From: Lasiosphaeria ovina
Taxonomy: Eukaryota; Ascomycota; Sordariomycetes; Sordariales; Lasiosphaeriaceae
Assembly (NCBI GenBank): GCA_033439765.1
Contig: JAULSN010000008.1
Coordinates: forward strand, 2,728,001-2,792,000
Direction: 5' to 3'
DNA length: 64,000 nucleotides
Both the position numbers and the translations under genes were made by a program. Shown in pieces: positions 1 through 64,000 of the stretch. Numbering within the stretch: position 1 is the stretch's first letter; each line of letters starts with the position of its first letter. The notes beneath the pieces are model-generated. The model did no database searches. It had not been told where the DNA came from and saw nothing but the letters and a program-made list of their open reading frames with translations.

Positions 1-3000
1 CCATTTGGGGGGTCGTGGGAATGCCTACCTTACCTACCTACCTTAGGTCTAATTTGGCCTGCATTATCGTAGGGTGCTGCGCGATAATGGAAATTAGTTT
101 ACCGACTTCTCGGGTCGCAGTTGGAGAAAGGGGGGGAGGTGGGAGTGAAAGAGTGCGTGCACAAGCTTACCCAAAATGTCATACTGAGGCGTGAGCGGCG
201 AAGAATTTTTCTCTTTTTTAAAATTCATTTTCTTTCCTTTTTTGTTTCGTTTGTGGGTGGTTCAGGTTGTGCTCCGACACACACGCTTCGGAGAGAAGGG
301 CACATGGACGCTCACGCTCACGCTCACGCTCACGCTCACGCTCACGCTCACGCCCTTTCCCCCTCGGGCCCCCTTCCGGGCCCCGTCCTCCCAGGGTTTC
401 TGCCCTTCAGTTCGTGGCTCCTGAAGCCCTCAACTTTTGGAGATGACTCCGGGCCAGGCAGGTGGCGGAATGAATGGGCGCCCCATCTGTTCCACATTGG
501 GAATTTGTAATATACACCGCCTCCATGGTAGCTACCTTAGATGGTGCGCACTGGGCCGGTTAATTAGATGCCTTGAAACGCTGAAGAATGCAAAAAAAGA
601 ACAGCAAACGGAAGACTTGGTCTTCAAAAAGAAACCCAGAATCTGCGGCGTGCGTGCTAAACCCGAGAAAGCCCAAGAGGTGTTACTCTGCATGGCACGG
701 CGTGCATGTGGCCGGCTTTGATGCAGATTTTGGGAAGGATTGCTGCCTATTGTGCCACCACTCACTCAGCCTTGTTGGACAGCAAGGCGATTTTTTTTTC
801 CGGCGCTTATTTTTCGTCAAAGCCATCTCGCTACCTAGGACTCGACAGTTACCTTCCTAGAAAATTTCTCTCCATCTTCCAATCCAAGAAACTCGATTCA
901 AATCCAACTCTACAAGCGTTGTACTGGCCTCTCTACCCATTCAAGACAACTCAAAGACTCCTGTGGTTGCCGTTTCGCCGCCGCCGCCGCCGCCGCCGCG
1001 GCGCGCTGATCGACGCGTGTATTGTTCCTCGCCTCGCTGTTTACCACCCCGGAAGATGCGCTGTGCATCACAGCTTGCCTCGAGAAGACTTCGAAGCCCG
1101 CAAGCTGACAGTTTTTCTAGGCTATTCGTGGTTGTGCAAGATGCGATCCAGCTGGAGCAGTACCTGCTTCTCACGCGTCCCGGCCTAGCCGTCGCCCCCG
1201 AGCCTCGATTCACAATCTCCCCTTCCCTGTTTTCTCACTGATCTCGACCTCTGACCTCCCGCTCCGCGCCTGCCGGCGACCGGGGATCCTCCACTGTCAA
1301 GTCGAGGCGTGCTGTCCTGCCCCCTTTCGGTCATCTCGGTCGACGCGTCGTCTTCCATCCGAGCTTTGCGCGCGGCTATCGCCAAAACAAGAGCGACGCA
1401 CGCCGGCAACAACTTCGAAGAGATGCGCTCTTGTCCGTCTTGGCTGTGATGGGACGTGAATCCATCGTCGGATGGGAGACAGGCCCTCTCTCCGACAGCA
1501 GGTAAATACCATGGCACCGCCGAGGCCGAACCCGGACACAACTGGCCCAGGCTGCTAGAGAAATACTCTTCCCCTAACGGTTCCGATTTGTTCCATCCCC
1601 AGTACCTGTCGGTTGTGTCACAGTTGTCGCTGCGGTTTTGATACCGTGGCCAATGTTAACGCGTGGTGTACGCGAAACAATTGAATACTGCGACGGCGAG
1701 CCAAATAGTCTGAGAAGTTTCGTTGCTTTGCGGGCAAGGCGGGGTTGAACAGTGCCAGTCCACCAACATCTCAAGGAACCGGAAGCGCTTGTGTTTTCCC
1801 CTCTCCCTACAGTTCCCGTCATTTCTCCTGATCCCGTCTCTCAGACTCTCTCTAGCGGAGAGAGTGCAAGCGCTCAAGTGAGCAGCGCACCACGTCGCTT
1901 GCGATCAAAAAGAGCTCTTCGGACCATGCGGTGCACCGACACCTCGTCGAACTCATCGATCGCCCAGGGAGCAGAAAGTGCCTGCCTCGGTGGCTAAAAG
2001 AAGAACATGGGTTGCTATGCTCTGTCATGACTACGCGCGATTCCCTAGGATGTCTCGAAGGTCGCTGGCTGGGGCTACGCGGTGGATGCTCCAATGTTGC
2101 GCGGGATCGCGGGCGTCCTTAAACCCCCTTGCGTTTCATATTTCCATGGACATCCCAGCTATGGAAAGTTCAAGTTTCTTGCCAACCAGTTACGACTGTG
2201 CGAACTAGCTACGAACTGTGCGATAATTAACAACAATGTCATTCTCCCGCAGACCCCGGCCGTCACACAAAGTTTCAATGCGACAACGGTGTTGTCGGAG
2301 ACACCGATATGGCGACGAGGCACAAGGGCGGGCGATGGGTGGCGATACATGCGGAAGACAAATGTGCGGGTGTGATTGGCCGACTAGACTAGGTAACCTT
2401 TCTTCGCCGAAGAATGCGCTGCTTACCTTGGCGTCGGTCGAGCGCGGGGAAAGGCATATCCCTCGACGGCCCGGCTCCCGAAGCTCTATTATGTGAGCTA
2501 GTGAGCAAGTGAGACGGGTTGGGCAGCTTTGGGCGCAGGATTGGGTTTCTGTGGGCCGTGGCCGCAACCGACCCATACCCATTCTTGTCGGCGTCCCGAC
2601 CGACAGGGCTGTCACTTTCTCGTTGCCAAGGGCCCCAGCGCCGAAAGGCCCGCTATCTCCTTCCCTAGCGTGTGCTGGGTTGTGGTTGTTGACAAGGCTT
2701 GACCCTAGAGCGCCGGCCCTATGTTTGCTTTTTCCGAGCCGCGGACCAGGGGTTGTGTTTGCCGTTCAGGGGGGCGGCGCGCCATCCCTGAAGCGAGCAA
2801 GCGCTTTCTTTGCCTCTTCGGCGTTGAACGAGATATCCGTCAAATTCAGAAACCAGAGGTCGACAGCAAACCGACAAGCGCTTTGTTGTCGGCACAGGGA
2901 TTAAAGGCGGAGCGGAGTGTGCGCTGGGTGCCCCTGAGGCGCCCCTGGTCGGTCGGGGCCGGGGGCAACAGACCACCCCGGTCGCCTCGGTCGGTCACTG

Positions 3001-3390
3001 GCTTGGACGGCCATGGGGTCGGGCCGGGCCGGGCAGGTGGGGCTCCGGCGGCAGTCGTTGAATTCGGACGGAATCGGCAGTTCAAGAGTGGAGTCAACGG
3101 CTCATTGCATGGAGCTGCACAGCTGGCAGCGGCAGACTGCATGGAGCAGCCGCCAGTCTAGCATCTGGCTGCCGCCCTAGACTGACTGGTTAATAGCAAA
3201 GGAAGGGAAAGGCGCTCCGCGTTCCGTGCGCTCTTATTTCAATTTTACTCCATTCCAAGTTTCTGATTTGTATCATCAGTATTATACACTCAGGTTACAG
3301 TATTATTCGCATGCATTATTTCCTCAAATTGGATCTGCCGCTGCTGTTTTCGCGCAAAGCTGAAACCTGGCCCTTTCCCAGTTCCGCTAC
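1..3390. other. Long spacer with low-complexity repeats, no confident gene
   Basis: No open frame here has convincing coding character. The stretch holds TACC tetranucleotide runs at the left edge, seven CTCACG copies at 311-352, a GCC/CGC triplet run near 976-1000, and a pyrimidine-rich CT/CA stretch around 850-960 that looks like fungal 5' leader sequence. A short frame from the ATG at 1053 to 1241 follows that leader, but nothing else supports it. The region may be promoter and untranslated sequence, or decayed sequence. Confidence 0.5.
311..352. repeat. Hexanucleotide repeat (CTCACG)x7
   Basis: Seven perfect tandem copies of CTCACG. In one frame it reads as alternating His-Ala and in another as Thr-Leu, which explains the low-complexity ORFs across it. 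No gene function is implied. Confidence 0.9.
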
Positions 3391-5213
3391 CTAAATTACA
3401 ACCCCCTTTTTCGAACCAACCTCGGCCCGCCGTCTGTTCTTGCAGCTGGTGCTGACGGCCTTGATGCGGCCGTCGAGCGCAATATTAACAGGCGACTTGG
3501 CCTTGATGTAGTTGACGAGGACCTCGTCGAGGGTGTCGAGGATGACAAAGTCCTTGAGCGGCGGGTCGAAGAAGTTGTCGCCGCCGTTGGCCACGAAATC
3601 AATCGTGACCACGCGGTACTCGGCCTGGCGGTCGAGCGGCGCGCCGCCGATGCTCAGCGCCTTGAGCCGGCTGCCGGCCGCCGCCGTCGGGCTGAACGAG
3701 ACGCGGATCCCCCGGCTCACCTGCAGGAACGACGTCACGGCCCGCCCGTTGACCTGGCTCACGCGCGACACGATGCCCTCGAGCGCCGTCCACAGGAACT
3801 CCCCCGTCATGGTCACCTCCACCACGGCGTTGCCGAACGGGAACGCCGTCAGCACCTCGCCCCGCGTCACGTTGCCCTGGTCGATGGTCGCGCGGATGCC
3901 GCCGGCGTTGGTGATGGCGAACGCGGGCGCTGTTGCCGGAGTGCTGCCGTTGAGGCGGTAGTCAAGCATGGCGCTGCGGAGAGGGCGAGTGGAGTTAGTT
4001 CAGTGTCTGGCGCGTGACAGACAGAGTCTGCGACGAGAGAGCACGAGGGCGCTTTCACTCGCTGGGCGAATACTACTCACTCTGAAATGAAGTCGCCCAG
4101 CGTGCACTCCTGCGTCTGGCAGGTCGACTGGTCCAGGACCACATCGCTAAACCCAATCACCTGGGAACTGAACTCTTGGAACGGGACGCGCCAAGCGTCG
4201 ACCTCGGCCTGCAGCTCGGGGTCCTGCGCCGTCGTATTGGTCAGGTGGATCGGCGCGCCGTGGTACTCGAGGATCTTGCCGGCCGCGTCGTACGTCACGT
4301 CAATGTACCCAAGGTACTCGCCCCAGCGGTACGCCGTGACGATGAAGACCTCGTCGCCGTCCTTGTTCTTGACGATAGTCGGGTACGGGCCGACGGCGCC
4401 CGGGAAGTCGCCCAGCGGCGTGTGGCTGTGCCCGCCCATGATCAGGTGCAGGCCCGTCGTCTCGCTCGCCAGCCGCTGGTCCTCCTCGTACCCGATGTGC
4501 GTGATGGCGGCGATGCGCGTGATGTTGGTGGTCGCCCGGATCAGGTCGACCGTATCCTGGACGGCGCGCACGGGGTCCGTGAAGGTGGTCTCGGGGCCGG
4601 GCGACGAGATGCCGGGCGTCGTCTCTGTGGTGACGCCAATGACGGCCAGCTGGTACTTCTCAAAGATGTAGAAGGGCTTGATGGTGCGGTTGAGCTTCTC
4701 GTTGCTGGAGAAGACGTTGGCGCTGACAATGGGGAACGTCAGGTTATCGAGGAACTGGCCCAGGTACTCGGAGCCGCGGTCGAATTCGTGGTTGCCCAGC
4801 GTCATGGCGTCGAAGCCCAGCTGGTTCAGCGTGTCGGCAATCTTCTCGCCGCCATAGTAGCTGAAGTACATGGTGCCCTGGAACTCGTCGCCGACGTTGA
4901 GCAGCAGCGAGTCTGGGTGTTCGGGCCGCGTTTCCTTCAGAACCGTCCGCACGCGCGAGTAGCCGCCATAGCACCCGCGCGACGGATTGGTGCAGTCGGT
5001 GCCGGAAGACGAGAACTGGTCGAGATGCGCGTGCACGTCGTTGATGTGGTAGAACGAGATGTTGTAGTTGCCGTCGCTGTCGATGAAGCGCTTGGACAGC
5101 TTGCGCTCGCTGATGAGATGGTCACCGAGAAAGGGGGTGTCGCTGGCCGCGGCGATGGCGCCCGAGCACGCGGCCACGAGGCACGAGGCGGAGAGGAGCA
5201 GCTTCATCATCAT
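3391..5213 (-). CDS. Secreted 5'-nucleotidase / metallophosphoesterase
   Basis: Two exons, 5213..4081 and 3973..3391, flank a 107-nt GTGAGT..GCAG intron; the product is about 571 aa. The start is the first of three Met codons before a hydrophobic leader (about residues 1-22), so the protein enters the secretory pathway. A KR pair near residue 41 could be a Kex2 site. Metallophosphoesterase motifs are complete: a D-x-H metal site (FYHINDVHAHLD, about 54-65), GNHEFD (140-145) and GGHSHT (260-265). After the splice the 5'-nucleotidase C-terminal domain shows NAGGIR and DFVANGGDNFF. The expected role is hydrolysis of nucleotides to nucleoside and phosphate outside the cell or at the wall. No GPI-type hydrophobic tail is visible. 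Its upstream region carries several CACGTG boxes (see the regulatory entries), which suits a phosphate-scavenging enzyme. Confidence 0.93.
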
Positions 5214-5403
5214 GACGACTTCTTGTCGTGACAATTGAGCCGAAACTCTGACCCAAAGAGGCGCGAGCTGCAACCTAAATTAAGAGGTTGCAGGGAGAGA
5301 ATCTTGGGAGATGGAAGTCTGGGCGGCGACGGCACCTCGGACTCGGGTGCACCCGTCATTTTATTTGAAATGCTCATCATCTATCTTGTCCGTCCGTCAC
5401 TGC

Positions 5404-5409
5404 CACGTG
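5404..5409. promoter_or_regulatory. CACGTG E-box proximal to 5'-nucleotidase
   Basis: A CACGTG palindrome sits about 190 bp upstream of the 5'-nucleotidase start codon. It is a plausible NUC-1/Pho4-type phosphate-starvation site. A single hexamer is weak evidence, but the three further copies in the same intergenic region strengthen it. Confidence 0.45.
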
Positions 5410-5713
5410 CTGATCGTCGCCGGATAAGTCCATTTCCCCTCGGTATGCGATTGCGCGGCGATGCGGTGCCCAGGGGTAGGAACACACGCGGATGGCTGGT
5501 TGGCCAGCGGGATCAGATAACAAATGTTTTTTCGCCATCCAGAAATTGTAATGTCGCGACGCGCCGTGTTAGAGTTACTTCGCGCACCGGTTCACTTGGT
5601 GACCTGCCTTGTTTGTCGCACTTTGTGAGCGGGCCGACGACAGTTGGAGCTTGGCATTGAGGCAAGGTTTTGGACTGCCTAAAGTGGTTGAGACCCACAA
5701 AGACCAAGCAAAT

Positions 5714-5863
5714 ATCACGTGCCGTCCAAATGGAAGCGATAAGGGCGCCTCGCGATAAGGGCGCCTCGCGATAAGGGTGCCTGGCGATAAGCTGATAGAA
5801 TCACGTGCCATCCAAATGGAAGCGATAAGGGTGCCTCGCGATAAGCTGATTGAATCACGTGCC
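5714..5863. promoter_or_regulatory. Repeated GATAAG / ATCACGTG array
   Basis: Six GATAAG motifs lie at 5738, 5754, 5770, 5786, 5824 and 5840, with three ATCACGTGCC blocks at about 5714, 5800 and 5854. They form an imperfect direct duplication of a block reading CACGTGCC, TCCAAATGGAAGC, then GATAAG units. GATAAG matches the core bound by fungal GATA factors (AreA/NIT2 type). CACGTG matches the E-box bound by the phosphate regulator NUC-1/Pho4. Binding is inferred. The array lies about 500-650 bp from each divergent gene, so it could act on either. Confidence 0.6.
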
Positions 5864-6233
5864 CTCCGAAGACCTCCGGCCCGATAGTTTGGGCGTCGAC
5901 ATCACCCTTGCATCCCGGCCCCTTGCGCAGCCCCCGCCAAGCGGGGCAGTATCGCGGGGCTCGTTCCATCGGAACGGCGAGCTTCGCTATGTGGCGGTCG
6001 TTGGGGCGGGGCTTGGCGTTCAGCCCTACCAATTGATCGGACGTCACCGCGGGCTTTCGCCAATTGCCAGCCCAATTGCCCCGATCGGCTGGGCGGCACC
6101 CAAGCCCTGCCTCCACCAAAGTCGATCGCGTGTGCGTTATCGAGATGCTGCGCACGCCTGAGCCTGGCACTGAGTCAGATCGCTGCTCTCAAAATAGAAT
6201 TGGTCGACGACGAGGCTGGAAATGCGACGAGCA

Positions 6234-6240
6234 TATAAAA
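6234..6240 (+). promoter_or_regulatory. TATA box of the Cys-rich secreted protein gene
   Basis: TATAAAA lies 257 bp upstream of the ATG at 6497 and is followed by a CT/CA-rich leader, as is usual for strongly expressed small secreted protein genes of filamentous fungi. Confidence 0.5.
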
Positions 6241-6496
6241 TGGGCATGCCAACCCCATCGGTCAAATCCTTCATCTCAATCAATTTCCACTCAAAATCAC
6301 CGTGCACACATTTCCTTGAGTTTGGGGTTAACTTTTCTTTGGGTTTCACTGTCTCACTGTTTCATTTTGTCATTGGCTTTTCTCTTAGAGTCTTGGACCT
6401 ACACTCAGTGAACGATCACACAACACACATTCCCACTTCCCAGTCACCGAAAAAGAAACACGCGAGAATCAAAACCGTCTTCTGCCCGCCGCAAAA

Positions 6497-6970
6497 ATGC
6501 TCTCCAAAGGAACTGCACTGGCCGCGATAGTGGCCGTGCTCGGCATGTTGTCAACAGCGGATGCCGCGGCGCTCGGAAGCAGCAACGCGAAGCGCATCCC
6601 GCTGATCGGGAGCTTCTCCATGTCGCCGACGCGCGGGTGCCCCATGGGCAGCGACGCCATCATCACGCAGCTGACGTACGGCAACGACTGCGGGCAGTGC
6701 AACAACTTCTTTGGCAGCCCCTTCGCCGCCATGCAGTCGATCGACGTGCATGGGGCCATCGCCGGCGCCCAGTGCGTCATCACCGTGCACACCACGGCCG
6801 ACTGCTCCGACCCCGGCACCGTCTCCGGCCCCGGCTGCTGGTCCCCCGAGGGCATGATCCGGGGCTGGACCATCACTTGCCCCGGCGCAGACCCCAGTCA
6901 GACCTACATGCCGCCGTGCGCCTCTAAAACGGGCCCGCCCTCGTGCGAGCCTTCTTGCAAGGGCAGCTAG
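6497..6970 (+). CDS. Small secreted cysteine-rich protein
   Basis: An intronless 157-aa protein. Residues 1-23 form a classical signal peptide (hydrophobic core, AxA-type end). The mature part has ten cysteines, an even number that suggests five disulphides, and is rich in Gly, Ser and Pro near the end. There is no transmembrane segment or GPI tail, so secretion to the medium or wall is expected. I do not recognise a domain; size, signal peptide and Cys content fit the broad small secreted or effector-like class, but that is a description and not a function. It is divergent from the 5'-nucleotidase and shares the GATAAG/CACGTG array with it. A TATA box and pyrimidine leader precede it. Confidence 0.85.
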   Translation: MLSKGTALAAIVAVLGMLSTADAAALGSSNAKRIPLIGSFSMSPTRGCPMGSDAIITQLTYGNDCGQCNNFFGSPFAAMQSIDVHGAIAGAQCVITVHTTADCSDPGTVSGPGCWSPEGMIRGWTITCPGADPSQTYMPPCASKTGPPSCEPSCKGS

Positions 6971-8392
6971 AGACGGCGCGCTTCAATTTGCGAAAGGGAG
7001 GGCGTGGTGGCGGTGACAAATTGGCACGGGAGTTATAATTGACGTCCCTGGAAGAGCGTTTGGATTCATTATTGCATCGTAATTTTTTTAGGGTGGTCTG
7101 ATGGCGGGGAAGATGGGACGATGGTGTTTGTGAATCTTGGCACGGCGCTTGGAGTTCTTGTCCTTGTCTTCTTCTCTCCATGCAGTGCTTCGTTAGGATA
7201 ATTAGACGGGATTTGGCAAATGGCATACTAGACTTTTCTGCTTCGGTAGCATTGCGACAAGTTTTTCAATTCAACTTCCGTCGTTTCTAAAAATCGATGG
7301 TGTCAACCCACGCAAATGCAGTTGACCAACGAGCCCAAGGCCCCGATCCGCATCGCGGGTTGAGTGTCGGGCAAATTATGACGAAGCATAACTCGAAAGT
7401 GGGCCTCTTCGTATTGTACAATTGTGCTCCTTACAAAAAATTGGCCTGTGCGTGCCAAGACTCAGGTCTGTTCCAAGGTGCGTCGAGGAGGCCAGGAAGC
7501 TGGGAAATGAACCGAGGACTTGTCGTGGAGTGATGCATCATGAATCTGCGCGAGGTGAGCTGTTGGCGACATTCACAGTGGGCGGCCCAAGGTCCGCTAA
7601 AGCCAGGGCAGCAATGGGCCATTATACACAGCGCCCGCCCTTGAAACCGCTTGATCAAGACGTGGACGAAGTGCTCGATCGATAGGCGGACCGAGTTTTG
7701 AAACGATAAAAACAAAACAACAAAAGGGAAACTGTAGCCGGACCTTGGCGGCAGGTCAACATGATTAATTCATAGCTGGCTACCTAGCCTGGCTTGCCCG
7801 GTTGCCAATGCCCGACCAAGAATGGCGCCTTTCAGATGAAACGCCCCATTACGCGGACTTGGACATCCCGGGCAGGTTTTAGCGTGAGAGTTGTTTTTCA
7901 CCAAGACGCTATCCCGGAATTGGGCAGGCTAGGTCGGAAGACAGGCCGTGCAAGGCCCCAACAATGCACCAGAACCTTGTTTGAGGGCCGCAACAGTGAG
8001 GCACGGCAACCCGCTGCGGCGGAATGAGACGAGACGAGATCCACTTCCGGCTTTTTCGGGACCTGACCTAAAACCCGTCAGCCATCCAAGCCTTGCGGCA
8101 TCCGGCCCGCGGAACGTATTTTTAGTCCTCCGCTCTTTCCAGGGCTGAAAGTTTCCGGGCTGTTCATCTATTTGTTTGTTTGATATCCCGCACTAAGTGG
8201 GGTCTGGGCACGGCGCTCTGCTGGTTAAATAGTTCATATGCCCGTTGGCCACACCGTTACTTATCCCCCCCTGCCACCAGACGGAAGCTTTCGACAACCC
8301 CCCCGCAACAAGAGTCTTTCCACGCACCTACCTTGTCAATCATTTCATCTTTCCACACCCTTGGACAAAGAGCCAGAGCCGAACCAACTAGG
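6971..8392. other. Intergenic spacer, nothing recognised
   Basis: Contains the 3' end region of the secreted protein gene and the presumed promoter and leader of the next gene (CT/CA-rich from about 8265). The short frames here have no coding features. Confidence 0.6.
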
Positions 8393-10132
8393 ATGGAGCT
8401 TAATGGAGTCACTCAGCAACTATACCCATGCCTCACTGTCCCGGCCAAACACCGATTTGTCGTTCCTTACCCAGCGGAGAATACGATATACCTGGCTTCG
8501 GGACTGTGGGTGGAGGGCGGGGACAACCCAAGAAACCCCCACTACAACAGGATCCCTCGATTTCGAATCTGCTGCGTTTGCGATCATCTACTTTCCTTGG
8601 AAAAATACAGAAAAGATCCCGCGTGCCCGAAAATGGGCAGGAGAAACAGGCCGTGCGGTCATAACTGCCATAAATGTATAATGGTCGGTTATCCAGAAAA
8701 GGATGTTCCCCCCGATCCTGAACATTACCTAGAAAAAGTGGTATATATCGTAACGGTACAGGGAAGGATACTTGACCCTTATCAACTAACCCCCCGATTC
8801 TGGAGGTGCTTAGACTTCGCATGCAACATGGTAAACCCGCTGCATGACAGGAAGGGAAAGGAGATAAGACCACCGACCTGCGCGAAATGCAAGCTGGAAA
8901 GGGATCCGAGGTGTTTTGTCCTGAACATAGCCTATGCCGCCCTAGGCTCCCATAACAAAGTGGATATTGCACTTGGAGGACCTCGCTTTTGGGAATACGA
9001 ATGGCATAACAACGCCTGCACCGAGATCGGCTGCGAACACACTGGCCATCCGTGTCGCAGGCACGACTGTAGTCCGGACCCCCAGTTGCTGGCTGTCGAA
9101 TTTCCAAAATATGAGTACCCCAAGGGTGTGAAATTCGAAAAATATGAGTACCCCAAGGGCACGAGTCTCGTAAAATTGAACCGGAACAAGAAGTTGGTAC
9201 TGTGGGCCGATGACAAGTGGGTCGCAAATAATGTGGACTTTACGCTTGACTACCCACACTATCCTGAATACGTTCAAATGTTGGTAGATGAAGCAGAAAA
9301 TGAGAGGAGAAAATTGGATCAGCAGATCTATGATGAGCTAGAGCGCCGCCGACGAGAAGAGAGATCAAGCCGCCCAGGATATCAGACGTCTGGCTCTGGT
9401 AGTACAGAAATTTTTGTTGAGAGATTGCAGGCCGAACGAGACAAGAAAAAAGCCTCAGTCAAACAGTGGGGCGATGCTTTGCGTTCTGTCGGACTACAGC
9501 CGCATCTCCTCAAAGACGTGCCGGAGCCTGTGACAGATTTAGCGGTGATCAAGAAATCGAGTACGGCTCCGGGAACTGGACAACCCGTCGGCACCAACGA
9601 GGCGGTCCGTTATGAGTCCGGCGCTTCCAAACCGCTAGGCAATAAACCAAAGAGTACAAGGGGAGAGCGGTACCTAGAGGACTGGCCTGACGACAAAACC
9701 CCAAGGCCTGGTCAAGGAATCCCCCCGGAAGGTCAATATCCCCAAACCAGAAACCCGCGCCGCATGAGCAGCGGACCTGCTGCCGGAGGCGAAACACAGG
9801 GTGATTATGAAAGAGACAAGGCCGACTTCGCTCGGAGAAGATTTGGCGTGCCGGGCCAGTACAGTAACGTGCCGCCAGAGGTTCTAGCACGCCCTGACCT
9901 GCCGCAGTTCGACATGAGACCAAGCCTTGCGCATCGACCCGCCGCTTATGTCCGCCCCTCCGTCTCTACATCCGCCTATGACCCCTACGGCGTCGGCTAC
10001 GGAGCTCCCCCCCCCGCTATGTCCCAAATATATTACAATGGAAATTATTATTCCCAGCAGGAATTTAACCAGATTTTCGCCCAGAACCAGCAGCAGCAGT
10101 ACGATGCCGAGAGACGTAGGCGGGGCTTTTAA
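8393..10132 (+). CDS. Hypothetical Cys/His-rich protein with disordered Gln/Arg-rich tail
   Basis: The frame is open from 8180, but I place the start at the ATG at 8393 (579 aa), because the upstream part reads as leader and the ATG follows a typical CA-rich 5' region. The first ~230 residues carry several Cys pairs and Cys/His groups (CCVCD around 60-64, CGHNCHKC, CAKCKLERDPRC, and a C/H cluster GCEHTGHPC) that look like zinc-binding ribbons. A short internal duplication around 9101-9162 repeats the motif KYEYPKG. A charged, probably coiled segment (about 290-330) follows. The remainder is low-complexity Pro/Gly-rich, ending in a Tyr/Gln-rich and Arg-rich tail. I do not recognise the family; a nucleic-acid or protein-binding role is only a guess. 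Confidence 0.75.
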   Translation: MELNGVTQQLYPCLTVPAKHRFVVPYPAENTIYLASGLWVEGGDNPRNPHYNRIPRFRICCVCDHLLSLEKYRKDPACPKMGRRNRPCGHNCHKCIMVGYPEKDVPPDPEHYLEKVVYIVTVQGRILDPYQLTPRFWRCLDFACNMVNPLHDRKGKEIRPPTCAKCKLERDPRCFVLNIAYAALGSHNKVDIALGGPRFWEYEWHNNACTEIGCEHTGHPCRRHDCSPDPQLLAVEFPKYEYPKGVKFEKYEYPKGTSLVKLNRNKKLVLWADDKWVANNVDFTLDYPHYPEYVQMLVDEAENERRKLDQQIYDELERRRREERSSRPGYQTSGSGSTEIFVERLQAERDKKKASVKQWGDALRSVGLQPHLLKDVPEPVTDLAVIKKSSTAPGTGQPVGTNEAVRYESGASKPLGNKPKSTRGERYLEDWPDDKTPRPGQGIPPEGQYPQTRNPRRMSSGPAAGGETQGDYERDKADFARRRFGVPGQYSNVPPEVLARPDLPQFDMRPSLAHRPAAYVRPSVSTSAYDPYGVGYGAPPPAMSQIYYNGNYYSQQEFNQIFAQNQQQQYDAERRRRGF

Positions 10133-10949
10133 ATAGGCAGGTCATTTAGGAGATGGATTTGATCGGAAATCCGGTCGACGAGGTTCCGCGTTACCAGAAC
10201 ACTCGCCCTTCCTGCATTCATCATGTAGCTAGGCAGGCTTCAGAGTGAGGTCGAGCGGTGGGGTGGGGAAAAGGGGTAGTGTTGACAGGGGAAGGGGAGG
10301 GGGTTCTCGAGTTTTCTTTTTTCTTTGCTAGTTACATGGCTGGGCTGCGTTTGGTTTGTCCCGGAGCTGGACTTCGTCCGGCGTTGCTCTTTGGGGTTAA
10401 TTTTGTTTTCATGGGGCCGAGAAAGCGTCATTGCAGGCAAAGACGTTGCGCGTAGCTGACTTGAATGTATCGAATCATTGGGTCTGGAACCCACGCTGCT
10501 GAACTTGTGTTCCCATATTCACAGTCTGTTCGCTCCTAATTATTGTTGAAGGAAGCCATGTCGTCTGGTATGTACCTCTGTCTGGGGCCCTTTGAACCTA
10601 ACAGCCCGCCCGACGGCGTGTGCGGCTCCGAGACTGAGGTTCGGGATGAAGTTGTGCTACTAGTAAGCCTAGAACCGAAAATGGGCGGGTATCGGGCGGG
10701 CCGGGGCGGGCCAGGCGGCGGGCCCTGCAACACACCTCCCGCAATCCCGAGTTCAGACGGAAATGGCCAAACCGGGATACACGAGCGCAGCTATAAACAG
10801 GCCACAACAAAGACCTGGATTTGATTGTTGGGAACTAGGAAGTGTGGCGGAGCACCGAGATCACCCGACATTCTGAATTTTCTTAACCACTTTTTTTTTT
10901 GGCTACAGACACCCCGAACATATCTGCTGAAACATTTCAAAATATCCCG
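10133..10949. other. Intergenic spacer between convergent genes
   Basis: The 3' ends of the Cys/His-rich gene (+) and the phytase-like gene (-) face each other here. A G/C-rich patch (10680-10735) and a poly-T run (about 10891-10900) are visible; no gene is supported. Confidence 0.6.
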
Positions 10950-12782
10950 TCACGCAATTAACGGCTTGCTGCCCTTTGGGAGCGTGATTTTAAACACCAA
11001 AGCCTGGTTCTCGAGAAACGGCACCGTGGCCGTGTCATCCGTATAAGGAACCTTGCCAAAGTTGATAAAGCCTGCGATTTGTCAGCACACACTCCAACCC
11101 AGAAAATAGACAATAAACAAGCATAGGGGCTCGTGCACATACCGTTGTTTGTGATAAAGTCATTGTCGGACAGCGTGAACAGATAGTACTCGTCCTTGGA
11201 GTCGGCGCCCTTGACGACGTCGTTGACGGGCACGAGCGCAAGCGCCTCCCACTTCTCGTTCAGCAGGCCCAAGCCGTGGTTGGTGGGGTCGCTCGCCAGG
11301 GGCCCGTTGCGAACGGCGGTTCCGTCGGACGCCGTGAACTTGTTTAGCTGCTCGTTGAGGTTGTAGTCCAGGAACGGACACAGCACCGCGGGTGTGATTC
11401 CGCTGACGAGAGTGTCGGCTGCCCGACGATTAGCGGGAGGGAAAATGAGAGGGGATGCAAATGGCATGGATGCCTAGACTTACAAGGGTTTTCAATCCCA
11501 CCGCTGGTAATGTTGCCGTTCTTGATGTCGTCGAACTTGGTGCCCTTGATGTTAGTGGCGGCCGAAACGTCGACCACGTCGACGTGGCGGTACTGCGACA
11601 GGGGGTCAGCTTGGCCGCGGCCGGCGCTCGAGTCACGCGGCAGCACCAGGAACTGCGTGTCGGAGATGTAATGGATTTCGGACTGGGCCGCGACTCGCGT
11701 GTTCCCGGCCGGGTTTTTGAAGGTCGGCAAGGGGACTACCCACTCGGCCTCGTACGTAATCCTGGGCCTGGAGTCCTTGGTGATTGAGTACTTGAGGAAC
11801 CGCGTATTGCGGCGCTTGGTTGAACTGGCGCCGCCTTCCTGCCGCGCCGCCGACTGAAGCATTACAAAGAGTGTCTTGCCGTCGGGGCTGACCGTCAGGC
11901 CCTCGAAGCCCTGGTTGTTTTGACGGCCGTGGTCCGGGTCGCCAGGCACGGGAATCTGGGTGGCGTTGTAGATGGGCGGCGTGTTAGAGTTGTAGCTGTG
12001 CAAACGTAGTCAGAGCTTTGATCCGAACCATGGTAAGCACTGAAAGAATGGAAGAATAGTTACCTCACAGCTCCTTTCCGAATGGGCAGGAGAGCGTCAG
12101 GGGGCTGGATAGCGGCCAACATTTTGCCGTCCTTGTTGAACTTGTACACGAACGGGCCGTACTCGTCACTGATCCAGAAAGAGCCATCATCGGAGAGGAA
12201 GATAGCTTCTGCGTCAAGACAAATGCGCTTACCGCCGGGACCGGCACCGCCAAAGCCATCTCCAGGATAGGTGGAGGTGGGCATGACGGGGAAGCCAGGG
12301 AAGGTAAGGCCTCCGCTCGCGGTAAAGTCGGGATCGAGACCGGTCAGCGGGGTCCCATGAGGGTCAGTCAGCAGGATGGTCTTCTTGTAGGCGAATTTAA
12401 TGTTGGGGCCAGACGGCCTGGCGACTGAAGCGGCGGGAGAGGGTGTGAAAGTAATGTCGTAGATATGGACTCGGGGAATGGTGTTCTGGGTTCCCTTGGT
12501 GTTCCAGCCTCTGTCGGGCAGGCCGTACATGGTACCTGTGTACTTCTTGCCCTCCTTCTTCCAGTTCTTGATGGACAGCGAGGAGCCGGTGCTGATTGTG
12601 TCACCGAATTGGTCACGGGCATTGCTGGGGATAGACCCAAAGCCTGCGAGCGAGTTGTACGTGTATGTCTTGCCATTGCAATCGACGGGCGGGCTGGCAG
12701 GCGGGGCCGGGACGCATTTGGCGAGAGCGGCCGAAGCGTAAGCCACGGCCGTGAGGCAGAGACCGAAGCCAAGTTGAACCAT
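10950..12782 (-). CDS. Secreted esterase-like phytase-family protein
   Basis: Four exons (12782..12064, 11995..11484, 11418..11143, 11071..10950) give 542 aa; the introns are 65-71 nt with GTAACT, GTAAGT and GTATGT donors, and the frame closes exactly. Residues 1-21 are a signal peptide. The sequence fits the esterase-like activity of phytase family (Phytase-like, Pfam PF13449). A DAEAIFLSDDGSFWISDEYG block precedes the first splice, and NQGFEGLTVSPDGKTLFVML is in exon 2, as expected for beta-propeller blades of this family. A secreted or wall-associated phosphoester or ester hydrolase is the family-based expectation; the substrate is unknown. Two phosphoesterase-like secreted genes therefore lie within 8 kb, but I see no CACGTG cluster in this promoter. 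Confidence 0.9.
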
Positions 12783-14066
12783 GCTGGCGGCGTCGTGCTG
12801 GCCTGGGAAGCTGGCCTGTGTGATTAACTCGACGGCTCAACGAGACAGACAACAAGAGACGGGAAGGGATGAGGCCGGGGAAGACGAGCGTCTTAATAAC
12901 CAATGCCTGCATCAGATTAATTAATTCTAATCAACAATGATGCAGTCCGGCCTGCAGCACCGGGACGAAAGCTCTCTTGGGTTCGCATCCCCGACCCAGA
13001 GGGCAGGCTTGGCAGGGCCATGGAGGACATCACTGCGACTTTGTCCGGCCTCGCTGGTCAGTGGCATCCCGTTGCGGCATTGTGGTGGCATTGTGGTGGC
13101 ATTGTGGTGGCATCGTGGTGGCATCGCTGTAGGTCAATGGTCGCAGGGCACGTGGTGTGCGTGTCGATGTTTATGGGGAAATCAGAGCTGTGGTGCGACT
13201 TTGGCGATGGAAGTTGCGCAACACGCGCACATGTGGTCCAGACCGAAGCTGTGATTGGAGAATGCCAATGGTCAGCTAGAAAAGAAGCTTCAGAATCCGT
13301 CACCGAGCGATTCCACGTTGGAGGGCGCTGCGGGGTCGAAGTCGCAGCTAGGAGACTTCGGGATTGGGGCACCAATCAGGTAATCCGAATGCTCAACGAG
13401 GGCAAGAGCTGTTCCTGGACTCTGATGCTACTTGGAACGCAGCTGCTCCGCAGCGGATTTGGACCCTGCTCCTAAGAGTTGCTAGTTCCAGCTCTAAATG
13501 TAACCTAATAGCTGAGGTAATCATGAGATTACAGCCTGGTTATATGAGACGAATCTGGGCAGTCAGAATTTCCTTTTTGGCTCGTAGTCTTGAGCTGGGG
13601 TGAGCTGTGGCTGATTTGTCCTGAGCTTTCCCTGAGCTAGGGTGATCCCATACGCGGCTGCCGCACAGCCTCAGAGGCCCGTTTTCAATCTCCCTGGCTA
13701 AAGTTTCCTGTCGATGGAAAGTAGATGACGCGTAATCTGTAGGGATAGCCCCCAGGCCACAATTCTAATTGTCAGAAAAAAAGAGGTGTGCTCGAATTTT
13801 CCAAGCTGTGCTAGTGAGGCTTGTGCGTGGGGGAACTTTCCATGGTGCCAAAGTATTCGCCACGGCTTGCAGGATGCAGCGTTGGATGCCAGGGTCAGCT
13901 CGGTACCCCCTCCCCCTTCACCCCCCCAAAAAATCGGGTCCGATTTTAGATATGAGGGGTAACTGGTCCGATAACGATCTTGAAGCACTGCACTACGTGA
14001 CTTTCATCCTTTCAGCAACCGAACCTCCAGCGCGTCCGACCACCACGCTATTCAGCTTCGTCGACA
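12783..14066. other. Intergenic spacer with an 11-bp tandem repeat
   Basis: Promoter region of the phytase-like gene on the left and of the CorA-like gene on the right. It contains the 11-bp repeat at 13081-13124 and an A/T-richer core near 13480-13800. A CA/CT-rich leader precedes 14067. No gene is supported. Confidence 0.6.
13081..13124. repeat. 11-bp tandem repeat (TGTGGTGGCAT)x4
   Basis: Four head-to-tail copies of an 11-bp unit, the last with T to C at its first base. It lies in the spacer upstream of the phytase-like gene. Confidence 0.85.
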
Positions 14067-15772
14067 ATGGCAACTACCAAAGCCCCCAACATCATGGAAG
14101 CTCTCGCCACGAGGGCTGAAAAAGAGTTCGGAGAGCTGATGCTGTCGCCAAACAAGCTCTACAAACATGTCGTCCACTGCGCTCGCATCAGCCTTTACCA
14201 AGACCAGCATGTAGACCAAACTAACCGCGTCATACAACTATGCGAGATCCCATGCCCGATAGGAGCCCCGGACGACGGATGCCTCAAGCGGATGGAGGAT
14301 TGGGCTTCGTTGCCTCCACCAGAGAAGGGCGTTGGTGATCCTATTGGCACCCTCAGACTCGTGATATTGGCGCGTGACGAGCATGAAGCCATCGGTGTTC
14401 ACATGGTCACTTTCGAGGCGCTGTTCAAAGAATTCGGAATCGACCCTTACATGAAGTACCTTGTTGCTCGGTCTGTCGATGGGTATTATGCGTCGACTGG
14501 TGTCGGTGGTGTCGCATCGCGGAGCTTCTACCTTGATCGCACATGCTCGTGTGGTCGCATTCCACTGATGGCGGACCGGGTGGGACGGCCCTTTTGAGCG
14601 CCATCGCCATATGTCACGACGCGAATGTGAATCCGCTCAAAGAAGAGGCGCGCGTCTTCTCTGTGCTGGCAGGTCACCCAGTGATGCCAGTACTTGTGTG
14701 TTGCAGCTCCATGGTGCAAGCCATCGACAAAAATGTGGAGTCGACGCTTTGCACAGTCAAAGATGTCGAGGCCTACACGGGCCTGTTCCCCGATTCTGTG
14801 AGACAGCGTGACGGCGAAGCGGATGCAACTACCGATGAGGCGGACACTATTGCGGATGATAATGCTAGCTGCCCGGCGCGGGAGGGCGGGCGGGCTGGAC
14901 TCGGGGAGATGTCGGGCTGGATGAGCGAGGCTTCTGTTCAGCTTGCCAAGCAGGCGAACCATCTGGGCCTGGTACGAAGCGTCATCACAAAGATCTCCGA
15001 AATCCAATCCACGCATATTTTCGACGGTCAGTTGAAGGACGTGGCGCAGTTGTTGATGGAGACGTCTGGTATGACACTGGATTTTGTCGAATATCTCGGG
15101 AAGCGTGTTGACGTCCAGCACGTCGTGGTAGGATACCCCCTTAGCGAAGACTAGAAATTGAGGTGAGGTTGGTGGAAGAATCGCTAACGGAAGGGGCAGC
15201 TCGCCAACCTTATCGCCCGGGACGAAGCCGAAGCGGCCTTCCGGCTGGCCGCCGACTCAAAGCAGATCGCCGAGTCTACGGCTAGCGACGGTTTCGCCAT
15301 GATGACGATCGCCATCATGACCATGTTCTTTCTTCCTGCCACTTTCTTCGCCACGGTGTTTGCCATGCCCATCATCGGCTGGGATGCAGAAAAAAACGGC
15401 GCCATGATGATGCCGCAAATGTGGCTGTATGTCGAGCTTGCACTGCCCGTTACCATCGGCATCTTCATGGCTTGGTTGGCTCTCACCTACTGGCGTAAGC
15501 GGGGATCGCTCCACAGGAAACAAAAGCGGCAGCAGGAAGTGAACAAGCTGCGCTGGCGGGGAGGGGGTCGGAAAGCAGAGAAGTCCAAGCGTGAGCCCGG
15601 ATCACCGGCGTGCAAGGGTGTCCCTTCCCGCATGGCAGGAACGCCTTTGGCCACCCCGGAAGACACAGCAAGAAAAGCAGAGCGTCTAAAAAGCGTCGGG
15701 ACAGCTCTGTGCGGCTTGGCTAGCTCTCCCCGCGTCCGGCATTCAGGCAATTTGAAAAGTCACATAATATAG
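14067..15772 (+). CDS. CorA-like fungal membrane protein, interrupted by a frameshift
   Basis: The first part reads from the ATG at 14067. At about 14535-14545 coding continues in another frame, from the FYLDR residues straight into VWSHST, with no AG acceptor that would allow an intron there. A 1-nt indel or sequence error is therefore likely. The second part runs to 15127, then a GTAGGA..GCAG intron (15128-15199) leads into the last exon 15200..15772. That exon encodes two adjacent transmembrane helices (about 15299-15376 and 15421-15495) after an amphipathic stretch with NLIARDEAEAAFRLA, the organisation of the C-terminal CorA-like Mg2+-transporter domain common in fungal hypothetical proteins. 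Transport activity is not established for these fungal relatives. The long soluble N-terminal domain is the usual variable part of this family. The C-terminal tail is basic. Confidence 0.6.
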
Positions 15773-17079
15773 AAGGCATGCTGACCTGTTTGCGCATCAA
15801 ACCCGAAACATGGGATCTGGGATTCCGAATGGCAACAGCGCCGGTGCATATAAGTTGGTGCATGGTTCTCTTTCATGCTCCACATTATGCCAATCCGGCG
15901 GAACCATCCCAGGGCTGCGTCCACAAGATCAAGGAGAAGGCACTGAAAGCCTGTTCCACGCCCTTCTTCCGGACAATCCTCCTGCTATAGCATGTGGTAG
16001 AATTAGCATGCCTTAAGTGATGGGATATATGAACTCTGAACAGCGAAGTCCAGCCTTGCAGACATCCACAGGCCCATGCGAGAGTCTCCCTAGGATGCAC
16101 AATATAACTCGTCTAAGCTATTACTCTCAAAATGAGGCCAGACAAGGAGGTTATAACTTTCAAATCTACTAACCTAACAGAACTATGACGACCGACGACT
16201 TTCAGCTCCACCCCCAGAGTTACCATAAAGTCATATATGTCCTTGTCAACAGGGATGATGGGGAGGTTGCTACCTCTACAATATTCGGTGCAGGTTGCAG
16301 TCACTCAGATCCTGTCCTCTCTAGTGCTTCCATGCAGAGCTGGAATTTCTACTAATGCCTAGAAGAAACTGGGAGCCTTGTCCAGTGTTAGAGCTACAGC
16401 AGCTGATAATGTTGCAATGGATCAGATAGCTACAGGGGCTTTGGGGTTTGGTTAAAGATTTGTTTGTTTCAGAGGCGAACTGCCGGGCAATGCTACAGTA
16501 CTTGGCTAGCTATGTTGAAGATCCAAAAGCCTGTAATATACTTGTCATTCCCCAAGAAGGATTTGCGGTAACAAGCAATTTCTAACAGAGCTATAAACGT
16601 AACACAGGCGAAGGTTAATTTGTACTATCTGTAAGAGTGTAGGATATTGCTCTAGATGTTATAACAGAGGTCTTTTGTATAATTAGCATCATCATAGTCT
16701 AGCAGTGCTAGCCGATATTAGGGCGCTTGCATTCCCTTGAAACTCTTTAAACCAAGTAGTTTTTTTCCTATAACTGAGAAGCAGCAGCTGTTTTAGGAAC
16801 TGTTTTGAAAGAGACAACTTGCAATATCCAAATAGAACCTTACCCTGGCTGAAATTTAGGGCACTTGACGATAAAAATCATTTCTGTAGCATCCATCTGC
16901 GCAAGTCGAGGGACGCAGTGGTTATCTTATAGTCCCAGTAGCTACTGTTGAGGACTTCATATTAGACAACCTTGGAGCTGCTACCTTTCTAATGCTGTTG
17001 GCGCAGCGGGAGAATAAGGCTTTAGATTTATGTGCATTATGGGGATAGAATAGGCTGTTGGTGTCAGACCTTTAGTTAT
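15773..17079. other. AT-rich decayed spacer
   Basis: Clearly more AT-rich than the flanking genes, with many TA dinucleotides and no sustained frame, consistent with RIP-mutated sequence. It probably contains the degraded 3' half of the HET relic to its right (fragments near 16113-16304 on the minus strand). No intact gene. Confidence 0.55.
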
Positions 17080-17480
17080 CTTAAGCCCAATCAGCATTAT
17101 TATCTTTATTCTGGATGATGCAAAGAGAGTCGATCTAGGCATAGTCCAGTCGTCGAGCTGCGACGAGGGGGTCATGAAAGATCGGCGGGAGTTGATCGGC
17201 TGGGATCTCGCTTGCCAAGCCTCCAGCCTCTGGGAAGTTAGCTTTGGAATTGAGTTGTTCCACCAGTGGCTCAACGTGAAGTATTCACTCCCGCTCAACA
17301 TTTGATCTTGTTTGATGATCTTGACAACTGTCTTGAGTTGCCCTGCTATGGCATGTTGTATATTACCAATGGCAATGAGCTGTGTTGGATACCGAGACTC
17401 GACGTTTCTTAGTCTGCAGCAGCTGGGTATTGTGACTTGCACTCTCGAGAACATAGGGTAGGACACCCAAAGGTGGTAGG
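17080..17480 (-). pseudogene. HET-domain gene relic
   Basis: On the minus strand the segment around 17300-17230 reads YFTLSHWWN..PKLTSQRLEAWQ, the start of a heterokaryon-incompatibility (HET) domain (normally TLSHCWG). The frame then shifts, and 17215-17100 gives ASEIPADQLPPIFHDPLVAA..RRLDYA, a TAG, then IDSLCIIQ. In intact HET domains this place reads roughly YLWIDSLCIIQ, so the stop replaces part of the Tyr-Leu-Trp motif. The frameshift, the stop and the AT-rich surroundings mark a dead copy, probably hit by RIP. An intact but different HET gene lies at 34.9-36.6 kb. Confidence 0.7.
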
Positions 17481-17609
17481 GTGCAAGATGACTGAATGAA
17501 GGCTAGCACAACTCTCACCGGGCAAACACTGCCAAGCAGGACGTTGATCCAGAGACGCATAGTTGCAGTAGACCACAAGATTGTTTATTTAATTAATGGG
17601 CATACCAGC

Positions 17610-18979
17610 TTACTCTCTCCAATCCGGCAGCTGCTCAAAACCATACTCATCGACCGGCTTTGTGGCAGTCTTTGACCCCTTCAGCATCATCAAGACGCGT
17701 ATCAGCCGAGTCCAGATGAGAAACTTGATGACGGTGTCGACCATGCAGACTCCCCAGGGTGTTTCGGGATTCATGAGACGAAGCATGCCTGGCATCAGCC
17801 TCTGCGCGTCGTCAACCGACGGCCGCATTGTCTGTTCGTACTTGGCGAGTGCCGCCGAGATATCCTGGGGATGCTGAACGAGAGCCCCAGCCAGGGTGTA
17901 GGCACCGTACATGGCCAACGTCGTCCCCATGCCCGACATGGGCGACGGGCAGTACCTTTTCGTCCTGTAAGCATCGGGTTTGTCTTAAGGCATGTCAAGA
18001 TGGAAGGAAGCACTCACCCAGCGTCGCCCAAGAGAACCACCTTCTCCTTGCTCCATGTTTCCATCTTGACCTGAGCCACCGTCTCGTAGTAAAAGTCCTT
18101 TGTCTCCATCATCTCCCCAAGAACCCTGTCGCTCTCCCAGCCAGCGTCATGGAAATATTCCTTGATCAGTCCCTTCTGAGCTTCCACACCATCATGCCCG
18201 TTTCTGGCCGCATCGTGCAAGCGCGAGTCTTTCTCGTTGACGATGTTGAGAAAGACGGTCGTCCGGCCGCTCTGATTATCCGGCCTCAACATCATGACCC
18301 GGCGGCCGGCGGTGTGAAAGCAGCGCCGCCACTTTGTGTCTGTGTCTGCTGGCGGGATGCTGAAAAAGGCTCCATACATACCAAGCTGCTTCACCCGTTC
18401 CTCTTCTCCGTCGGCCCCCCATACCATTTTCCGTGTCTCGCTGTGCAGCCCGTCGGCACCAACGACAAGGTCGTATGTTTTTGAGTCTCCGCTCTTGGCA
18501 AACTGCACACAGACTTTGGCCCTTTCCTGCCGCAGGTCGCTGAGGTGGTCTCCAAAGATAAAGTCGATCCCGGCCCCGCCCTTTCGCTGGATGTCGTCGC
18601 TAAGTGCTTTGCTCCGGTTCCAGCAGATTTCGGCCAGTCTCCCCCTCATGATCTCGATGTCACTAGTGGGGGAATGGAATCCAGCGTCGCCACTGGCGGG
18701 AATCGACGCCCAGACATGGTTCTCCTTGGTAACCCACTGGACGCCTTCCTCGCCTGTTGTTGCGGCCCGGACGGCTGCCTCGAGCCCGAGCTTGCGGATA
18801 ACGGCCACCCCAACGCCGCGGATATCGATATTCTGGCCCTGGGAACGGATGGCCGATGACCTCTCGACAATGGTTATTCGTGGTTTTTCAGTGGCGGGCA
18901 CGGGCGAGAGGAGGAGGAAGGTGGCGAGCGTGGGACCGGCAATGCCGCAACCTACAATGAGAATATTCAGCGGCGCCAT
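17610..18979 (-). CDS. FAD-dependent monooxygenase (salicylate hydroxylase/UbiH-like)
   Basis: Two exons (18979..18018, 17955..17610) with a 62-nt GTGAGT..AAAG intron; about 435 aa. The start at MAPLNILIVG puts the Rossmann glycine motif VGCGIAGP at residues 9-16, as expected. The family motifs follow: an arginine-rich RSQGQNIDIRG segment, the DG motif GADGLHSETRK, and the GD motif LLGDAG interrupted by the intron. The C-terminal part starts PSPMSGMGTTLAMYGAYTLAG. This is the class A flavoprotein hydroxylase fold, using NAD(P)H and O2 on an aromatic or polyketide substrate; the substrate cannot be read from sequence. It is divergently arranged with a Zn2Cys6 regulator 354 bp away. Confidence 0.92.
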
Positions 18980-19333
18980 GGCAAGGAGTTGAATTGGAAG
19001 CAAAATTTGGTTCCTCTTTTTTGTTGAAATGAAAGAAAGTAAAATACCAGGCAATTTCTATTAACGTTATCTCTTATACGGAAATACGTGAAAGACGGGA
19101 ACACTAGTATTAATAAAGGAAAGTGTCTAAGTGCGGCAGCCAATCAGACGCGCTACTCGGCTTTTGGCGGGCTTTGTGCGCGTCAATTGGCCGCCGGGTT
19201 TTGAGACGACAGACTCCGAGAGGCAACGCTCACCTCACACGAAACGAAGCCGAAGAATTTCTCCACAAGTGCACCACAACACGCCCCCAGTTCCGTTTCC
19301 GGCTATTCTACTAGTACTTTTCGTCGGGTTTTG
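18980..19333. promoter_or_regulatory. Bidirectional promoter between monooxygenase and Zn2Cys6 factor
   Basis: 354 bp separate the two divergent start codons, so both promoters must lie here or overlap the genes. I see no clear TATA box; CGG-type half sites typical of Zn2Cys6 factors are not arranged as an obvious palindrome. Confidence 0.5.
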
Positions 19334-21601
19334 ATGGAGAAGGTGCCACAGCTGAGCTGCGAGCTCTGCCGCGAGCGCAAGGTCAAGTGCGACAAGCTGA
19401 CCCCCTGCACCACCTGCGCGTCAGCTGGCGTCGTCTGCGTGCCGGTCCGACGACCGCGCCTACCCCGAGGACGCCATGCCCGCCGCTCAGGGGCTGTCGA
19501 CGACAACCTCAAGACGCGCATCCGCCGCCTCGAAGCCCTCGTCTCCGACAGGACGCTCCCAACCGCGATATCTCAGACTCAATCTCAGGCCCAGTTTCAG
19601 CCTCAGTCTCGAGGTCCAGACCTAGACCTGGCAGTCCGCGATCAAAATCACAATGTGAATGCCGGGCCAGAAATACGAGCACCCTTGGTGTTGCAGGAGC
19701 CGAGCCACTTTTGGGCCGACCTGGCTGACGAGGTAGTTTCCTTTCAATATCCAATCCCATAATTATTATTTAATTATTGATTATTTTCTTGGTAACCTTG
19801 GGGTGCGCTCTAGATTCACGGCCTTCGCAACGCTATAGAATCCACCTCACTAGACGATGAAGACGAGGATTGCGGCCAGCAGGCCGAGACAGACAAATGC
19901 CGTCTTCTCCACCGCGGCATCAGCATCCTCGGCCTGTCCGCCGCGGCAGCTCGGGATCCAGGCACTCCAATGCCGCAAGGCCGTGCCCTAGCCAGTCAGC
20001 TATGCCACATCTATCTCCAACAGGTCGACCCCTGCATCAAGATCCTGCACCGACCGTCAATCCACAAGTTCCTGGTCCGGGGCCAAAACTACCTGGCGTA
20101 TCCCGAAGGGCACGCCTCGCCACGTGTCCTGAGCGCCGCAGTGAGCTATGCCGCCGCAAGCAGCATGACGGAAAACCAATGCCAGGCCACCTTCCGAACC
20201 CCCAAAGCCAGTCTCGTGGCCGACTGCCGGCGCGCCTGCGAGATAGCTCTCGACGCGTCCGGCTTACTAACCACGAGCGACATGACCGTCCTGCAGGCCT
20301 TCCTCCTCTATCTCATCGCCCGGCGGTCTGAAGAGCGAAGCCGGGCCGTGTGGACACTGCTGGCCACGGCCGTGCGAATTGCCAAGGGCATGTCTCTCAA
20401 CCTCGACCCGGACGAGCGGGGGGCGGCAGGCCCCGGCCGGCGCCGCCGCGAGACCTTCTTCGCGCAGCAGATGCGCAAGCGCCTGTGGCTGACCATCTGT
20501 CTGGTCGACCTGCAGGCGTCATTCGGCCAGACGTCGCAGCCGCTCATCGCGCTCGACGAGGTCGTCGCCTCGTGCGCCAGCATGCCCGCGCACATCAACG
20601 ACGCCGACTTCGGCCCCGCCACCCACCCCGCGATCCCCGACCGCGAGGGCCTCACCGATACCACCCTGGCCATGGTCACGTACAAGCTGCAGCTCATGGG
20701 CCGGCTGACAAACTTCGCCGCCGCGCCCGCCGGTCCCGCCCGCGAGACCCCGCAGCAGCAAAAAGCACACATCGACCGCTTCGAGCACGACGTGCTGCGG
20801 CTGCTGCGGCTGTGCGACCCAGAGGCGTCCGCCTACGCGTGGTTCACCCTTCACAGCGCGCAGTGCTTCGTGCCGGGCGCGCGGGCGTGCCTACTACGGC
20901 CACTGCAGCGCGGCCCGCCGCCGCCACCGCCGAGCCAGAACAGCACCGAGCTGCTGCGCCTCAGTGTGCTGGTCCTGCAGAAGGCCCTGCTCGTGCACAC
21001 GGACCCCCGTGGCGAGGGCTTCCGCTGGTACGTGACTGTGCAGTGGCACATGGTGGCCATCGCCGCCGCCGAGTGTTTCGTGTGTGCCGACAACATTGTC
21101 CTAGGGGCTGATGGGGATGGCGATGCTGATGGAGTGGCGGACGCCGTGCGTGCCGCGTGGCCCGTCGTCGAGGCAGCCTCTGCCATGCTCGCCGAGAGCG
21201 GCGTCGGCGGTGGCGGCGGCAGACTGCGCGGCCCACTCGCCAGGCTCGTCGAGCGCACGCGCAAGAAGGTCCAGCCCGTGCTGGCGAGGCGTGCGGCCGG
21301 GGGAGGCGATCCTGTGGTGGGTCTGCATCATGACCTGTTTGACCTACAGGGGCGGCATGCGCTGAGCCCGGCACCAGCACCGATGTCGGCCTCAACAGCT
21401 GCAGCCGCTGCACCGCTGGTACTTGAGACGCAGCCCTGGTTGTCCGAGCCTACGTATCAGGCGGCGAATGGAATCGACGTCTCGGCGAACGGCGAGCTGG
21501 ACGGCCAGTCGTGGGGCATATGGGAGGAATTCGTTTCGGGCATCGCCTTTGAGGATCCCGCTGCGAGTGACTTGTTCTTTGACGAATTCGAAACGAGTTA
21601 G
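19334..21601 (+). CDS. Zn2Cys6 fungal-specific transcription factor
   Basis: Two exons, 19334..19732 and 19814..21601 (81-nt intron), give 728 aa. The N-terminal binuclear zinc cluster is complete: Cys9, 12, 19, 25, 28 and 35 in the spacing C-x2-C-x6-C-x5-C-x2-C-x6-C. A basic linker and a short coil-like segment ([15 protein letters not shown]) follow for DNA-site selection and dimerisation. The large middle part (about 185-430) has the features of the fungal-specific regulatory domain (Fungal_trans): [14 protein letters not shown], then [19 protein letters not shown]. Gly-, Ala- and Pro-rich inserts follow. It is a nuclear regulator; its divergent FAD-monooxygenase neighbour is the obvious candidate target. 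A shift to very high GC across 20.4-21.4 kb produces long antisense shadow ORFs. Confidence 0.93.
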
Positions 21602-21978
21602 ACTTAGCCGGGCGCCCTCTTGAGGACGGGAGGGTAGTCTCACTAGACTAAGACTAGGTGCTCACAAGTGAAACTGAGGTCAGGGCGGACTTTTTTCATA
21701 CATCACGGGGTTGATACTTGATAGCGTAAGCAACACGGAGGCTCCTTGTGTGGTCTAAGACGAAAGATATCGACAGCATGGATGCAATTCATGATTCGCC
21801 ATGCCTGACCCGTTGCGGCGTGTGATGCTGGGTGGTCTAAGAGCGAGATTGATAATCATTTTCAAAGAGTCTCCATGTATTTAAACAGGCCCAAAGCACC
21901 GCCTTGTACATCCTCTCCACGACCATATCGGCACTGCGTGGGAACAGACAGTCTCCATCTCTAACTACAGACTACACC
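21602..21978. other. Intergenic spacer with TATA-like site
   Basis: The 3' region of the Zn2Cys6 gene and the promoter of the acetyltransferase. TATTTAAA near 21876 is a plausible TATA box about 100 bp before the ATG at 21979. Confidence 0.5.
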
Positions 21979-22797
21979 ATGTCCTCCTCCTCCCACGCCA
22001 AGAAGGCCAAGAAGGCAAAGGACAAGATGCGGCTGCGCGCCGCAACGGCCGCCGACGTCGACGCCATCACGGAGCTAGCGCTGGCCGCGCTCCCCGACGA
22101 CCCCGTCTGGCCGTACCGCTTCCCCCTCGCCAGCCAGTTCCCAGACCACCACAAGGCGTACACGCGGGTCCGCATCGCCGAGTATCTCGACAACGTCACA
22201 ACCGGAGTGTACCAGTGCATGGTCGTCGAGGCCGCCACCACCACAGCCAGAGCCGTCAGCAGCGGTAGCAGCGGCAGCAGGAGCAGCAGCAGCAGCAGCC
22301 AGACCGCCAGCACCAGCACCAGCACCAGCAGCACCAAGCAAATTGTCGCGCTGAGCATGTGGGACCTGCCGGCCAGCTGGCGGCCGCGCGGCGCGGCGCC
22401 GCCCAGGGGCGCGACGGACCACCCGAACCGTCCCGACGCGAACCCGGAGCGCATGCAGGCATTCCGGCACGCGCTGGGCGCCGCCCGCGCGGAGCGCTTT
22501 GATGCCCCGACCAGGCACGGCGGCGAGCACCTGCACCTGCTGCTATTAGCCACGCACCCAGCCTACCGCCACCGCGGCGCCGCCACCATGATGCTCGAGT
22601 GGGGCAGGAAGGAGGCCGCGCGCCGCAAGCTGCCCGCCGTCCCGCTGACGCTGTTCTCCAGCCCCATGGGTCGCGCCGTCTACCCCCGCCTGGGCTTCAC
22701 CGAGGTCGGCACGCCCGTCATCGTCCAGGTCCTCGGCGAGGCTGAGTACTTGAGTTTTCCTGCTATGGAGTGGCTGCCGGAGCCCCCGAGGTCGTGA
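21979..22797 (+). CDS. GNAT-family N-acetyltransferase
   Basis: 272 aa if the start is the ATG at 21979, which follows a CT/CA-rich leader; an in-frame upstream codon at 21904 is less likely. After a Lys-rich N-terminus, MRLRAATAADVDAI is the typical first beta strand/alpha helix of a GNAT fold. Motif A is LLLLATHPAYRHRGAATMML (about residues 189-208), with RHRGAA serving as the acetyl-CoA pyrophosphate loop. Motif B follows as RAVYPRLGFTEVG. A Ser/Thr low-complexity insert (about 94-118) sits between strands and is probably a disordered loop. The likely reaction is acetyl transfer from acetyl-CoA to an amine; many fungal members act on small molecules, but the substrate is unknown. Confidence 0.85.
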   Translation: MSSSSHAKKAKKAKDKMRLRAATAADVDAITELALAALPDDPVWPYRFPLASQFPDHHKAYTRVRIAEYLDNVTTGVYQCMVVEAATTTARAVSSGSSGSRSSSSSSQTASTSTSTSSTKQIVALSMWDLPASWRPRGAAPPRGATDHPNRPDANPERMQAFRHALGAARAERFDAPTRHGGEHLHLLLLATHPAYRHRGAATMMLEWGRKEAARRKLPAVPLTLFSSPMGRAVYPRLGFTEVGTPVIVQVLGEAEYLSFPAMEWLPEPPRS

Positions 22798-23684
22798 AGG
22801 GATGATGGACGGATGATTAGCGCTCACTGCCTGGAGTGGCGTGTGCTCAGCTAGCTGGCTGAGCCTTTTTTTCTTTTTGGGGGTACGGTAGCACAGAGTC
22901 AACCGCCAACGGCATTATACTGGTATATCGTGAAGTTTGGGAGGTCGCGTTGGCAAGCGGAGCGATCGGCGCATTAATACTTGGCAGGCGGGGCTGGGTT
23001 TTGGCGTTTATTGACTGTCTCAAATACTCAGCAGGTATCAATGAGTTGTTTCTGGCGTCTTGACGAAGTGAGAATATTCTGTGATGACAACAAAAGTGCC
23101 AGGCCTTGGTGGCGTTATACGAGAGACTTTTTTGTCTGTCCGGCAAATCGAAACGTGGTTCTCGATAGGACATGAAACTTCTGCGCCGCTGATCGCTGTC
23201 CGTGGCTTTTTGGCCTGTAATAAGCAACAAGCCAGCGCGCAGAGCTGTGGGGGGGGGGCCGAATCGGGAAGGCCGTACAAAAAAGGAAACTCGTGTAAGC
23301 ACTATGCAAATCGTGTCTAATTATTTCTGGCGCAGAGCACGTTATTTCCTGCCGCCAGACTTGTGGCACCGCCACGGCCGGTGAGCGTGCTTGTAAAACC
23401 CTTTTTTCTGTTGACGATAGGGGCTGGAAATCGGCGGGTTTGTTGATGATGCTTGGGAATCAGTGGATTTCGCCATTCTAATGATCTTGAACGACAAAAG
23501 GGGGACTCGATGACCGCGCGTGTCGAGGCGATGCAAAATTGAGTATAAAACTGAGCAGAGAGCCAGCACTGATAGTCGATCTATTTCTCCATTCTCGCCA
23601 TCACTCACAGTAACAAGACAAATCATCCATAAACTAGCTTCGTTCACTCTTTCAGACCTCCGTCCACACGCACACTCAGCTACA
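22798..23684. other. Intergenic spacer / promoter of the repeat precursor gene
   Basis: No gene is supported. A G run lies at about 23249-23257. A TATA box is at 23544, followed by a CT/CA-rich leader up to the ATG at 23685. A GGACATGAAACTT stretch near 23168 resembles a pheromone-response element only loosely. Confidence 0.55.
23544..23550 (+). promoter_or_regulatory. TATA box of the Kex2-repeat precursor gene
   Basis: TATAAAA stands 141 bp before the ATG at 23685 and is followed by a pyrimidine/CA-rich leader. An intact core promoter argues that the gene downstream is, or recently was, expressed despite its internal TAG codons. Confidence 0.55.
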
Positions 23685-24266
23685 ATGAAGGTTTCAGGCG
23701 CGCTCCTGGTTGCCTTTGCAGCTCTCGCCATTGCTGCCCCGTTTCCGGCCTCGGCTGCGGCCGCGTCGCATCCCGAGGCCCGTGGTCCCCCGGCCCCGGG
23801 CTGGAAGCGGGAGGTCTCATCACCAGAAGCCCGTGGCCCTCCTCCTCCTGATTGGAAGCGGGAGGTGGCATCGCCAGAAGCCCGTGACCCTCCTAGTTAG
23901 AAGCGGGAGGCCGCGGCCGCTGAGGCCCGTGGCCCCCCTGCCCCGGGGTAGAAGCGTGACGAGTCAGGCGATCCCTCTCCCCCGGGATGGAAGCGGGAGG
24001 CCGCATCGCCCGAGACCCGTGGCCCTTCGCCTCCTGGCTGGAAGCGCGAGGCTACGGCTGTCGAGGCCCGCGCACACTTTCCCCCCGACTGGAAGCGGGA
24101 ACCCGTTGTTGCCATTCCCGCCCCTCAAACGGAGGAGAAATGTAAGTTTGATATCATCCTCCACCGCCATTCCTCAAGGTCTGAGAGCACGAAAAGTTCT
24201 AATTTGTTAACAACCCACCAGAAAGTTGCCATGCTGAATCACAGCGCCGTGCAAGTGGAGATCTGA
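23685..24266 (+). CDS. Kex2-processed repeat precursor (KEP-like) with two in-frame TAG codons
   Basis: The ATG at 23685 opens a signal peptide (about residues 1-25), followed by seven imperfect repeats of roughly 13-17 residues. Each repeat has a Pro/Gly-rich core ending in an aromatic position directly before Lys-Arg, then a Glu-Val or Glu-Ala-type spacer. That is the layout of fungal precursors cut by kexin and trimmed by dipeptidyl peptidase. The position before KR is TGG (Trp) at codons 40, 57, 102, 119 and 136, but TAG at codons 72 (23898-23900) and 89 (23949-23951). No other stop or shift occurs up to a GTAAGT donor at 24142. Without splicing the frame closes at a TGA ending at 24266; with splicing the C-terminus is uncertain. 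No Cys occurs in the repeats, so it is not a canonical alpha-pheromone. The released peptide's role is unknown. It is either a pseudogene or a gene restored by mRNA editing. Confidence 0.7.
23784..24098 (+). repeat. Seven-unit coding repeat with KR processing sites
   Basis: Tandem units of about 39-51 bp, each ending TGG or TAG followed by AAG CG(G/C/T). Spacing between the Trp-equivalent codons is 17, 15, 17, 13, 17 and 17 codons. All unit lengths are multiples of three, so the reading phase has been kept. Confidence 0.8.
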
Positions 24267-24976
24267 GGGTCTGACTCTGAGGGACAGCCGGTGACTTGAG
24301 AAGCTGGGTATGAGATATTTCAGGGGATGTGCTGGAGGTGGTTGGGTTTTTATAGTCTAGTCAAGGACAACTCGGTAATTAGCCGGCCAGTATTCAGTAA
24401 TTACCTTCGGCTTGTCTTGCCTTTACGGCCGTAGCTGATGTGATTGACGATGAAAGCCCCCCGGCAATCCCCAGAGCGTCCCTGGTTGTATCTTCAGAGT
24501 TCAGATCAGACCTGGCCTCCTGGGGCCAGATTCGAGGTCCCTTCCGTCCCACGTCCTCGGGGCGGATGGGTACAAGCTAGGGCCAATTCGCGCACTCGGA
24601 GATACAACACTGTGAGTCCGTGAGACATGGCGGCAAGATCCGTTGTCGAGGCTGTAGTTGTAGTGTAGGTACGTATCCGCAAGCCCTAGGGTAAGCCCTA
24701 ACTAGGCCGAACAAAGTTGGATTTAATCTTCAACGCCAACGCGGCGCCGAAACAACGCCTTGTGCACACTACGTGACGGGCTGGCCCAGACCTACCAATC
24801 AAACCCCTTCTAGGCCCTGATTACGCTTGGGTTACGCGGAGTCGCGTTCCTTGCATTCTTTTCAATTGCAACACCTATTTTCGACGACGGTTGCTCAGTG
24901 ACATTCCTCCAACTCAGGCCCTGCCCCAATATCCTCATTCAGCACTTTCCCAATCCGTGCCTGCCCGACGTTGACA
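24267..24976. other. Intergenic spacer
   Basis: Contains the 3' flank of the repeat precursor and the promoter and leader of the next gene. Nothing else is recognised. Confidence 0.6.
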
Positions 24977-26673
24977 ATGGCGTTCTCGCTTTATGTTGAT
25001 TCCGAGGAGGAGCCGACATTCCTAAACAAATTCGAAGCCAGCTTCCTGCGCGGCTGGGAGGAGGAAAATGAAAAGTTGATGATATGGTCCATGAGGATCC
25101 TGCGCGAGGACAGCATGGCTGCTCTCCTCGACGACATGAACTACTACCGGCTCTTTGCCCTCCACAACGATGATGGAAAAAGGATAGGAAGCATGGCCGA
25201 TCTTGGCCCCGAGAATGCGAGACGCGTCGCAATGTTGGTCCGCGCTGCTCACGCCACCCAAGCCCACCTCTTCTTCGCCTGTTTCAGAGGCACCTGGACT
25301 GGCCCCAGGGAGTGCAAAGTATCCATCCAACGCGCCAAAGACGTAACCAGCCGCTACACGCCCACAGGATTCGAACAGCTCGACGATTTCGCCGGTCCAG
25401 AGTCAGAGCCTGGGTCTGCCCATGTTGAGCAGTTCGTCTACGACGTCCGTGACATGAAAGGCAAGCCTCTCGTAACATCTACCACCCCGCATAGACTGGA
25501 CTCTCTCTCCTTTCACGTCGACTCGCCGGGCTGCGCTTTCCAAGGAGACTTCCTCAGTTTTCGTCCCGACGAGGAGCAATCCGTACAGACCCGCGACGGT
25601 AAATTTCGTACCTGGGTCCAGCAGACCTGGCGGAAGACTGTAGGTTGAGACAAGTCCCAGCGCACCATCATTTAACTACAGCTAATAATGCTCAACAGGT
25701 TTTGCTGCTGGTTCCCTCTCCCCATATTTGGCCAATGATGCACAAGATCATCACCGCCGACCCGGTCAGAATGATGCTCGCTTGCTACTTTCTCGACGAG
25801 GCTTCCGCTCCCATCCAGCCTGGTGGAGATGGCCGGGAAGCGAGAGCGAATGCGACCAAAGTAATTGAAACCCTGTACCACCTGGCAAGATATCATCCGC
25901 CTATACCTGCCGAGCTAAAATCTCGGATTCTCCAATTCACCCTGGAAAACCATGAATTGGATCTCTTCAAGAAGGCTTATCGTCCGCTGCCGTACCCGAA
26001 GCGAGATAACCCCCCCACCCTCGACTTCTTCACCTGGCTGAGGGGATATTTGTTGGCGAAGGATGTACAACTTTCGACCATCGATTCCGAGTTGTGGATA
26101 CGTCCCCGACCGAAGTTTTCCACTATTATCAAAGACAAGTAACTCTCCCCAACTTCTTGCCATTCCTTTCTTAGAACTCGTCTCACCTAACGCTTTAAAA
26201 ACTAGCCTCCGCTCCATCGTCGACTTGTATGCTGAATTCCATCAACGTTTCGGGGCGATTTACCGCCTCGCCGGCCCCTATTTGCCACAATCATCCCCGG
26301 AGGCCAAGACCGAGGCCGAGGCCGAGACCGAGACCGAGATATATGAATGGGCCAAGTCAGTACTGCTGGACCCGTCTAAGCCAATATGGCCAATGCTCCG
26401 ATGCGTAGAGGATGGCGAGGCTGTCGTCGACATGAGTGCAATGATTGGAGATCCAGACTACTTGATGACTGGGTATGTTGTTCTTCTCTGTTCTTGGTGT
26501 GACTACCACTCCAGCCAACGGTCTGAGAGGGAACTTGTTAACACGCATACTCATCCAGTGCCATCCCAAACGTTCGCAACGCTCTGGATGACGAGCTTCA
26601 GATCACAGGCCGCTTTTGGGTCATTGGTTTTCTTTCTCGTATTTTGGATAAAGCCCTTACACCGCATGGATAG
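24977..26673 (+). CDS. Hypothetical fungal protein, four exons
   Basis: Exons 24977..25639, 25699..26138, 26206..26472 and 26559..26673 join through GTAGGT, GTAACT and GTATGT introns of 59-86 nt; the frame closes to 494 aa. There is no signal peptide or membrane segment, so it is probably intracellular. The N-terminal part is acidic and helix-rich. An Ala-Glu/Thr-Glu low-complexity stretch (encoded near 26304-26340) lies in exon 3. I do not recognise a domain. The gene ends about 230 bp before the retrotransposon insertion, and G/A-rich microsatellite and minisatellite DNA begins directly after its stop. Confidence 0.7.
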
Positions 26674-26906
26674 AGAAAGAGAGGGGGGATAAGGCCGTAA
26701 GAGTTGTGAAATCTGAAAACGCCTTGCTGGTTGGTGATAAAAAAGGAATAGGGAAAGGGAAAGAAATAGGGAAAGGGAAAGAAATAGGAAAAGGGAATGA
26801 AATAGGGAAAGAGAAGTATGTTCTCATTGCCGATAAAAAGAAACTCCGGAAAAGGAACGAAGAGCTATGGAGGTAGCCGTGAAGTGGTAAGGGAAAGAGA
26901 AGTATG
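26674..26906. repeat. GGGAAA-rich microsatellite and first copy of the 86-bp minisatellite
   Basis: Purine-rich tracts built from AATAGGGAAAGGGAAAG units (about 26747-26815) are followed by one complete 86-bp unit (26816-26901) and the first five bases (GTATG) of a second unit. The second unit is interrupted by the retrotransposon and resumes at 32123. Confidence 0.85.
26902..26906. repeat. Target-site duplication, left copy (GTATG)
   Basis: The five bases GTATG directly precede the left LTR and are repeated directly after the right LTR at 32123-32127. This is the 5-bp duplication expected of Ty1/copia integration. Confidence 0.9.
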
Positions 26907-27136
26907 TGTCAGATTTAATGTATCTCCATTGTCTTGTCTTCTATCTAAGTACGTTGGGTAGTCCAGTCTTTATAGAGCTACGCAGTAGGAAACTGACCTT
27001 GGCCGCAACTTAGGCCGCGTCTTACTCCTTGTTTGAGACCTTCTTCCTAAACGCACTAGCCGAGCTATCTGGCCCAGCCTGCTTCAACCTGTTTGACTGT
27101 AGTTTGGGGCCTGTAACTGCCCCTTTCTATCTGACA
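26907..27136 (-). repeat. 3' LTR (left copy)
   Basis: 230 bp bounded by the inverted ends TGTCAG and CTGACA. By eye it is identical to the right copy at 31893-32122. Confidence 0.95.
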
Positions 27137-27177
27137 CACCCCCTCAGATGCAAGTCCCTATAGAAGCTTGGATCTGA

Positions 27178-30100
27178 CTACCTTATAGGCTCAGCTAATC
27201 CAATCTGTCGTACGAATGCCTGGTGGAGAGAGTGGTTGAGAGCCTTAGTCAAACCGTCGGCCATCATGTCGGCCGATGGGGTATATTCTACCCTGATCTT
27301 CTGTTGACTGACTTCCTGACGTAACCAGTGGTTGTGGATATCCACATGCCGTAGCTTTGTTTGTAGTGTAGCTATCTCGGCCGTAACTAGCCGGATAGTC
27401 TGTTTATTGTCACACTGAATTCGAATGCGGTGATCGTCTAGCCGTACGGATAGGTCAGTCAGTAGTCGGCCTACAAAGAGGGCCTCTTTTGCTGCTTGCG
27501 ATAGAGCTAGGAGTTCGGCTTCCGTAGTTGAGGTTGTTACCGTATTCTGTTTACTGGCCCTCCAGCCGACTAGTCCACCAAATAGCTTTATGGCGTATGC
27601 TTGAGAGCTTTTTCGATCAAGACGGTTATCTGCAAAGGAAGCGTCACTGGCTACGATATAGTCGTCCTCACCCCCTAGTTGTAAGGCTAGGTTACGTGTA
27701 GTATATAGGTAGTGTAACACTTGATCAGCTGCCTTGTGGTGTTGTGGGCCAGGGTTGTGATTGAATCTGACTAGTCTTGATGTAGCGAAGGCGATGTCTG
27801 GCCTCGTAATTACGGCTACGTATAGGATCGATCCAGTCTTCTTTTGGTAGGCTGTTGTAGAGCTGGGCTCGGCGGTACTGTCGAAGGGGAGTAGTTCAAC
27901 TACAGCCATAGGGACCTTGGTCTTGGTTGTAGGTAGTTGGCTAGCCAACCTGGCGATCTTGTCGATATAAGCTGTTTGAGATAGCCAGATTAGACCCCTC
28001 TTCCGATTTCTTATGACTTCAATCCCCAGGAACCACTATAAGTCGGCTCCGCCTATAAGCTCGTATTTCTGTTGTAGCTGCCAGGCTAGTTGCTATGCCT
28101 TAATCGTATCTTCCTTTCGATAGCCAAAGACTATATCGTCGACGTAGAAGAAGATAAGGATCCCATCTTTGATTAGGATACAAGGTTCGTGTGGGACCGT
28201 CTGGAAGCCCAAGTCCAACAGGGTCCTCGTAAGCTCCTTTTGCCAGAGTAGTGGTGACTGCCGTAGACCGTATAATGCCTTTTTTAGTCTTAGGACCTTA
28301 CCCGGGTTCTTATAGCCGGGTGGCATCTGCATATAGACCGTGTCTTCCAAGTTGGCGTTGGCGAAGGCGTTAACTGCGTCGTACTGCTTGAGCTCTAGGT
28401 CAAATCTAGCCGCAATAGCCATTACTATACGGAAGGACCTAGCCGCTAGGGTAGCTGCATAGGTCTCTTGCTCTGTTGGCTTCTGTTGATCGCCCCTGAC
28501 GACTAGTCTAGCCTTGCACTTCTTGAAGGATCCGTCTTGGTTGACTTTGTAGGTATAGACCCACATACAATCGAGGACTTGTTGGCCCTGTTGCCGTGGA
28601 TCCTGCCGGTCGACCTCGATCCAGGACTGCATTGTATAGTGGCTGGCTAAGTGGTCTTCTTCAGCTTGTTGGAAGAGGGCCCCGAATGGATGGTCCTTAA
28701 GTTGGTGGTGCCACTTTGGTGGTGGTGGTAGGTCTTGACCGTATAGACTCTGTAGTCCATTTGGTCGTCGACTAAGCCGTTGGACCTCGGCCTTAGTCAG
28801 GGACTTAGTTCCAACTGGCTGGACTAGTCGGCCCGCTAGGAAGGCTGCCATCCACGGTTCAAAAGTAGATTGGCTAGTACTAGCTTGTTGAATAGGGATT
28901 GTGAGTAGTGCCGCTGCAGGAGAAAGAGAGGGTGTGGGATACGGTTCGAATTTTTCGGAGTCTTCCTCTTCGTCTTCCTGGCCCCTATCTTCCTGGTCCC
29001 CGTCTTCGTCGTCTTCGAAATCTAGGATCGGTTGGACGACTATTTCGTCTAGGATTGCTGGCTCGGGTACGTCTAGTTCGGCTAATTGGATATTGGTAAG
29101 GAGCTGGCTCAGTTCATCGAGTTGTATATATAGGCAGTCATCCTTCAATACTTGGAGGTCCCCGCTAAAGGTCTCTTTTTCATTAAAGACGACGTCTCTT
29201 GTGCTGATGACCTTATTAGTGAGTGGGTTCCAGATCCTATAGATATTTGAGGAGCTATAGCCGACTAAGTAGCCGACCCAGGCTCTTGGCTCCAGCTTTG
29301 GATTCTACTGAGTTAGGTGCCTTGGCCGTGGGTATACCCCTTTTTGGGCGTTGGGAGTCAGGGCGAACGCCTTACACCCGTAGGCTCGAAGATGGGTCTG
29401 GTCTGGCTTCCTATTTTCCGTAACTATGCCGTCCCGATGAGCTAGGTAGGTATAAAAACGGTCGTATGGTATAGCCCAGTTATAACCGTATTTGGGTGTT
29501 CGGCTATTTAGGTAGACTGCGGCTCTGGCGATCTCTGGCCATAGGGTAGCTGGAAGCCTGGCACCCGCTCTCATCGCTCTTACTTTGCTGGCTATTACAC
29601 CCCCTAAGCGTTCAGCTCCGCCGTTCTGAGCGGGTGTGTTAGGTGCCGATGGTTCAACCTTAATCGAGCGTTGGTTGAAGACGGCCCTGATAACTGGTCT
29701 ATTGAACTCGTTGTCGCATTCTACTACCCTCGGCCGTAGTTGGTATTGTTCTAGGATACCGAAGAGGTGTTGTAGTGCTTGGATAATCGAGTCTGCCTCT
29801 CTATTATAGAGGTAGTAGTCCCAGGCTAGGCCAGACCATCGGTCGGTAACTAGTAGCTGGTAGCGATAGTCGTTGTATCCTTTGTTGTAGTCGAAGAGGT
29901 CGATAGCTAGCCGTGACCCAGGTCCTTCGTTATGTTCCCTAGGTTGCCGGCGTACCTGGATTTTGGTCTTGGCTTTACCGCAGGCCTCATAGTCAACCGT
30001 AGTAGGTCCTTTGATCCGTACGCCTTGGGAGTACTGGACTAGATGCTCTAGTGCTTGTGGGCCTGGGTGACCGAGTCGAAGATGCCACAGGTCTGCGAGT

Positions 30101-31833
30101 GCCTTACTAGGTCGTCTCTGGGTATAGGTATTGAACTTTTTACGGCGTATAGCGAAGGCCGCCCTGGAGTAACTGGTCGGTAGGTCCTCAAGGACGAATT
30201 GGTCGTATCGATCCGTAAGGTAGCCGAGAGTAGATCCGTCGGACCGCCTCAAGCAGTTATAGCCAGGACTGTTATCCCACCAGATGCCGTATTTTCGTAG
30301 TTGCCGTAAGGATACCAGATTGCAGACGAATCTGGGGCAATAGGCTACATCTCTAAGCTTCAGGATACATTTGTTTTGTGGGCCCTAGATCTGGATATCC
30401 ACGTCTCCGTATCCCTGGACCGGTACTGGGTTCTCCCCAGCCCATAGGTAGTCCCCGGGTAGAGCCTTCTTATAGTGGTTAAATCTAGATCTTTGGTTAA
30501 ATATATGTATAGTGGTTCCCGAGTCTAGGATAGCTGAGTGCTTCAGGGGATACTCAGCTATAGAGAAGGCTGCATTTGTAATCAGAAAGCTAGCTCGGCA
30601 CCGACCGACTGCACGGCCTAGTCAATCTGACCTGTGGTGCCGTAGCCTCTCAACCTCTTTTTGAAGGTCTGGATCTTGTAGAGCTTCTTTGGCCCTGGTC
30701 CGAACATACTCTCTCTCCTGAAAGCCCTCAGGGGCCAATTCAGGGAAAGCGTAGAAGCATCGTGCAAGGTAGTGGAACTGGCCACAACAGGGGCATACAG
30801 TAGCAGTAGTCACCGTACCCGGGGCCTTCTTTGGCCTTTTCCTGGGTCCTTCTTCGGTACTGCCGCCACGCTGTCTTTTCCTTTGGCCTTTCTTTGGTTC
30901 CTCCCCGTCCATATCGGGTACGACTTCGCTACCAGGAGCGTCCTCCTGGTAGGCCTCTTTACCACCTTTTGTGGCGGCAAAGGAGGGGCCAAACGAGCCT
31001 TTAGCTACGCGGTTGCCAACCGGTATCCGGGCCTTCGTCTGTGTCCTCACCTCCTCCCGAAAGTCGCGGGCAACCTCCCGATAGGTAAGGGTACCTTGCT
31101 TGATACTGGACTTTTGAGCTACCTTATAGGCCGTGACCCAGCCGTTGAATATTGGTTTTACTGCGTTGGTAAAGTCGTCGAACCAGAACTGGGTTTTCTG
31201 TATGTCTGGGATCCCTTTAACTAGCGCTGTAGATATGGCTTTTTCCCATCGTTCAGACCACTGGATTAGGGTCTCTTCTTTAGGTGGATTTTTGAATGGT
31301 TGGACCGCCGCCCTATAGTCGGTACGGGCATTGTTGACGGCCTCGTCGTGATCGATGCCAGCCTGTATAGTCAGGGCCTTATACCAGCGGGTAATCGACT
31401 CTTCTGACTTGCACGCTGTCTGCTGGAAGTGTAGGTTGACAGTCTTTAGGATCCACTGCTTCAGCCTTTTAATCTCATCGACTTGTTGAGTATAGTCCTT
31501 GAGGTTGGCTTGGTGTATATTCCACTCCATTTGGTAGGTGCGAAGGCCATCAGCCGTAAGGTCAGCGATCGTAATGAGTGGTCCAGAGGGTCCTGCAGGT
31601 TCTTCCTCGGCCATAGATTCGATACTGCCTCGGGCAGTAACAGTTGACTGGCTGGGAGTTCTGTGTTTGTGTCGTGCAGGGTCGGGAGCAGTAGGCTTGC
31701 TAAGGAAAGGAATCTGGCCTTGAATCTGGGTCCAGATATCCCCGGCGATAGCCTGGGACTTGAATTGTTCGTTCCAAGACTCCCAGTCCCTAGTGCTGGT
31801 AAGGTAGGCGGTCTGATCGTTGTTGGTAGTCAT
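27178..31833 (-). pseudogene. Copia gag-pol polyprotein (nonsense-mutated)
   Basis: From the ATG at 31833: Gag (to about 30620) with a CCxCGxxHxxxxC-like zinc knuckle (CPCCGQFHYLARC). Then comes the aspartic protease region with LDSGTT after the TGA stop. Integrase has a zinc-finger H-x-x-x-x-H region (HLRLGHPG), where the expected first Cys of the CxxC pair is Tyr (DYEACGK), and a D, D, E core (AIDLFDY, ECDNEF, NGGAERLGG). Reverse transcriptase shows KKALYGLRQSPLLWQ and FFYVDDI. RNase H shows ASDASFADN and TTEAELLALS, with IHNHWLRQ near the end. No frameshift exists; only one TGA and four TAG codons break it. At least one TAG (before WFLGIEV) sits where related elements usually have another residue, which fits C:G to T:A transitions. 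Confidence 0.9.
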
Positions 31834-31892
31834 TTTTGCTGTTTTTTGACGTAGTTGATAAGTCGGTAGGTTGGGCGTATGAGACTCTTAAT

Positions 31893-32122
31893 TGTCAGAT
31901 TTAATGTATCTCCATTGTCTTGTCTTCTATCTAAGTACGTTGGGTAGTCCAGTCTTTATAGAGCTACGCAGTAGGAAACTGACCTTGGCCGCAACTTAGG
32001 CCGCGTCTTACTCCTTGTTTGAGACCTTCTTCCTAAACGCACTAGCCGAGCTATCTGGCCCAGCCTGCTTCAACCTGTTTGACTGTAGTTTGGGGCCTGT
32101 AACTGCCCCTTTCTATCTGACA
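31893..32122 (-). repeat. 5' LTR (right copy)
   Basis: 230 bp, same ends and by eye the same sequence as the left LTR. It should contain the element's promoter; transcription would run leftwards. Confidence 0.95.
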
Positions 32123-32369
32123 GTATGTTCTCATTGCCGATAAAAAGAAACTCCGGAAAAGGAACGAAGAGCTATGGAGGTAGCCGTGAAGTGGTAAGGG
32201 AAAGAGAAGTATGTTCTCATTGCCGATAAAAAGAAACTCCGGAAAAGGAACGAAGAGCTATGGAGGTAGCCGTGAAGTGGTAAGGGAAAGAGAAGTATGT
32301 TCTCATTGCCGATAAAAAGAAACTCCGGAAAAGGAACGAAGAGCTATGGAGGTAGCCGTGAAGTGGTAA
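32123..32369. repeat. 86-bp minisatellite, right-hand copies
   Basis: Units start at 32123, 32209 and 32295 (exact 86-bp steps), the last truncated at 32369. With the copy at 26816-26901 the array had about four units before insertion. The first five bases (GTATG) of the unit at 32123 are the right target-site duplication. It is non-coding as far as I can see. Confidence 0.9.
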
Positions 32370-32444
32370 TCCCCAGAGATCTAGGTCGATCCTCGCCCAG
32401 TGGCATATACCACGGTTTGGTAACAAGAACCACCGCAAAGACTA

Positions 32445-33875
32445 CTATTTCTTCGTCCTAGGCTTCTTCGTTTGCGTACTACCCTTAGAGCCTGCCGTCT
32501 TGCTCGTGTCTTTTGGCGGCTGAGTAGCACCGCCAGTCGACTTGCCCTTTTTGGACGACTTGGCAGATGGATCAGCCGCGACGGGTGGAGGGGGTTGAGG
32601 TGCCCGCCTGCTCGTGCTGCCGGACGGGCCGCCACTCTGGGGAGGAGATGGAGAGTTGCCGGATCCATTGCTACTGATTTGCCTGGAGTGGGAACGGCTG
32701 TCGGACGATGGGGTACCACGCGACCTCTTTGAAGCGGGCCAAAGGGGACTGGGAGACCTGAAGGCGTTAGGAGGGGGGTAGTTGACGTCTTGATTTGCAT
32801 AATTGCTGTCGTGAGCAGCCTCATACCAGGCATCCGTACCACCCTGTCCAGAACCTGTGCTTGGGACTTCGGGTTCCGAAGCGGGCTGAGTTGCGGGTGC
32901 CGAAGCGGGCTGAGAATTGTGGTCTCGCGGAGAGTCCAGTAGGAAATTGGGAACACTGTGGTAATCGGGAGAATTGAAGGCGCCGCCATGATAGGGGCTG
33001 TAATTGATGTCTTGATCGGTATAACTGGGGCCGCCGTACTGCGAGAGCGTAAAATCGTCCCCAGCACCATACTGTCCAGAACCTGTGTTTGCGGTTTCGG
33101 GTGCCAAAGCGGCCTGAGCATTGCCGCCTGACCAAGCTTCGCTAGCACTGCGACTTTGACTGCGACTTGAAATGACAATGGGTGACGGGCGTAATTGGAG
33201 CGCTTGTGTGGTAACTACAGCACTGGGCTCTCGAACGCCCTCAGCTGGACTGCCACGCGCGCCATGCCCACTTGGCTGTCTGTTTCGGTGTCGAGCTGGA
33301 CGATGTCGACCTGGACGGTGTCCATCCTCATCCACGGCATCCCGCTCAGCCGCAGCATCCAGCTGAGCCTCTGTGAGGTCTCCGGCATCAGGTGAGTGCC
33401 TGGTATCGGCATGATCGGGAGTTTGACGGCTTGGCGGAGCAGGAGGAGGTAGCCCTTGCGTATTCTGCTGTTGTGGCGCGTGAAGCGGAAACTTGTCCAG
33501 AGCCCTATGGACCTGGGAAATCACTTCCCTTTGAGACTGTGGGTGGTTAGCGTAGCCATGTAAAGTGCTTTGGGTCTTTGGTTCCTGGCGTCTTTGCTGA
33601 TGCTCGAACGTTGCGGAGGGCCGGCTCGCAGGAGCTGGTGGAGCTTGTTGGGGTACGTACAATATCTAGGTCATTCAGGTTCTCTGGCAACTTGCCTATT
33701 GACAGCAGGAGCGACAAGAGGACCTCGGCACGGTCTAACAAAATTAGTAATCGACCATCTAACAGGATGGGAACTTCGTGGAATATTATTTTTACTTACC
33801 TGTACTTATAAACAGACTGGAGGTGTCAGCCCCGTAAGATGTAGTTATCAATTCATCAAAGGCGGCTGACGACAT
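32445..33875 (-). CDS. Hypothetical low-complexity protein, three exons
   Basis: The large frame 33662..32445 has no ATG, so I joined it to upstream exons. Exon 1 is 33875..33800 (GTAAGT donor). Exon 2 is 33734..33661 (acceptor TTAG with a TACTAAT-like branch site, then a GTACGT donor). Exon 3 is 33596..32445. The frame closes to 433 aa. Exons 1-2 encode a short ordered segment with AEVLLSLLLSIGKLP, perhaps a helix. The rest is disordered: Gln/Pro-rich, His/Arg-rich, then Ser/Gly-rich, and it ends Lys-rich (TKKPRTKK), which could serve as a nuclear localisation signal. Two diverged copies of a roughly 90-aa block (YTDQDINYSP... and YANQDVNYPP...) show an internal duplication. I recognise no family. 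It ends 75 bp from the minisatellite carrying the retroelement. Confidence 0.55.
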
Positions 33876-34893
33876 AATTTTTGGATCCTTCAAATTGTTC
33901 TCGATGTCTGACTTCTGGCGCTGGGTAGCCACCCAGCCCCAGCCCGCTATGCATTTCTCTCCACTAGGCATTCGAGCAGCTGTTTTGACCCTATCGTAAG
34001 ATGGCTACCTGATATGCACCTCAATAACGGCCAAAGTAACCTGCCCACCTGACGGCATCAGCAGCCTGTAACAACACTTCCGGTCTGTCCCGTAGGCGTG
34101 GGCCATGATGCAGAGATTCTAAACTACCATGAGCTCATGGGTCTGACCTCCTGGGTCTCGAAAGGATGCACGTGGTGGCAGGGTGTGAGCAAACAGCCTC
34201 GGAAACCATGACCCGTTTCTCAAACATCTTTGCCCGAAACAGCATCACGGGGGACTGATACTCTAAAATTGGCTATTCGTGCTGGCTGACGGTAGTCGCC
34301 AGGCCAAGACCTGAAACAATGCAGGTAAGACAAAATTACAAATAAATCGAACTGAATCCAGCCAAATTTCATAGTAGCAAACGTTCTCATATGAAGCAAA
34401 ATAAGGATTCTAATTGACGCTGTGAATAAGTCTAGTCTATCCAATAAATGATCACCGTCTACTTAGGTACGTTCCGGCCTGGCCACGAAAGCGGGAAATG
34501 GTCCTGTGAGTCAGCTTTGACCACCAGAGTCCCGGGTCACCCACCACCGTCTCCCTCTGGAACGAATGCTAGTATTCCGGGCGCAGACAGGAAGAAGCCG
34601 CCAAATATCGACCAATCAGCCAATTGCTCAGTATGCAGCGATCACATGTCGCGTAATCTTGACCAAGAAACGGCGCCTAATTGGCCGGATGTCTTATCTA
34701 GTGTGGCACACCCTAGAGCAAGTCTGCCTACAGCCTCGCGAGCTGAATGCACAGTATAGTCTACACTAGGTTAGCGCCAGATACCACCAACGGCCGAGGA
34801 CCTCTTTAACTACAACGCTCGGGTCCCGCATTGCGTCAGAGACGACCATCCGCAACGGATCTCCATGCACTCCACGATGTGACGACAGAAGCA
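33876..34893. other. Divergent intergenic spacer
   Basis: Promoter space of the low-complexity gene (-) and the HET gene (+). The part from 34250 to 34450 is AT-rich. No gene is supported. Confidence 0.55.
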
Positions 34894-36636
34894 ATGGAAC
34901 AAGAAACCATGCCACAGAACCTCACCACGCACAAAGTTTTCCCCACCCCGAACAACGACACGTTTCTCGAGCACGGCGTGTACCAAAGCCTCGACCCAGC
35001 CCAGCAGGAGATCCGGCTGATCCGGCTCTACGTCGACGATGGCAACGACGATGGCACCCCCATCCGCTGCGACCTCCTCCCACCAGTGCCACTGGCGAGC
35101 GTGCGGGGGAAGTACACGGCCGTGTCGTACTGCGCGGGCGATCCGGGCACGACCGAGACGGTGCTGGTCAACGGGATACCGTTCGCCGTGTTTGCGAACC
35201 TGGCGCACGTGCTCGACGTGGCGCGCGACTTTTGGCGCAAGTCGTTTCCCCCGAATTCCGACGCCACGACAGAGAACGAGTGCATCCTCTGGGCGGACCA
35301 GATCAGCATCAACCAGTTCGACCTGGCGGAGCGGTCGCACCAGGTGGGCTTCATGCGCAGCATCTACGCGTCGGCGGCGCGCACGCTGATCTGCATCTCG
35401 ACGACGCGCGCCGTCGACACGCGCGGCGTCGAGTGGCTGGCCGCCCTGCACGCCAGTGTCGACCCGGACGGCGACTTTTATCACTACTACTATGCGCTGG
35501 AGTACCACCTGCGCACCAAGCTGGCTGCCGCTTCTGCTGCCGTGTTAAAATCCGACTCGGAATCCGACTCCGATGACGCCGAGGCGGCGGACGGCGGGAG
35601 CGGCGGCGGTGGGCGGTTCGCGGCCGACTGGCTGGCCTTGTACGACATCTTCACCAGCCCGTGGTGGACGCGCACGTGGGTGTACCAGGAGTTTATCTCG
35701 TCGGCGGAGGCGCACGTGCTGTACGGGGGCGCATCGATAGCGTGGCGGCACGTGGCCGAGGTGCTGCCGACGCTGCGCAAGTACAAGGTCGGCACACTCG
35801 GTTACCAGTACCGGTTCCCGGACGACGGGGGAGTGCGGGGCGGTGGACGTCGGCTGTCGGCGGCGCTGGACGCGCGCGGAGCGGAGCCCGAGGTGCGCGA
35901 GACGATGGCGGCCGTGGTAGACTTCTTCATCCGCAGCAAGCTGCGGTTTGACCGGGCGGGGCCGTACGAGCTGATGGACCTGCTGGCGCGGTCGCGGCAC
36001 CTGCGCAGCACCGACTGCCGTGACCGCGTTTATGCCTTCCTGGGCCTCGTGCGGTGCGACTACGGCATCGTGCCCGACTACTCGCCGAACAACACCATGG
36101 CATCGCTACTGGCCGACATGGCCAGCAAGATCGTCTGCCGCGACCAGCAGCTGGATATTCTGTCGTATGCGTGCGAGGCGCGCGGGCTGCTGTCCGGCCG
36201 CCTCCCGTCGTGGGCGCCGGACTGGACTTGCACCAGCTGCAGAGAGATTAGATCGCGGACGATAGAGGAGCAGACAGCGGGTGACGTACCAGCCATTTCC
36301 GTCACGAATTACGCCAGCGTCGGTGCTGGGGATGATAGTAGCAGTAGGCTGGCTCTACATGTTGAGGGTTACTACATCGGCGCTGTTCCTGACCAGTGGG
36401 ATCTCCGCGTTGTGTTCCATGATGTAGAGATTGTGAACGCGTGTGGTGGTAAGCTCCGGTCCGAAGGTGACGAGTTCTGGGCTCTGGTTGGCGCCCGTAA
36501 TCCGGTTGTGCTGCGCCGGTCCAGAGATGACGGGGCCTACCAAGTCATCGAGGAGGCCAGATTCAGTGGACTGACCAGTCTTGCCGGTGTGGCACGAAAA
36601 TATGGTCTCAGGAGTCAGACACTTGCCATTATTTGA
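34894..36636 (+). CDS. HET-domain (heterokaryon incompatibility) protein
   Basis: Intronless, 580 aa from the ATG at 34894 (the frame is open further upstream but without ATG). The HET domain occupies about residues 30-230: it starts IRLIRLYVDD, then YTAVSYCAGDPG (the TLSYxWG motif, here with CAGD instead of the usual CWGD), ILWADQISINQFDLAERSHQV (the WxDxxCINQ motif with Ser for Cys) and MRSIYASAARTLICI. An acidic Ser/Asp-rich insert (about 225-250) splits the domain from the C-terminal part, where CRDRVYAFLGLVRCDYGIVPDYS is the usual family continuation. HET proteins trigger cell death after fusion of incompatible hyphae, and some act in innate-type responses; the partner gene is unknown. 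Confidence 0.88.
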   Translation: MEQETMPQNLTTHKVFPTPNNDTFLEHGVYQSLDPAQQEIRLIRLYVDDGNDDGTPIRCDLLPPVPLASVRGKYTAVSYCAGDPGTTETVLVNGIPFAVFANLAHVLDVARDFWRKSFPPNSDATTENECILWADQISINQFDLAERSHQVGFMRSIYASAARTLICISTTRAVDTRGVEWLAALHASVDPDGDFYHYYYALEYHLRTKLAAASAAVLKSDSESDSDDAEAADGGSGGGGRFAADWLALYDIFTSPWWTRTWVYQEFISSAEAHVLYGGASIAWRHVAEVLPTLRKYKVGTLGYQYRFPDDGGVRGGGRRLSAALDARGAEPEVRETMAAVVDFFIRSKLRFDRAGPYELMDLLARSRHLRSTDCRDRVYAFLGLVRCDYGIVPDYSPNNTMASLLADMASKIVCRDQQLDILSYACEARGLLSGRLPSWAPDWTCTSCREIRSRTIEEQTAGDVPAISVTNYASVGAGDDSSSRLALHVEGYYIGAVPDQWDLRVVFHDVEIVNACGGKLRSEGDEFWALVGARNPVVLRRSRDDGAYQVIEEARFSGLTSLAGVARKYGLRSQTLAII

Positions 36637-37109
36637 TGCTTTCCTTTTTCAATACGCAACTATAATGATGACGTTCTGACGTTTTAATATCAGCGATGAA
36701 TTCAACGCGCGTCTCTTTCTTATAATAACACAACTACCTAGATATTCGGTAAGCAACTTTGGTTCTGCCAAGTTGAAACAAGTTATAAGTATAATTCCCT
36801 TTTGATCTCATAGAACAACGACAAAAGTCAACCGTCGTCCGTCGAAGAAGATATGCAATACAAGTATTCATCAACCAAAGATCGTCCGCGCGATTGTAAA
36901 TGGACCAACAAACAAAGATTGAAACAATCGACTGTGAAGGGTATCCAATAAAGGCGCAAAAAAGGGGCGAAACTCCAGATCAGCCAGGTCCGCCATCGCT
37001 GTAAAGAATCAAATCACTCCACGTGCTATCTAACATCACTGCAACGTCCATTCTACCACCGCCCGTGGCTCGAGAGGCATGTTGTCCCCTCTTCCTTCAC
37101 TATGACAGC
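36637..37109. other. AT-rich spacer between convergent genes
   Basis: The 3' flanks of the HET gene (+) and the membrane protein gene (-). Nothing else is recognised. Confidence 0.6.
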
Positions 37110-38428
37110 CTACTCGTCTCCGATGAGAGCAAGACTTGAGGTTGACTTGCCCTTCTTGTTTTTGCCAACAACGACTGCCTCAACAACTGGAGAAGTGGAC
37201 CCTGCTGGCCCGGCATCTATCGCTCCGTACGACGGGCCGACGGCGCTTGCAGCACTGGCTCTGTAGGCACCGTGGTCGACATCGTCATCGGGGTCGGCGG
37301 CATCCTGGCTAACCAGCAGGGGCGCGTAGCCCTGATTCCGTTTCTGGCCGGTCAACCACGTGGGCATGGTCCACTCCGACGGACCCTTGAAGTTGAAGCT
37401 GGGGCCGGCGGGCAATTTGACAGAGGGAATTGACAGACGCGGAACGCTAATGTTCGGGAAGGGTGGTAGTGTCGGAGCCGACACAGACTCAGCCCAAGGG
37501 ATTGTTGGCAACCGGTCTGGCCGCACGCGCTCGCCGCAATGCGGACAATTCGGCGGCACCGCCTGCCATGCCGCACGCTGCACTAGAGCTTTCAGAGCTA
37601 GTCCGGCGGCCAGCTCGCTCAGGGCCAGGTACAAATGGATAATGCTATGGCCCACAACTGGTAAGTGGATGACATGGTTGGCAATATCGAATCTTGGCGG
37701 TTTTCACGCGAGTTCTTGGCGGTTACACGAGGCATCGATGATTGATGAACAGCGCGGCAGGCAAAGCATGAATCAACAAGGTCCAACCAACAGTATGCGG
37801 GACGAGAGAAATGTGTGAAAGGAAAATGGCGTGTGAGTTCCGGGTTGGCATGGCATGACTAGCACACGGTATTTGAGGGCGAGAGTGAAAGGAAAAGACA
37901 CAGAAAGAGACAAGATAAAAGCAAGCCGGCTTACAAGTTAGTTAGCAGCGGAAAAGTGGCATATGTCCCAAGGATGGCCAGCTGGGGCCGCTGTCTGCTG
38001 TAATCCGGGACGCTGATCCATGTGCAGACCAGGACGGCCATGATGGCGGCGGCAAGAACCGCATCGGCAAGGAAGACGACGATGGGGTGCGTGAAGGGCG
38101 TGTACTCGGACTCTGGGGGTGCCTGTGCCCCTCGTGCCAATTCTTGGCGGCCTGGAACTAGCGATTCGTGGCCCGCTTCTGACGAGGATGACGAATAGAC
38201 AGAGGCGGCGGGTTCGACGTCGCGGTCGGAGCCATGTCGACGGTGGCGCGATCGTCGTGTCTGCTTTTGCAAGGCGAGAAAAACGCCTGCCGCTGCAGAG
38301 AATGCCAGTGGCACCAGGCCAACGGCGGGAAGCGGCTCGTTGGAGAGCACGCCAGATGCGATGCAAAGGGGGAGAGCAGGCACGAAGGTCGCGGCCGTGA
38401 CGATGCGCAGCTTGCGTGCTTCGGCCAT
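37110..38428 (-). CDS. Multi-pass membrane protein of unknown function
   Basis: Exon 1 is 38428..37935 (donor GTAAGC) and exon 2 is 37692..37110; the frame closes to 358 aa. I chose the acceptor at 37694-37693 because it keeps the frame and adds FDIANHVIHLPVVG, while the nearer TACCAG acceptor would cause a stop. Hydrophobic segments lie at about residues 8-28, 33-53, 112-140, 149-171 and 175-195, so about five helices. A basic/serine-rich loop separates helix pairs, and a long hydrophilic tail with a CPHCGER zinc-ribbon-like pair follows the last helix. There is no signal peptide beyond the first helix. I do not recognise the family. The intron of 242 nt is long for this window, so a missed micro-exon is possible. 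Confidence 0.65.
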
Positions 38429-40391
38429 TGGGTGGTTGGTTGGTGGGCCTGTGGCAGCTTCTCAGCTGCGCTTTCCGCCAGTTAGGTTGATAAATACCTC
38501 AAGGGCACTGGTGAGCGGTGACTGGTGGCGGCTCCAGAGAACTGTGAGTGGCTCCTTCCTGCTTCGGCTTGGTCCTTTCTTTGACAGTTTCGGGAAAATG
38601 TCGATTGACGGCAGGCGCGAATCAGCGACGGCGGAACAGGTACCCTACCCACCTTCAGGGAAAGGGCCTCGATTCGCGTCAAAAGAGGGAGAACAGGATC
38701 TTGACCTGGATCAGCGTGGAAGGCGCCGGGGGTGATGCTTTGATGTGGTTCGGTGAATGTACGCAGCAATGCAAAACATTCACGGAGCTATCGAAGCCTT
38801 ATCGGACGATGCTGCAGGCGGGACGGACTCGGGAGGAAAAGGGACGACGCGCGTGCAGCAGCGCAACTCGCTGCTCGACACCAAGAACCAACCGCGCGCT
38901 TCAATTGGCGGGCGGGGTCTTTATTGATCCGTTGCGTTGGAGCTAATACCTTTCGAGCCGTGGTTACACACCTGTGGTTACAAGGGGGTAGCGAATCAAG
39001 CGATAGCCAAGCTTGGCGCCGAATCATTCGCAATCAATCACTCACTCACTCGCACTCACACTCACAAACACAGTGCTGTCCCGGACTTTCGACATTTAAT
39101 TGTACCAAGAAAACATCCAACTTCTGCAATCTCAAGCATTATAACTAAACGCCAGCGCGAGTTATCTTATTTAGCCTTGTTGTTACTTTAAGAGTTCTGA
39201 CAGCTCTGATGTTATACGCGGTAAGATGCTGACAGAACCAAATAAGGCCGAACCTTATCGTTCCTACCGGAACAGGCTCAGGGTTCGGTTCTGTGGGTTG
39301 GGCGTTAGCCACCTAGGTAAGGTAGCCTGGGTGGGATTTCGTAGGAGAGCCGTGGCTTCGCACACAGTCCCGACGGCCACCAAGTTGGCACTATTCGCGC
39401 CCAACCTAGATCGAAACCACCTGCATTCCGTCTTAGACTTCCACGTTAAGTTAAAGCCGCGACTGTCTGGCCACCTCTGTTTCCCAAGCGCCCCAGACTT
39501 GGCTGCAACAACCAGCTTCTGGCTCCTTCCTCCAAGACGACAACATATCTACATTAGGTACTCTCGCTTGTCAAATGAAACACCGAAGCCAAAGACATAT
39601 GCCAGATAATGCAGTGTAGCTTGCAAGCTACCGGCGTCGGCGAATCTGTCTGTAAATCACACGGACCAGCCTGCGCACTCGATCAATTCAGGTGGTGCAT
39701 ATCAATCCCTATGGCTTGATTATGGAGCTCCGTATCTTATATACTGACTTGCGCCAGTTACGAGTCCAAGTGCGAGGCGTGTTACACCGCTTGAGCCTTG
39801 GTGAGATCTTGAGTTGTTCTAATAGTACTCGGCCGTTACGAGTGGTCTGCGTCTAGAACTAGACGTCTACCGTCAACTCAACCAAGAACTCTAGCCCCAT
39901 ACACCGCGCTTGCAATGCATTCTTCGTGATCCCTAGCGCACCTTCGTATAGTCTCCCTGTTTCTGGAACCCTCTTTGTCGCTAGGCTGTTGCCCTTTCTG
40001 GTTGTACGACCTCCATGCCTATCGCAACCAGGCCAATTGTAAGTGCGAGCCAAGCACGCCGGCATGGGCCTTCGCCGTAAAACCCACTCCCACGGTCACC
40101 ACGCGGCTACATGGACGATGGCCAACTACATGCCCAGATACTGGCCTATGACTGCGCGTCCTTGGAAGGACATGCAGGCGAGCAGGCGAGCAGGCGGTCC
40201 CGAAATGTGCGAACAGGCAGTCTGATGCAGCCTACATAGCTCATGCTGTTAATAAACAAAGCAAATCAATATGCCTCCTTCGAGACGAAGTGATAGGTAT
40301 AAGACGGATGGAAGTCGCCGTTGCGTCCGAACGTGATGCTTGCTCTTTATATTACCAGTTTATCTCACTTTCGACCTTTGCAAACACCATC
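38429..40391. other. 2-kb spacer, nothing convincing
   Basis: Contains CACT/CACA-rich low-complexity sequence (about 39040-39075), several TTAGGTA-type short repeats and short frames without coding features. A small tandem GAGCAGGC duplication lies near 40180. The right end holds the promoter of the P450 relic. Confidence 0.55.
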
Positions 40392-42236
40392 ATGTCACCA
40401 GCACTCACGGCGTTCCTCGCTCTCGTCCTGGTACTTGTCTACCTCGTCGTCAAGTCCATCTACAGGCGGTTCTTCAGTCCCCTTTCCAAGTTTCCCGGCC
40501 CCACATTTGCCGCTATTACAAAACTTCACGAGGCATACCATGTTCTAGTCAGAAACGACTGGCTGGATGATCTCGAGGCTCTCCATAGACGTTACGGTAA
40601 TTATTAATCATTAATCAAGCTCCTGAGATGTGAGACGGCCCACAATTAACTCATCCTCAGGCCCTGTCGTACGCATTGGCCCCAACGAGCTGCACTTCAA
40701 CGGCCACGGGTTTTGCCTCGCACACCATAAATGTCCAGATCTAGGAAAATGCACCAACTACTACGGACTGCTAGATACCCTGCTGGGCGGCCTGGCCAGT
40801 CCGCATCGCCACACGGATCGTAAGTCCATCATCTATCCGCTGTTCAGCGGAGCCACGCTCTCACAGTTCTCCGCAACAACCATGAACTCGATTCTCGACT
40901 CGCTTCATAACCGTCTGACTGATGCTGGCAGGGCCGTGCCCGGTCCCGTCAATGCCATGCATTATCTTTGGGCTTACAACAACGACATCATGGTCTCGTA
41001 TCTCGTGGACGAGGACAAGGGTTACCTTCGACATGATCTGCAGGTAGTCCACGACGAGCTGCGCGCCTTCAGCGCCATCGAGCTGGCCACTGTACTACGG
41101 ACGATGCCCATAGCCAAGAAGGCAATTGAAGTCTTCCCGGCACTGCGCCAATACTCTCCGTTGGCATGTATAACGTGAGTACATTGAACATTCTATTAAG
41201 GCACCCAGTAACGAGACAAATCTCGGTGTTTTAACATGGCGATGCTGCACTAGCTGGTTCTCGAAAACCTGACACCAATGATGAAGAGCTACAAAGACCC
41301 CGAAGCCCACCACGAAGAGGACCGGCAAAGCATGCTGGCCCGGCTTTGGATTCAGCTCGGCCAGGACACGCAGATTGTGGAGTAAGAGGCTGCCCAGGCT
41401 CTTTTCATCGGCAACGAATCGCTGCTCAGCAATCTCACATTTTTGCTCTACAACATGATGAAGAACCCCGAGTGCATTGCTAAGCTGCGCGCCGAGCTCG
41501 ACAACCTCGACGTCGGCATGTACGGCCATCGCATCTAGCGGGACCCCAAAGTCCTGCGCCTGCCTTACTTGGTAAGTCAACCCGTAAACGCTCGGTTGGT
41601 TGACATTCACTCACAAAACGCTCATGGTTATAGGACGCCCTTTGCAGGGAATCGACTCGCCTGAGCTCCCCCGGTGGCACCGCCAGCCGCGACAGATAGC
41701 CGAGCCGGTGGACTACAACGGCACCGTGATTCCCCCGGTGGTATGGCACTGTCTTCAGGCAAAATTAAAATTGAAACAAATGAGAAATGTCTAACACACG
41801 GGTAATCAGACGAGCATGAGCTTCACGCTGCACATGCTCGAGCACGACCTGCTGCTGTACCCGGAGCCCAATAGCTTTAAGCCCGACAGGTGGTTGAGCA
41901 CCGACGCGCAGTCGTAGAAGGCCAAGGCCAGCTCCGTCACGTTCGGCACCGGCACGAGGACATGCCTGGGGCAATTGTGAGTCTTTGCTTCCGCAGCCAA
42001 GAGGAACAGGAATAACGCAATGGCTAACAAACCTCCCGCAACACAGCATCGCCCGGCAGGTCCTGCGCAAAACCCTCGCCGGCCTGGTGTACAACTTCAA
42101 CTTCTCGCTGTGCGAGGAGGGCGAGGGCGAGAGCAAAAAAGGCGGGAGCGAGTTCCCGTACCTCACGACGTATCCCCGAAAGGGGTACGAGGGGTTCATG
42201 CACGTCCGGCTCACTCCGCGGTTTCAGAGCATTTAA
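40392..42236 (+). pseudogene. Cytochrome P450 pseudogene
   Basis: The gene starts well: the ATG at 40392, a membrane anchor (about residues 6-25), a Pro-rich hinge (KFPGPTFAAI), a good intron (40597-40660), then PVVRIGPNELHFN in exon 2 up to a GTGAGT donor at 41175. Downstream, the I-helix and ExxR regions are damaged. A TAA lies near 41383, a TAG falls inside a region where RDPKVLRLPYL follows, the frame shifts around 41660-41700 (LSSPGG.. to RQIAEPVDYNGTVIPP), and a TAG occurs in LSTDAQS before the heme loop. The heme motif FGTGTRTCLGQ itself is intact near 41940-41973. At least three stops and a shift make a functional enzyme unlikely. It resembles fungal E-class P450s that hydroxylate small molecules. 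Confidence 0.85.
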
Positions 42237-42768
42237 GGAAGGCTCGTGTGCGTGGAATGAAAGGTTTGAGGGCGTTGACTGATGAGGGAAAACAAAGTGG
42301 GTGGGTGGATGGTCAGACTGGCATTTCTAGTTTTGCTGATCGATGATCATTATATCCCGTCTCTTGCTATGTTACTAGATGTAGTTCCAATTAATGCATT
42401 GCTTTCGGCTCTGCATGTTTTTCCAGCTGTCGTGGGTTTATAGGCACACCGACCCCTGTCTAGCGGCTTGGGGGACATGTCAGACGAGGTCGTCAGGATA
42501 GAGTTTGGCCTATCGGAACATGGAACATGATGATGACAGGATCACACTACACGGGACAGGGGGTGGTGCTAAGAGGAGTTGGGTCATGCTACGCGTATTT
42601 TAGCTTGAGTTTCACAAACGTGGAATTTGCGACTAAAGCCCACGACAGCTGCATTTTTCTCTCCACAGCTACCAAATACACAACGAACATGATCTCCGTG
42701 TAATTGAGACCTTGCTCTTACCAGCGGTCTCTAAACCAAACCCCCCCCCCCCCAAAAAAAAAAAATCA
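42237..42768. other. Spacer between convergent P450 relic and hydrolase; C13-A12 homopolymer tract
   Basis: No gene. An uninterrupted run of 13 C (42741-42753) followed by 12 A (42754-42765) lies immediately beyond the hydrolase stop codon; on the hydrolase strand it reads as a T run followed by a G run. Confidence 0.75.
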
Positions 42769-43728
42769 TCACGCCTTGGAAGCCGGCAGCGCCCCAATCT
42801 TGCCCAACCACGCCTTCAGCGTCGCATTGAACTTGTCGACCTCGATCTGGTGGAACCAGTGGCCGTTTCCTTCGATGACGGCAAACTCGTCCATCTCGTC
42901 CCGCACGAGGTCGCAGCTGTCGAGGTCGACGGCCGCCTCACTCGACCCAATCGTTAGCCGCGGGCACTGGCGCTTGCCGCGGAACGCCGCCAGCGCGTTC
43001 TCCCTGCGGCCGAGGCTGTGCGGGTCCCCCCACCTGCCCCACGCCACGGCGCACGCCACGGCCTCGTCCAGCTGCCGCAGTCGGCGCAGGTGCCATGCCT
43101 TCTGCCTGTGGTTTCAGGGGTGTGTTAAGTATCTGTGAGGCTTTCTGTGCGTTGAAGAAGACAGATAAAGGACTTACCACGGAGGGGTGTCGGCCGGGTA
43201 TGTGACCTCAAAGTAGCCCGCCATCTTGGGCACAATCGGTGGCGGCACGTCGAAGAAGTCGGCCGTGGCGTTGCGGGCGGCGTTGTCCGCGCCATGCATG
43301 GGGTCGACACCGACACTCGCACGAACAAGGTCGGGGCGCGTCACGGCCAGGTAGTAGCCTGCGAGGTCGCCGAGCGAGTGCGAGACGACGACCACGGGCG
43401 CGGGCACGCGCGGGTGGTCTTCGAGCAGCGCGGCCAAGTCTTCGGCGCACGTCTATGGGTAGTAGTCGACGATGCCCTTGGCGGTGGCGCCGGGCCCCGG
43501 CCACGATGGCACTCCGGGCGTCGTCGTCGGCGCCAGCGAGTGCCCGTGCCCGCGTAGGTCCGCTGCGATCACGCGGTAGCCGAGACCGAGGAGAAACGGA
43601 ACTTGCGAGTTCCAGTCGTGCAGGTCGCAGGTCATACCATGGACGAGCAGCACGGCCTGGGCGTCGGCCGGGCCGTCGTCCAGGTACCTGCCGATAAATC
43701 CGAAGTTCCTGAGGGAGATGAAGGGCAT
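42769..43728 (-). CDS. Alpha/beta hydrolase with one in-frame TAG
   Basis: Exon 1 is 43728..43178 (GTAAGT donor) and exon 2 is 43105..42769; the frame closes to 295 codons after Met. An alpha/beta-hydrolase fold is clear: LLVHGMTCDLHDW (oxyanion His-Gly), VIAADLRGHGHS, nucleophile elbow VVSHSLGDLAG (the usual first Gly is Ser), and a late GNGHWFHQI with the catalytic His. There is no signal peptide. Codon 92 (43455-43453) is TAG, between VDYYP and TCAEDL, with intact coding on both sides and a good intron later. It could be a pseudogene caught early, a sequencing error, or a UAG that is edited to UGG (Trp). Family members include haloalkane-dehalogenase and epoxide-hydrolase-like enzymes; the substrate is unknown. 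Confidence 0.75.
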
Positions 43729-44926
43729 GACTGTGTGTTTTTGGATGACGGGTCTCTCAGTGATAAAGGTCAGTAAGATACTAGCTCGCTCACAGCTTTT
43801 AATAACGAAAGTCGCAAGAGGTATTGCAAGCTGGCGAACGGACCGAGAGACTTCCAGTCAATTATATACACCTCTTCGGCGACTAGGAGCCAGGCGTCAA
43901 CATCATCATCCTGCACAACAATGTCATGGGTATAAAATGGGATAAATCCCACGAATGCGGACTGACTAACAGGGGCATTAGCTTTGCTAGGGCGAGCCCT
44001 GCGGCGGGTTATTGGCCGACTTGCGGCCGCTCCCAAACACGGCAATAACAACGAGCGTTATGTTTTGTGGCGTTGTTTGTCAGCCTTTTATAATATCTCC
44101 AAACTCCTTTCAGGGCCGACTGCAGTTGTGTGCGACCATGCCAAAAATGACCATTTTGCCTCTGGCGCAGTAGACCTTTTTCTCAAATCGGGTGTGTTTG
44201 GTTCATGATGAGCTAGATTGTGGGACATGAGATGTTTGGTCTTGACCCCAAACTGGGGCATCAATACGTGTGTGTCATGAATCATAATTTCATAGTGTTC
44301 TAGGAATTACTGTTACCCCTATTTCTATATTTACGCAGCTTGGGCAACAAAGGGGGCGATTGTTTACTTTGTTTGTTCCAAGTGGAGCCATTGGTGACAT
44401 CTGTGCCGCCCAGCGAGCTGCGACAATCGTGAACGCAGCCTGGATAACCCGTTCGCTTTCCTATTAAGCATTCGAGATTGAAGTCAATTAATTGACCTCA
44501 ATACCTTTTTTAAATTGGTATACTAGGACAATCGTGTCTCATAGCTTTCAATTTGTCTGAATTGTTAAAATCCCCAGATTCGAGATGACGTCATGCCGTG
44601 TTTTGTGTCAGCTTAGCTCATCTCAGTCGGATGGTCTGTGCAGGGCAAACGCACTGTGGCGGTGCGTACAAAGCCTCACCGCCAGCCACGCTGCAGCCTA
44701 GTTTTAGAGGGCCGCCCAGCCCCTCCATTTCCAACAGATACTGTCGTCGAGTCGTTGCGCCGTTTCAGACGCGCAGACCGCGATGGCGGCCTGCCGGTGC
44801 CAGTCACGCTGCGATGTCACAGGTTCGCCGTCTCATGTGAACCTGGACTCCAATTCTTTGTCTTTGCACTTTTTCTGTGCCATTTAGCGCACAACCCCGG
44901 CTCTTCGAGAGCGACTCGCCGTCGCC
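43729..44926. other. Divergent intergenic spacer
   Basis: Promoter of the hydrolase (-) and of the GIY-YIG-type gene (+). 44280-44560 is AT-rich. No gene is supported. Confidence 0.6.
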
Positions 44927-46291
44927 ATGCCCTTCTACGCCAACACTCCCGAGGCCTTGCTCGGCCGATCCGACTCCAAAAACCCCTCGACAACATGCAG
45001 AGGCATCACCGCAAGTGGCCGGCCTTGCAGGCGCCCGATTGCCGCCTCAGACTTGCCGCCCATCCCTGCCTCGCGCTCCAAATCATCGAAGCTGCGCGTT
45101 GACGACCCGAGAGACGAGAACCTGTATTGCTGGCAGCACAAGGAGCAGGCCAGTCTGTCGACAAGATCGAGCCCAGGCCCGAGGATGTCCAACACGCCCA
45201 TCTTGGAGGAGCGAACAAGCTTGGATACGCTGGCCGATCGCCTCGGCTTGATTACCCCGACGCAGACACAGTCGGAGAAACCGCCGAGACGCCAGAACGG
45301 CAGAGGATCGCAGCCCAGCGCAAGCGCCAGCGGGAAGCAACAGCAACGCCCGCCGAAGATGACTCGCCCAAAGCCCAAGAAGGAGGTTACCTTCTGCTTC
45401 TGCTTCCGCATCCCAATCGAAGAAGCCTCACCTCCGCCGCGCCCAAGACCACACCCCTTGCAAACTCCAGTGTCAACACCGCCCCGGGCGAGCTGGAACA
45501 GGCCCCCGAACCAATACCTTGCTCCGTCGCAGTCTCCATCGCGCCCCTGGCCGGCCTCGCCGGGCCAGTCACCCGGTGGGCGCCGCTCGCGCCGGTCCTC
45601 GACAGCCTCGCAAACCGCCGAATACATGTCGCTGATCCCCCAGAGCGCCTCGCCCCAGACGGCCTCGTTGCTGCTGGCCGAGCTCGCCAAGCCTGTCTCT
45701 CAACAGGACGACGCGGGGTACATCTACATCTTCTGGCTCACGCCCGAGACACAGCCTGCCACGCCTCCGGCCGAGGCAGCATCGTCTCTACTCGGGCCGA
45801 GCACCCCGACGCGCCCCGGCCGCGGCAACGCGCGGCGGCCCAGCGACGTGCTCCGCTCGTTTGCCGCGTCATCCGAGGACGACGACACCGAAGCCGGCGC
45901 GACCCGCGGCCCTGGCGACGCGGGCGCCGCACCGGGCGGCAAGAAGATCCTGCTCAAGATCGGCCGGGCCACCAACGTGCACCGCCGGCTCAACGAGTGG
46001 CAGCGCCAGTGCGGATACAATCTGTCCCTGATCCGGTACTACCCGTACGTCTCGTCCTCTAGCCCGGCCGCCGCCGCGGTGCCGCGCAAGATCCCCCACA
46101 GCCACAAGGTCGAGCGGCTCGTGCATCTCGAGCTCGCCGGCCGAGGCATGCGCGTCGCGGACCAAGACAAGTGCGCCACGTGCGGCAGGGAGCACCGCGA
46201 GTGGTTCGAGGTCGACGCTACCCGGCAGGGGGTTGCCGAAGTGGACGAGGTGGTGCGGAGGTGGTCCAACTGGGATGAGGCTCAGGGGTGA
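44927..46291 (+). CDS. GIY-YIG-superfamily (T5orf172/DUF1766, MUG113-like) protein
   Basis: Intronless, 454 aa. The C-terminal domain (about 265-445) fits the T5orf172/DUF1766 group of the GIY-YIG nuclease superfamily. GYIYIFWLT is the GIY-like strand, followed by a disordered insert and KIGRATNVHRRLNEW, the second conserved motif with its Arg. LVHLELAGRGMR and CATCGREHREWFEVD come later. The N-terminal ~260 residues carry an early Cys cluster (TTCRGITASGRPCRRP) also typical of fungal members, then Pro/Ser/Arg-rich disorder. Fission-yeast Mug113 is the best known relative; nuclease activity in fungi is not established. No targeting peptide is evident. Confidence 0.87.
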   Translation: MPFYANTPEALLGRSDSKNPSTTCRGITASGRPCRRPIAASDLPPIPASRSKSSKLRVDDPRDENLYCWQHKEQASLSTRSSPGPRMSNTPILEERTSLDTLADRLGLITPTQTQSEKPPRRQNGRGSQPSASASGKQQQRPPKMTRPKPKKEVTFCFCFRIPIEEASPPPRPRPHPLQTPVSTPPRASWNRPPNQYLAPSQSPSRPWPASPGQSPGGRRSRRSSTASQTAEYMSLIPQSASPQTASLLLAELAKPVSQQDDAGYIYIFWLTPETQPATPPAEAASSLLGPSTPTRPGRGNARRPSDVLRSFAASSEDDDTEAGATRGPGDAGAAPGGKKILLKIGRATNVHRRLNEWQRQCGYNLSLIRYYPYVSSSSPAAAAVPRKIPHSHKVERLVHLELAGRGMRVADQDKCATCGREHREWFEVDATRQGVAEVDEVVRRWSNWDEAQG

Positions 46292-46858
46292 CAGGGCGTG
46301 TCACGAGCTAATTATTTGGGGTCATGGAGTGGCCAATCTTATGAGTATTAGCATGCATTTATGAATCATGACGAATATGAGGACGTCTGGGAAGGCACTT
46401 TGGAGCGCAACTTCGTGCTCGGCTTCTGGCTAGTCATTTGATGGGTTTGGAACGTCTGGTCCAAGATACTTAGCATTTGGTCTTCAATGAACGATGGCAT
46501 GAATGACAAAGCATTATTCGGATATCTGTTATATTCATTGTGATATGAGCTTGTATATTATCCCTGTTATTATAGGAGTATATCGTTACCCGGCGTCCTG
46601 CACTGGTGTTCACGTCCATAACCATCCTTCAAGTTCGTATATAACGTTATGGGTAATTATTTATGTAAATGTTTAATAAAAACCATAAACTATCACCCAG
46701 AATAATCCTCGGTGAGTACGATATATATACGACTCCCTAATCCAACCTAAACCCAACCCTAAGTTATGCTTCAATCACGCCCAATTCAACCCACAATTAG
46801 AGAACGCCCAAACGCCACCCGAAACGCCACCCCAAACGCCACCCAAATGCAGTAAGGA
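46292..46858. other. AT-rich spacer with AAACGCCACCC repeats
   Basis: The 3' flank of two convergent genes, strongly AT-rich to 46760. Three imperfect AAACGCCACCC units lie at about 46810-46845, just outside the stop codon of the next gene. Confidence 0.65.
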
Positions 46859-47358
46859 TCAAAGCGACGCAGAAACAGCCAACGCCGTGTTGAAGCCCAC
46901 GATGCCGTCGGCCAGCAGCACGCCGTTTCTCGTCATCGAGACACGGCGGCCAATAATGCCCGTCTGTCCCACATCCAGCGACAGCGACTCGTCCAAGGCC
47001 ATCTCGAGCGGGCGGCTGTCGCCCCGCTGGAGGCTTGCGGCCTGGGGAAGCGCGAACCGTTGGAACAGCCCCGAGTCCTCGACGGGCTTGGTCAGGTCGC
47101 CCGTCAGGCTGTCGGTTTTGTTAGCAAAGTAAAAGAGAAGAGAAAGCAGGCTCGAGCTCACTGTATCGACACCAGCACGCCGTCGTCCATGGCCACGCCC
47201 GCCCGCGGGCTGAACCTTATGTGCGTGGCCCGCGAGCTGTCGGGAACCGACGGGTCCAGGAAGAGCAGGTTCCCCATTGGCCCCCGGCCCTGCGCGAAGA
47301 AATCAACCCGCGCGCCGATCCGCGGCGAGGAAGACGGCGTGTGTTCTTCTCCGCACAT
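46859..47358 (-). CDS. Small hypothetical protein, two exons
   Basis: Exon 1 is 47358..47162 and exon 2 is 47108..46859, joined through a 53-nt GTGAGC..ACAG intron; the frame closes to 148 aa. The protein starts MCGEEHTPSSS, has no signal peptide and looks rich in beta structure (short alternating hydrophobic stretches, GRRVSMTRNGVLLADG). I do not recognise it. Clean splice sites and codon character support it as real, but the small size lowers confidence. Confidence 0.6.
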
Positions 47359-48101
47359 TTTGGTTCGTCCGCTTGTGGGTTTGGCGGGGAGTCTGTCGAT
47401 CTGGGCCGAGCGAGCTTGGGATGGGTATGAGGCTGTTACTGTTGCTGTCTAAGGTGATGAGCCAGGCAGGAGAGACTTTAACTTGCGGGTTTAGTGTTTC
47501 GCAACTTGGACAAACAAGGAGTTAGGGAATTGGCGGTCTTTCCTCCCGATGCATCGGGTATATAATGGCTCTCCATTGCAGGGGTTTTGAGCAATTCTGC
47601 ATGCATGGGTTATGTAGTCGCCGTGTTGAGCACACGGTCAGGCAAAGTGGACGGGCGGCCTGATCAAGGAGTCGCGTTTTGGGCCCGTGTTTGGAAGCCC
47701 CTGGCGGCCGAGACCGATAGGCCTCTGCAAGCCAATCATAGAGTGTCGAATCGGACTCAAACTGCCTCTTTCGCTCCCTGGCGGCCCTTGGCAGCTGGCC
47801 CTCACTGGCCAGTTGGAGGTCAGCGACAGGGGGCCATGACCCGTGGCCACTTTGAGCACGTTTGAGCGGGTAAAGAGAGCATGACGGCCCGAGGAATGGG
47901 GAACGACGCGACAAAGCTGACCATCGACGTGTCGCCAAAACCTTACTGGAGTAGTCAACAGGCGCACCTACCACGACTCAATTGCAGCTGCACTTAGCAC
48001 CTAGTCATTGACGCAATTTTTGAGCACATTACTGCTGCGTGAGGCCCACCACACCAAAGCTTACCGCACCCGCTGTTGCCGGGCGCCGAACACTGCCGAC
48101 C
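47359..48101. other. Divergent spacer upstream of superoxide dismutase
   Basis: Contains promoter sequence for both flanking genes. No further feature recognised. Confidence 0.55.
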
Positions 48102-49231
48102 ATGGTCAACATTTCGAGTCTCTGGCAATATCTTGCCGTGCAGTCGCCTCTGCAGTCGCTCTCGGGGGACCAACTCAACGCTACCAAGATGGCCGTCACC
48201 ACGTACTCGCTGCCCAAGCTGCCCTATGCCTACGATGTAAGCCTCTCGCCGTCGCCGTTGTCATCGTCATCGTCATCGTCACTGCCCCAGCCTCCTCCGC
48301 TTGCATGCGTTTAATTGAGTTGGCCATGTCGTGATCCCCTTGTGACGTACTACCGGTGACAGCGCCTCCATGCATCAGAACTGGAGAAGTCTCGCGGCAG
48401 GCGAGGCTGGGTTGATTAGCTGCTAACGTTGCGGAACCCGCACGCAGGCTCTGGAGCCGGCCATCTCAGGGCAGATCATGGAGCTGCACCACAGCAAGCA
48501 CCACCAGGCGTACGTGACCAACCTCAACAAGGCGCTGCAGTCGCACGTGGCCGCCGCGACGGCCGGCGACATCGCCACGCAGATCGCCCTGCAGCCCGTC
48601 ATCCGCTTCAACGGCGGCGGCCACATCAACCACTCGCTGTTCTGGCTGAACCTGGCGCCCACCGCCAGCGCCGAAGCCAACCCCGACTCGGCCCGCGCGC
48701 TCGTCGCCGAGATCGACAAGACGTGGGGCAGCCTCGACGCCTTCAAGAAGGCCTTCGCTGCCGCCCTGCTCGCTATCCAGGGCAGCGGCTGGGGCTGGCT
48801 GGTGCGTGAGGACGGTCCCGCCCGCAGCTTGCGCATCGTTACTACTAAGGATCAAGACCCCGTCGTCGGCGGAGAGGTGCCTGTCTTTGGCGTCGACATG
48901 TGGGAACACGCCTACTATCTTCAGGTGTGTGCCCATCTCACACCTTTCGTGACCCCCAACCCCCTCCCATCGCGTGGTTCGTTTCCGTGTGGCTCCATGT
49001 CTCTGTGTCTCTGTGTCTCTCTGCCATGTTACGCGTGTGTACATGCATCCCTATCCTCGCACAGAGAGTGCTGACACAGGCCCACCCTGGCGGCCCGCTT
49101 GCGCACAGTACCTGAACGGGAAGGCTGCATATGTCGAGAACATCTGGAACGTCATCAACTGGAAGACGGCCGAGGAGCGCTTTTTGGGCAACCGCGACGA
49201 CGCCTTCAAGGCGCTGAGAGCATCCATCTAA
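48102..49231 (+). CDS. Manganese (iron/manganese-type) superoxide dismutase
   Basis: Three exons (48102..48236, 48448..48924, 49109..49231) give 244 aa from the first ATG, or 215 aa from the in-frame ATG at 48189 (MAVTTYSLPKLPYAYD). Metal ligands are all present: His59 (ELHHSKHHQAYV), the His of HINHSLFW, then Asp and His of VDMWEHAYYLQY. FNGGGHINHSLFW, QGSGWGWL and the C-terminal NVINWKTAEERF are family signatures. It dismutates superoxide. The 29-residue extension of the longer form (with Asp, few Arg) is not a typical mitochondrial presequence. The product may therefore be cytosolic, as some fungal MnSODs are, or start at the second ATG. Both introns (211 and 184 nt) are longer than usual here. 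Intron 1 contains a CGTCGTCAT-type microsatellite. Confidence 0.95.
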
Positions 49232-50860
49232 CCTTGACATGGTTAGCTAGTTCATTTGCTCGCAGGCTTTGACGGAGCAGATGGGGCGCATTGGATTCGC
49301 GCGTTTCTAGACCTAGGATATCTGAAGTGCTTGGTTTAGTCTTTTTGGTCTATCTCACCAGAAGTACCTGCGTTTCAGCTCACTCTAGGGTATGTATTTG
49401 CGCAATGAAATCCGAGATGGCGCCATTTTGAGACTTTGTCTTGCTTCCCCTCGAGAACTAAGATATTCGTCCTTACGTAGGTACCCATGTCTACATGCGA
49501 TTGATTTCCGGGCTGTGATGAGGTCGAAATGCTTCCATTTCTCAATCTGAGGGGTACCTGCATAGACTCTTTGATTCAGAGAACCTAGCTTACGCATTGA
49601 CGGCGGCCTATGCAAGTTCGTTTCTTTGAGTAGGGGCCCTAAAGGGCCATTGAGATTGCTCGGGACTTCTGAGACAGCTGCTCACCGCTTTTGGTTCCTT
49701 GTAACCCAGCTATCGCACGGACCAAAACAAGCAAGCATCATGCTGGATTCCGATAGCCGTTGCGCGTTTGTGTTGCTGTCGCTCGTACGAAGGGGCCAGC
49801 CACTTTCATAAAGCCGAGCTTGCTTGAGTCATATGGCTTGCTAGGGAGAAGTTTCCCGAGGCGGGATTGACTCGTATATTGTTGAGACTCTCAAAGCTCC
49901 GTAGATAGGAAGCCTGGTGAGCGTTGAATCACGGGTTTGAATACCTCCGACGGACGGCGTGGCATTTTCTCCGACATGATGGTGAAGCTCACAAGCGTGA
50001 GACAGAAAGATGTTAGAGACTACGGCATTCTAAACGCCAAGATATCAAGAAATGGCACGGAATCTCTCCCGGCATCTAAAGTAGCTTGGCCTCGACTTGC
50101 TGCTGCCTTGAAAATATCGATATTGGCGAAACAGATAGCTGCTTGCAGGAATATGACAAAACATTTGATTCTATCTTCACCGCCATTCACTGTCACACGA
50201 GATTTAGGAAGATGGCGGACGAAAGTTGTACCTGAGGTTGTGCGTCTGCTCTCAACATTCAGTGTCCTTCTGGAATTTACCATGTTCCACCGGCCCCAAG
50301 TGTCTGGATCAGTGTCTCATCCAGTGTTGCTTGTGTGAACGAAGTTGTGTGGATGAAGTTGTGATTGTGCTCCATATTCTTGATAGAGTCGCAAACGAGG
50401 ACTGAAGCGACAATCTGATGGCAATATTGTTAACTTCATTCAGGGATGCAACCAACCACGTATTCTTCATCATAGAGTGGTAAAATAGGTGGGATTACAA
50501 AGTGCAGGGACTAATTTCTGTCTCACGGGATCTAGACGAGACAACCTGGCCATGAGGCTGGTTGCTGGCTTTCCCTAGGCCCTGGTCAAGCTGAGCGCCG
50601 GTATCACACATCAGATTCTCTAGAATGCCGTTCTGTATCCCGGTAAATACCAACAAGAGGATGCAGGCTCAAGGTGAGCAAGGTGAGATTGGCTTGACGT
50701 TCTTTCTTGGCTTCGAAGTTATAAAGTAGCTCGAAACACTTCACTTGGCATCATTCAGTTTTTCTCCACCAATTTGCTATTTTGGAACCATAATTCTAGC
50801 ACGGCTTCATCAAAAAGTAGACAAGAGAATCCAGAACATCCATTCCTTTTTGCCATCATC
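49232..50860. other. 1.6-kb spacer
   Basis: The 3' flank of the dismutase and the promoter of the next gene. A 133-aa frame (49937-50338) has no coding features that I trust. Nothing else is recognised. Confidence 0.55.
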
Positions 50861-51722
50861 ATGCTGTCGACAACCACTCCGGCCCTCTTTGTCCTGATCC
50901 TAGGGTACCCATGCCACGCCACCACAAACAGGTATTTCTTTTCATATACATGGAGACTAACACACTTCCAGATTCGCCTTCGCTCTCGCTATGCCACCGC
51001 CAGAGCGAGGCCTTCCCAAGCACGAATACGGTCCTGGATATGGCTCCGCCGTCTCCGTTACTGTCACCAAGACCCTGGTGTCGACTGTCACGGTTAGCGA
51101 GGGCTCGTGCAGCAGTACCCCGGACCATGGCATTTCTTCGACTTCCATTCTCGGCACGACATCCTCTGAGACAGCGTTTAGTCTTACCATTCCGAGCACG
51201 ACCGCCAGTTCTTCCGAAACTGCCAGTTCTTCCGAAACCGTCGGTTCTTCTGAAACTATTAGTTCCATAGAAACGCCTGGCATTTCTGTTTCCAGTACGG
51301 CCTCCTTGGAGTCCACCGGCAGCGTTTTTGTCAGCACTCCGAGCAGCTCTCTGGAATCCAGCAGCTCTGTGGGATCCAGCAGCTCTGTGGAATCCAGCGG
51401 CACCGAGGTACCCACCAGCCCGAGTTCCATCTCCGTGGGAAGCTCCACGTTTTCAGCCTCAAGCACGGAAGTGAATTCGTCCTCTTCCCCCTCGACAATT
51501 CCGGTGGTCTCCTCAGATACCAGCACCAGCACCGGCACGGAGATTTCCGCTTCCACCACTGGCTCTGCGACCCCTGGAACCGAGAGCGCCCTGTCCGCGT
51601 CGTCGTCGGCAACCGTTTCCTCTTACCCACAGTCCAGCGGTGACACTTCCTATCCCAGCGGCATTGCGGACAGCACCTCCCAACACGCCAGTTCGATGGG
51701 CAGTTACTGCACCCAGTTTTAG
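50861..51722 (+). CDS. Secreted Ser/Thr-rich mucin-like protein
   Basis: Exon 1 (50861..50931) encodes a signal-peptide-like leader (MLSTTTPALFVLILG). A very short 40-nt intron (GTATTT, a GACTAAC branch site, CCAG) joins exon 2 (50972..51722), giving 273 aa. The longest continuous frame begins at an internal ATG, but that would lose the leader. After KHEYGPGYGSAVSVTVTKT the protein is dominated by Ser/Thr/Glu with short repeats (SSET.., SSSVGSSSSVES), typical of heavily O-glycosylated wall or surface proteins. It ends SMGSYCTQF without the hydrophobic tail needed for a GPI anchor, so it is probably released or wall-bound by other means. No catalytic domain is seen. The 40-nt intron is at the lower limit for fungi and should be verified. 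Confidence 0.65.
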
Positions 51723-52230
51723 CGTGGACACTCACGGGCCTACGACTTGTATGGGTGTTAGCATGCTGCTCTAGCAACTCATCTAGAGTGATTCAAGGCG
51801 CTTCTAACTGTAACCTAAGTTACAGGTACCAGAGATTTCTCGCTTGTACTTTGGTAGTTTAGGAGATATACCTCGGTTCTCGAACCGACAGTCCCCAACA
51901 ATGACAATGCCAGACTCTTTTGCACCATGAGACACCCCTTGCCACAGTAATCAACGCCCGTGATCCAGCCGGGTTTTGAGGGTTTGAGCGGAGAACATAT
52001 CCCAGATGGAAAGTTTCGCCCAAAGTAGCCCACCCGGATAAGGAGCCGTGGCAGTTTGAGCTTCTGTTTCAAACAATAATCCGCCCATAACAGGGGCCAG
52101 CCTTGTCTACTCGATAAGGCCGAATCAATCGCCCTTCCACGCATGTGACAGTAGGAGCCGGGCCAACTTGCACATTTACGGCTGATTACAGCCCTTATTT
52201 TCGTGGTAACAGCCACCCAAGAAGATAAAA
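51723..52230. other. Spacer between convergent genes
   Basis: 3' flanks only. A 139-aa minus-strand frame (51815-52234) runs into the next gene's terminus and lacks coding features. Confidence 0.55.
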
Positions 52231-53262
52231 TCACGCGTCACCGCCCGCGGCATTCTCCCTCCCTAAAATCTCAACGTCAACCACCGCCGTGCCAACAGCA
52301 AGCGTATCAGTCCTATAGACTAACAACCTAAACAAGCCCTTGCCGGTGCGGTGCGGGAGGACGCGGTACTCGCCGGGGACGGCTGCGGGGCCGCCGCGGG
52401 CGCGCAGCGACGGCGCGGGCGCCAAGATGACGTTGTTGCGGGCGCCAGCCTCGGTAGCAACAGGCGCGACGGAGCGGATGGCATTCAGCCCGGACGTGTC
52501 TGCTAGCTTGAACGCCAGCTCCTTCCCCTCGACGCCGCGGTAGGCTGTGGTCTGCATGGCCGTGTTCGCTGTGATGTGCTCGGCGGAGAGAACGGCGTGC
52601 GCGGCGAGGTGGCCGTCGAGGGCTTGCGCGAGCGGTAGTAGTAGCGTCTCGAGGATCCGCGTCGTCTGGAAGGCTAGGGGGTGGCGGTGGACGTCGGTTG
52701 TTGGGTTCGACGGCGGCGTTGGGGTCCTGGGCGGCGGTTGCGTGTCGGGGGGAGGGGGGACGGGGCCCTGACGTGCGGGCTGGGGATAGAAGGTCGGTCC
52801 GGCCTCGACCTCGACGTGGACGGCGTCGCGGACCCAGTCGACGGAGAGGCCGGTCTGCAGGGATGCCTGGCCCAGGGGGACGGCTGTTTTTGTGGTGACG
52901 ACGTCGACTTCGTGGGTGGACGTCTCCCACCGCATGCGCATGCTGTTCTGGGCGCCCAGCGGGGCGGTGTGGTGGGAGATGCTGATCTCGACGGGGCACA
53001 AGGCGGCGCCGGCGACTCTGTACTGCACGCGAAACCACTCGGGCGTAGCGCTGTCGGTGGTTTTAGTCACGACGGGATTCGAGGCGACGATGCCTGTTGC
53101 GAGGCGGGCGATGGTCTGGGGGTCCAGCGGGGCGTTGTTCCTGGTGGTGATGCTGTCGAGGTCGCCCGTCACGGCGGCGGCGAGGGCTCTCTCCACGTCC
53201 TGGCGCAACGATGCGAACGAGACGCGCATTGCGGATCTGCGCTCACTAATGTAATTACCCAT
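52231..53262 (-). CDS. Family B paralogue 1 (two-domain protein of unknown function)
   Basis: Intronless, 343 aa from the ATG at 53262 (or 332 aa from the ATG at 53229, after which alignment with relatives begins). Domain 1 (about 35-155) shows PLDPQTIARLATGIV, VEISISHHTAPLGAQ, PLGQASLQTG and VRDAVHVEVE. A Pro-rich linker spans 158-190. Domain 2 (about 195-343) has a helical start (ETLLLPLAQALDGHL) and a beta-rich end (GKGLFRLLVYRTDTLAVGTA). The same two-part plan, with matching residues, recurs in the minus-strand genes at 54.2, 58.0 and 60.8 kb. No signal peptide or membrane segment. I do not recognise the family; domain 1 and domain 2 both look like beta-sandwiches with short helices. Confidence 0.78.
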   Translation of the reverse strand: MGNYISERRSAMRVSFASLRQDVERALAAAVTGDLDSITTRNNAPLDPQTIARLATGIVASNPVVTKTTDSATPEWFRVQYRVAGAALCPVEISISHHTAPLGAQNSMRMRWETSTHEVDVVTTKTAVPLGQASLQTGLSVDWVRDAVHVEVEAGPTFYPQPARQGPVPPPPDTQPPPRTPTPPSNPTTDVHRHPLAFQTTRILETLLLPLAQALDGHLAAHAVLSAEHITANTAMQTTAYRGVEGKELAFKLADTSGLNAIRSVAPVATEAGARNNVILAPAPSLRARGGPAAVPGEYRVLPHRTGKGLFRLLVYRTDTLAVGTAVVDVEILGRENAAGGDA

Positions 53263-54230
53263 CCATTGACGCAAGGGTCGGGCGACAGGGCCAGGCAGCA
53301 GGGCACAGGGACAAGTAATTAGTAGCCTAAAATGAAATAAAGTAAAGAAAAATAGGAAATAGTCCCGTCTCGCATCAGCAGTTGACGACGTTAGTAAGTG
53401 GTTGCTAATTAATTGGCGACGGCGCGCAGCAAATCAGGTACTTGAAATTTGGCGTGGTGGCTGCACGAAATCGAAGACTTGGTATTCAGGGCGGAGGCGC
53501 GTGCGGCGGTGCGGATTCAAATCGACGTTGGTTGGTTCGTACTCATTCCTAGTTCCCACCGACCTTCACCTGGCAGCCTGGCCGCCGTCAGCTGAGAGAG
53601 CAGCCACAACTTGCATTTGGGTCAGCTGACGAGCTCGCTCGTCTTGCTTATTAAATACCCCGACTTCACCTCCGACTTGATTTTAATAATTTCCTGGAAC
53701 ATCTTTATCCCCCTTGACGTCACCGTCAACGATGATATCAACAGATCTCAACCAGCAATGTTAAAACCCGAGTGCCATGGAAGTAACGCACGTTCCTGTT
53801 GTTCTTTCTCTCAGTATCTTGCTGAGAGGTCTGTCATTTTTCTTTTTCCGTCATTTTTCTTTTTCTGTCATTTTTATTTATTCTTTTCACTTTGGCCTTC
53901 TTTATTATCGCCGTCCGTTTTTACCTGGTGAGGTGGGCGACGCAAAGGGTCTGTGAAAGGCGGCCACGCAATTTTCGTTGTTAAAGAGCAGGCACTCGCA
54001 TTCAATTGTTAGAAGGTAAGGTACCTAAGGTAAGCTGGGCAACCGCACTAGTCCATGGGTGGTTGAAACCATACCTAGCTAGTTCTAATTGCTTGTTGTT
54101 CCATTGGCCATTTCCAGCATGGCAATAATTAATTAGTCGACTCCCAGAGCCAGAAACACTTGCCAGCACACTACCGATCCCGCTTTTTGTCGCCGCCCAT
54201 CCATCACCGGCAGTTGCCCGATCCGGGCTC
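53263..54230. other. Spacer in the A/B gene array
   Basis: Promoter side of family B gene 1 and the 3' flank of B gene 2. A (TTTTTCTTTTTC)-type pyrimidine repeat lies near 53837-53890. No gene is supported. Confidence 0.55.
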
Positions 54231-55283
54231 TCAAGCCACGACATTATGAAATTCAACTATCATGGTCACGACGGCAAGCGTTTCCTTGTCTGCACCATAG
54301 ATCTTGATCTGCCCCTTTCCGGGATGCATGGGTTTTATAACAGCTCCCTCCACGTTCGCGAGTGCCCCTGACTGTCTCACTAACTCAAGGCCTTGTTCGC
54401 CTAGGCTGGGCACCATGGTCATGAGCTTGTGCAGCCTTGCGTTCGTCTTCACTTTGATAGTGGGAAACGGAGTTTTCTGAACCGTCCACTCGAAGCCACC
54501 TGCCGGCGGCGCTGCTTCGAGTTCTATCTTGGGCAGGCCAACGTAGGTGTCTTTCATACCCTGGTTGAGGAACTGGTCGATGGCGGCAGCGAGGTCAAGA
54601 ATGCCCTTGCTGGTTGCCCCCTGGCCACTGGACCCTGGAACTTGCTTGCTGGTGCCACTGCCACCACCGCTGGGGGCCGCCGCTGCCGCTGCCGCTCCCG
54701 TCTTGGACCCTGTCGGGGCTGTGTGCGGTGGAAAGTCAAACGTTAGCCAGAGTACTTAGTTGCTATCTATTTCAGTTGTAGGGTAACGGGGTAAAGATAG
54801 CTCACGCTGTGACGTCGCCGACTTTTTGGTCCACTCGTGGATTTTGACATGGACGTTGTTGTTGCACCACATGACGATCTGGCCGTCACGCTGCAGCATG
54901 CGGTAGCCGAGCTGGACATTGGGTGGCCGCACCCACGACGTCATGTCAACCGCGGACGTCTTCACAGTGTTGTCAAAGGCGTCCTTGGCACCGCCAGCGG
55001 TGGTGCTGTGGACGATGTCGACGGCGATGTCCCTGGCGGGTCCATCATGAATCAGATAGGAGACCGCCATGCTCGCGCCCTTCCCAGCTTGACGTTCGGG
55101 CTTGAGCATGGCATCGTCGTCTGATGGTGTTGCAATCGTAGTGTTCATCCCAAATGTCTCCTTTGCAAGACCGAGAATAGTGTTCTTGTCCAGAGTCGCG
55201 TTGCTCTTCTTCCCGTCAGGCGTTCTCCCGGTCTCGGCGCGTGCTAGTACCTCATTGAAGATGTCGTTGGTGGGGTGAGCCAT
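54231..55283 (-). CDS. Family B paralogue 2 (two-domain protein)
   Basis: Exon 1 is 55283..54806 and exon 2 is 54718..54231 (87-nt GTGAGC..ACAG intron, phase 1); 321 aa. Domain 1 carries LDKNTILGLAKETFG, IAVDIVHSTTAGGAKDAF, VQLGYRMLQRDG and NNNVHVKIHEW, aligned with the other three B proteins. The intron falls in the linker, which here is Ala/Gly/Ser-rich (seven Ala in a row). Domain 2 begins KGILDLAAAIDQFLNQG and ends GKGQIKIYGADKETLAVV, again matching. No signal peptide. The intron position and phase are shared with B3 and B4. A TATATATTAT stretch upstream (about 55384) may be its TATA box. Confidence 0.82.
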
Positions 55284-56039
55284 TGTGGGTTGTGGGTGGC
55301 GAATATTTTTAAGGGGGGCTCAGAATGTGAATGGCTGGTGAATGCTGCTGGAAAGACAGTAGAACTCAATCCGGCGCACCATAATATATACTCCAAGTCT
55401 CGAGAGATTTTGTAGTCGAGGCAAGCCACAAAGAGTAATACGAGTATCGAACTGATTCGCTGTCCCTGTCTTCCAAAGGTTACAATTAATTACCAATATT
55501 CTTGACGGTTGGTTGATCGAGGGGGTGAGCGGCCGAGTGAAACCAAAGCGGCGTGGTGGGATCGAGCAGTGCCCAGGAGCAATCTCACTAAGTCCAAGCC
55601 AGTCTCACTCCCAACGCCCAACTAGGTAACTTGACTCACTTTGACAATTAGCCGGATGCTATTTTGGGAATCCCTGCCAAGCCCGTTGGCCCCTGGAGTG
55701 TTGTTGGTGGCACATGAACGCCGAATATAGACACATGGGACTCTCATAAGCAAACCCATGCCGTCCGTCCACTCTGACCAACATTGCAGGAATAGCAATG
55801 CGAGTGTTTCAACATGCCGGGAATACCAGTGACATCTGATCCAACAGCCACTTTGTATGACGCACTTGACCTGCGTTTCACCCCCTGCCTGACGAGGACG
55901 AGAACATATAAGTTGGCCTCTCCTCAAGGTCGTTCTCGATTTCCTTTCTCAAGTCATTCGCCGGATCATCTGTTGATCTTTTCAACTTCACTCACCCAAT
56001 CTCGAACAGCCTATATTCTTTGTCCCCCATCCTGGAGCC
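55284..56039. promoter_or_regulatory. Divergent promoter region between B2 and A1
   Basis: 756 bp between the start codons of family B gene 2 (-) and family A gene 1 (+). CATATAAG at about 55905-55912 is a likely TATA element for A1, about 130 bp before its ATG, followed by a CT-rich leader. Confidence 0.5.
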
Positions 56040-57444
56040 ATGGCCAATCAGGCCCAGCCACTCACAATTAAATCCATCGAAAGGGTCAACGGCGTATATG
56101 ACTTGGATCTGAGGCCAGGCTACAGTCAATATGCATGGACGCTGACTCTCCCCCCGAGTGGAGTCATTTGGACGCACGAAACTGGGGGGCCAGTGATCAG
56201 CCGCCCGGCAATGTTCCTCTACCCTCAACTTACGTTGAAAGTCACCGGGACATACAACTTTGGGAGCACGGGACACCATTACCTGATGGGAACACAGGGG
56301 CGCTTCAACATCGTCAGTGGACCTCTTCTGGTGAACGGGCAACATTTCATAGCCGCCAACTTTCGTGATTCGGCAGCCAACCCCACCGAGTCTCCGTTCA
56401 AAGCCCATGGCGAATGGAAGTGGACCTTGTTGGACGCCCACCACAAACGCGTCACCGGGTCTGGAGATGCCAGTACCCATCTGGAGCTGTACTTTGCCCA
56501 CGGCAACGACGCAACCATGTTTGAAAATGGCTCGAACGGCGGTGTTTACTTCCTGGAGCTTGTCCGTCTTGCCTTCCCCGACCATGACTCTGTAGCCCAG
56601 ATGACGTGGGCCAACGCAGAGGAGATTGTGGTCCTCAAGATCGTCACATCGCTCTGGAAGCTGGGAGGCGAGGACTTGCACTACGACTCCCGATACCACG
56701 GCGGCGGCCGAGATTCTCACATGCAACACGGCACTCTCGACTTGCGCTCGATCCTCACAAAGACCACCAGCACGGCTAACTGCGTCGACATCAACGGCCT
56801 GACCATGGCAACGCTTCATTCCCTTGGAAGGAGAGCTCCCATCAGCAATACTGCGGTAAGTAATGCCCCCTACCCTCCCTCCGTCGACTCTTGCCTTGCA
56901 GGAGACCCGGTTCACTGACTCGAGATTGTGGAAGCGCGACAGCCCCCCATAGTGAAAGATTTGAGGCTGGCTGCCCAGTTCCCTTGGGGCTACATCACAA
57001 GGTGCTACCTGTTCGGATACGAGGGGAAACCTTGCAACAACGTTTACTGGATCGGCCGCTACGACGAGGTCGCGGGCCACGTGGGGAGCAAGGACGCCAA
57101 GCAGCTCGTCGACCAGCATGACCCCGACCGGACCATGTTCAAGTTTCACTGCATCGTGGGGTTCCGGTCGAGCCGCGACGACACGCTGCGCGCCGTCGAC
57201 GTGTGCCGCGCCGGCATCGCCGCCAATGGAGACCCCGTCATGTATGCCGGCCAGCTAACGGTGAGCAGCTACTTGGACTCGGCCGACGATGGGCCCGATG
57301 CTGCAAAGGTTCGCGCCATGAAAAAGCAGCATTACCGTATGTTTGGTTGCTCCATTTATTTATTTCCCCTTTAATATGACGCAAGCAGCTAATTAACTGA
57401 TTCTTCAAAATTGACCTATAGCCTTGCAATACTGGGCCGCCTAG
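56040..57444 (+). CDS. Family A paralogue 1 (transglutaminase/papain-fold-like)
   Basis: Exons 56040..56855, 56925..57336 and 57422..57444 (introns with GTAAGT and GTATGT donors) close to 416 aa. The N-terminal half is beta-rich, with LKVTGTYNFG, SPFKAHGEWKWTLLD and LELYFAHGNDATMF. The central part has FPDHDSVAQMTWANAEEIV, RYHGGGRDSHMQHGTLDLRS, then ANCVDINGLTMATLHSLG. That Cys-x-Asp..Leu..Leu-x-Ser-x-Gly context resembles the nucleophile helix of transglutaminase-like cysteine enzymes. After the first splice come WGYITRCYLFG, CNNVYWIGRYD, a His in DRTMFKFHCIVGF and an Asp in RAVDVCRAG, in the order Cys, His, Asp. Similar to A2 at 62.8 kb over the whole shared length. No signal peptide. The enzymatic role is inferred only from these motifs. 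Confidence 0.82.
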
Positions 57445-58042
57445 AGCTACCTGTCAGCCAATCATCACGCCTTCAATCATCTAAACCCGACGACACGCAG
57501 CCGGCCTAGTGTGGGTACAGCGGGGATGACTTCCAAGGCAAGAACAGGGAATACTTCTTTGAGCAACAGAGGGACTGCTGGTCAATTTCTTCGGTTTCGC
57601 AGTGAGCGTAACGGGTACCAGGGTGCTCTCTCTCTTGGTTTGACATTAAGAGGGATATTGTGTCAATAAACCTAGGTGGGCAAGGCTGGTAGCTGACTAC
57701 CTAGGCTGCGCGATGGGGGAGCTGTGCTCCAACACAACTACGGAACTTCAAAAGACGCAGGTAGTCATTTTCTAAATTAATATAAAAGCTCCTCCAACGC
57801 AATGCAAAGCTGCAGCAAGAAAAAAGAAAACATGGACGTATGTACCTAGATGACGTACTCGCAAAGACAATCCTAAAGCACGCAGTCGTCCAATGCCACC
57901 GTGCTTGCTTAAACTCTTCCAAGAATGGGCCGCTCGTCTCGCCATTCTAGGCTCTAGAAAACTCCACCCCGGCGGCTTGGGGGGGGGGGGCAAACGTGAT
58001 AGTTGGTGCCCTCTAGCGTATGTTATCCCTCAACTAGCACTT
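57445..58042. other. Spacer between cassette 1 and cassette 2
   Basis: 3' flanks of A1 (+) and B3 (-). A G run (12 or so, near 57979-57990) lies on the right. After the A1 stop the frame stays open for some distance with weak coding character, so A1 could be longer if its last intron is misjudged. Confidence 0.5.
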
Positions 58043-59127
58043 TTACTCTGTGACGTTGATTCCTAGCACGGTGGTGCGGCTGTAGAGACTCTGAGTATCA
58101 TAGACGATAAACTGAAACCAGCCGGTACCTATTTTCAGCGGCTCCAAAGAGAGCTGAAGGGTCTTCTTGGCTTCGTCGTAAGAGGAGGTTTTGACAGTCA
58201 CGAAATCAGTCGCGCTATCGACAAACTTGCCGTCGGGTCCGTAGCTGGTGCAAGGCAGGCAAAACCTTTTCCTCGTTTTATAATTATCTTCGGTTAGCAC
58301 CACAGCGGGATATTTAAGCATCTGTCCCGGCGCCAGTGGTTGTTTCTTGAACATAGACAGACTTATAGAAACTCGGTAACCCTTTTCCCGCATTATTGGG
58401 TTTATAAGCACGTGCGGGTTCTCATCTCTCTGAACATAGTACCACGTGAGGTACACATTGAACTTGGTGGCGAACTTAGAGATAACATCTTTCGACAGGG
58501 CCGAGTTAGCAAGAGAAGATTATATATAGTAATTAGTTTTGGTAAGAATCGTAGGGATATTCTCATGTAACGTGGGAGGAGAGGTTCCTTACCCCAACAG
58601 TCAGATAGTTTCCCCGAAACGGGCTCGATCTTGACAAAAATGGTATTGTTGTACCATATAAGGAGTTTTTCTTCCCTCATCTGGCCAGTGTTGCCTACTA
58701 TTTTCGGGTCTACTGGTTCCCAGTTTTCCTTGGTAGGAGAATATGTGTTATTGTAGAGTCTCTTGGCAAAATCAGTTGTCGAAGTGTGGTAGATTTGTAG
58801 GTAGAACGAAGTGGTGTTGAACCGAATATTCATCTTGATATGCATGCCGTGAACGAGACTATCGAGAGTTATTGGCTGTATATTGTCGCCTGATACGTCA
58901 AACGACTGGCTAAACCACCAAGTGAACTTGTCCTTCATGAATTGACGAATACCGCCGCTATTAATGAAGGCTGTGCTCGCCATTGGGATCGCTCCATCAA
59001 CCTTAGCCAGTTTGTTCTCCCATCCAGCGGCAGTAACCGGCTTGAATGAAACCTGATCTTTCGACGAGAGGAAAGCCAGTGTCTCCTGGGGCGGGGGCGG
59101 TATGGTGGCTGAACTGGGGACTGCCAT
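58043..59127 (-). CDS. Family B paralogue 3 (two-domain protein)
   Basis: Exon 1 is 59127..58593 and exon 2 is 58488..58043 (104-nt intron, donor GTAAGG, phase 1 as in B2); 326 aa. The start is MAVPSSATIPPPP. Domain 1 has FYLQIYHTSTTDFAKRLYNN and NNTIFVKIEPVSG at the places where B2 has IAVDIVHSTTAGGAKDAF and NNNVHVKI. The intron lies in the linker. Domain 2 starts DVISKFATKFNVYLTW and ends GTGWFQFIVYDTQSLYSRTTV, matching the GxGxFxxxVYxxxTL end of B1. The base composition is more AT-rich and the sequence more diverged than in the other B genes. No signal peptide or known domain. Confidence 0.8.
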
Positions 59128-60794
59128 GATGGGCAGTGTGTACGAAAAGGACAAGAATGATTGAAACCTCCTAAAAGACAATTATTTTACTACGTATCAC
59201 CGAGGAATTGATATCGATAACGTGGGTAGCCGTCTTACTGGCTTGAGAGCTCTTAGGAAAACGCAGGATTATTTAGTGAGTAAGTGGCCTGAGACTGATT
59301 TATAGGAAGGGTAAGGTCAATGCCTTACTCCATGTGGTAAATCCTAGGTAGGTACCTACCGTAGGTCCCTAATTAGCCCGGGACAATTGAGCAGCGCAAC
59401 AAACCGTGAAGGTAAAACGTGACATGATGCAAACTAAAACGGAACTCGGACTCTGGGACCTGATGGGGTCGGGCCAGGCCGAATTACAGTGCCGCACGGC
59501 GTATAGCTCGGAATATAACGGTGTGGCACTAGCCCTGAGCCACCCTCCTTTTGGCGGCCTTGTTCGATGCTGGGGGTGGTCTGCCCGCCGATCCCTGCAC
59601 TGCACACACACCCCCTTGACCTTGCACTCCGCTTCCTTCGACCGCCGCCAACGGTTTCGTGTGTCTGCGGCGGAGATTTTTGGCTCGGCCATCCCCGCAA
59701 CATGCCGTAGGATAATTACCGGCCACGTCGGCTGCTTTCGGCCGCAGACTTTGCGGAAACTCGCTTCAAAACTCAAACCGGCCTCGGCTGGTTGCCTGGT
59801 GGCTGGAACCCGTTGAGACCCGCTGGGACCCGCCGCCTGGTCTCGTTCTCGGACTAATTATCCGGGAGTGCGAGGAGGCCCCGGTTCGGACCAACCAGGG
59901 TCAGCAGCTTTAAGGTTACCAGCCGCACTCCCAGGAAAGGCCCTGCTCGCGCTTCTGCGCCCGTACCCAACAACGGAACTTTCCATGACCACCGTCAACG
60001 GTTCTGGTGTGCCTTTTTAGGGTTTATTTAGCGGGCCCGTTCGCTCCGGGGCCGCAGCCATTGCAGAAACTCGCTTAAGACTTTGGCCTGAGGTGGTCGT
60101 TGGTTGGATTCTCGAATGCGAGAAGGAGTCAACTCGTACCAAAACCCTCGCCCCCTGGACCCAGGCCATATTCCTCCCGCTTCCTACGCTAGTCGCCCCC
60201 CAGGCATAACGCCAAGGCCTATCCACTTTCCACGAGGGACTGCTGCAGTCAGATTTATCACAAAAGTGAAATGCCTTGTATCCACCACGCACACTAAAAG
60301 TGAACATAGGCATTTGCTGCGGTACAGCAAAAGTCAAACAATTGAACGGCACCGACAGAGTCATACCGACCGGCTCACGAACATTACCACCGCCATGCAA
60401 GATCAAAGTTTTCGCCCAGGGCACATTAAGCCGGCTTACTATGCTTTATTCCGTTTTAAATTTGCAACGCCCCGCGTTGCTTTCGGGTCCTGCATAGTCC
60501 TCTTGTGCGCTACTTAATCACCTACCTAATCTTCCATTCCCAGCATGGCAATAATATTTCAAGAATCCAGGAGGCAAAAGCCAGGGTACATGGGCCAGCG
60601 CGCGCACCAAAGCCTCCCCCCCCTAAACCATGGCAACAAGAAAAAAATGACCCCCCGTTTCTCTTTGTTGCAGCATCCCCTGTACGCAGCTTACGTGGTT
60701 GTTGCTGTTGTTTTTCTGTCTGTCTTTCAAAGAATTAAAGAACCGTCACTAGTTCCCGCGCGTCCCGACTTTTGCCCTATGCATGCGGCGGTGA
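59128..60794. other. Spacer inside cassette 2 with two diverged copies of a short repeat
   Basis: 1.7 kb without a supported gene. Two related stretches occur, CCGCAGACTTTGCGGAAACT near 59743 and CCGCAGCCATTGCAGAAACT near 60053, each followed by CGCTT; a small dispersed repeat or remnant is possible. Other frames show no coding character. Confidence 0.5.
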
Positions 60795-61954
60795 TCATTC
60801 GACAACTTTGAACGGGACGGAAATGTGGCTGACCACGAGAGTTGTGTTGTGACCCCCGTAAATCTCCAACGCTCCAGTGCCCGCCGTGAGCGGCTTGTAC
60901 AGCATGTGGCCGTCCTCCCATTTCCCCATAGGCCTTAGAATCCTGCCGTTGTCGACGTTCTTGAAGCCTTCCGTGATCGTGAGGCCGGCGAATGTGCTCA
61001 GCTTGATGCTGAACTTGCCCTTCTTTTGGGACCCCGGCGTTTCATTGTAGTCTTTGAGGCTGATCGACATTAGCTCAGGCGCGTTCGTCACATTCAGCTG
61101 GGCCGAAACGCTCTCAGTCGCCGACTCAGATGCCACAAAGTGTTGTTGGAGCTTGACGGCGAACTTGAGAATGTCTTTGTTTGGGGTGACACCATCGCGT
61201 TAGCGGGGTTTTCACGTCTAGGCAGGGTAATTAGGTAGTCATGATGTGACTGATCACGGCTACAATAATTAGTATTTAATTGGTTCTCTCACCTTTGATA
61301 GATGGCGCGTGTTCTAAAGTCGCAAATAAAACGGTTAGATATACTATAGAAACTGGCAATGGTAAGAAGGGAAAGGGGATCATTACGCTTGGTGTTATGG
61401 TCGGTAGGCTGGGTAGGGCTTGGCCTGGTGTGGAGGACGAAAAGGATGACGCCGTAACGCACCACTGCGGTTTCGGTTGTATGTAGCGCCTGGTGGCCAA
61501 GAACCTCGGTTTCTTCGGTCACGGCGACCCAGCGGCCCCGGTCAATCTGCGACTGACCAAAGAAATGGCTGAATGCCTTTTCGGCAGTCTCGGCCGTCTT
61601 GAAGTGCGAGATGTCGACATTGATCCCGGTAGGACCACCTTCCACAACGAAAGTGGCCGTCATGCTCGGATCCGGGGATTCGGTGGTGGGGAGATTGACG
61701 ACGAGCTTCGGATGCCCGACACGTGGGCTCGCTCCTCCAATCGTGTTGGTTGCAAGGCGGGAGATGTTGCTAGCATCCAACGGTGCGGTGATCTTTTTGT
61801 TAGTGGAGGGCTTCTTCGTCTTGGATAGTGTTATGACATCTGCCAACGACACCTCTTTCTTGACTGGCTCAGAGCTAGCTGGGGGGGGCGCGAGATTTGA
61901 CGTGGCCGGCTGCTGCTGCGGTACCGGATGAGAGTGGGGAGTGGAGTCTGCCAT
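60795..61954 (-). CDS. Family B paralogue 4 (two-domain protein)
   Basis: Exon 1 is 61954..61387 and exon 2 is 61174..60795; 315 aa if joined by the phase-1 intron that the B2 and B3 positions predict (donor GTAATG, acceptor AAAG, 212 nt). The donor is weaker than elsewhere, and an extra small exon is possible. A Pro-rich N-terminus leads into domain 1: LDASNISRLATNTIGG, INVDISHFKTAETAEKAF, VLGHQALHTTETAVVRYG. Domain 2 starts DILKFAVKLQQHF and ends GTGALEIYGGHNTTLVVSHI. These blocks align with B2 best. No signal peptide. Upstream, ATATATAATT (62101-62110 region) may provide a TATA box. Confidence 0.72.
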
Positions 61955-62848
61955 GGTGAACGATGTAAGGCAACAGCTAGTGCACAGGAAGAATCACCCA
62001 CGATACTTTAGCTTTTGGTGATGAAAAGAAAGGTAATGTTGTGTGGGGGATGTGATGTGGTGTTGAGGGTGAATGCACCCAGCACGGCGGAGAGTGTGCA
62101 ATATATAATTGATCATCAATGGGCGCAGACAGAGAACATTGATGATCAAGCTGATAACGTCGACTTTGCTTCATGGCTGAGTTGAACGGCGTCTCATTCT
62201 GCTTACAGGAACCCAAAGTTTCAGTGTCCAATCACTGTGGAGGCACAGATTGCGCCGATTCGATTTTTTTCAGGCTGTTGGGTCAGATTTGAGTAACGCA
62301 TCTGAGTCTGACATGTTTTCGATGCCGCTGTCACTACTCAATGCGACGACCACTGCCAGTCAGATGCTGACCACATCGGCGTAGACCATTATTTCCGGCG
62401 ACACATCCACGTAAGATATCAAACTCAGAGTGGCAAATCTCATCCGCAAAGTAAGATAGGGGCTGTCTTACTCACGCACATGAGACATTCTTGCATGCGT
62501 TGTGCCTCTTGAAAACGAGGCACCGGCCCAGGCCATGGCATCTCCGTATGACCAACGAGAAAATCTATTTTTGGGTTCAGAGAAGACAATGGGAGTTACT
62601 TGAGAGGGTGACATTTACATCGACAGCTAAGTAGGTACTTGGAATAACACCTAGATAATTATATATATGTGGGTGCCCAACTCTTCGATCCAACCGGTGC
62701 ATCTCCAAGACCATCGTTAGTTCCATTTATCCCCCAACATCACCAGCAAGCAAGCCCCGCTGTTCCATCTGCGTGTGCCATTCTACACTCGTTCCTAGCT
62801 GGTCATCCCCCCTCCTCACCTGCTAGCGCCTGTTTCCTGTTTCAAAAC
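61955..62848. promoter_or_regulatory. Divergent promoter region between B4 and A2
   Basis: 894 bp between the divergent start codons, the same arrangement as between B2 and A1. TATATATAT at about 62661-62669 lies about 185 bp before the A2 ATG. A CT/CA-rich leader follows. Confidence 0.5.
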
Positions 62849-64000
62849 ATGCAATTCCCGACCATTACTCGCATTCAGCGAATTAGCAGTAGTAATGATT
62901 TCGAAGTGAGAAAAGGCTTCGGTGATCACATGCAGTTCACTCTCAGAGTGGAGGACGATGATACCATTTTCCGCGTCACTCCGGCCCTGAACAACCCGGC
63001 AATCTTTCTATACGACGCCCAGGATGTTCCGCTCAAAGTCAGTGGCACCTTCAATTTCCCTGCGGGCAAATCCAGCTATCGTCTCGTGGGCAACTGCGCC
63101 ACGTTCCAAATAACCAGCAAGCCGTTCGAGATAACTGGAACCGGAGCCGCACACGCCTTTACAGCTATGCACTTTTCAGACGCAGGCCCTACTCCTCACT
63201 CGCCTTTCAAGGTTGAGGGTGACTGGCACTGGACTGTTATGAAAGATGGTATCCCAGGTACCGCCGCGAGTGCCATCTCCAGCCCGGCCACGACCACACT
63301 CGAGCTCTACTTCTCGCTTGGCGACGACGGCACGCCATTCGGGATTTTCGGCCAATTCTTCTACGAGCTTATCAGCATTTCCTTTCCCGACTACCACACC
63401 GTGGCTGGCCAGACGTGGGCGGCCGTGGAGGGTGGCATTATCGCCAGGATAGTGAGTACGCTATGGACACGCAGACTCTATGATCTTCATAATACCATGA
63501 TATACGACTGCCGGTTCCATGGCGGGGGCATGGCCATGCACCTTCACAACGCTACCCTCAATTTGGCTGGCATATTTTCACCCGGACATCTGACTGTCAA
63601 CTGTTTCGATCTTGCCGCCCTGACCTTGGTAACGCTTCAGTCCCTTGGCAAGAGGCCTGGTACCACTCCAGGCTTTCAGGTGAGACATGAATTCCCGCGG
63701 ACCGTAATGTGCACACATATAGAGGAAGATAGCAATACACTGACTATTAATAACTACTTAGGTTCCAATGATCCAAGGCCTCAAGCTAGTCTGCGACGAG
63801 AACTGGGGCTATATTCCCGCTGGCCCCTTATTTGGGTGGGACCACTTTGGAGCCCCCGCACGTCATTGCAACAACCCTTTCTGGATTGGCCGCTTTATAT
63901 CACCCACGGGAGACCTGGTGGATGCTCCGCCCAATGTGGACAGAAATGACGAGCACCGGACCTATTTTCAACGGCACTGCTACTGCGTCTTCAAGCCTGC
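62849..64000 (+). CDS. Family A paralogue 2 (transglutaminase/papain-fold-like), cut by the window edge
   Basis: Exon 1 is 62849..63679 and exon 2 starts 63762 (82-nt GTGAGA..TTAG intron, phase 0, matching the first intron of A1) and runs off the window. The start MQFPTITRIQRIS aligns with the A1 N-terminus. Shared blocks: LKVSGTFNFPAG, SPFKVEGDWHWTVMKD, TLELYFSLGDDGTPF, FPDYHTVAGQTWAAVEGGII, CRFHGGGMAMHLHNATLNLAG and VNCFDLAALTLVTLQSLG. In exon 2 come NWGYIPAGPLFG, HCNNPFWIGRF and EHRTYFQRHC. The proposed nucleophile is the Cys of VNCFD and the base the His of FQRHC; the Asp lies beyond the window. An in-frame upstream ORF start at 62669 is not needed. Confidence 0.82.

Follow-up and report, generated by a model that had tools for sequence, protein, structure and literature searches.

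Animal transglutaminases have a four-domain layout with a Cys-His-Asp residue order, and bacterial toxin-immunity loci are known that carry arrays of orphan immunity genes. Single-chain proteins similar to the fused homologues considered below also exist in other organisms. Among fungi, the wtf genes are described as killer drivers (PMC5478263). The locus analysed here lies in a window of 64,000 nucleotides (C31:2728001-2792000 of the 51.7-Mb genome of Lasiosphaeria ovina, Sordariales) and contains members of two gene families, A and B, characterised by homology within each family, genome-wide pairing, co-varying tree distances, conservation of three residues in A and a remote homologue in which the two are fused.

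Like TG2, TG3 and factor XIII, the A proteins show the Cys-His-Asp order with a predicted beta-rich domain before the core, and two more domains follow the core, here in B or, in the single-chain homologue G, in cis. Unlike the animal enzymes, A and B have no significant sequence match to Pfam families or PDB chains, their C-terminal half resides on a second gene (B), and domain 1 of B appears to be mixed alpha/beta rather than a beta-barrel, a weak difference taken from a low-confidence model. G and its damaged counterpart H resemble the pairs in that an A-like half comes first and a B-like half second; unlike G, F and H, however, A and B occupy two genes, G being one gene with Ser at the position of the catalytic Cys, and the similarity is remote. 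In toxin-immunity loci and wtf, as in the A/B genes, an enzyme gene neighbours that of its partner, the sequences diverge rapidly and some partner copies stand unpaired, whereas the A/B genes are divergent rather than co-directional, have a fused form and are without known secretion signal or toxicity.

The rebuilt gene models (Table 1) agree with the preliminary description of the window in the order and strands of the six genes, in the phase-1 linker intron common to B2, B3 and B4, and in the shared phase of the first intron of A1 and A2, to which they add a shared second intron (phase 0 and phase 1, respectively). Owing to its 21-nt extra exon, B4 carries two phase-1 introns. Three models correspond to database proteins: spliced B4 matches the annotated B0T24DRAFT_723835 (P0008, 322 aa) letter for letter, the small exon included; B0T24DRAFT_723834 (P0001, 353 aa) is identical to A1 over its own length, from its annotated start; and the A2 model, whose last ~63 codons fall outside position 64000, agrees with the L. 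ovina protein P0004, which is this same A2. In each B/A pair, the stretch separating the two start codons is a putative shared promoter.

Table 1. Features of the window, the continuing B row, and A/B pairs and single-chain homologues elsewhere in the genome. Window numbering is continued past 64 kb, where genes were located with profiles of both B domains.
Feature	Position	Strand	Description
B1	52231..53229	-	332 aa, without introns; no own A at row
B2	54231..55283	-	321 aa; exons 55283-54806, 54718-54231; phase-1 linker intron; partner of A1, head-to-head
B2/A1 intergenic	55284..56039		756 bp start codon to start codon; putative bidirectional promoter
A1	56040..57444	+	410 aa; exons 56040-56855, 56943-57336, 57422-57444; introns phase 0, phase 1; beta-rich N-terminal domain, then putative Cys-His-Asp enzyme core
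B3	58043..59127	-	326 aa; exons 59127-58593, 58488-58043; phase-1 intron; no own A
B4	60795..61954	-	B0T24DRAFT_723835, 322 aa; exons 61954-61387, 61313-61293 (21 nt), 61174-60795; partner of A2, head-to-head
B4/A2 intergenic	61955..62848		894 bp start codon to start codon; putative shared promoter
A2	62849..64000	+	420 aa; exons 62849-63679, 63762-64164, 64230-about 64258; extends past window end
B5	~66.0-64.7 kb	same as other B	annotated B0T24DRAFT_638356 (P0009)
B6	~69.75-68.4 kb	same as other B	domain profiles
B7	~77.6-76.2 kb	same as other B	domain profiles
B8	~79.75-78.55 kb	same as other B	domain profiles
B9	~81.9-81.4 kb	same as other B	domain 2 only, at edge of stretch read
Pair	C3:403k		strong, both B domains
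Pair	C29:3254k		strong, both B domains
Pair	C23:145k		strong, both B domains
Pair	C27:1144k		strong, both B domains
Pair	C29:2537k		strong, both B domains
Pair	C23:906k		strong; E 8e-19 for B domain 1 and 1e-8 for domain 2
Pair	C1:8793k		weaker; B domain 1 only, E 2e-12
Pair	C23:4476k		weaker; E 0.0017 for B domain 1 and 0.024 for domain 2
Pair	C1:1225k		weaker; B domain 2 only, E 9e-6 in stretch read
Pair	C4:111k		weaker; A and B both fragments
G	C12:1568k		single-chain homologue
F	C12:1398k		single-chain homologue
H	C23:3020k		single-chain homologue, damaged copy

Sequence comparison places B1 to B4 in one family of two-domain proteins as divergent paralogues; A1 and A2, likewise paralogous, carry a Cys-His-Asp set arranged in the transglutaminase/papain order. 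Pairwise blastp of the six proteins (database size set to 1000) connected B2 with B4 (E 2e-6), B1 with B2 (E 2e-4), B2 with B3 (E 7e-4), B1 with B3 (E 0.002) and B1 with B4 (E 0.012); B3 and B4 gave a mere 12-residue match (E 3), and iterated profiles built for each of the two domains join all four proteins. The B proteins are thus related above background, as the preliminary description had proposed, and its alignment of A1 with A2 throughout was reproduced at 35% identity over 401 columns (E 5e-69). The motif plan that it reported for B exists, including a C-terminal G-[KT]-G ... [TS]-L motif in all four proteins, but is looser than claimed, the LG..LQ block being missing from B3. Similarity between A and B was not detected by blastp (best E 0.18, over 15 residues).

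Phylogenetic analysis does not support the view of the window as a duplicated three-gene B-B-A cassette. The A tree comprised 12 loci plus three L. miniovina proteins, 15 rows in all, with the C4 fragments left out. The B tree had 17 rows; B9 and the C1:1225k partner, for each of which only domain 2 is available, were omitted, as were F, G, H and the fragments on C4. In the B tree, which contains several long branches, a B4/B8 grouping flagged as a long-branch join and 7 of 14 inner branches that are open, B1 clusters with the B partners at C23:144k, C27:1143k and C29:2536k (support 95/97), and B3 clusters with B5, B6 and B7 in a row-specific clade (support 97/98). Forcing B1 and B3 to be sisters lowered the log-likelihood by 81 and was rejected (p-AU 2e-56), and duplication of the triad with it: B1 and B3 belong to different subfamilies, so B-B-A was not duplicated as a unit, and the row runs to at least nine B genes. 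Grouping B2 with B4 was not rejected (p-AU 0.18). A1 and A2 are not sisters in the A tree, and a constraint uniting A1 and its L. miniovina relative with A2 in one clade was only marginally rejected (p-AU 0.046).

The same row extends past the window. It accommodates two A genes and nine or more B genes in about 30 kb, and no further A gene was found downstream of the window in the stretch read, to ~81.9 kb. Seven of the nine B genes have no A (B1, B3 and B5 to B9); in the favoured model, B genes without A have multiplied around the window's two pairs.

Searching the whole genome with A1 identified 13 A loci on seven contigs, and at 12 of these a divergent B lies directly upstream on the opposite strand. 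The divergent arrangement of the second B and the A gene, noted earlier for both sets in the window, is therefore the layout of nearly all A loci. Eight of the 12 pairs, including the window's B2/A1 and B4/A2, were graded strong on both B domains, and four rest on weaker or one-domain evidence. At the remaining A locus, C23:4064k, no B was found in the ~3.5 kb read upstream; a putative serine hydroxymethyltransferase-like gene, named from its sequence, lies there. A further A-like piece at C27:2989k (query P0007, E 3e-5) and a second A-like place on C4 were excluded from the 13 loci. Approached from the other side, four B queries returned nine B loci outside C31 genome-wide (E <= 1); at eight, one of which is the query's own locus, an A lies head-to-head with the B. 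The recurring unit is accordingly a head-to-head B/A pair that has been copied around the genome, not a triad.

The distances of the two partners co-vary. In a Mantel test on ten of the 12 pairs, distances in the A tree correlated with those in the B tree (r 0.69, p 0.0003), and the group C23:145k, C27 and C29:2537k was recovered in both trees, with B1 inside it in the B tree.

Within A, the Cys, His and Asp are all retained, in that order, at 10 of the 12 loci outside C4; the C23:4064k copy has Asn instead of Asp, and the frame of the C1:1225k copy is broken near the His. An AF2 model of A (P0003) reached a mean pLDDT of 51 and a pTM of 0.52, and at this low confidence places the Cys at a helix start and the His and Asp on later strands. 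The model of B (pLDDT 48, pTM 0.31) would comprise a mixed alpha/beta domain, a linker and an Ig-like-looking domain; its matches to antibodies were dismissed because of the low model confidence. Foldseek returned nothing at E <= 0.001 for either model, the first two rows for A being a plexin and transglutaminase 3 (both E 0.04). Transglutaminases lead the VIA-align comparison (25 of 28 rows), with all VIA Z below 8, which may reflect a common arrangement only.

Family searches gave no significant match in Pfam (CCDC24, ACSF4 propeller and TetR_C_20 were weak), in NCBIfam (Tir and 4HPPD were weak) or among PDB sequences (three at E 0.27-1), and two PHROGs of unknown function appeared at E 0.02 and 0.09; all of these were taken as chance. 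No PADLOC defence profile matched the six proteins at E up to 0.1. In the absence of a curated-family match, we describe A as working like a transglutaminase-like enzyme and do not file it in those families. Word-limited searches of the protein database recovered, for A, only proteins of L. ovina and L. miniovina and, for B, two L. ovina proteins. No title or abstract opening dealing with these A/B genes was found in the literature; within the family, PDB-sequence and literature searches, the latter at the level of titles and abstract openings, the earlier impression that no system of this composition has been described holds.

F was reached by searching with P0007, and G by way of F; each is a single-gene protein on C12. 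The A profile scored 51.9 bits against F and 24.2 bits against G (best of 5000 shuffles, 8.0). The segment behind the A-like half of G, whose sequence for this comparison had two small exons after the long frame joined by eye, scored 22.1 bits against the B profile (best of 3000 shuffles, 6.2), the two domains following each other in the correct order, and the damaged copy H scored 13.0 bits. In the reverse direction, a G+H profile lifted two of 15 B proteins (C29:2537k and C27) above the best of 3000 shuffles, and a G+H+F profile three, adding C23:145k at 8.6 versus 8.4; B1 to B4 were not among them. The C-terminal half of F had no match to the B profiles, so F was rejected as a fusion with a B-like tail, leaving G, backed by H, as the basis for claiming a fusion. 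The tail of F is alignable with that of G (26% identity overall), and hhalign placed the F/G C-terminal half colinear with B over most of both at 11% probability (score 28.2 versus 16.0 in 100 column shuffles). A comparison restricted to domain 1 scored 18.8 against a next shuffle of 17.5 and was not used as evidence; one of its column shuffles (seed 63) scored 130 over 5 columns and was treated as a numerical artefact. Taken together, A and B appear to be linked to a single chain through G, a remote relationship that is statistically supported. Insensitive pattern scans confirmed no prokaryotic relatives (9 pattern-matching stretches with the A family alignment, 48 with that of G and F) and, on viral contigs, no viral ones (14 stretches with a further alignment, 22 with that of G and F), and tblastn found no plasmid relatives of F and G.

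The proposal that A and B products work together is strengthened by the head-to-head B at 12 of 13 A loci, the co-varying distances and the existence of G. Pairing at many places together with a single-chain relative makes it very likely that the products act as a unit, of a kind without known description. Most likely, A and B each represent one half of a single protein, with A as the enzyme and B as its regulatory or specificity subunit. A, with its beta-rich N-terminal domain and transglutaminase/papain-like Cys-His-Asp core, would be the catalytic subunit; B, equivalent to the C-terminal half of G, may bind A, completing the enzyme, directing it or holding it in check; and the divergent promoter could keep the two in step and in proportion. 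Either the split of a single chain or the joining of two genes may have come first. This model as a whole, a split four-part protein encoded by head-to-head genes in which B acts on A, we consider somewhat probable. Two uncharacterised fungal families thereby gain a testable joint identity, and the co-varying divergent pairs with a fused homologue in one genome provide a rare natural experiment on the passage between one protein and two genes. If A is active, it would represent an unrecognised fungal cysteine enzyme under the control of a separately encoded subunit, and the row of B genes lacking an A would then suggest conflict or recognition.

In a toxin-antidote reading, A would be a harmful enzyme that modifies or cuts proteins and B the cognate inhibitor that neutralises it, the extra B genes serving as orphan antidotes against the A variants of other strains, in allorecognition or as a selfish driver. 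We regard this as unlikely, although tight head-to-head pairing with rapid divergence fits it, as does a B/A tree-distance ratio with a median of 1.6 (range 0.6-2.5, 45 comparisons). B outnumbers A, and the excess of unpaired B genes leaves room for an antidote or recognition role. In A1, A2 and B1 to B4, a crude hydropathy scan detected neither a hydrophobic signal nor a membrane segment, so both products would meet in the cytosol, and the top PDB sequence for the B profile is a cystatin, a cysteine-protease inhibitor, at a non-significant E of 0.27. However, A-like and B-like halves in one polypeptide fit a subunit better than a separable antidote, the C23:4064k A stands without a detected B, and the toxicity of A is hypothetical. 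A combined account, in which a single-chain transglutaminase-like protein was split into lineage-specific, genome-wide two-gene units of toxin-antidote or self-recognition type and its C-terminal domains became array-amplified antidotes or recognition subunits that evolve on their own, seems to us rather unlikely.

That A crosslinks or trims B, the two being a co-regulated enzyme and a substrate or structural protein that form no joint complex, is improbable: the transglutaminase-like residue order of A and the proline- and alanine-rich linkers of several B proteins, which could be cut or modified, agree with it, but B resembles the latter half of a protein made as a single chain, which favours a domain of the same machine. 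Finally, the idea that the genes cluster by chance, or through simple tandem duplication with no link in function, has next to no credibility, since, even though the single clade of B3, B5, B6 and B7 indicates that local duplication happens, it is contradicted genome-wide by the divergent B genes at A loci on seven contigs, by the B loci outside C31 that adjoin an A, and by the co-variation of their distances.

Six of the 12 places in the genome that bear an A gene, which encodes the putative Cys-His-Asp enzyme, lie no more than about 410 kb from a contig end, with the two A genes on C31 counted as one place. These contig-end places are C31, C23:145k, C4:111k, C3:403k, C29:3254k and C1:8793k. 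At the last of these, the N-terminal domain of the A protein (P0007) is interrupted by a repetitive insert of roughly 100 residues built from TEVKGT-type repeats, of which the annotated protein contains one fewer than our reading of the DNA.

Reading of the single-chain homologues G and F revealed that the putative catalytic Cys position is occupied by Ser in G and by Cys in F. G is perhaps a non-catalytic scaffold copy. In H, a further copy of G, the enzyme half is apparently disrupted, and the B-like half is better preserved.

Beyond these, individual pieces, one G-like on C6 and one A-like on C27, were located elsewhere in the genome (table below). For the B gene at C27:1307342-1308274, kin of the B1 subfamily of two-domain partner proteins, genome-wide searches reported no match to an A gene nearby.

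Within the window, a HET-domain ORF lies ~16 kb from the row of B and A genes. A FAD-binding ORF and an adjoining fungal transcription factor ORF possibly constitute a small metabolic cluster.

Features located in the window and elsewhere in the genome (C, contig)
Feature	Location	Strand	Match
G, single-chain homologue	C12:1568252-1569898		
H, copy of G	C23:3020001-3022200		61-73% likeness to G, by piece
G-like fragment	C6:74339-74621		E 2e-15
B gene, kin of B1 subfamily	C27:1307342-1308274		
A-like fragment	C27:2989243-2989581		E 3e-5
FAD-binding ORF adjoining fungal transcription factor ORF	window 18017-21598	- (FAD-binding), + (transcription factor)	domain matches
Reverse transcriptase piece	window 28096-29304	-	domain matches: PF07727 (RVT_2), retroviral-type SH3
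HET (heterokaryon incompatibility) domain ORF	window 34810-36633	+	Pfam PF06985, E 1e-19
T5orf172/MUG113 domain protein	window 44888-46288	+	domain match
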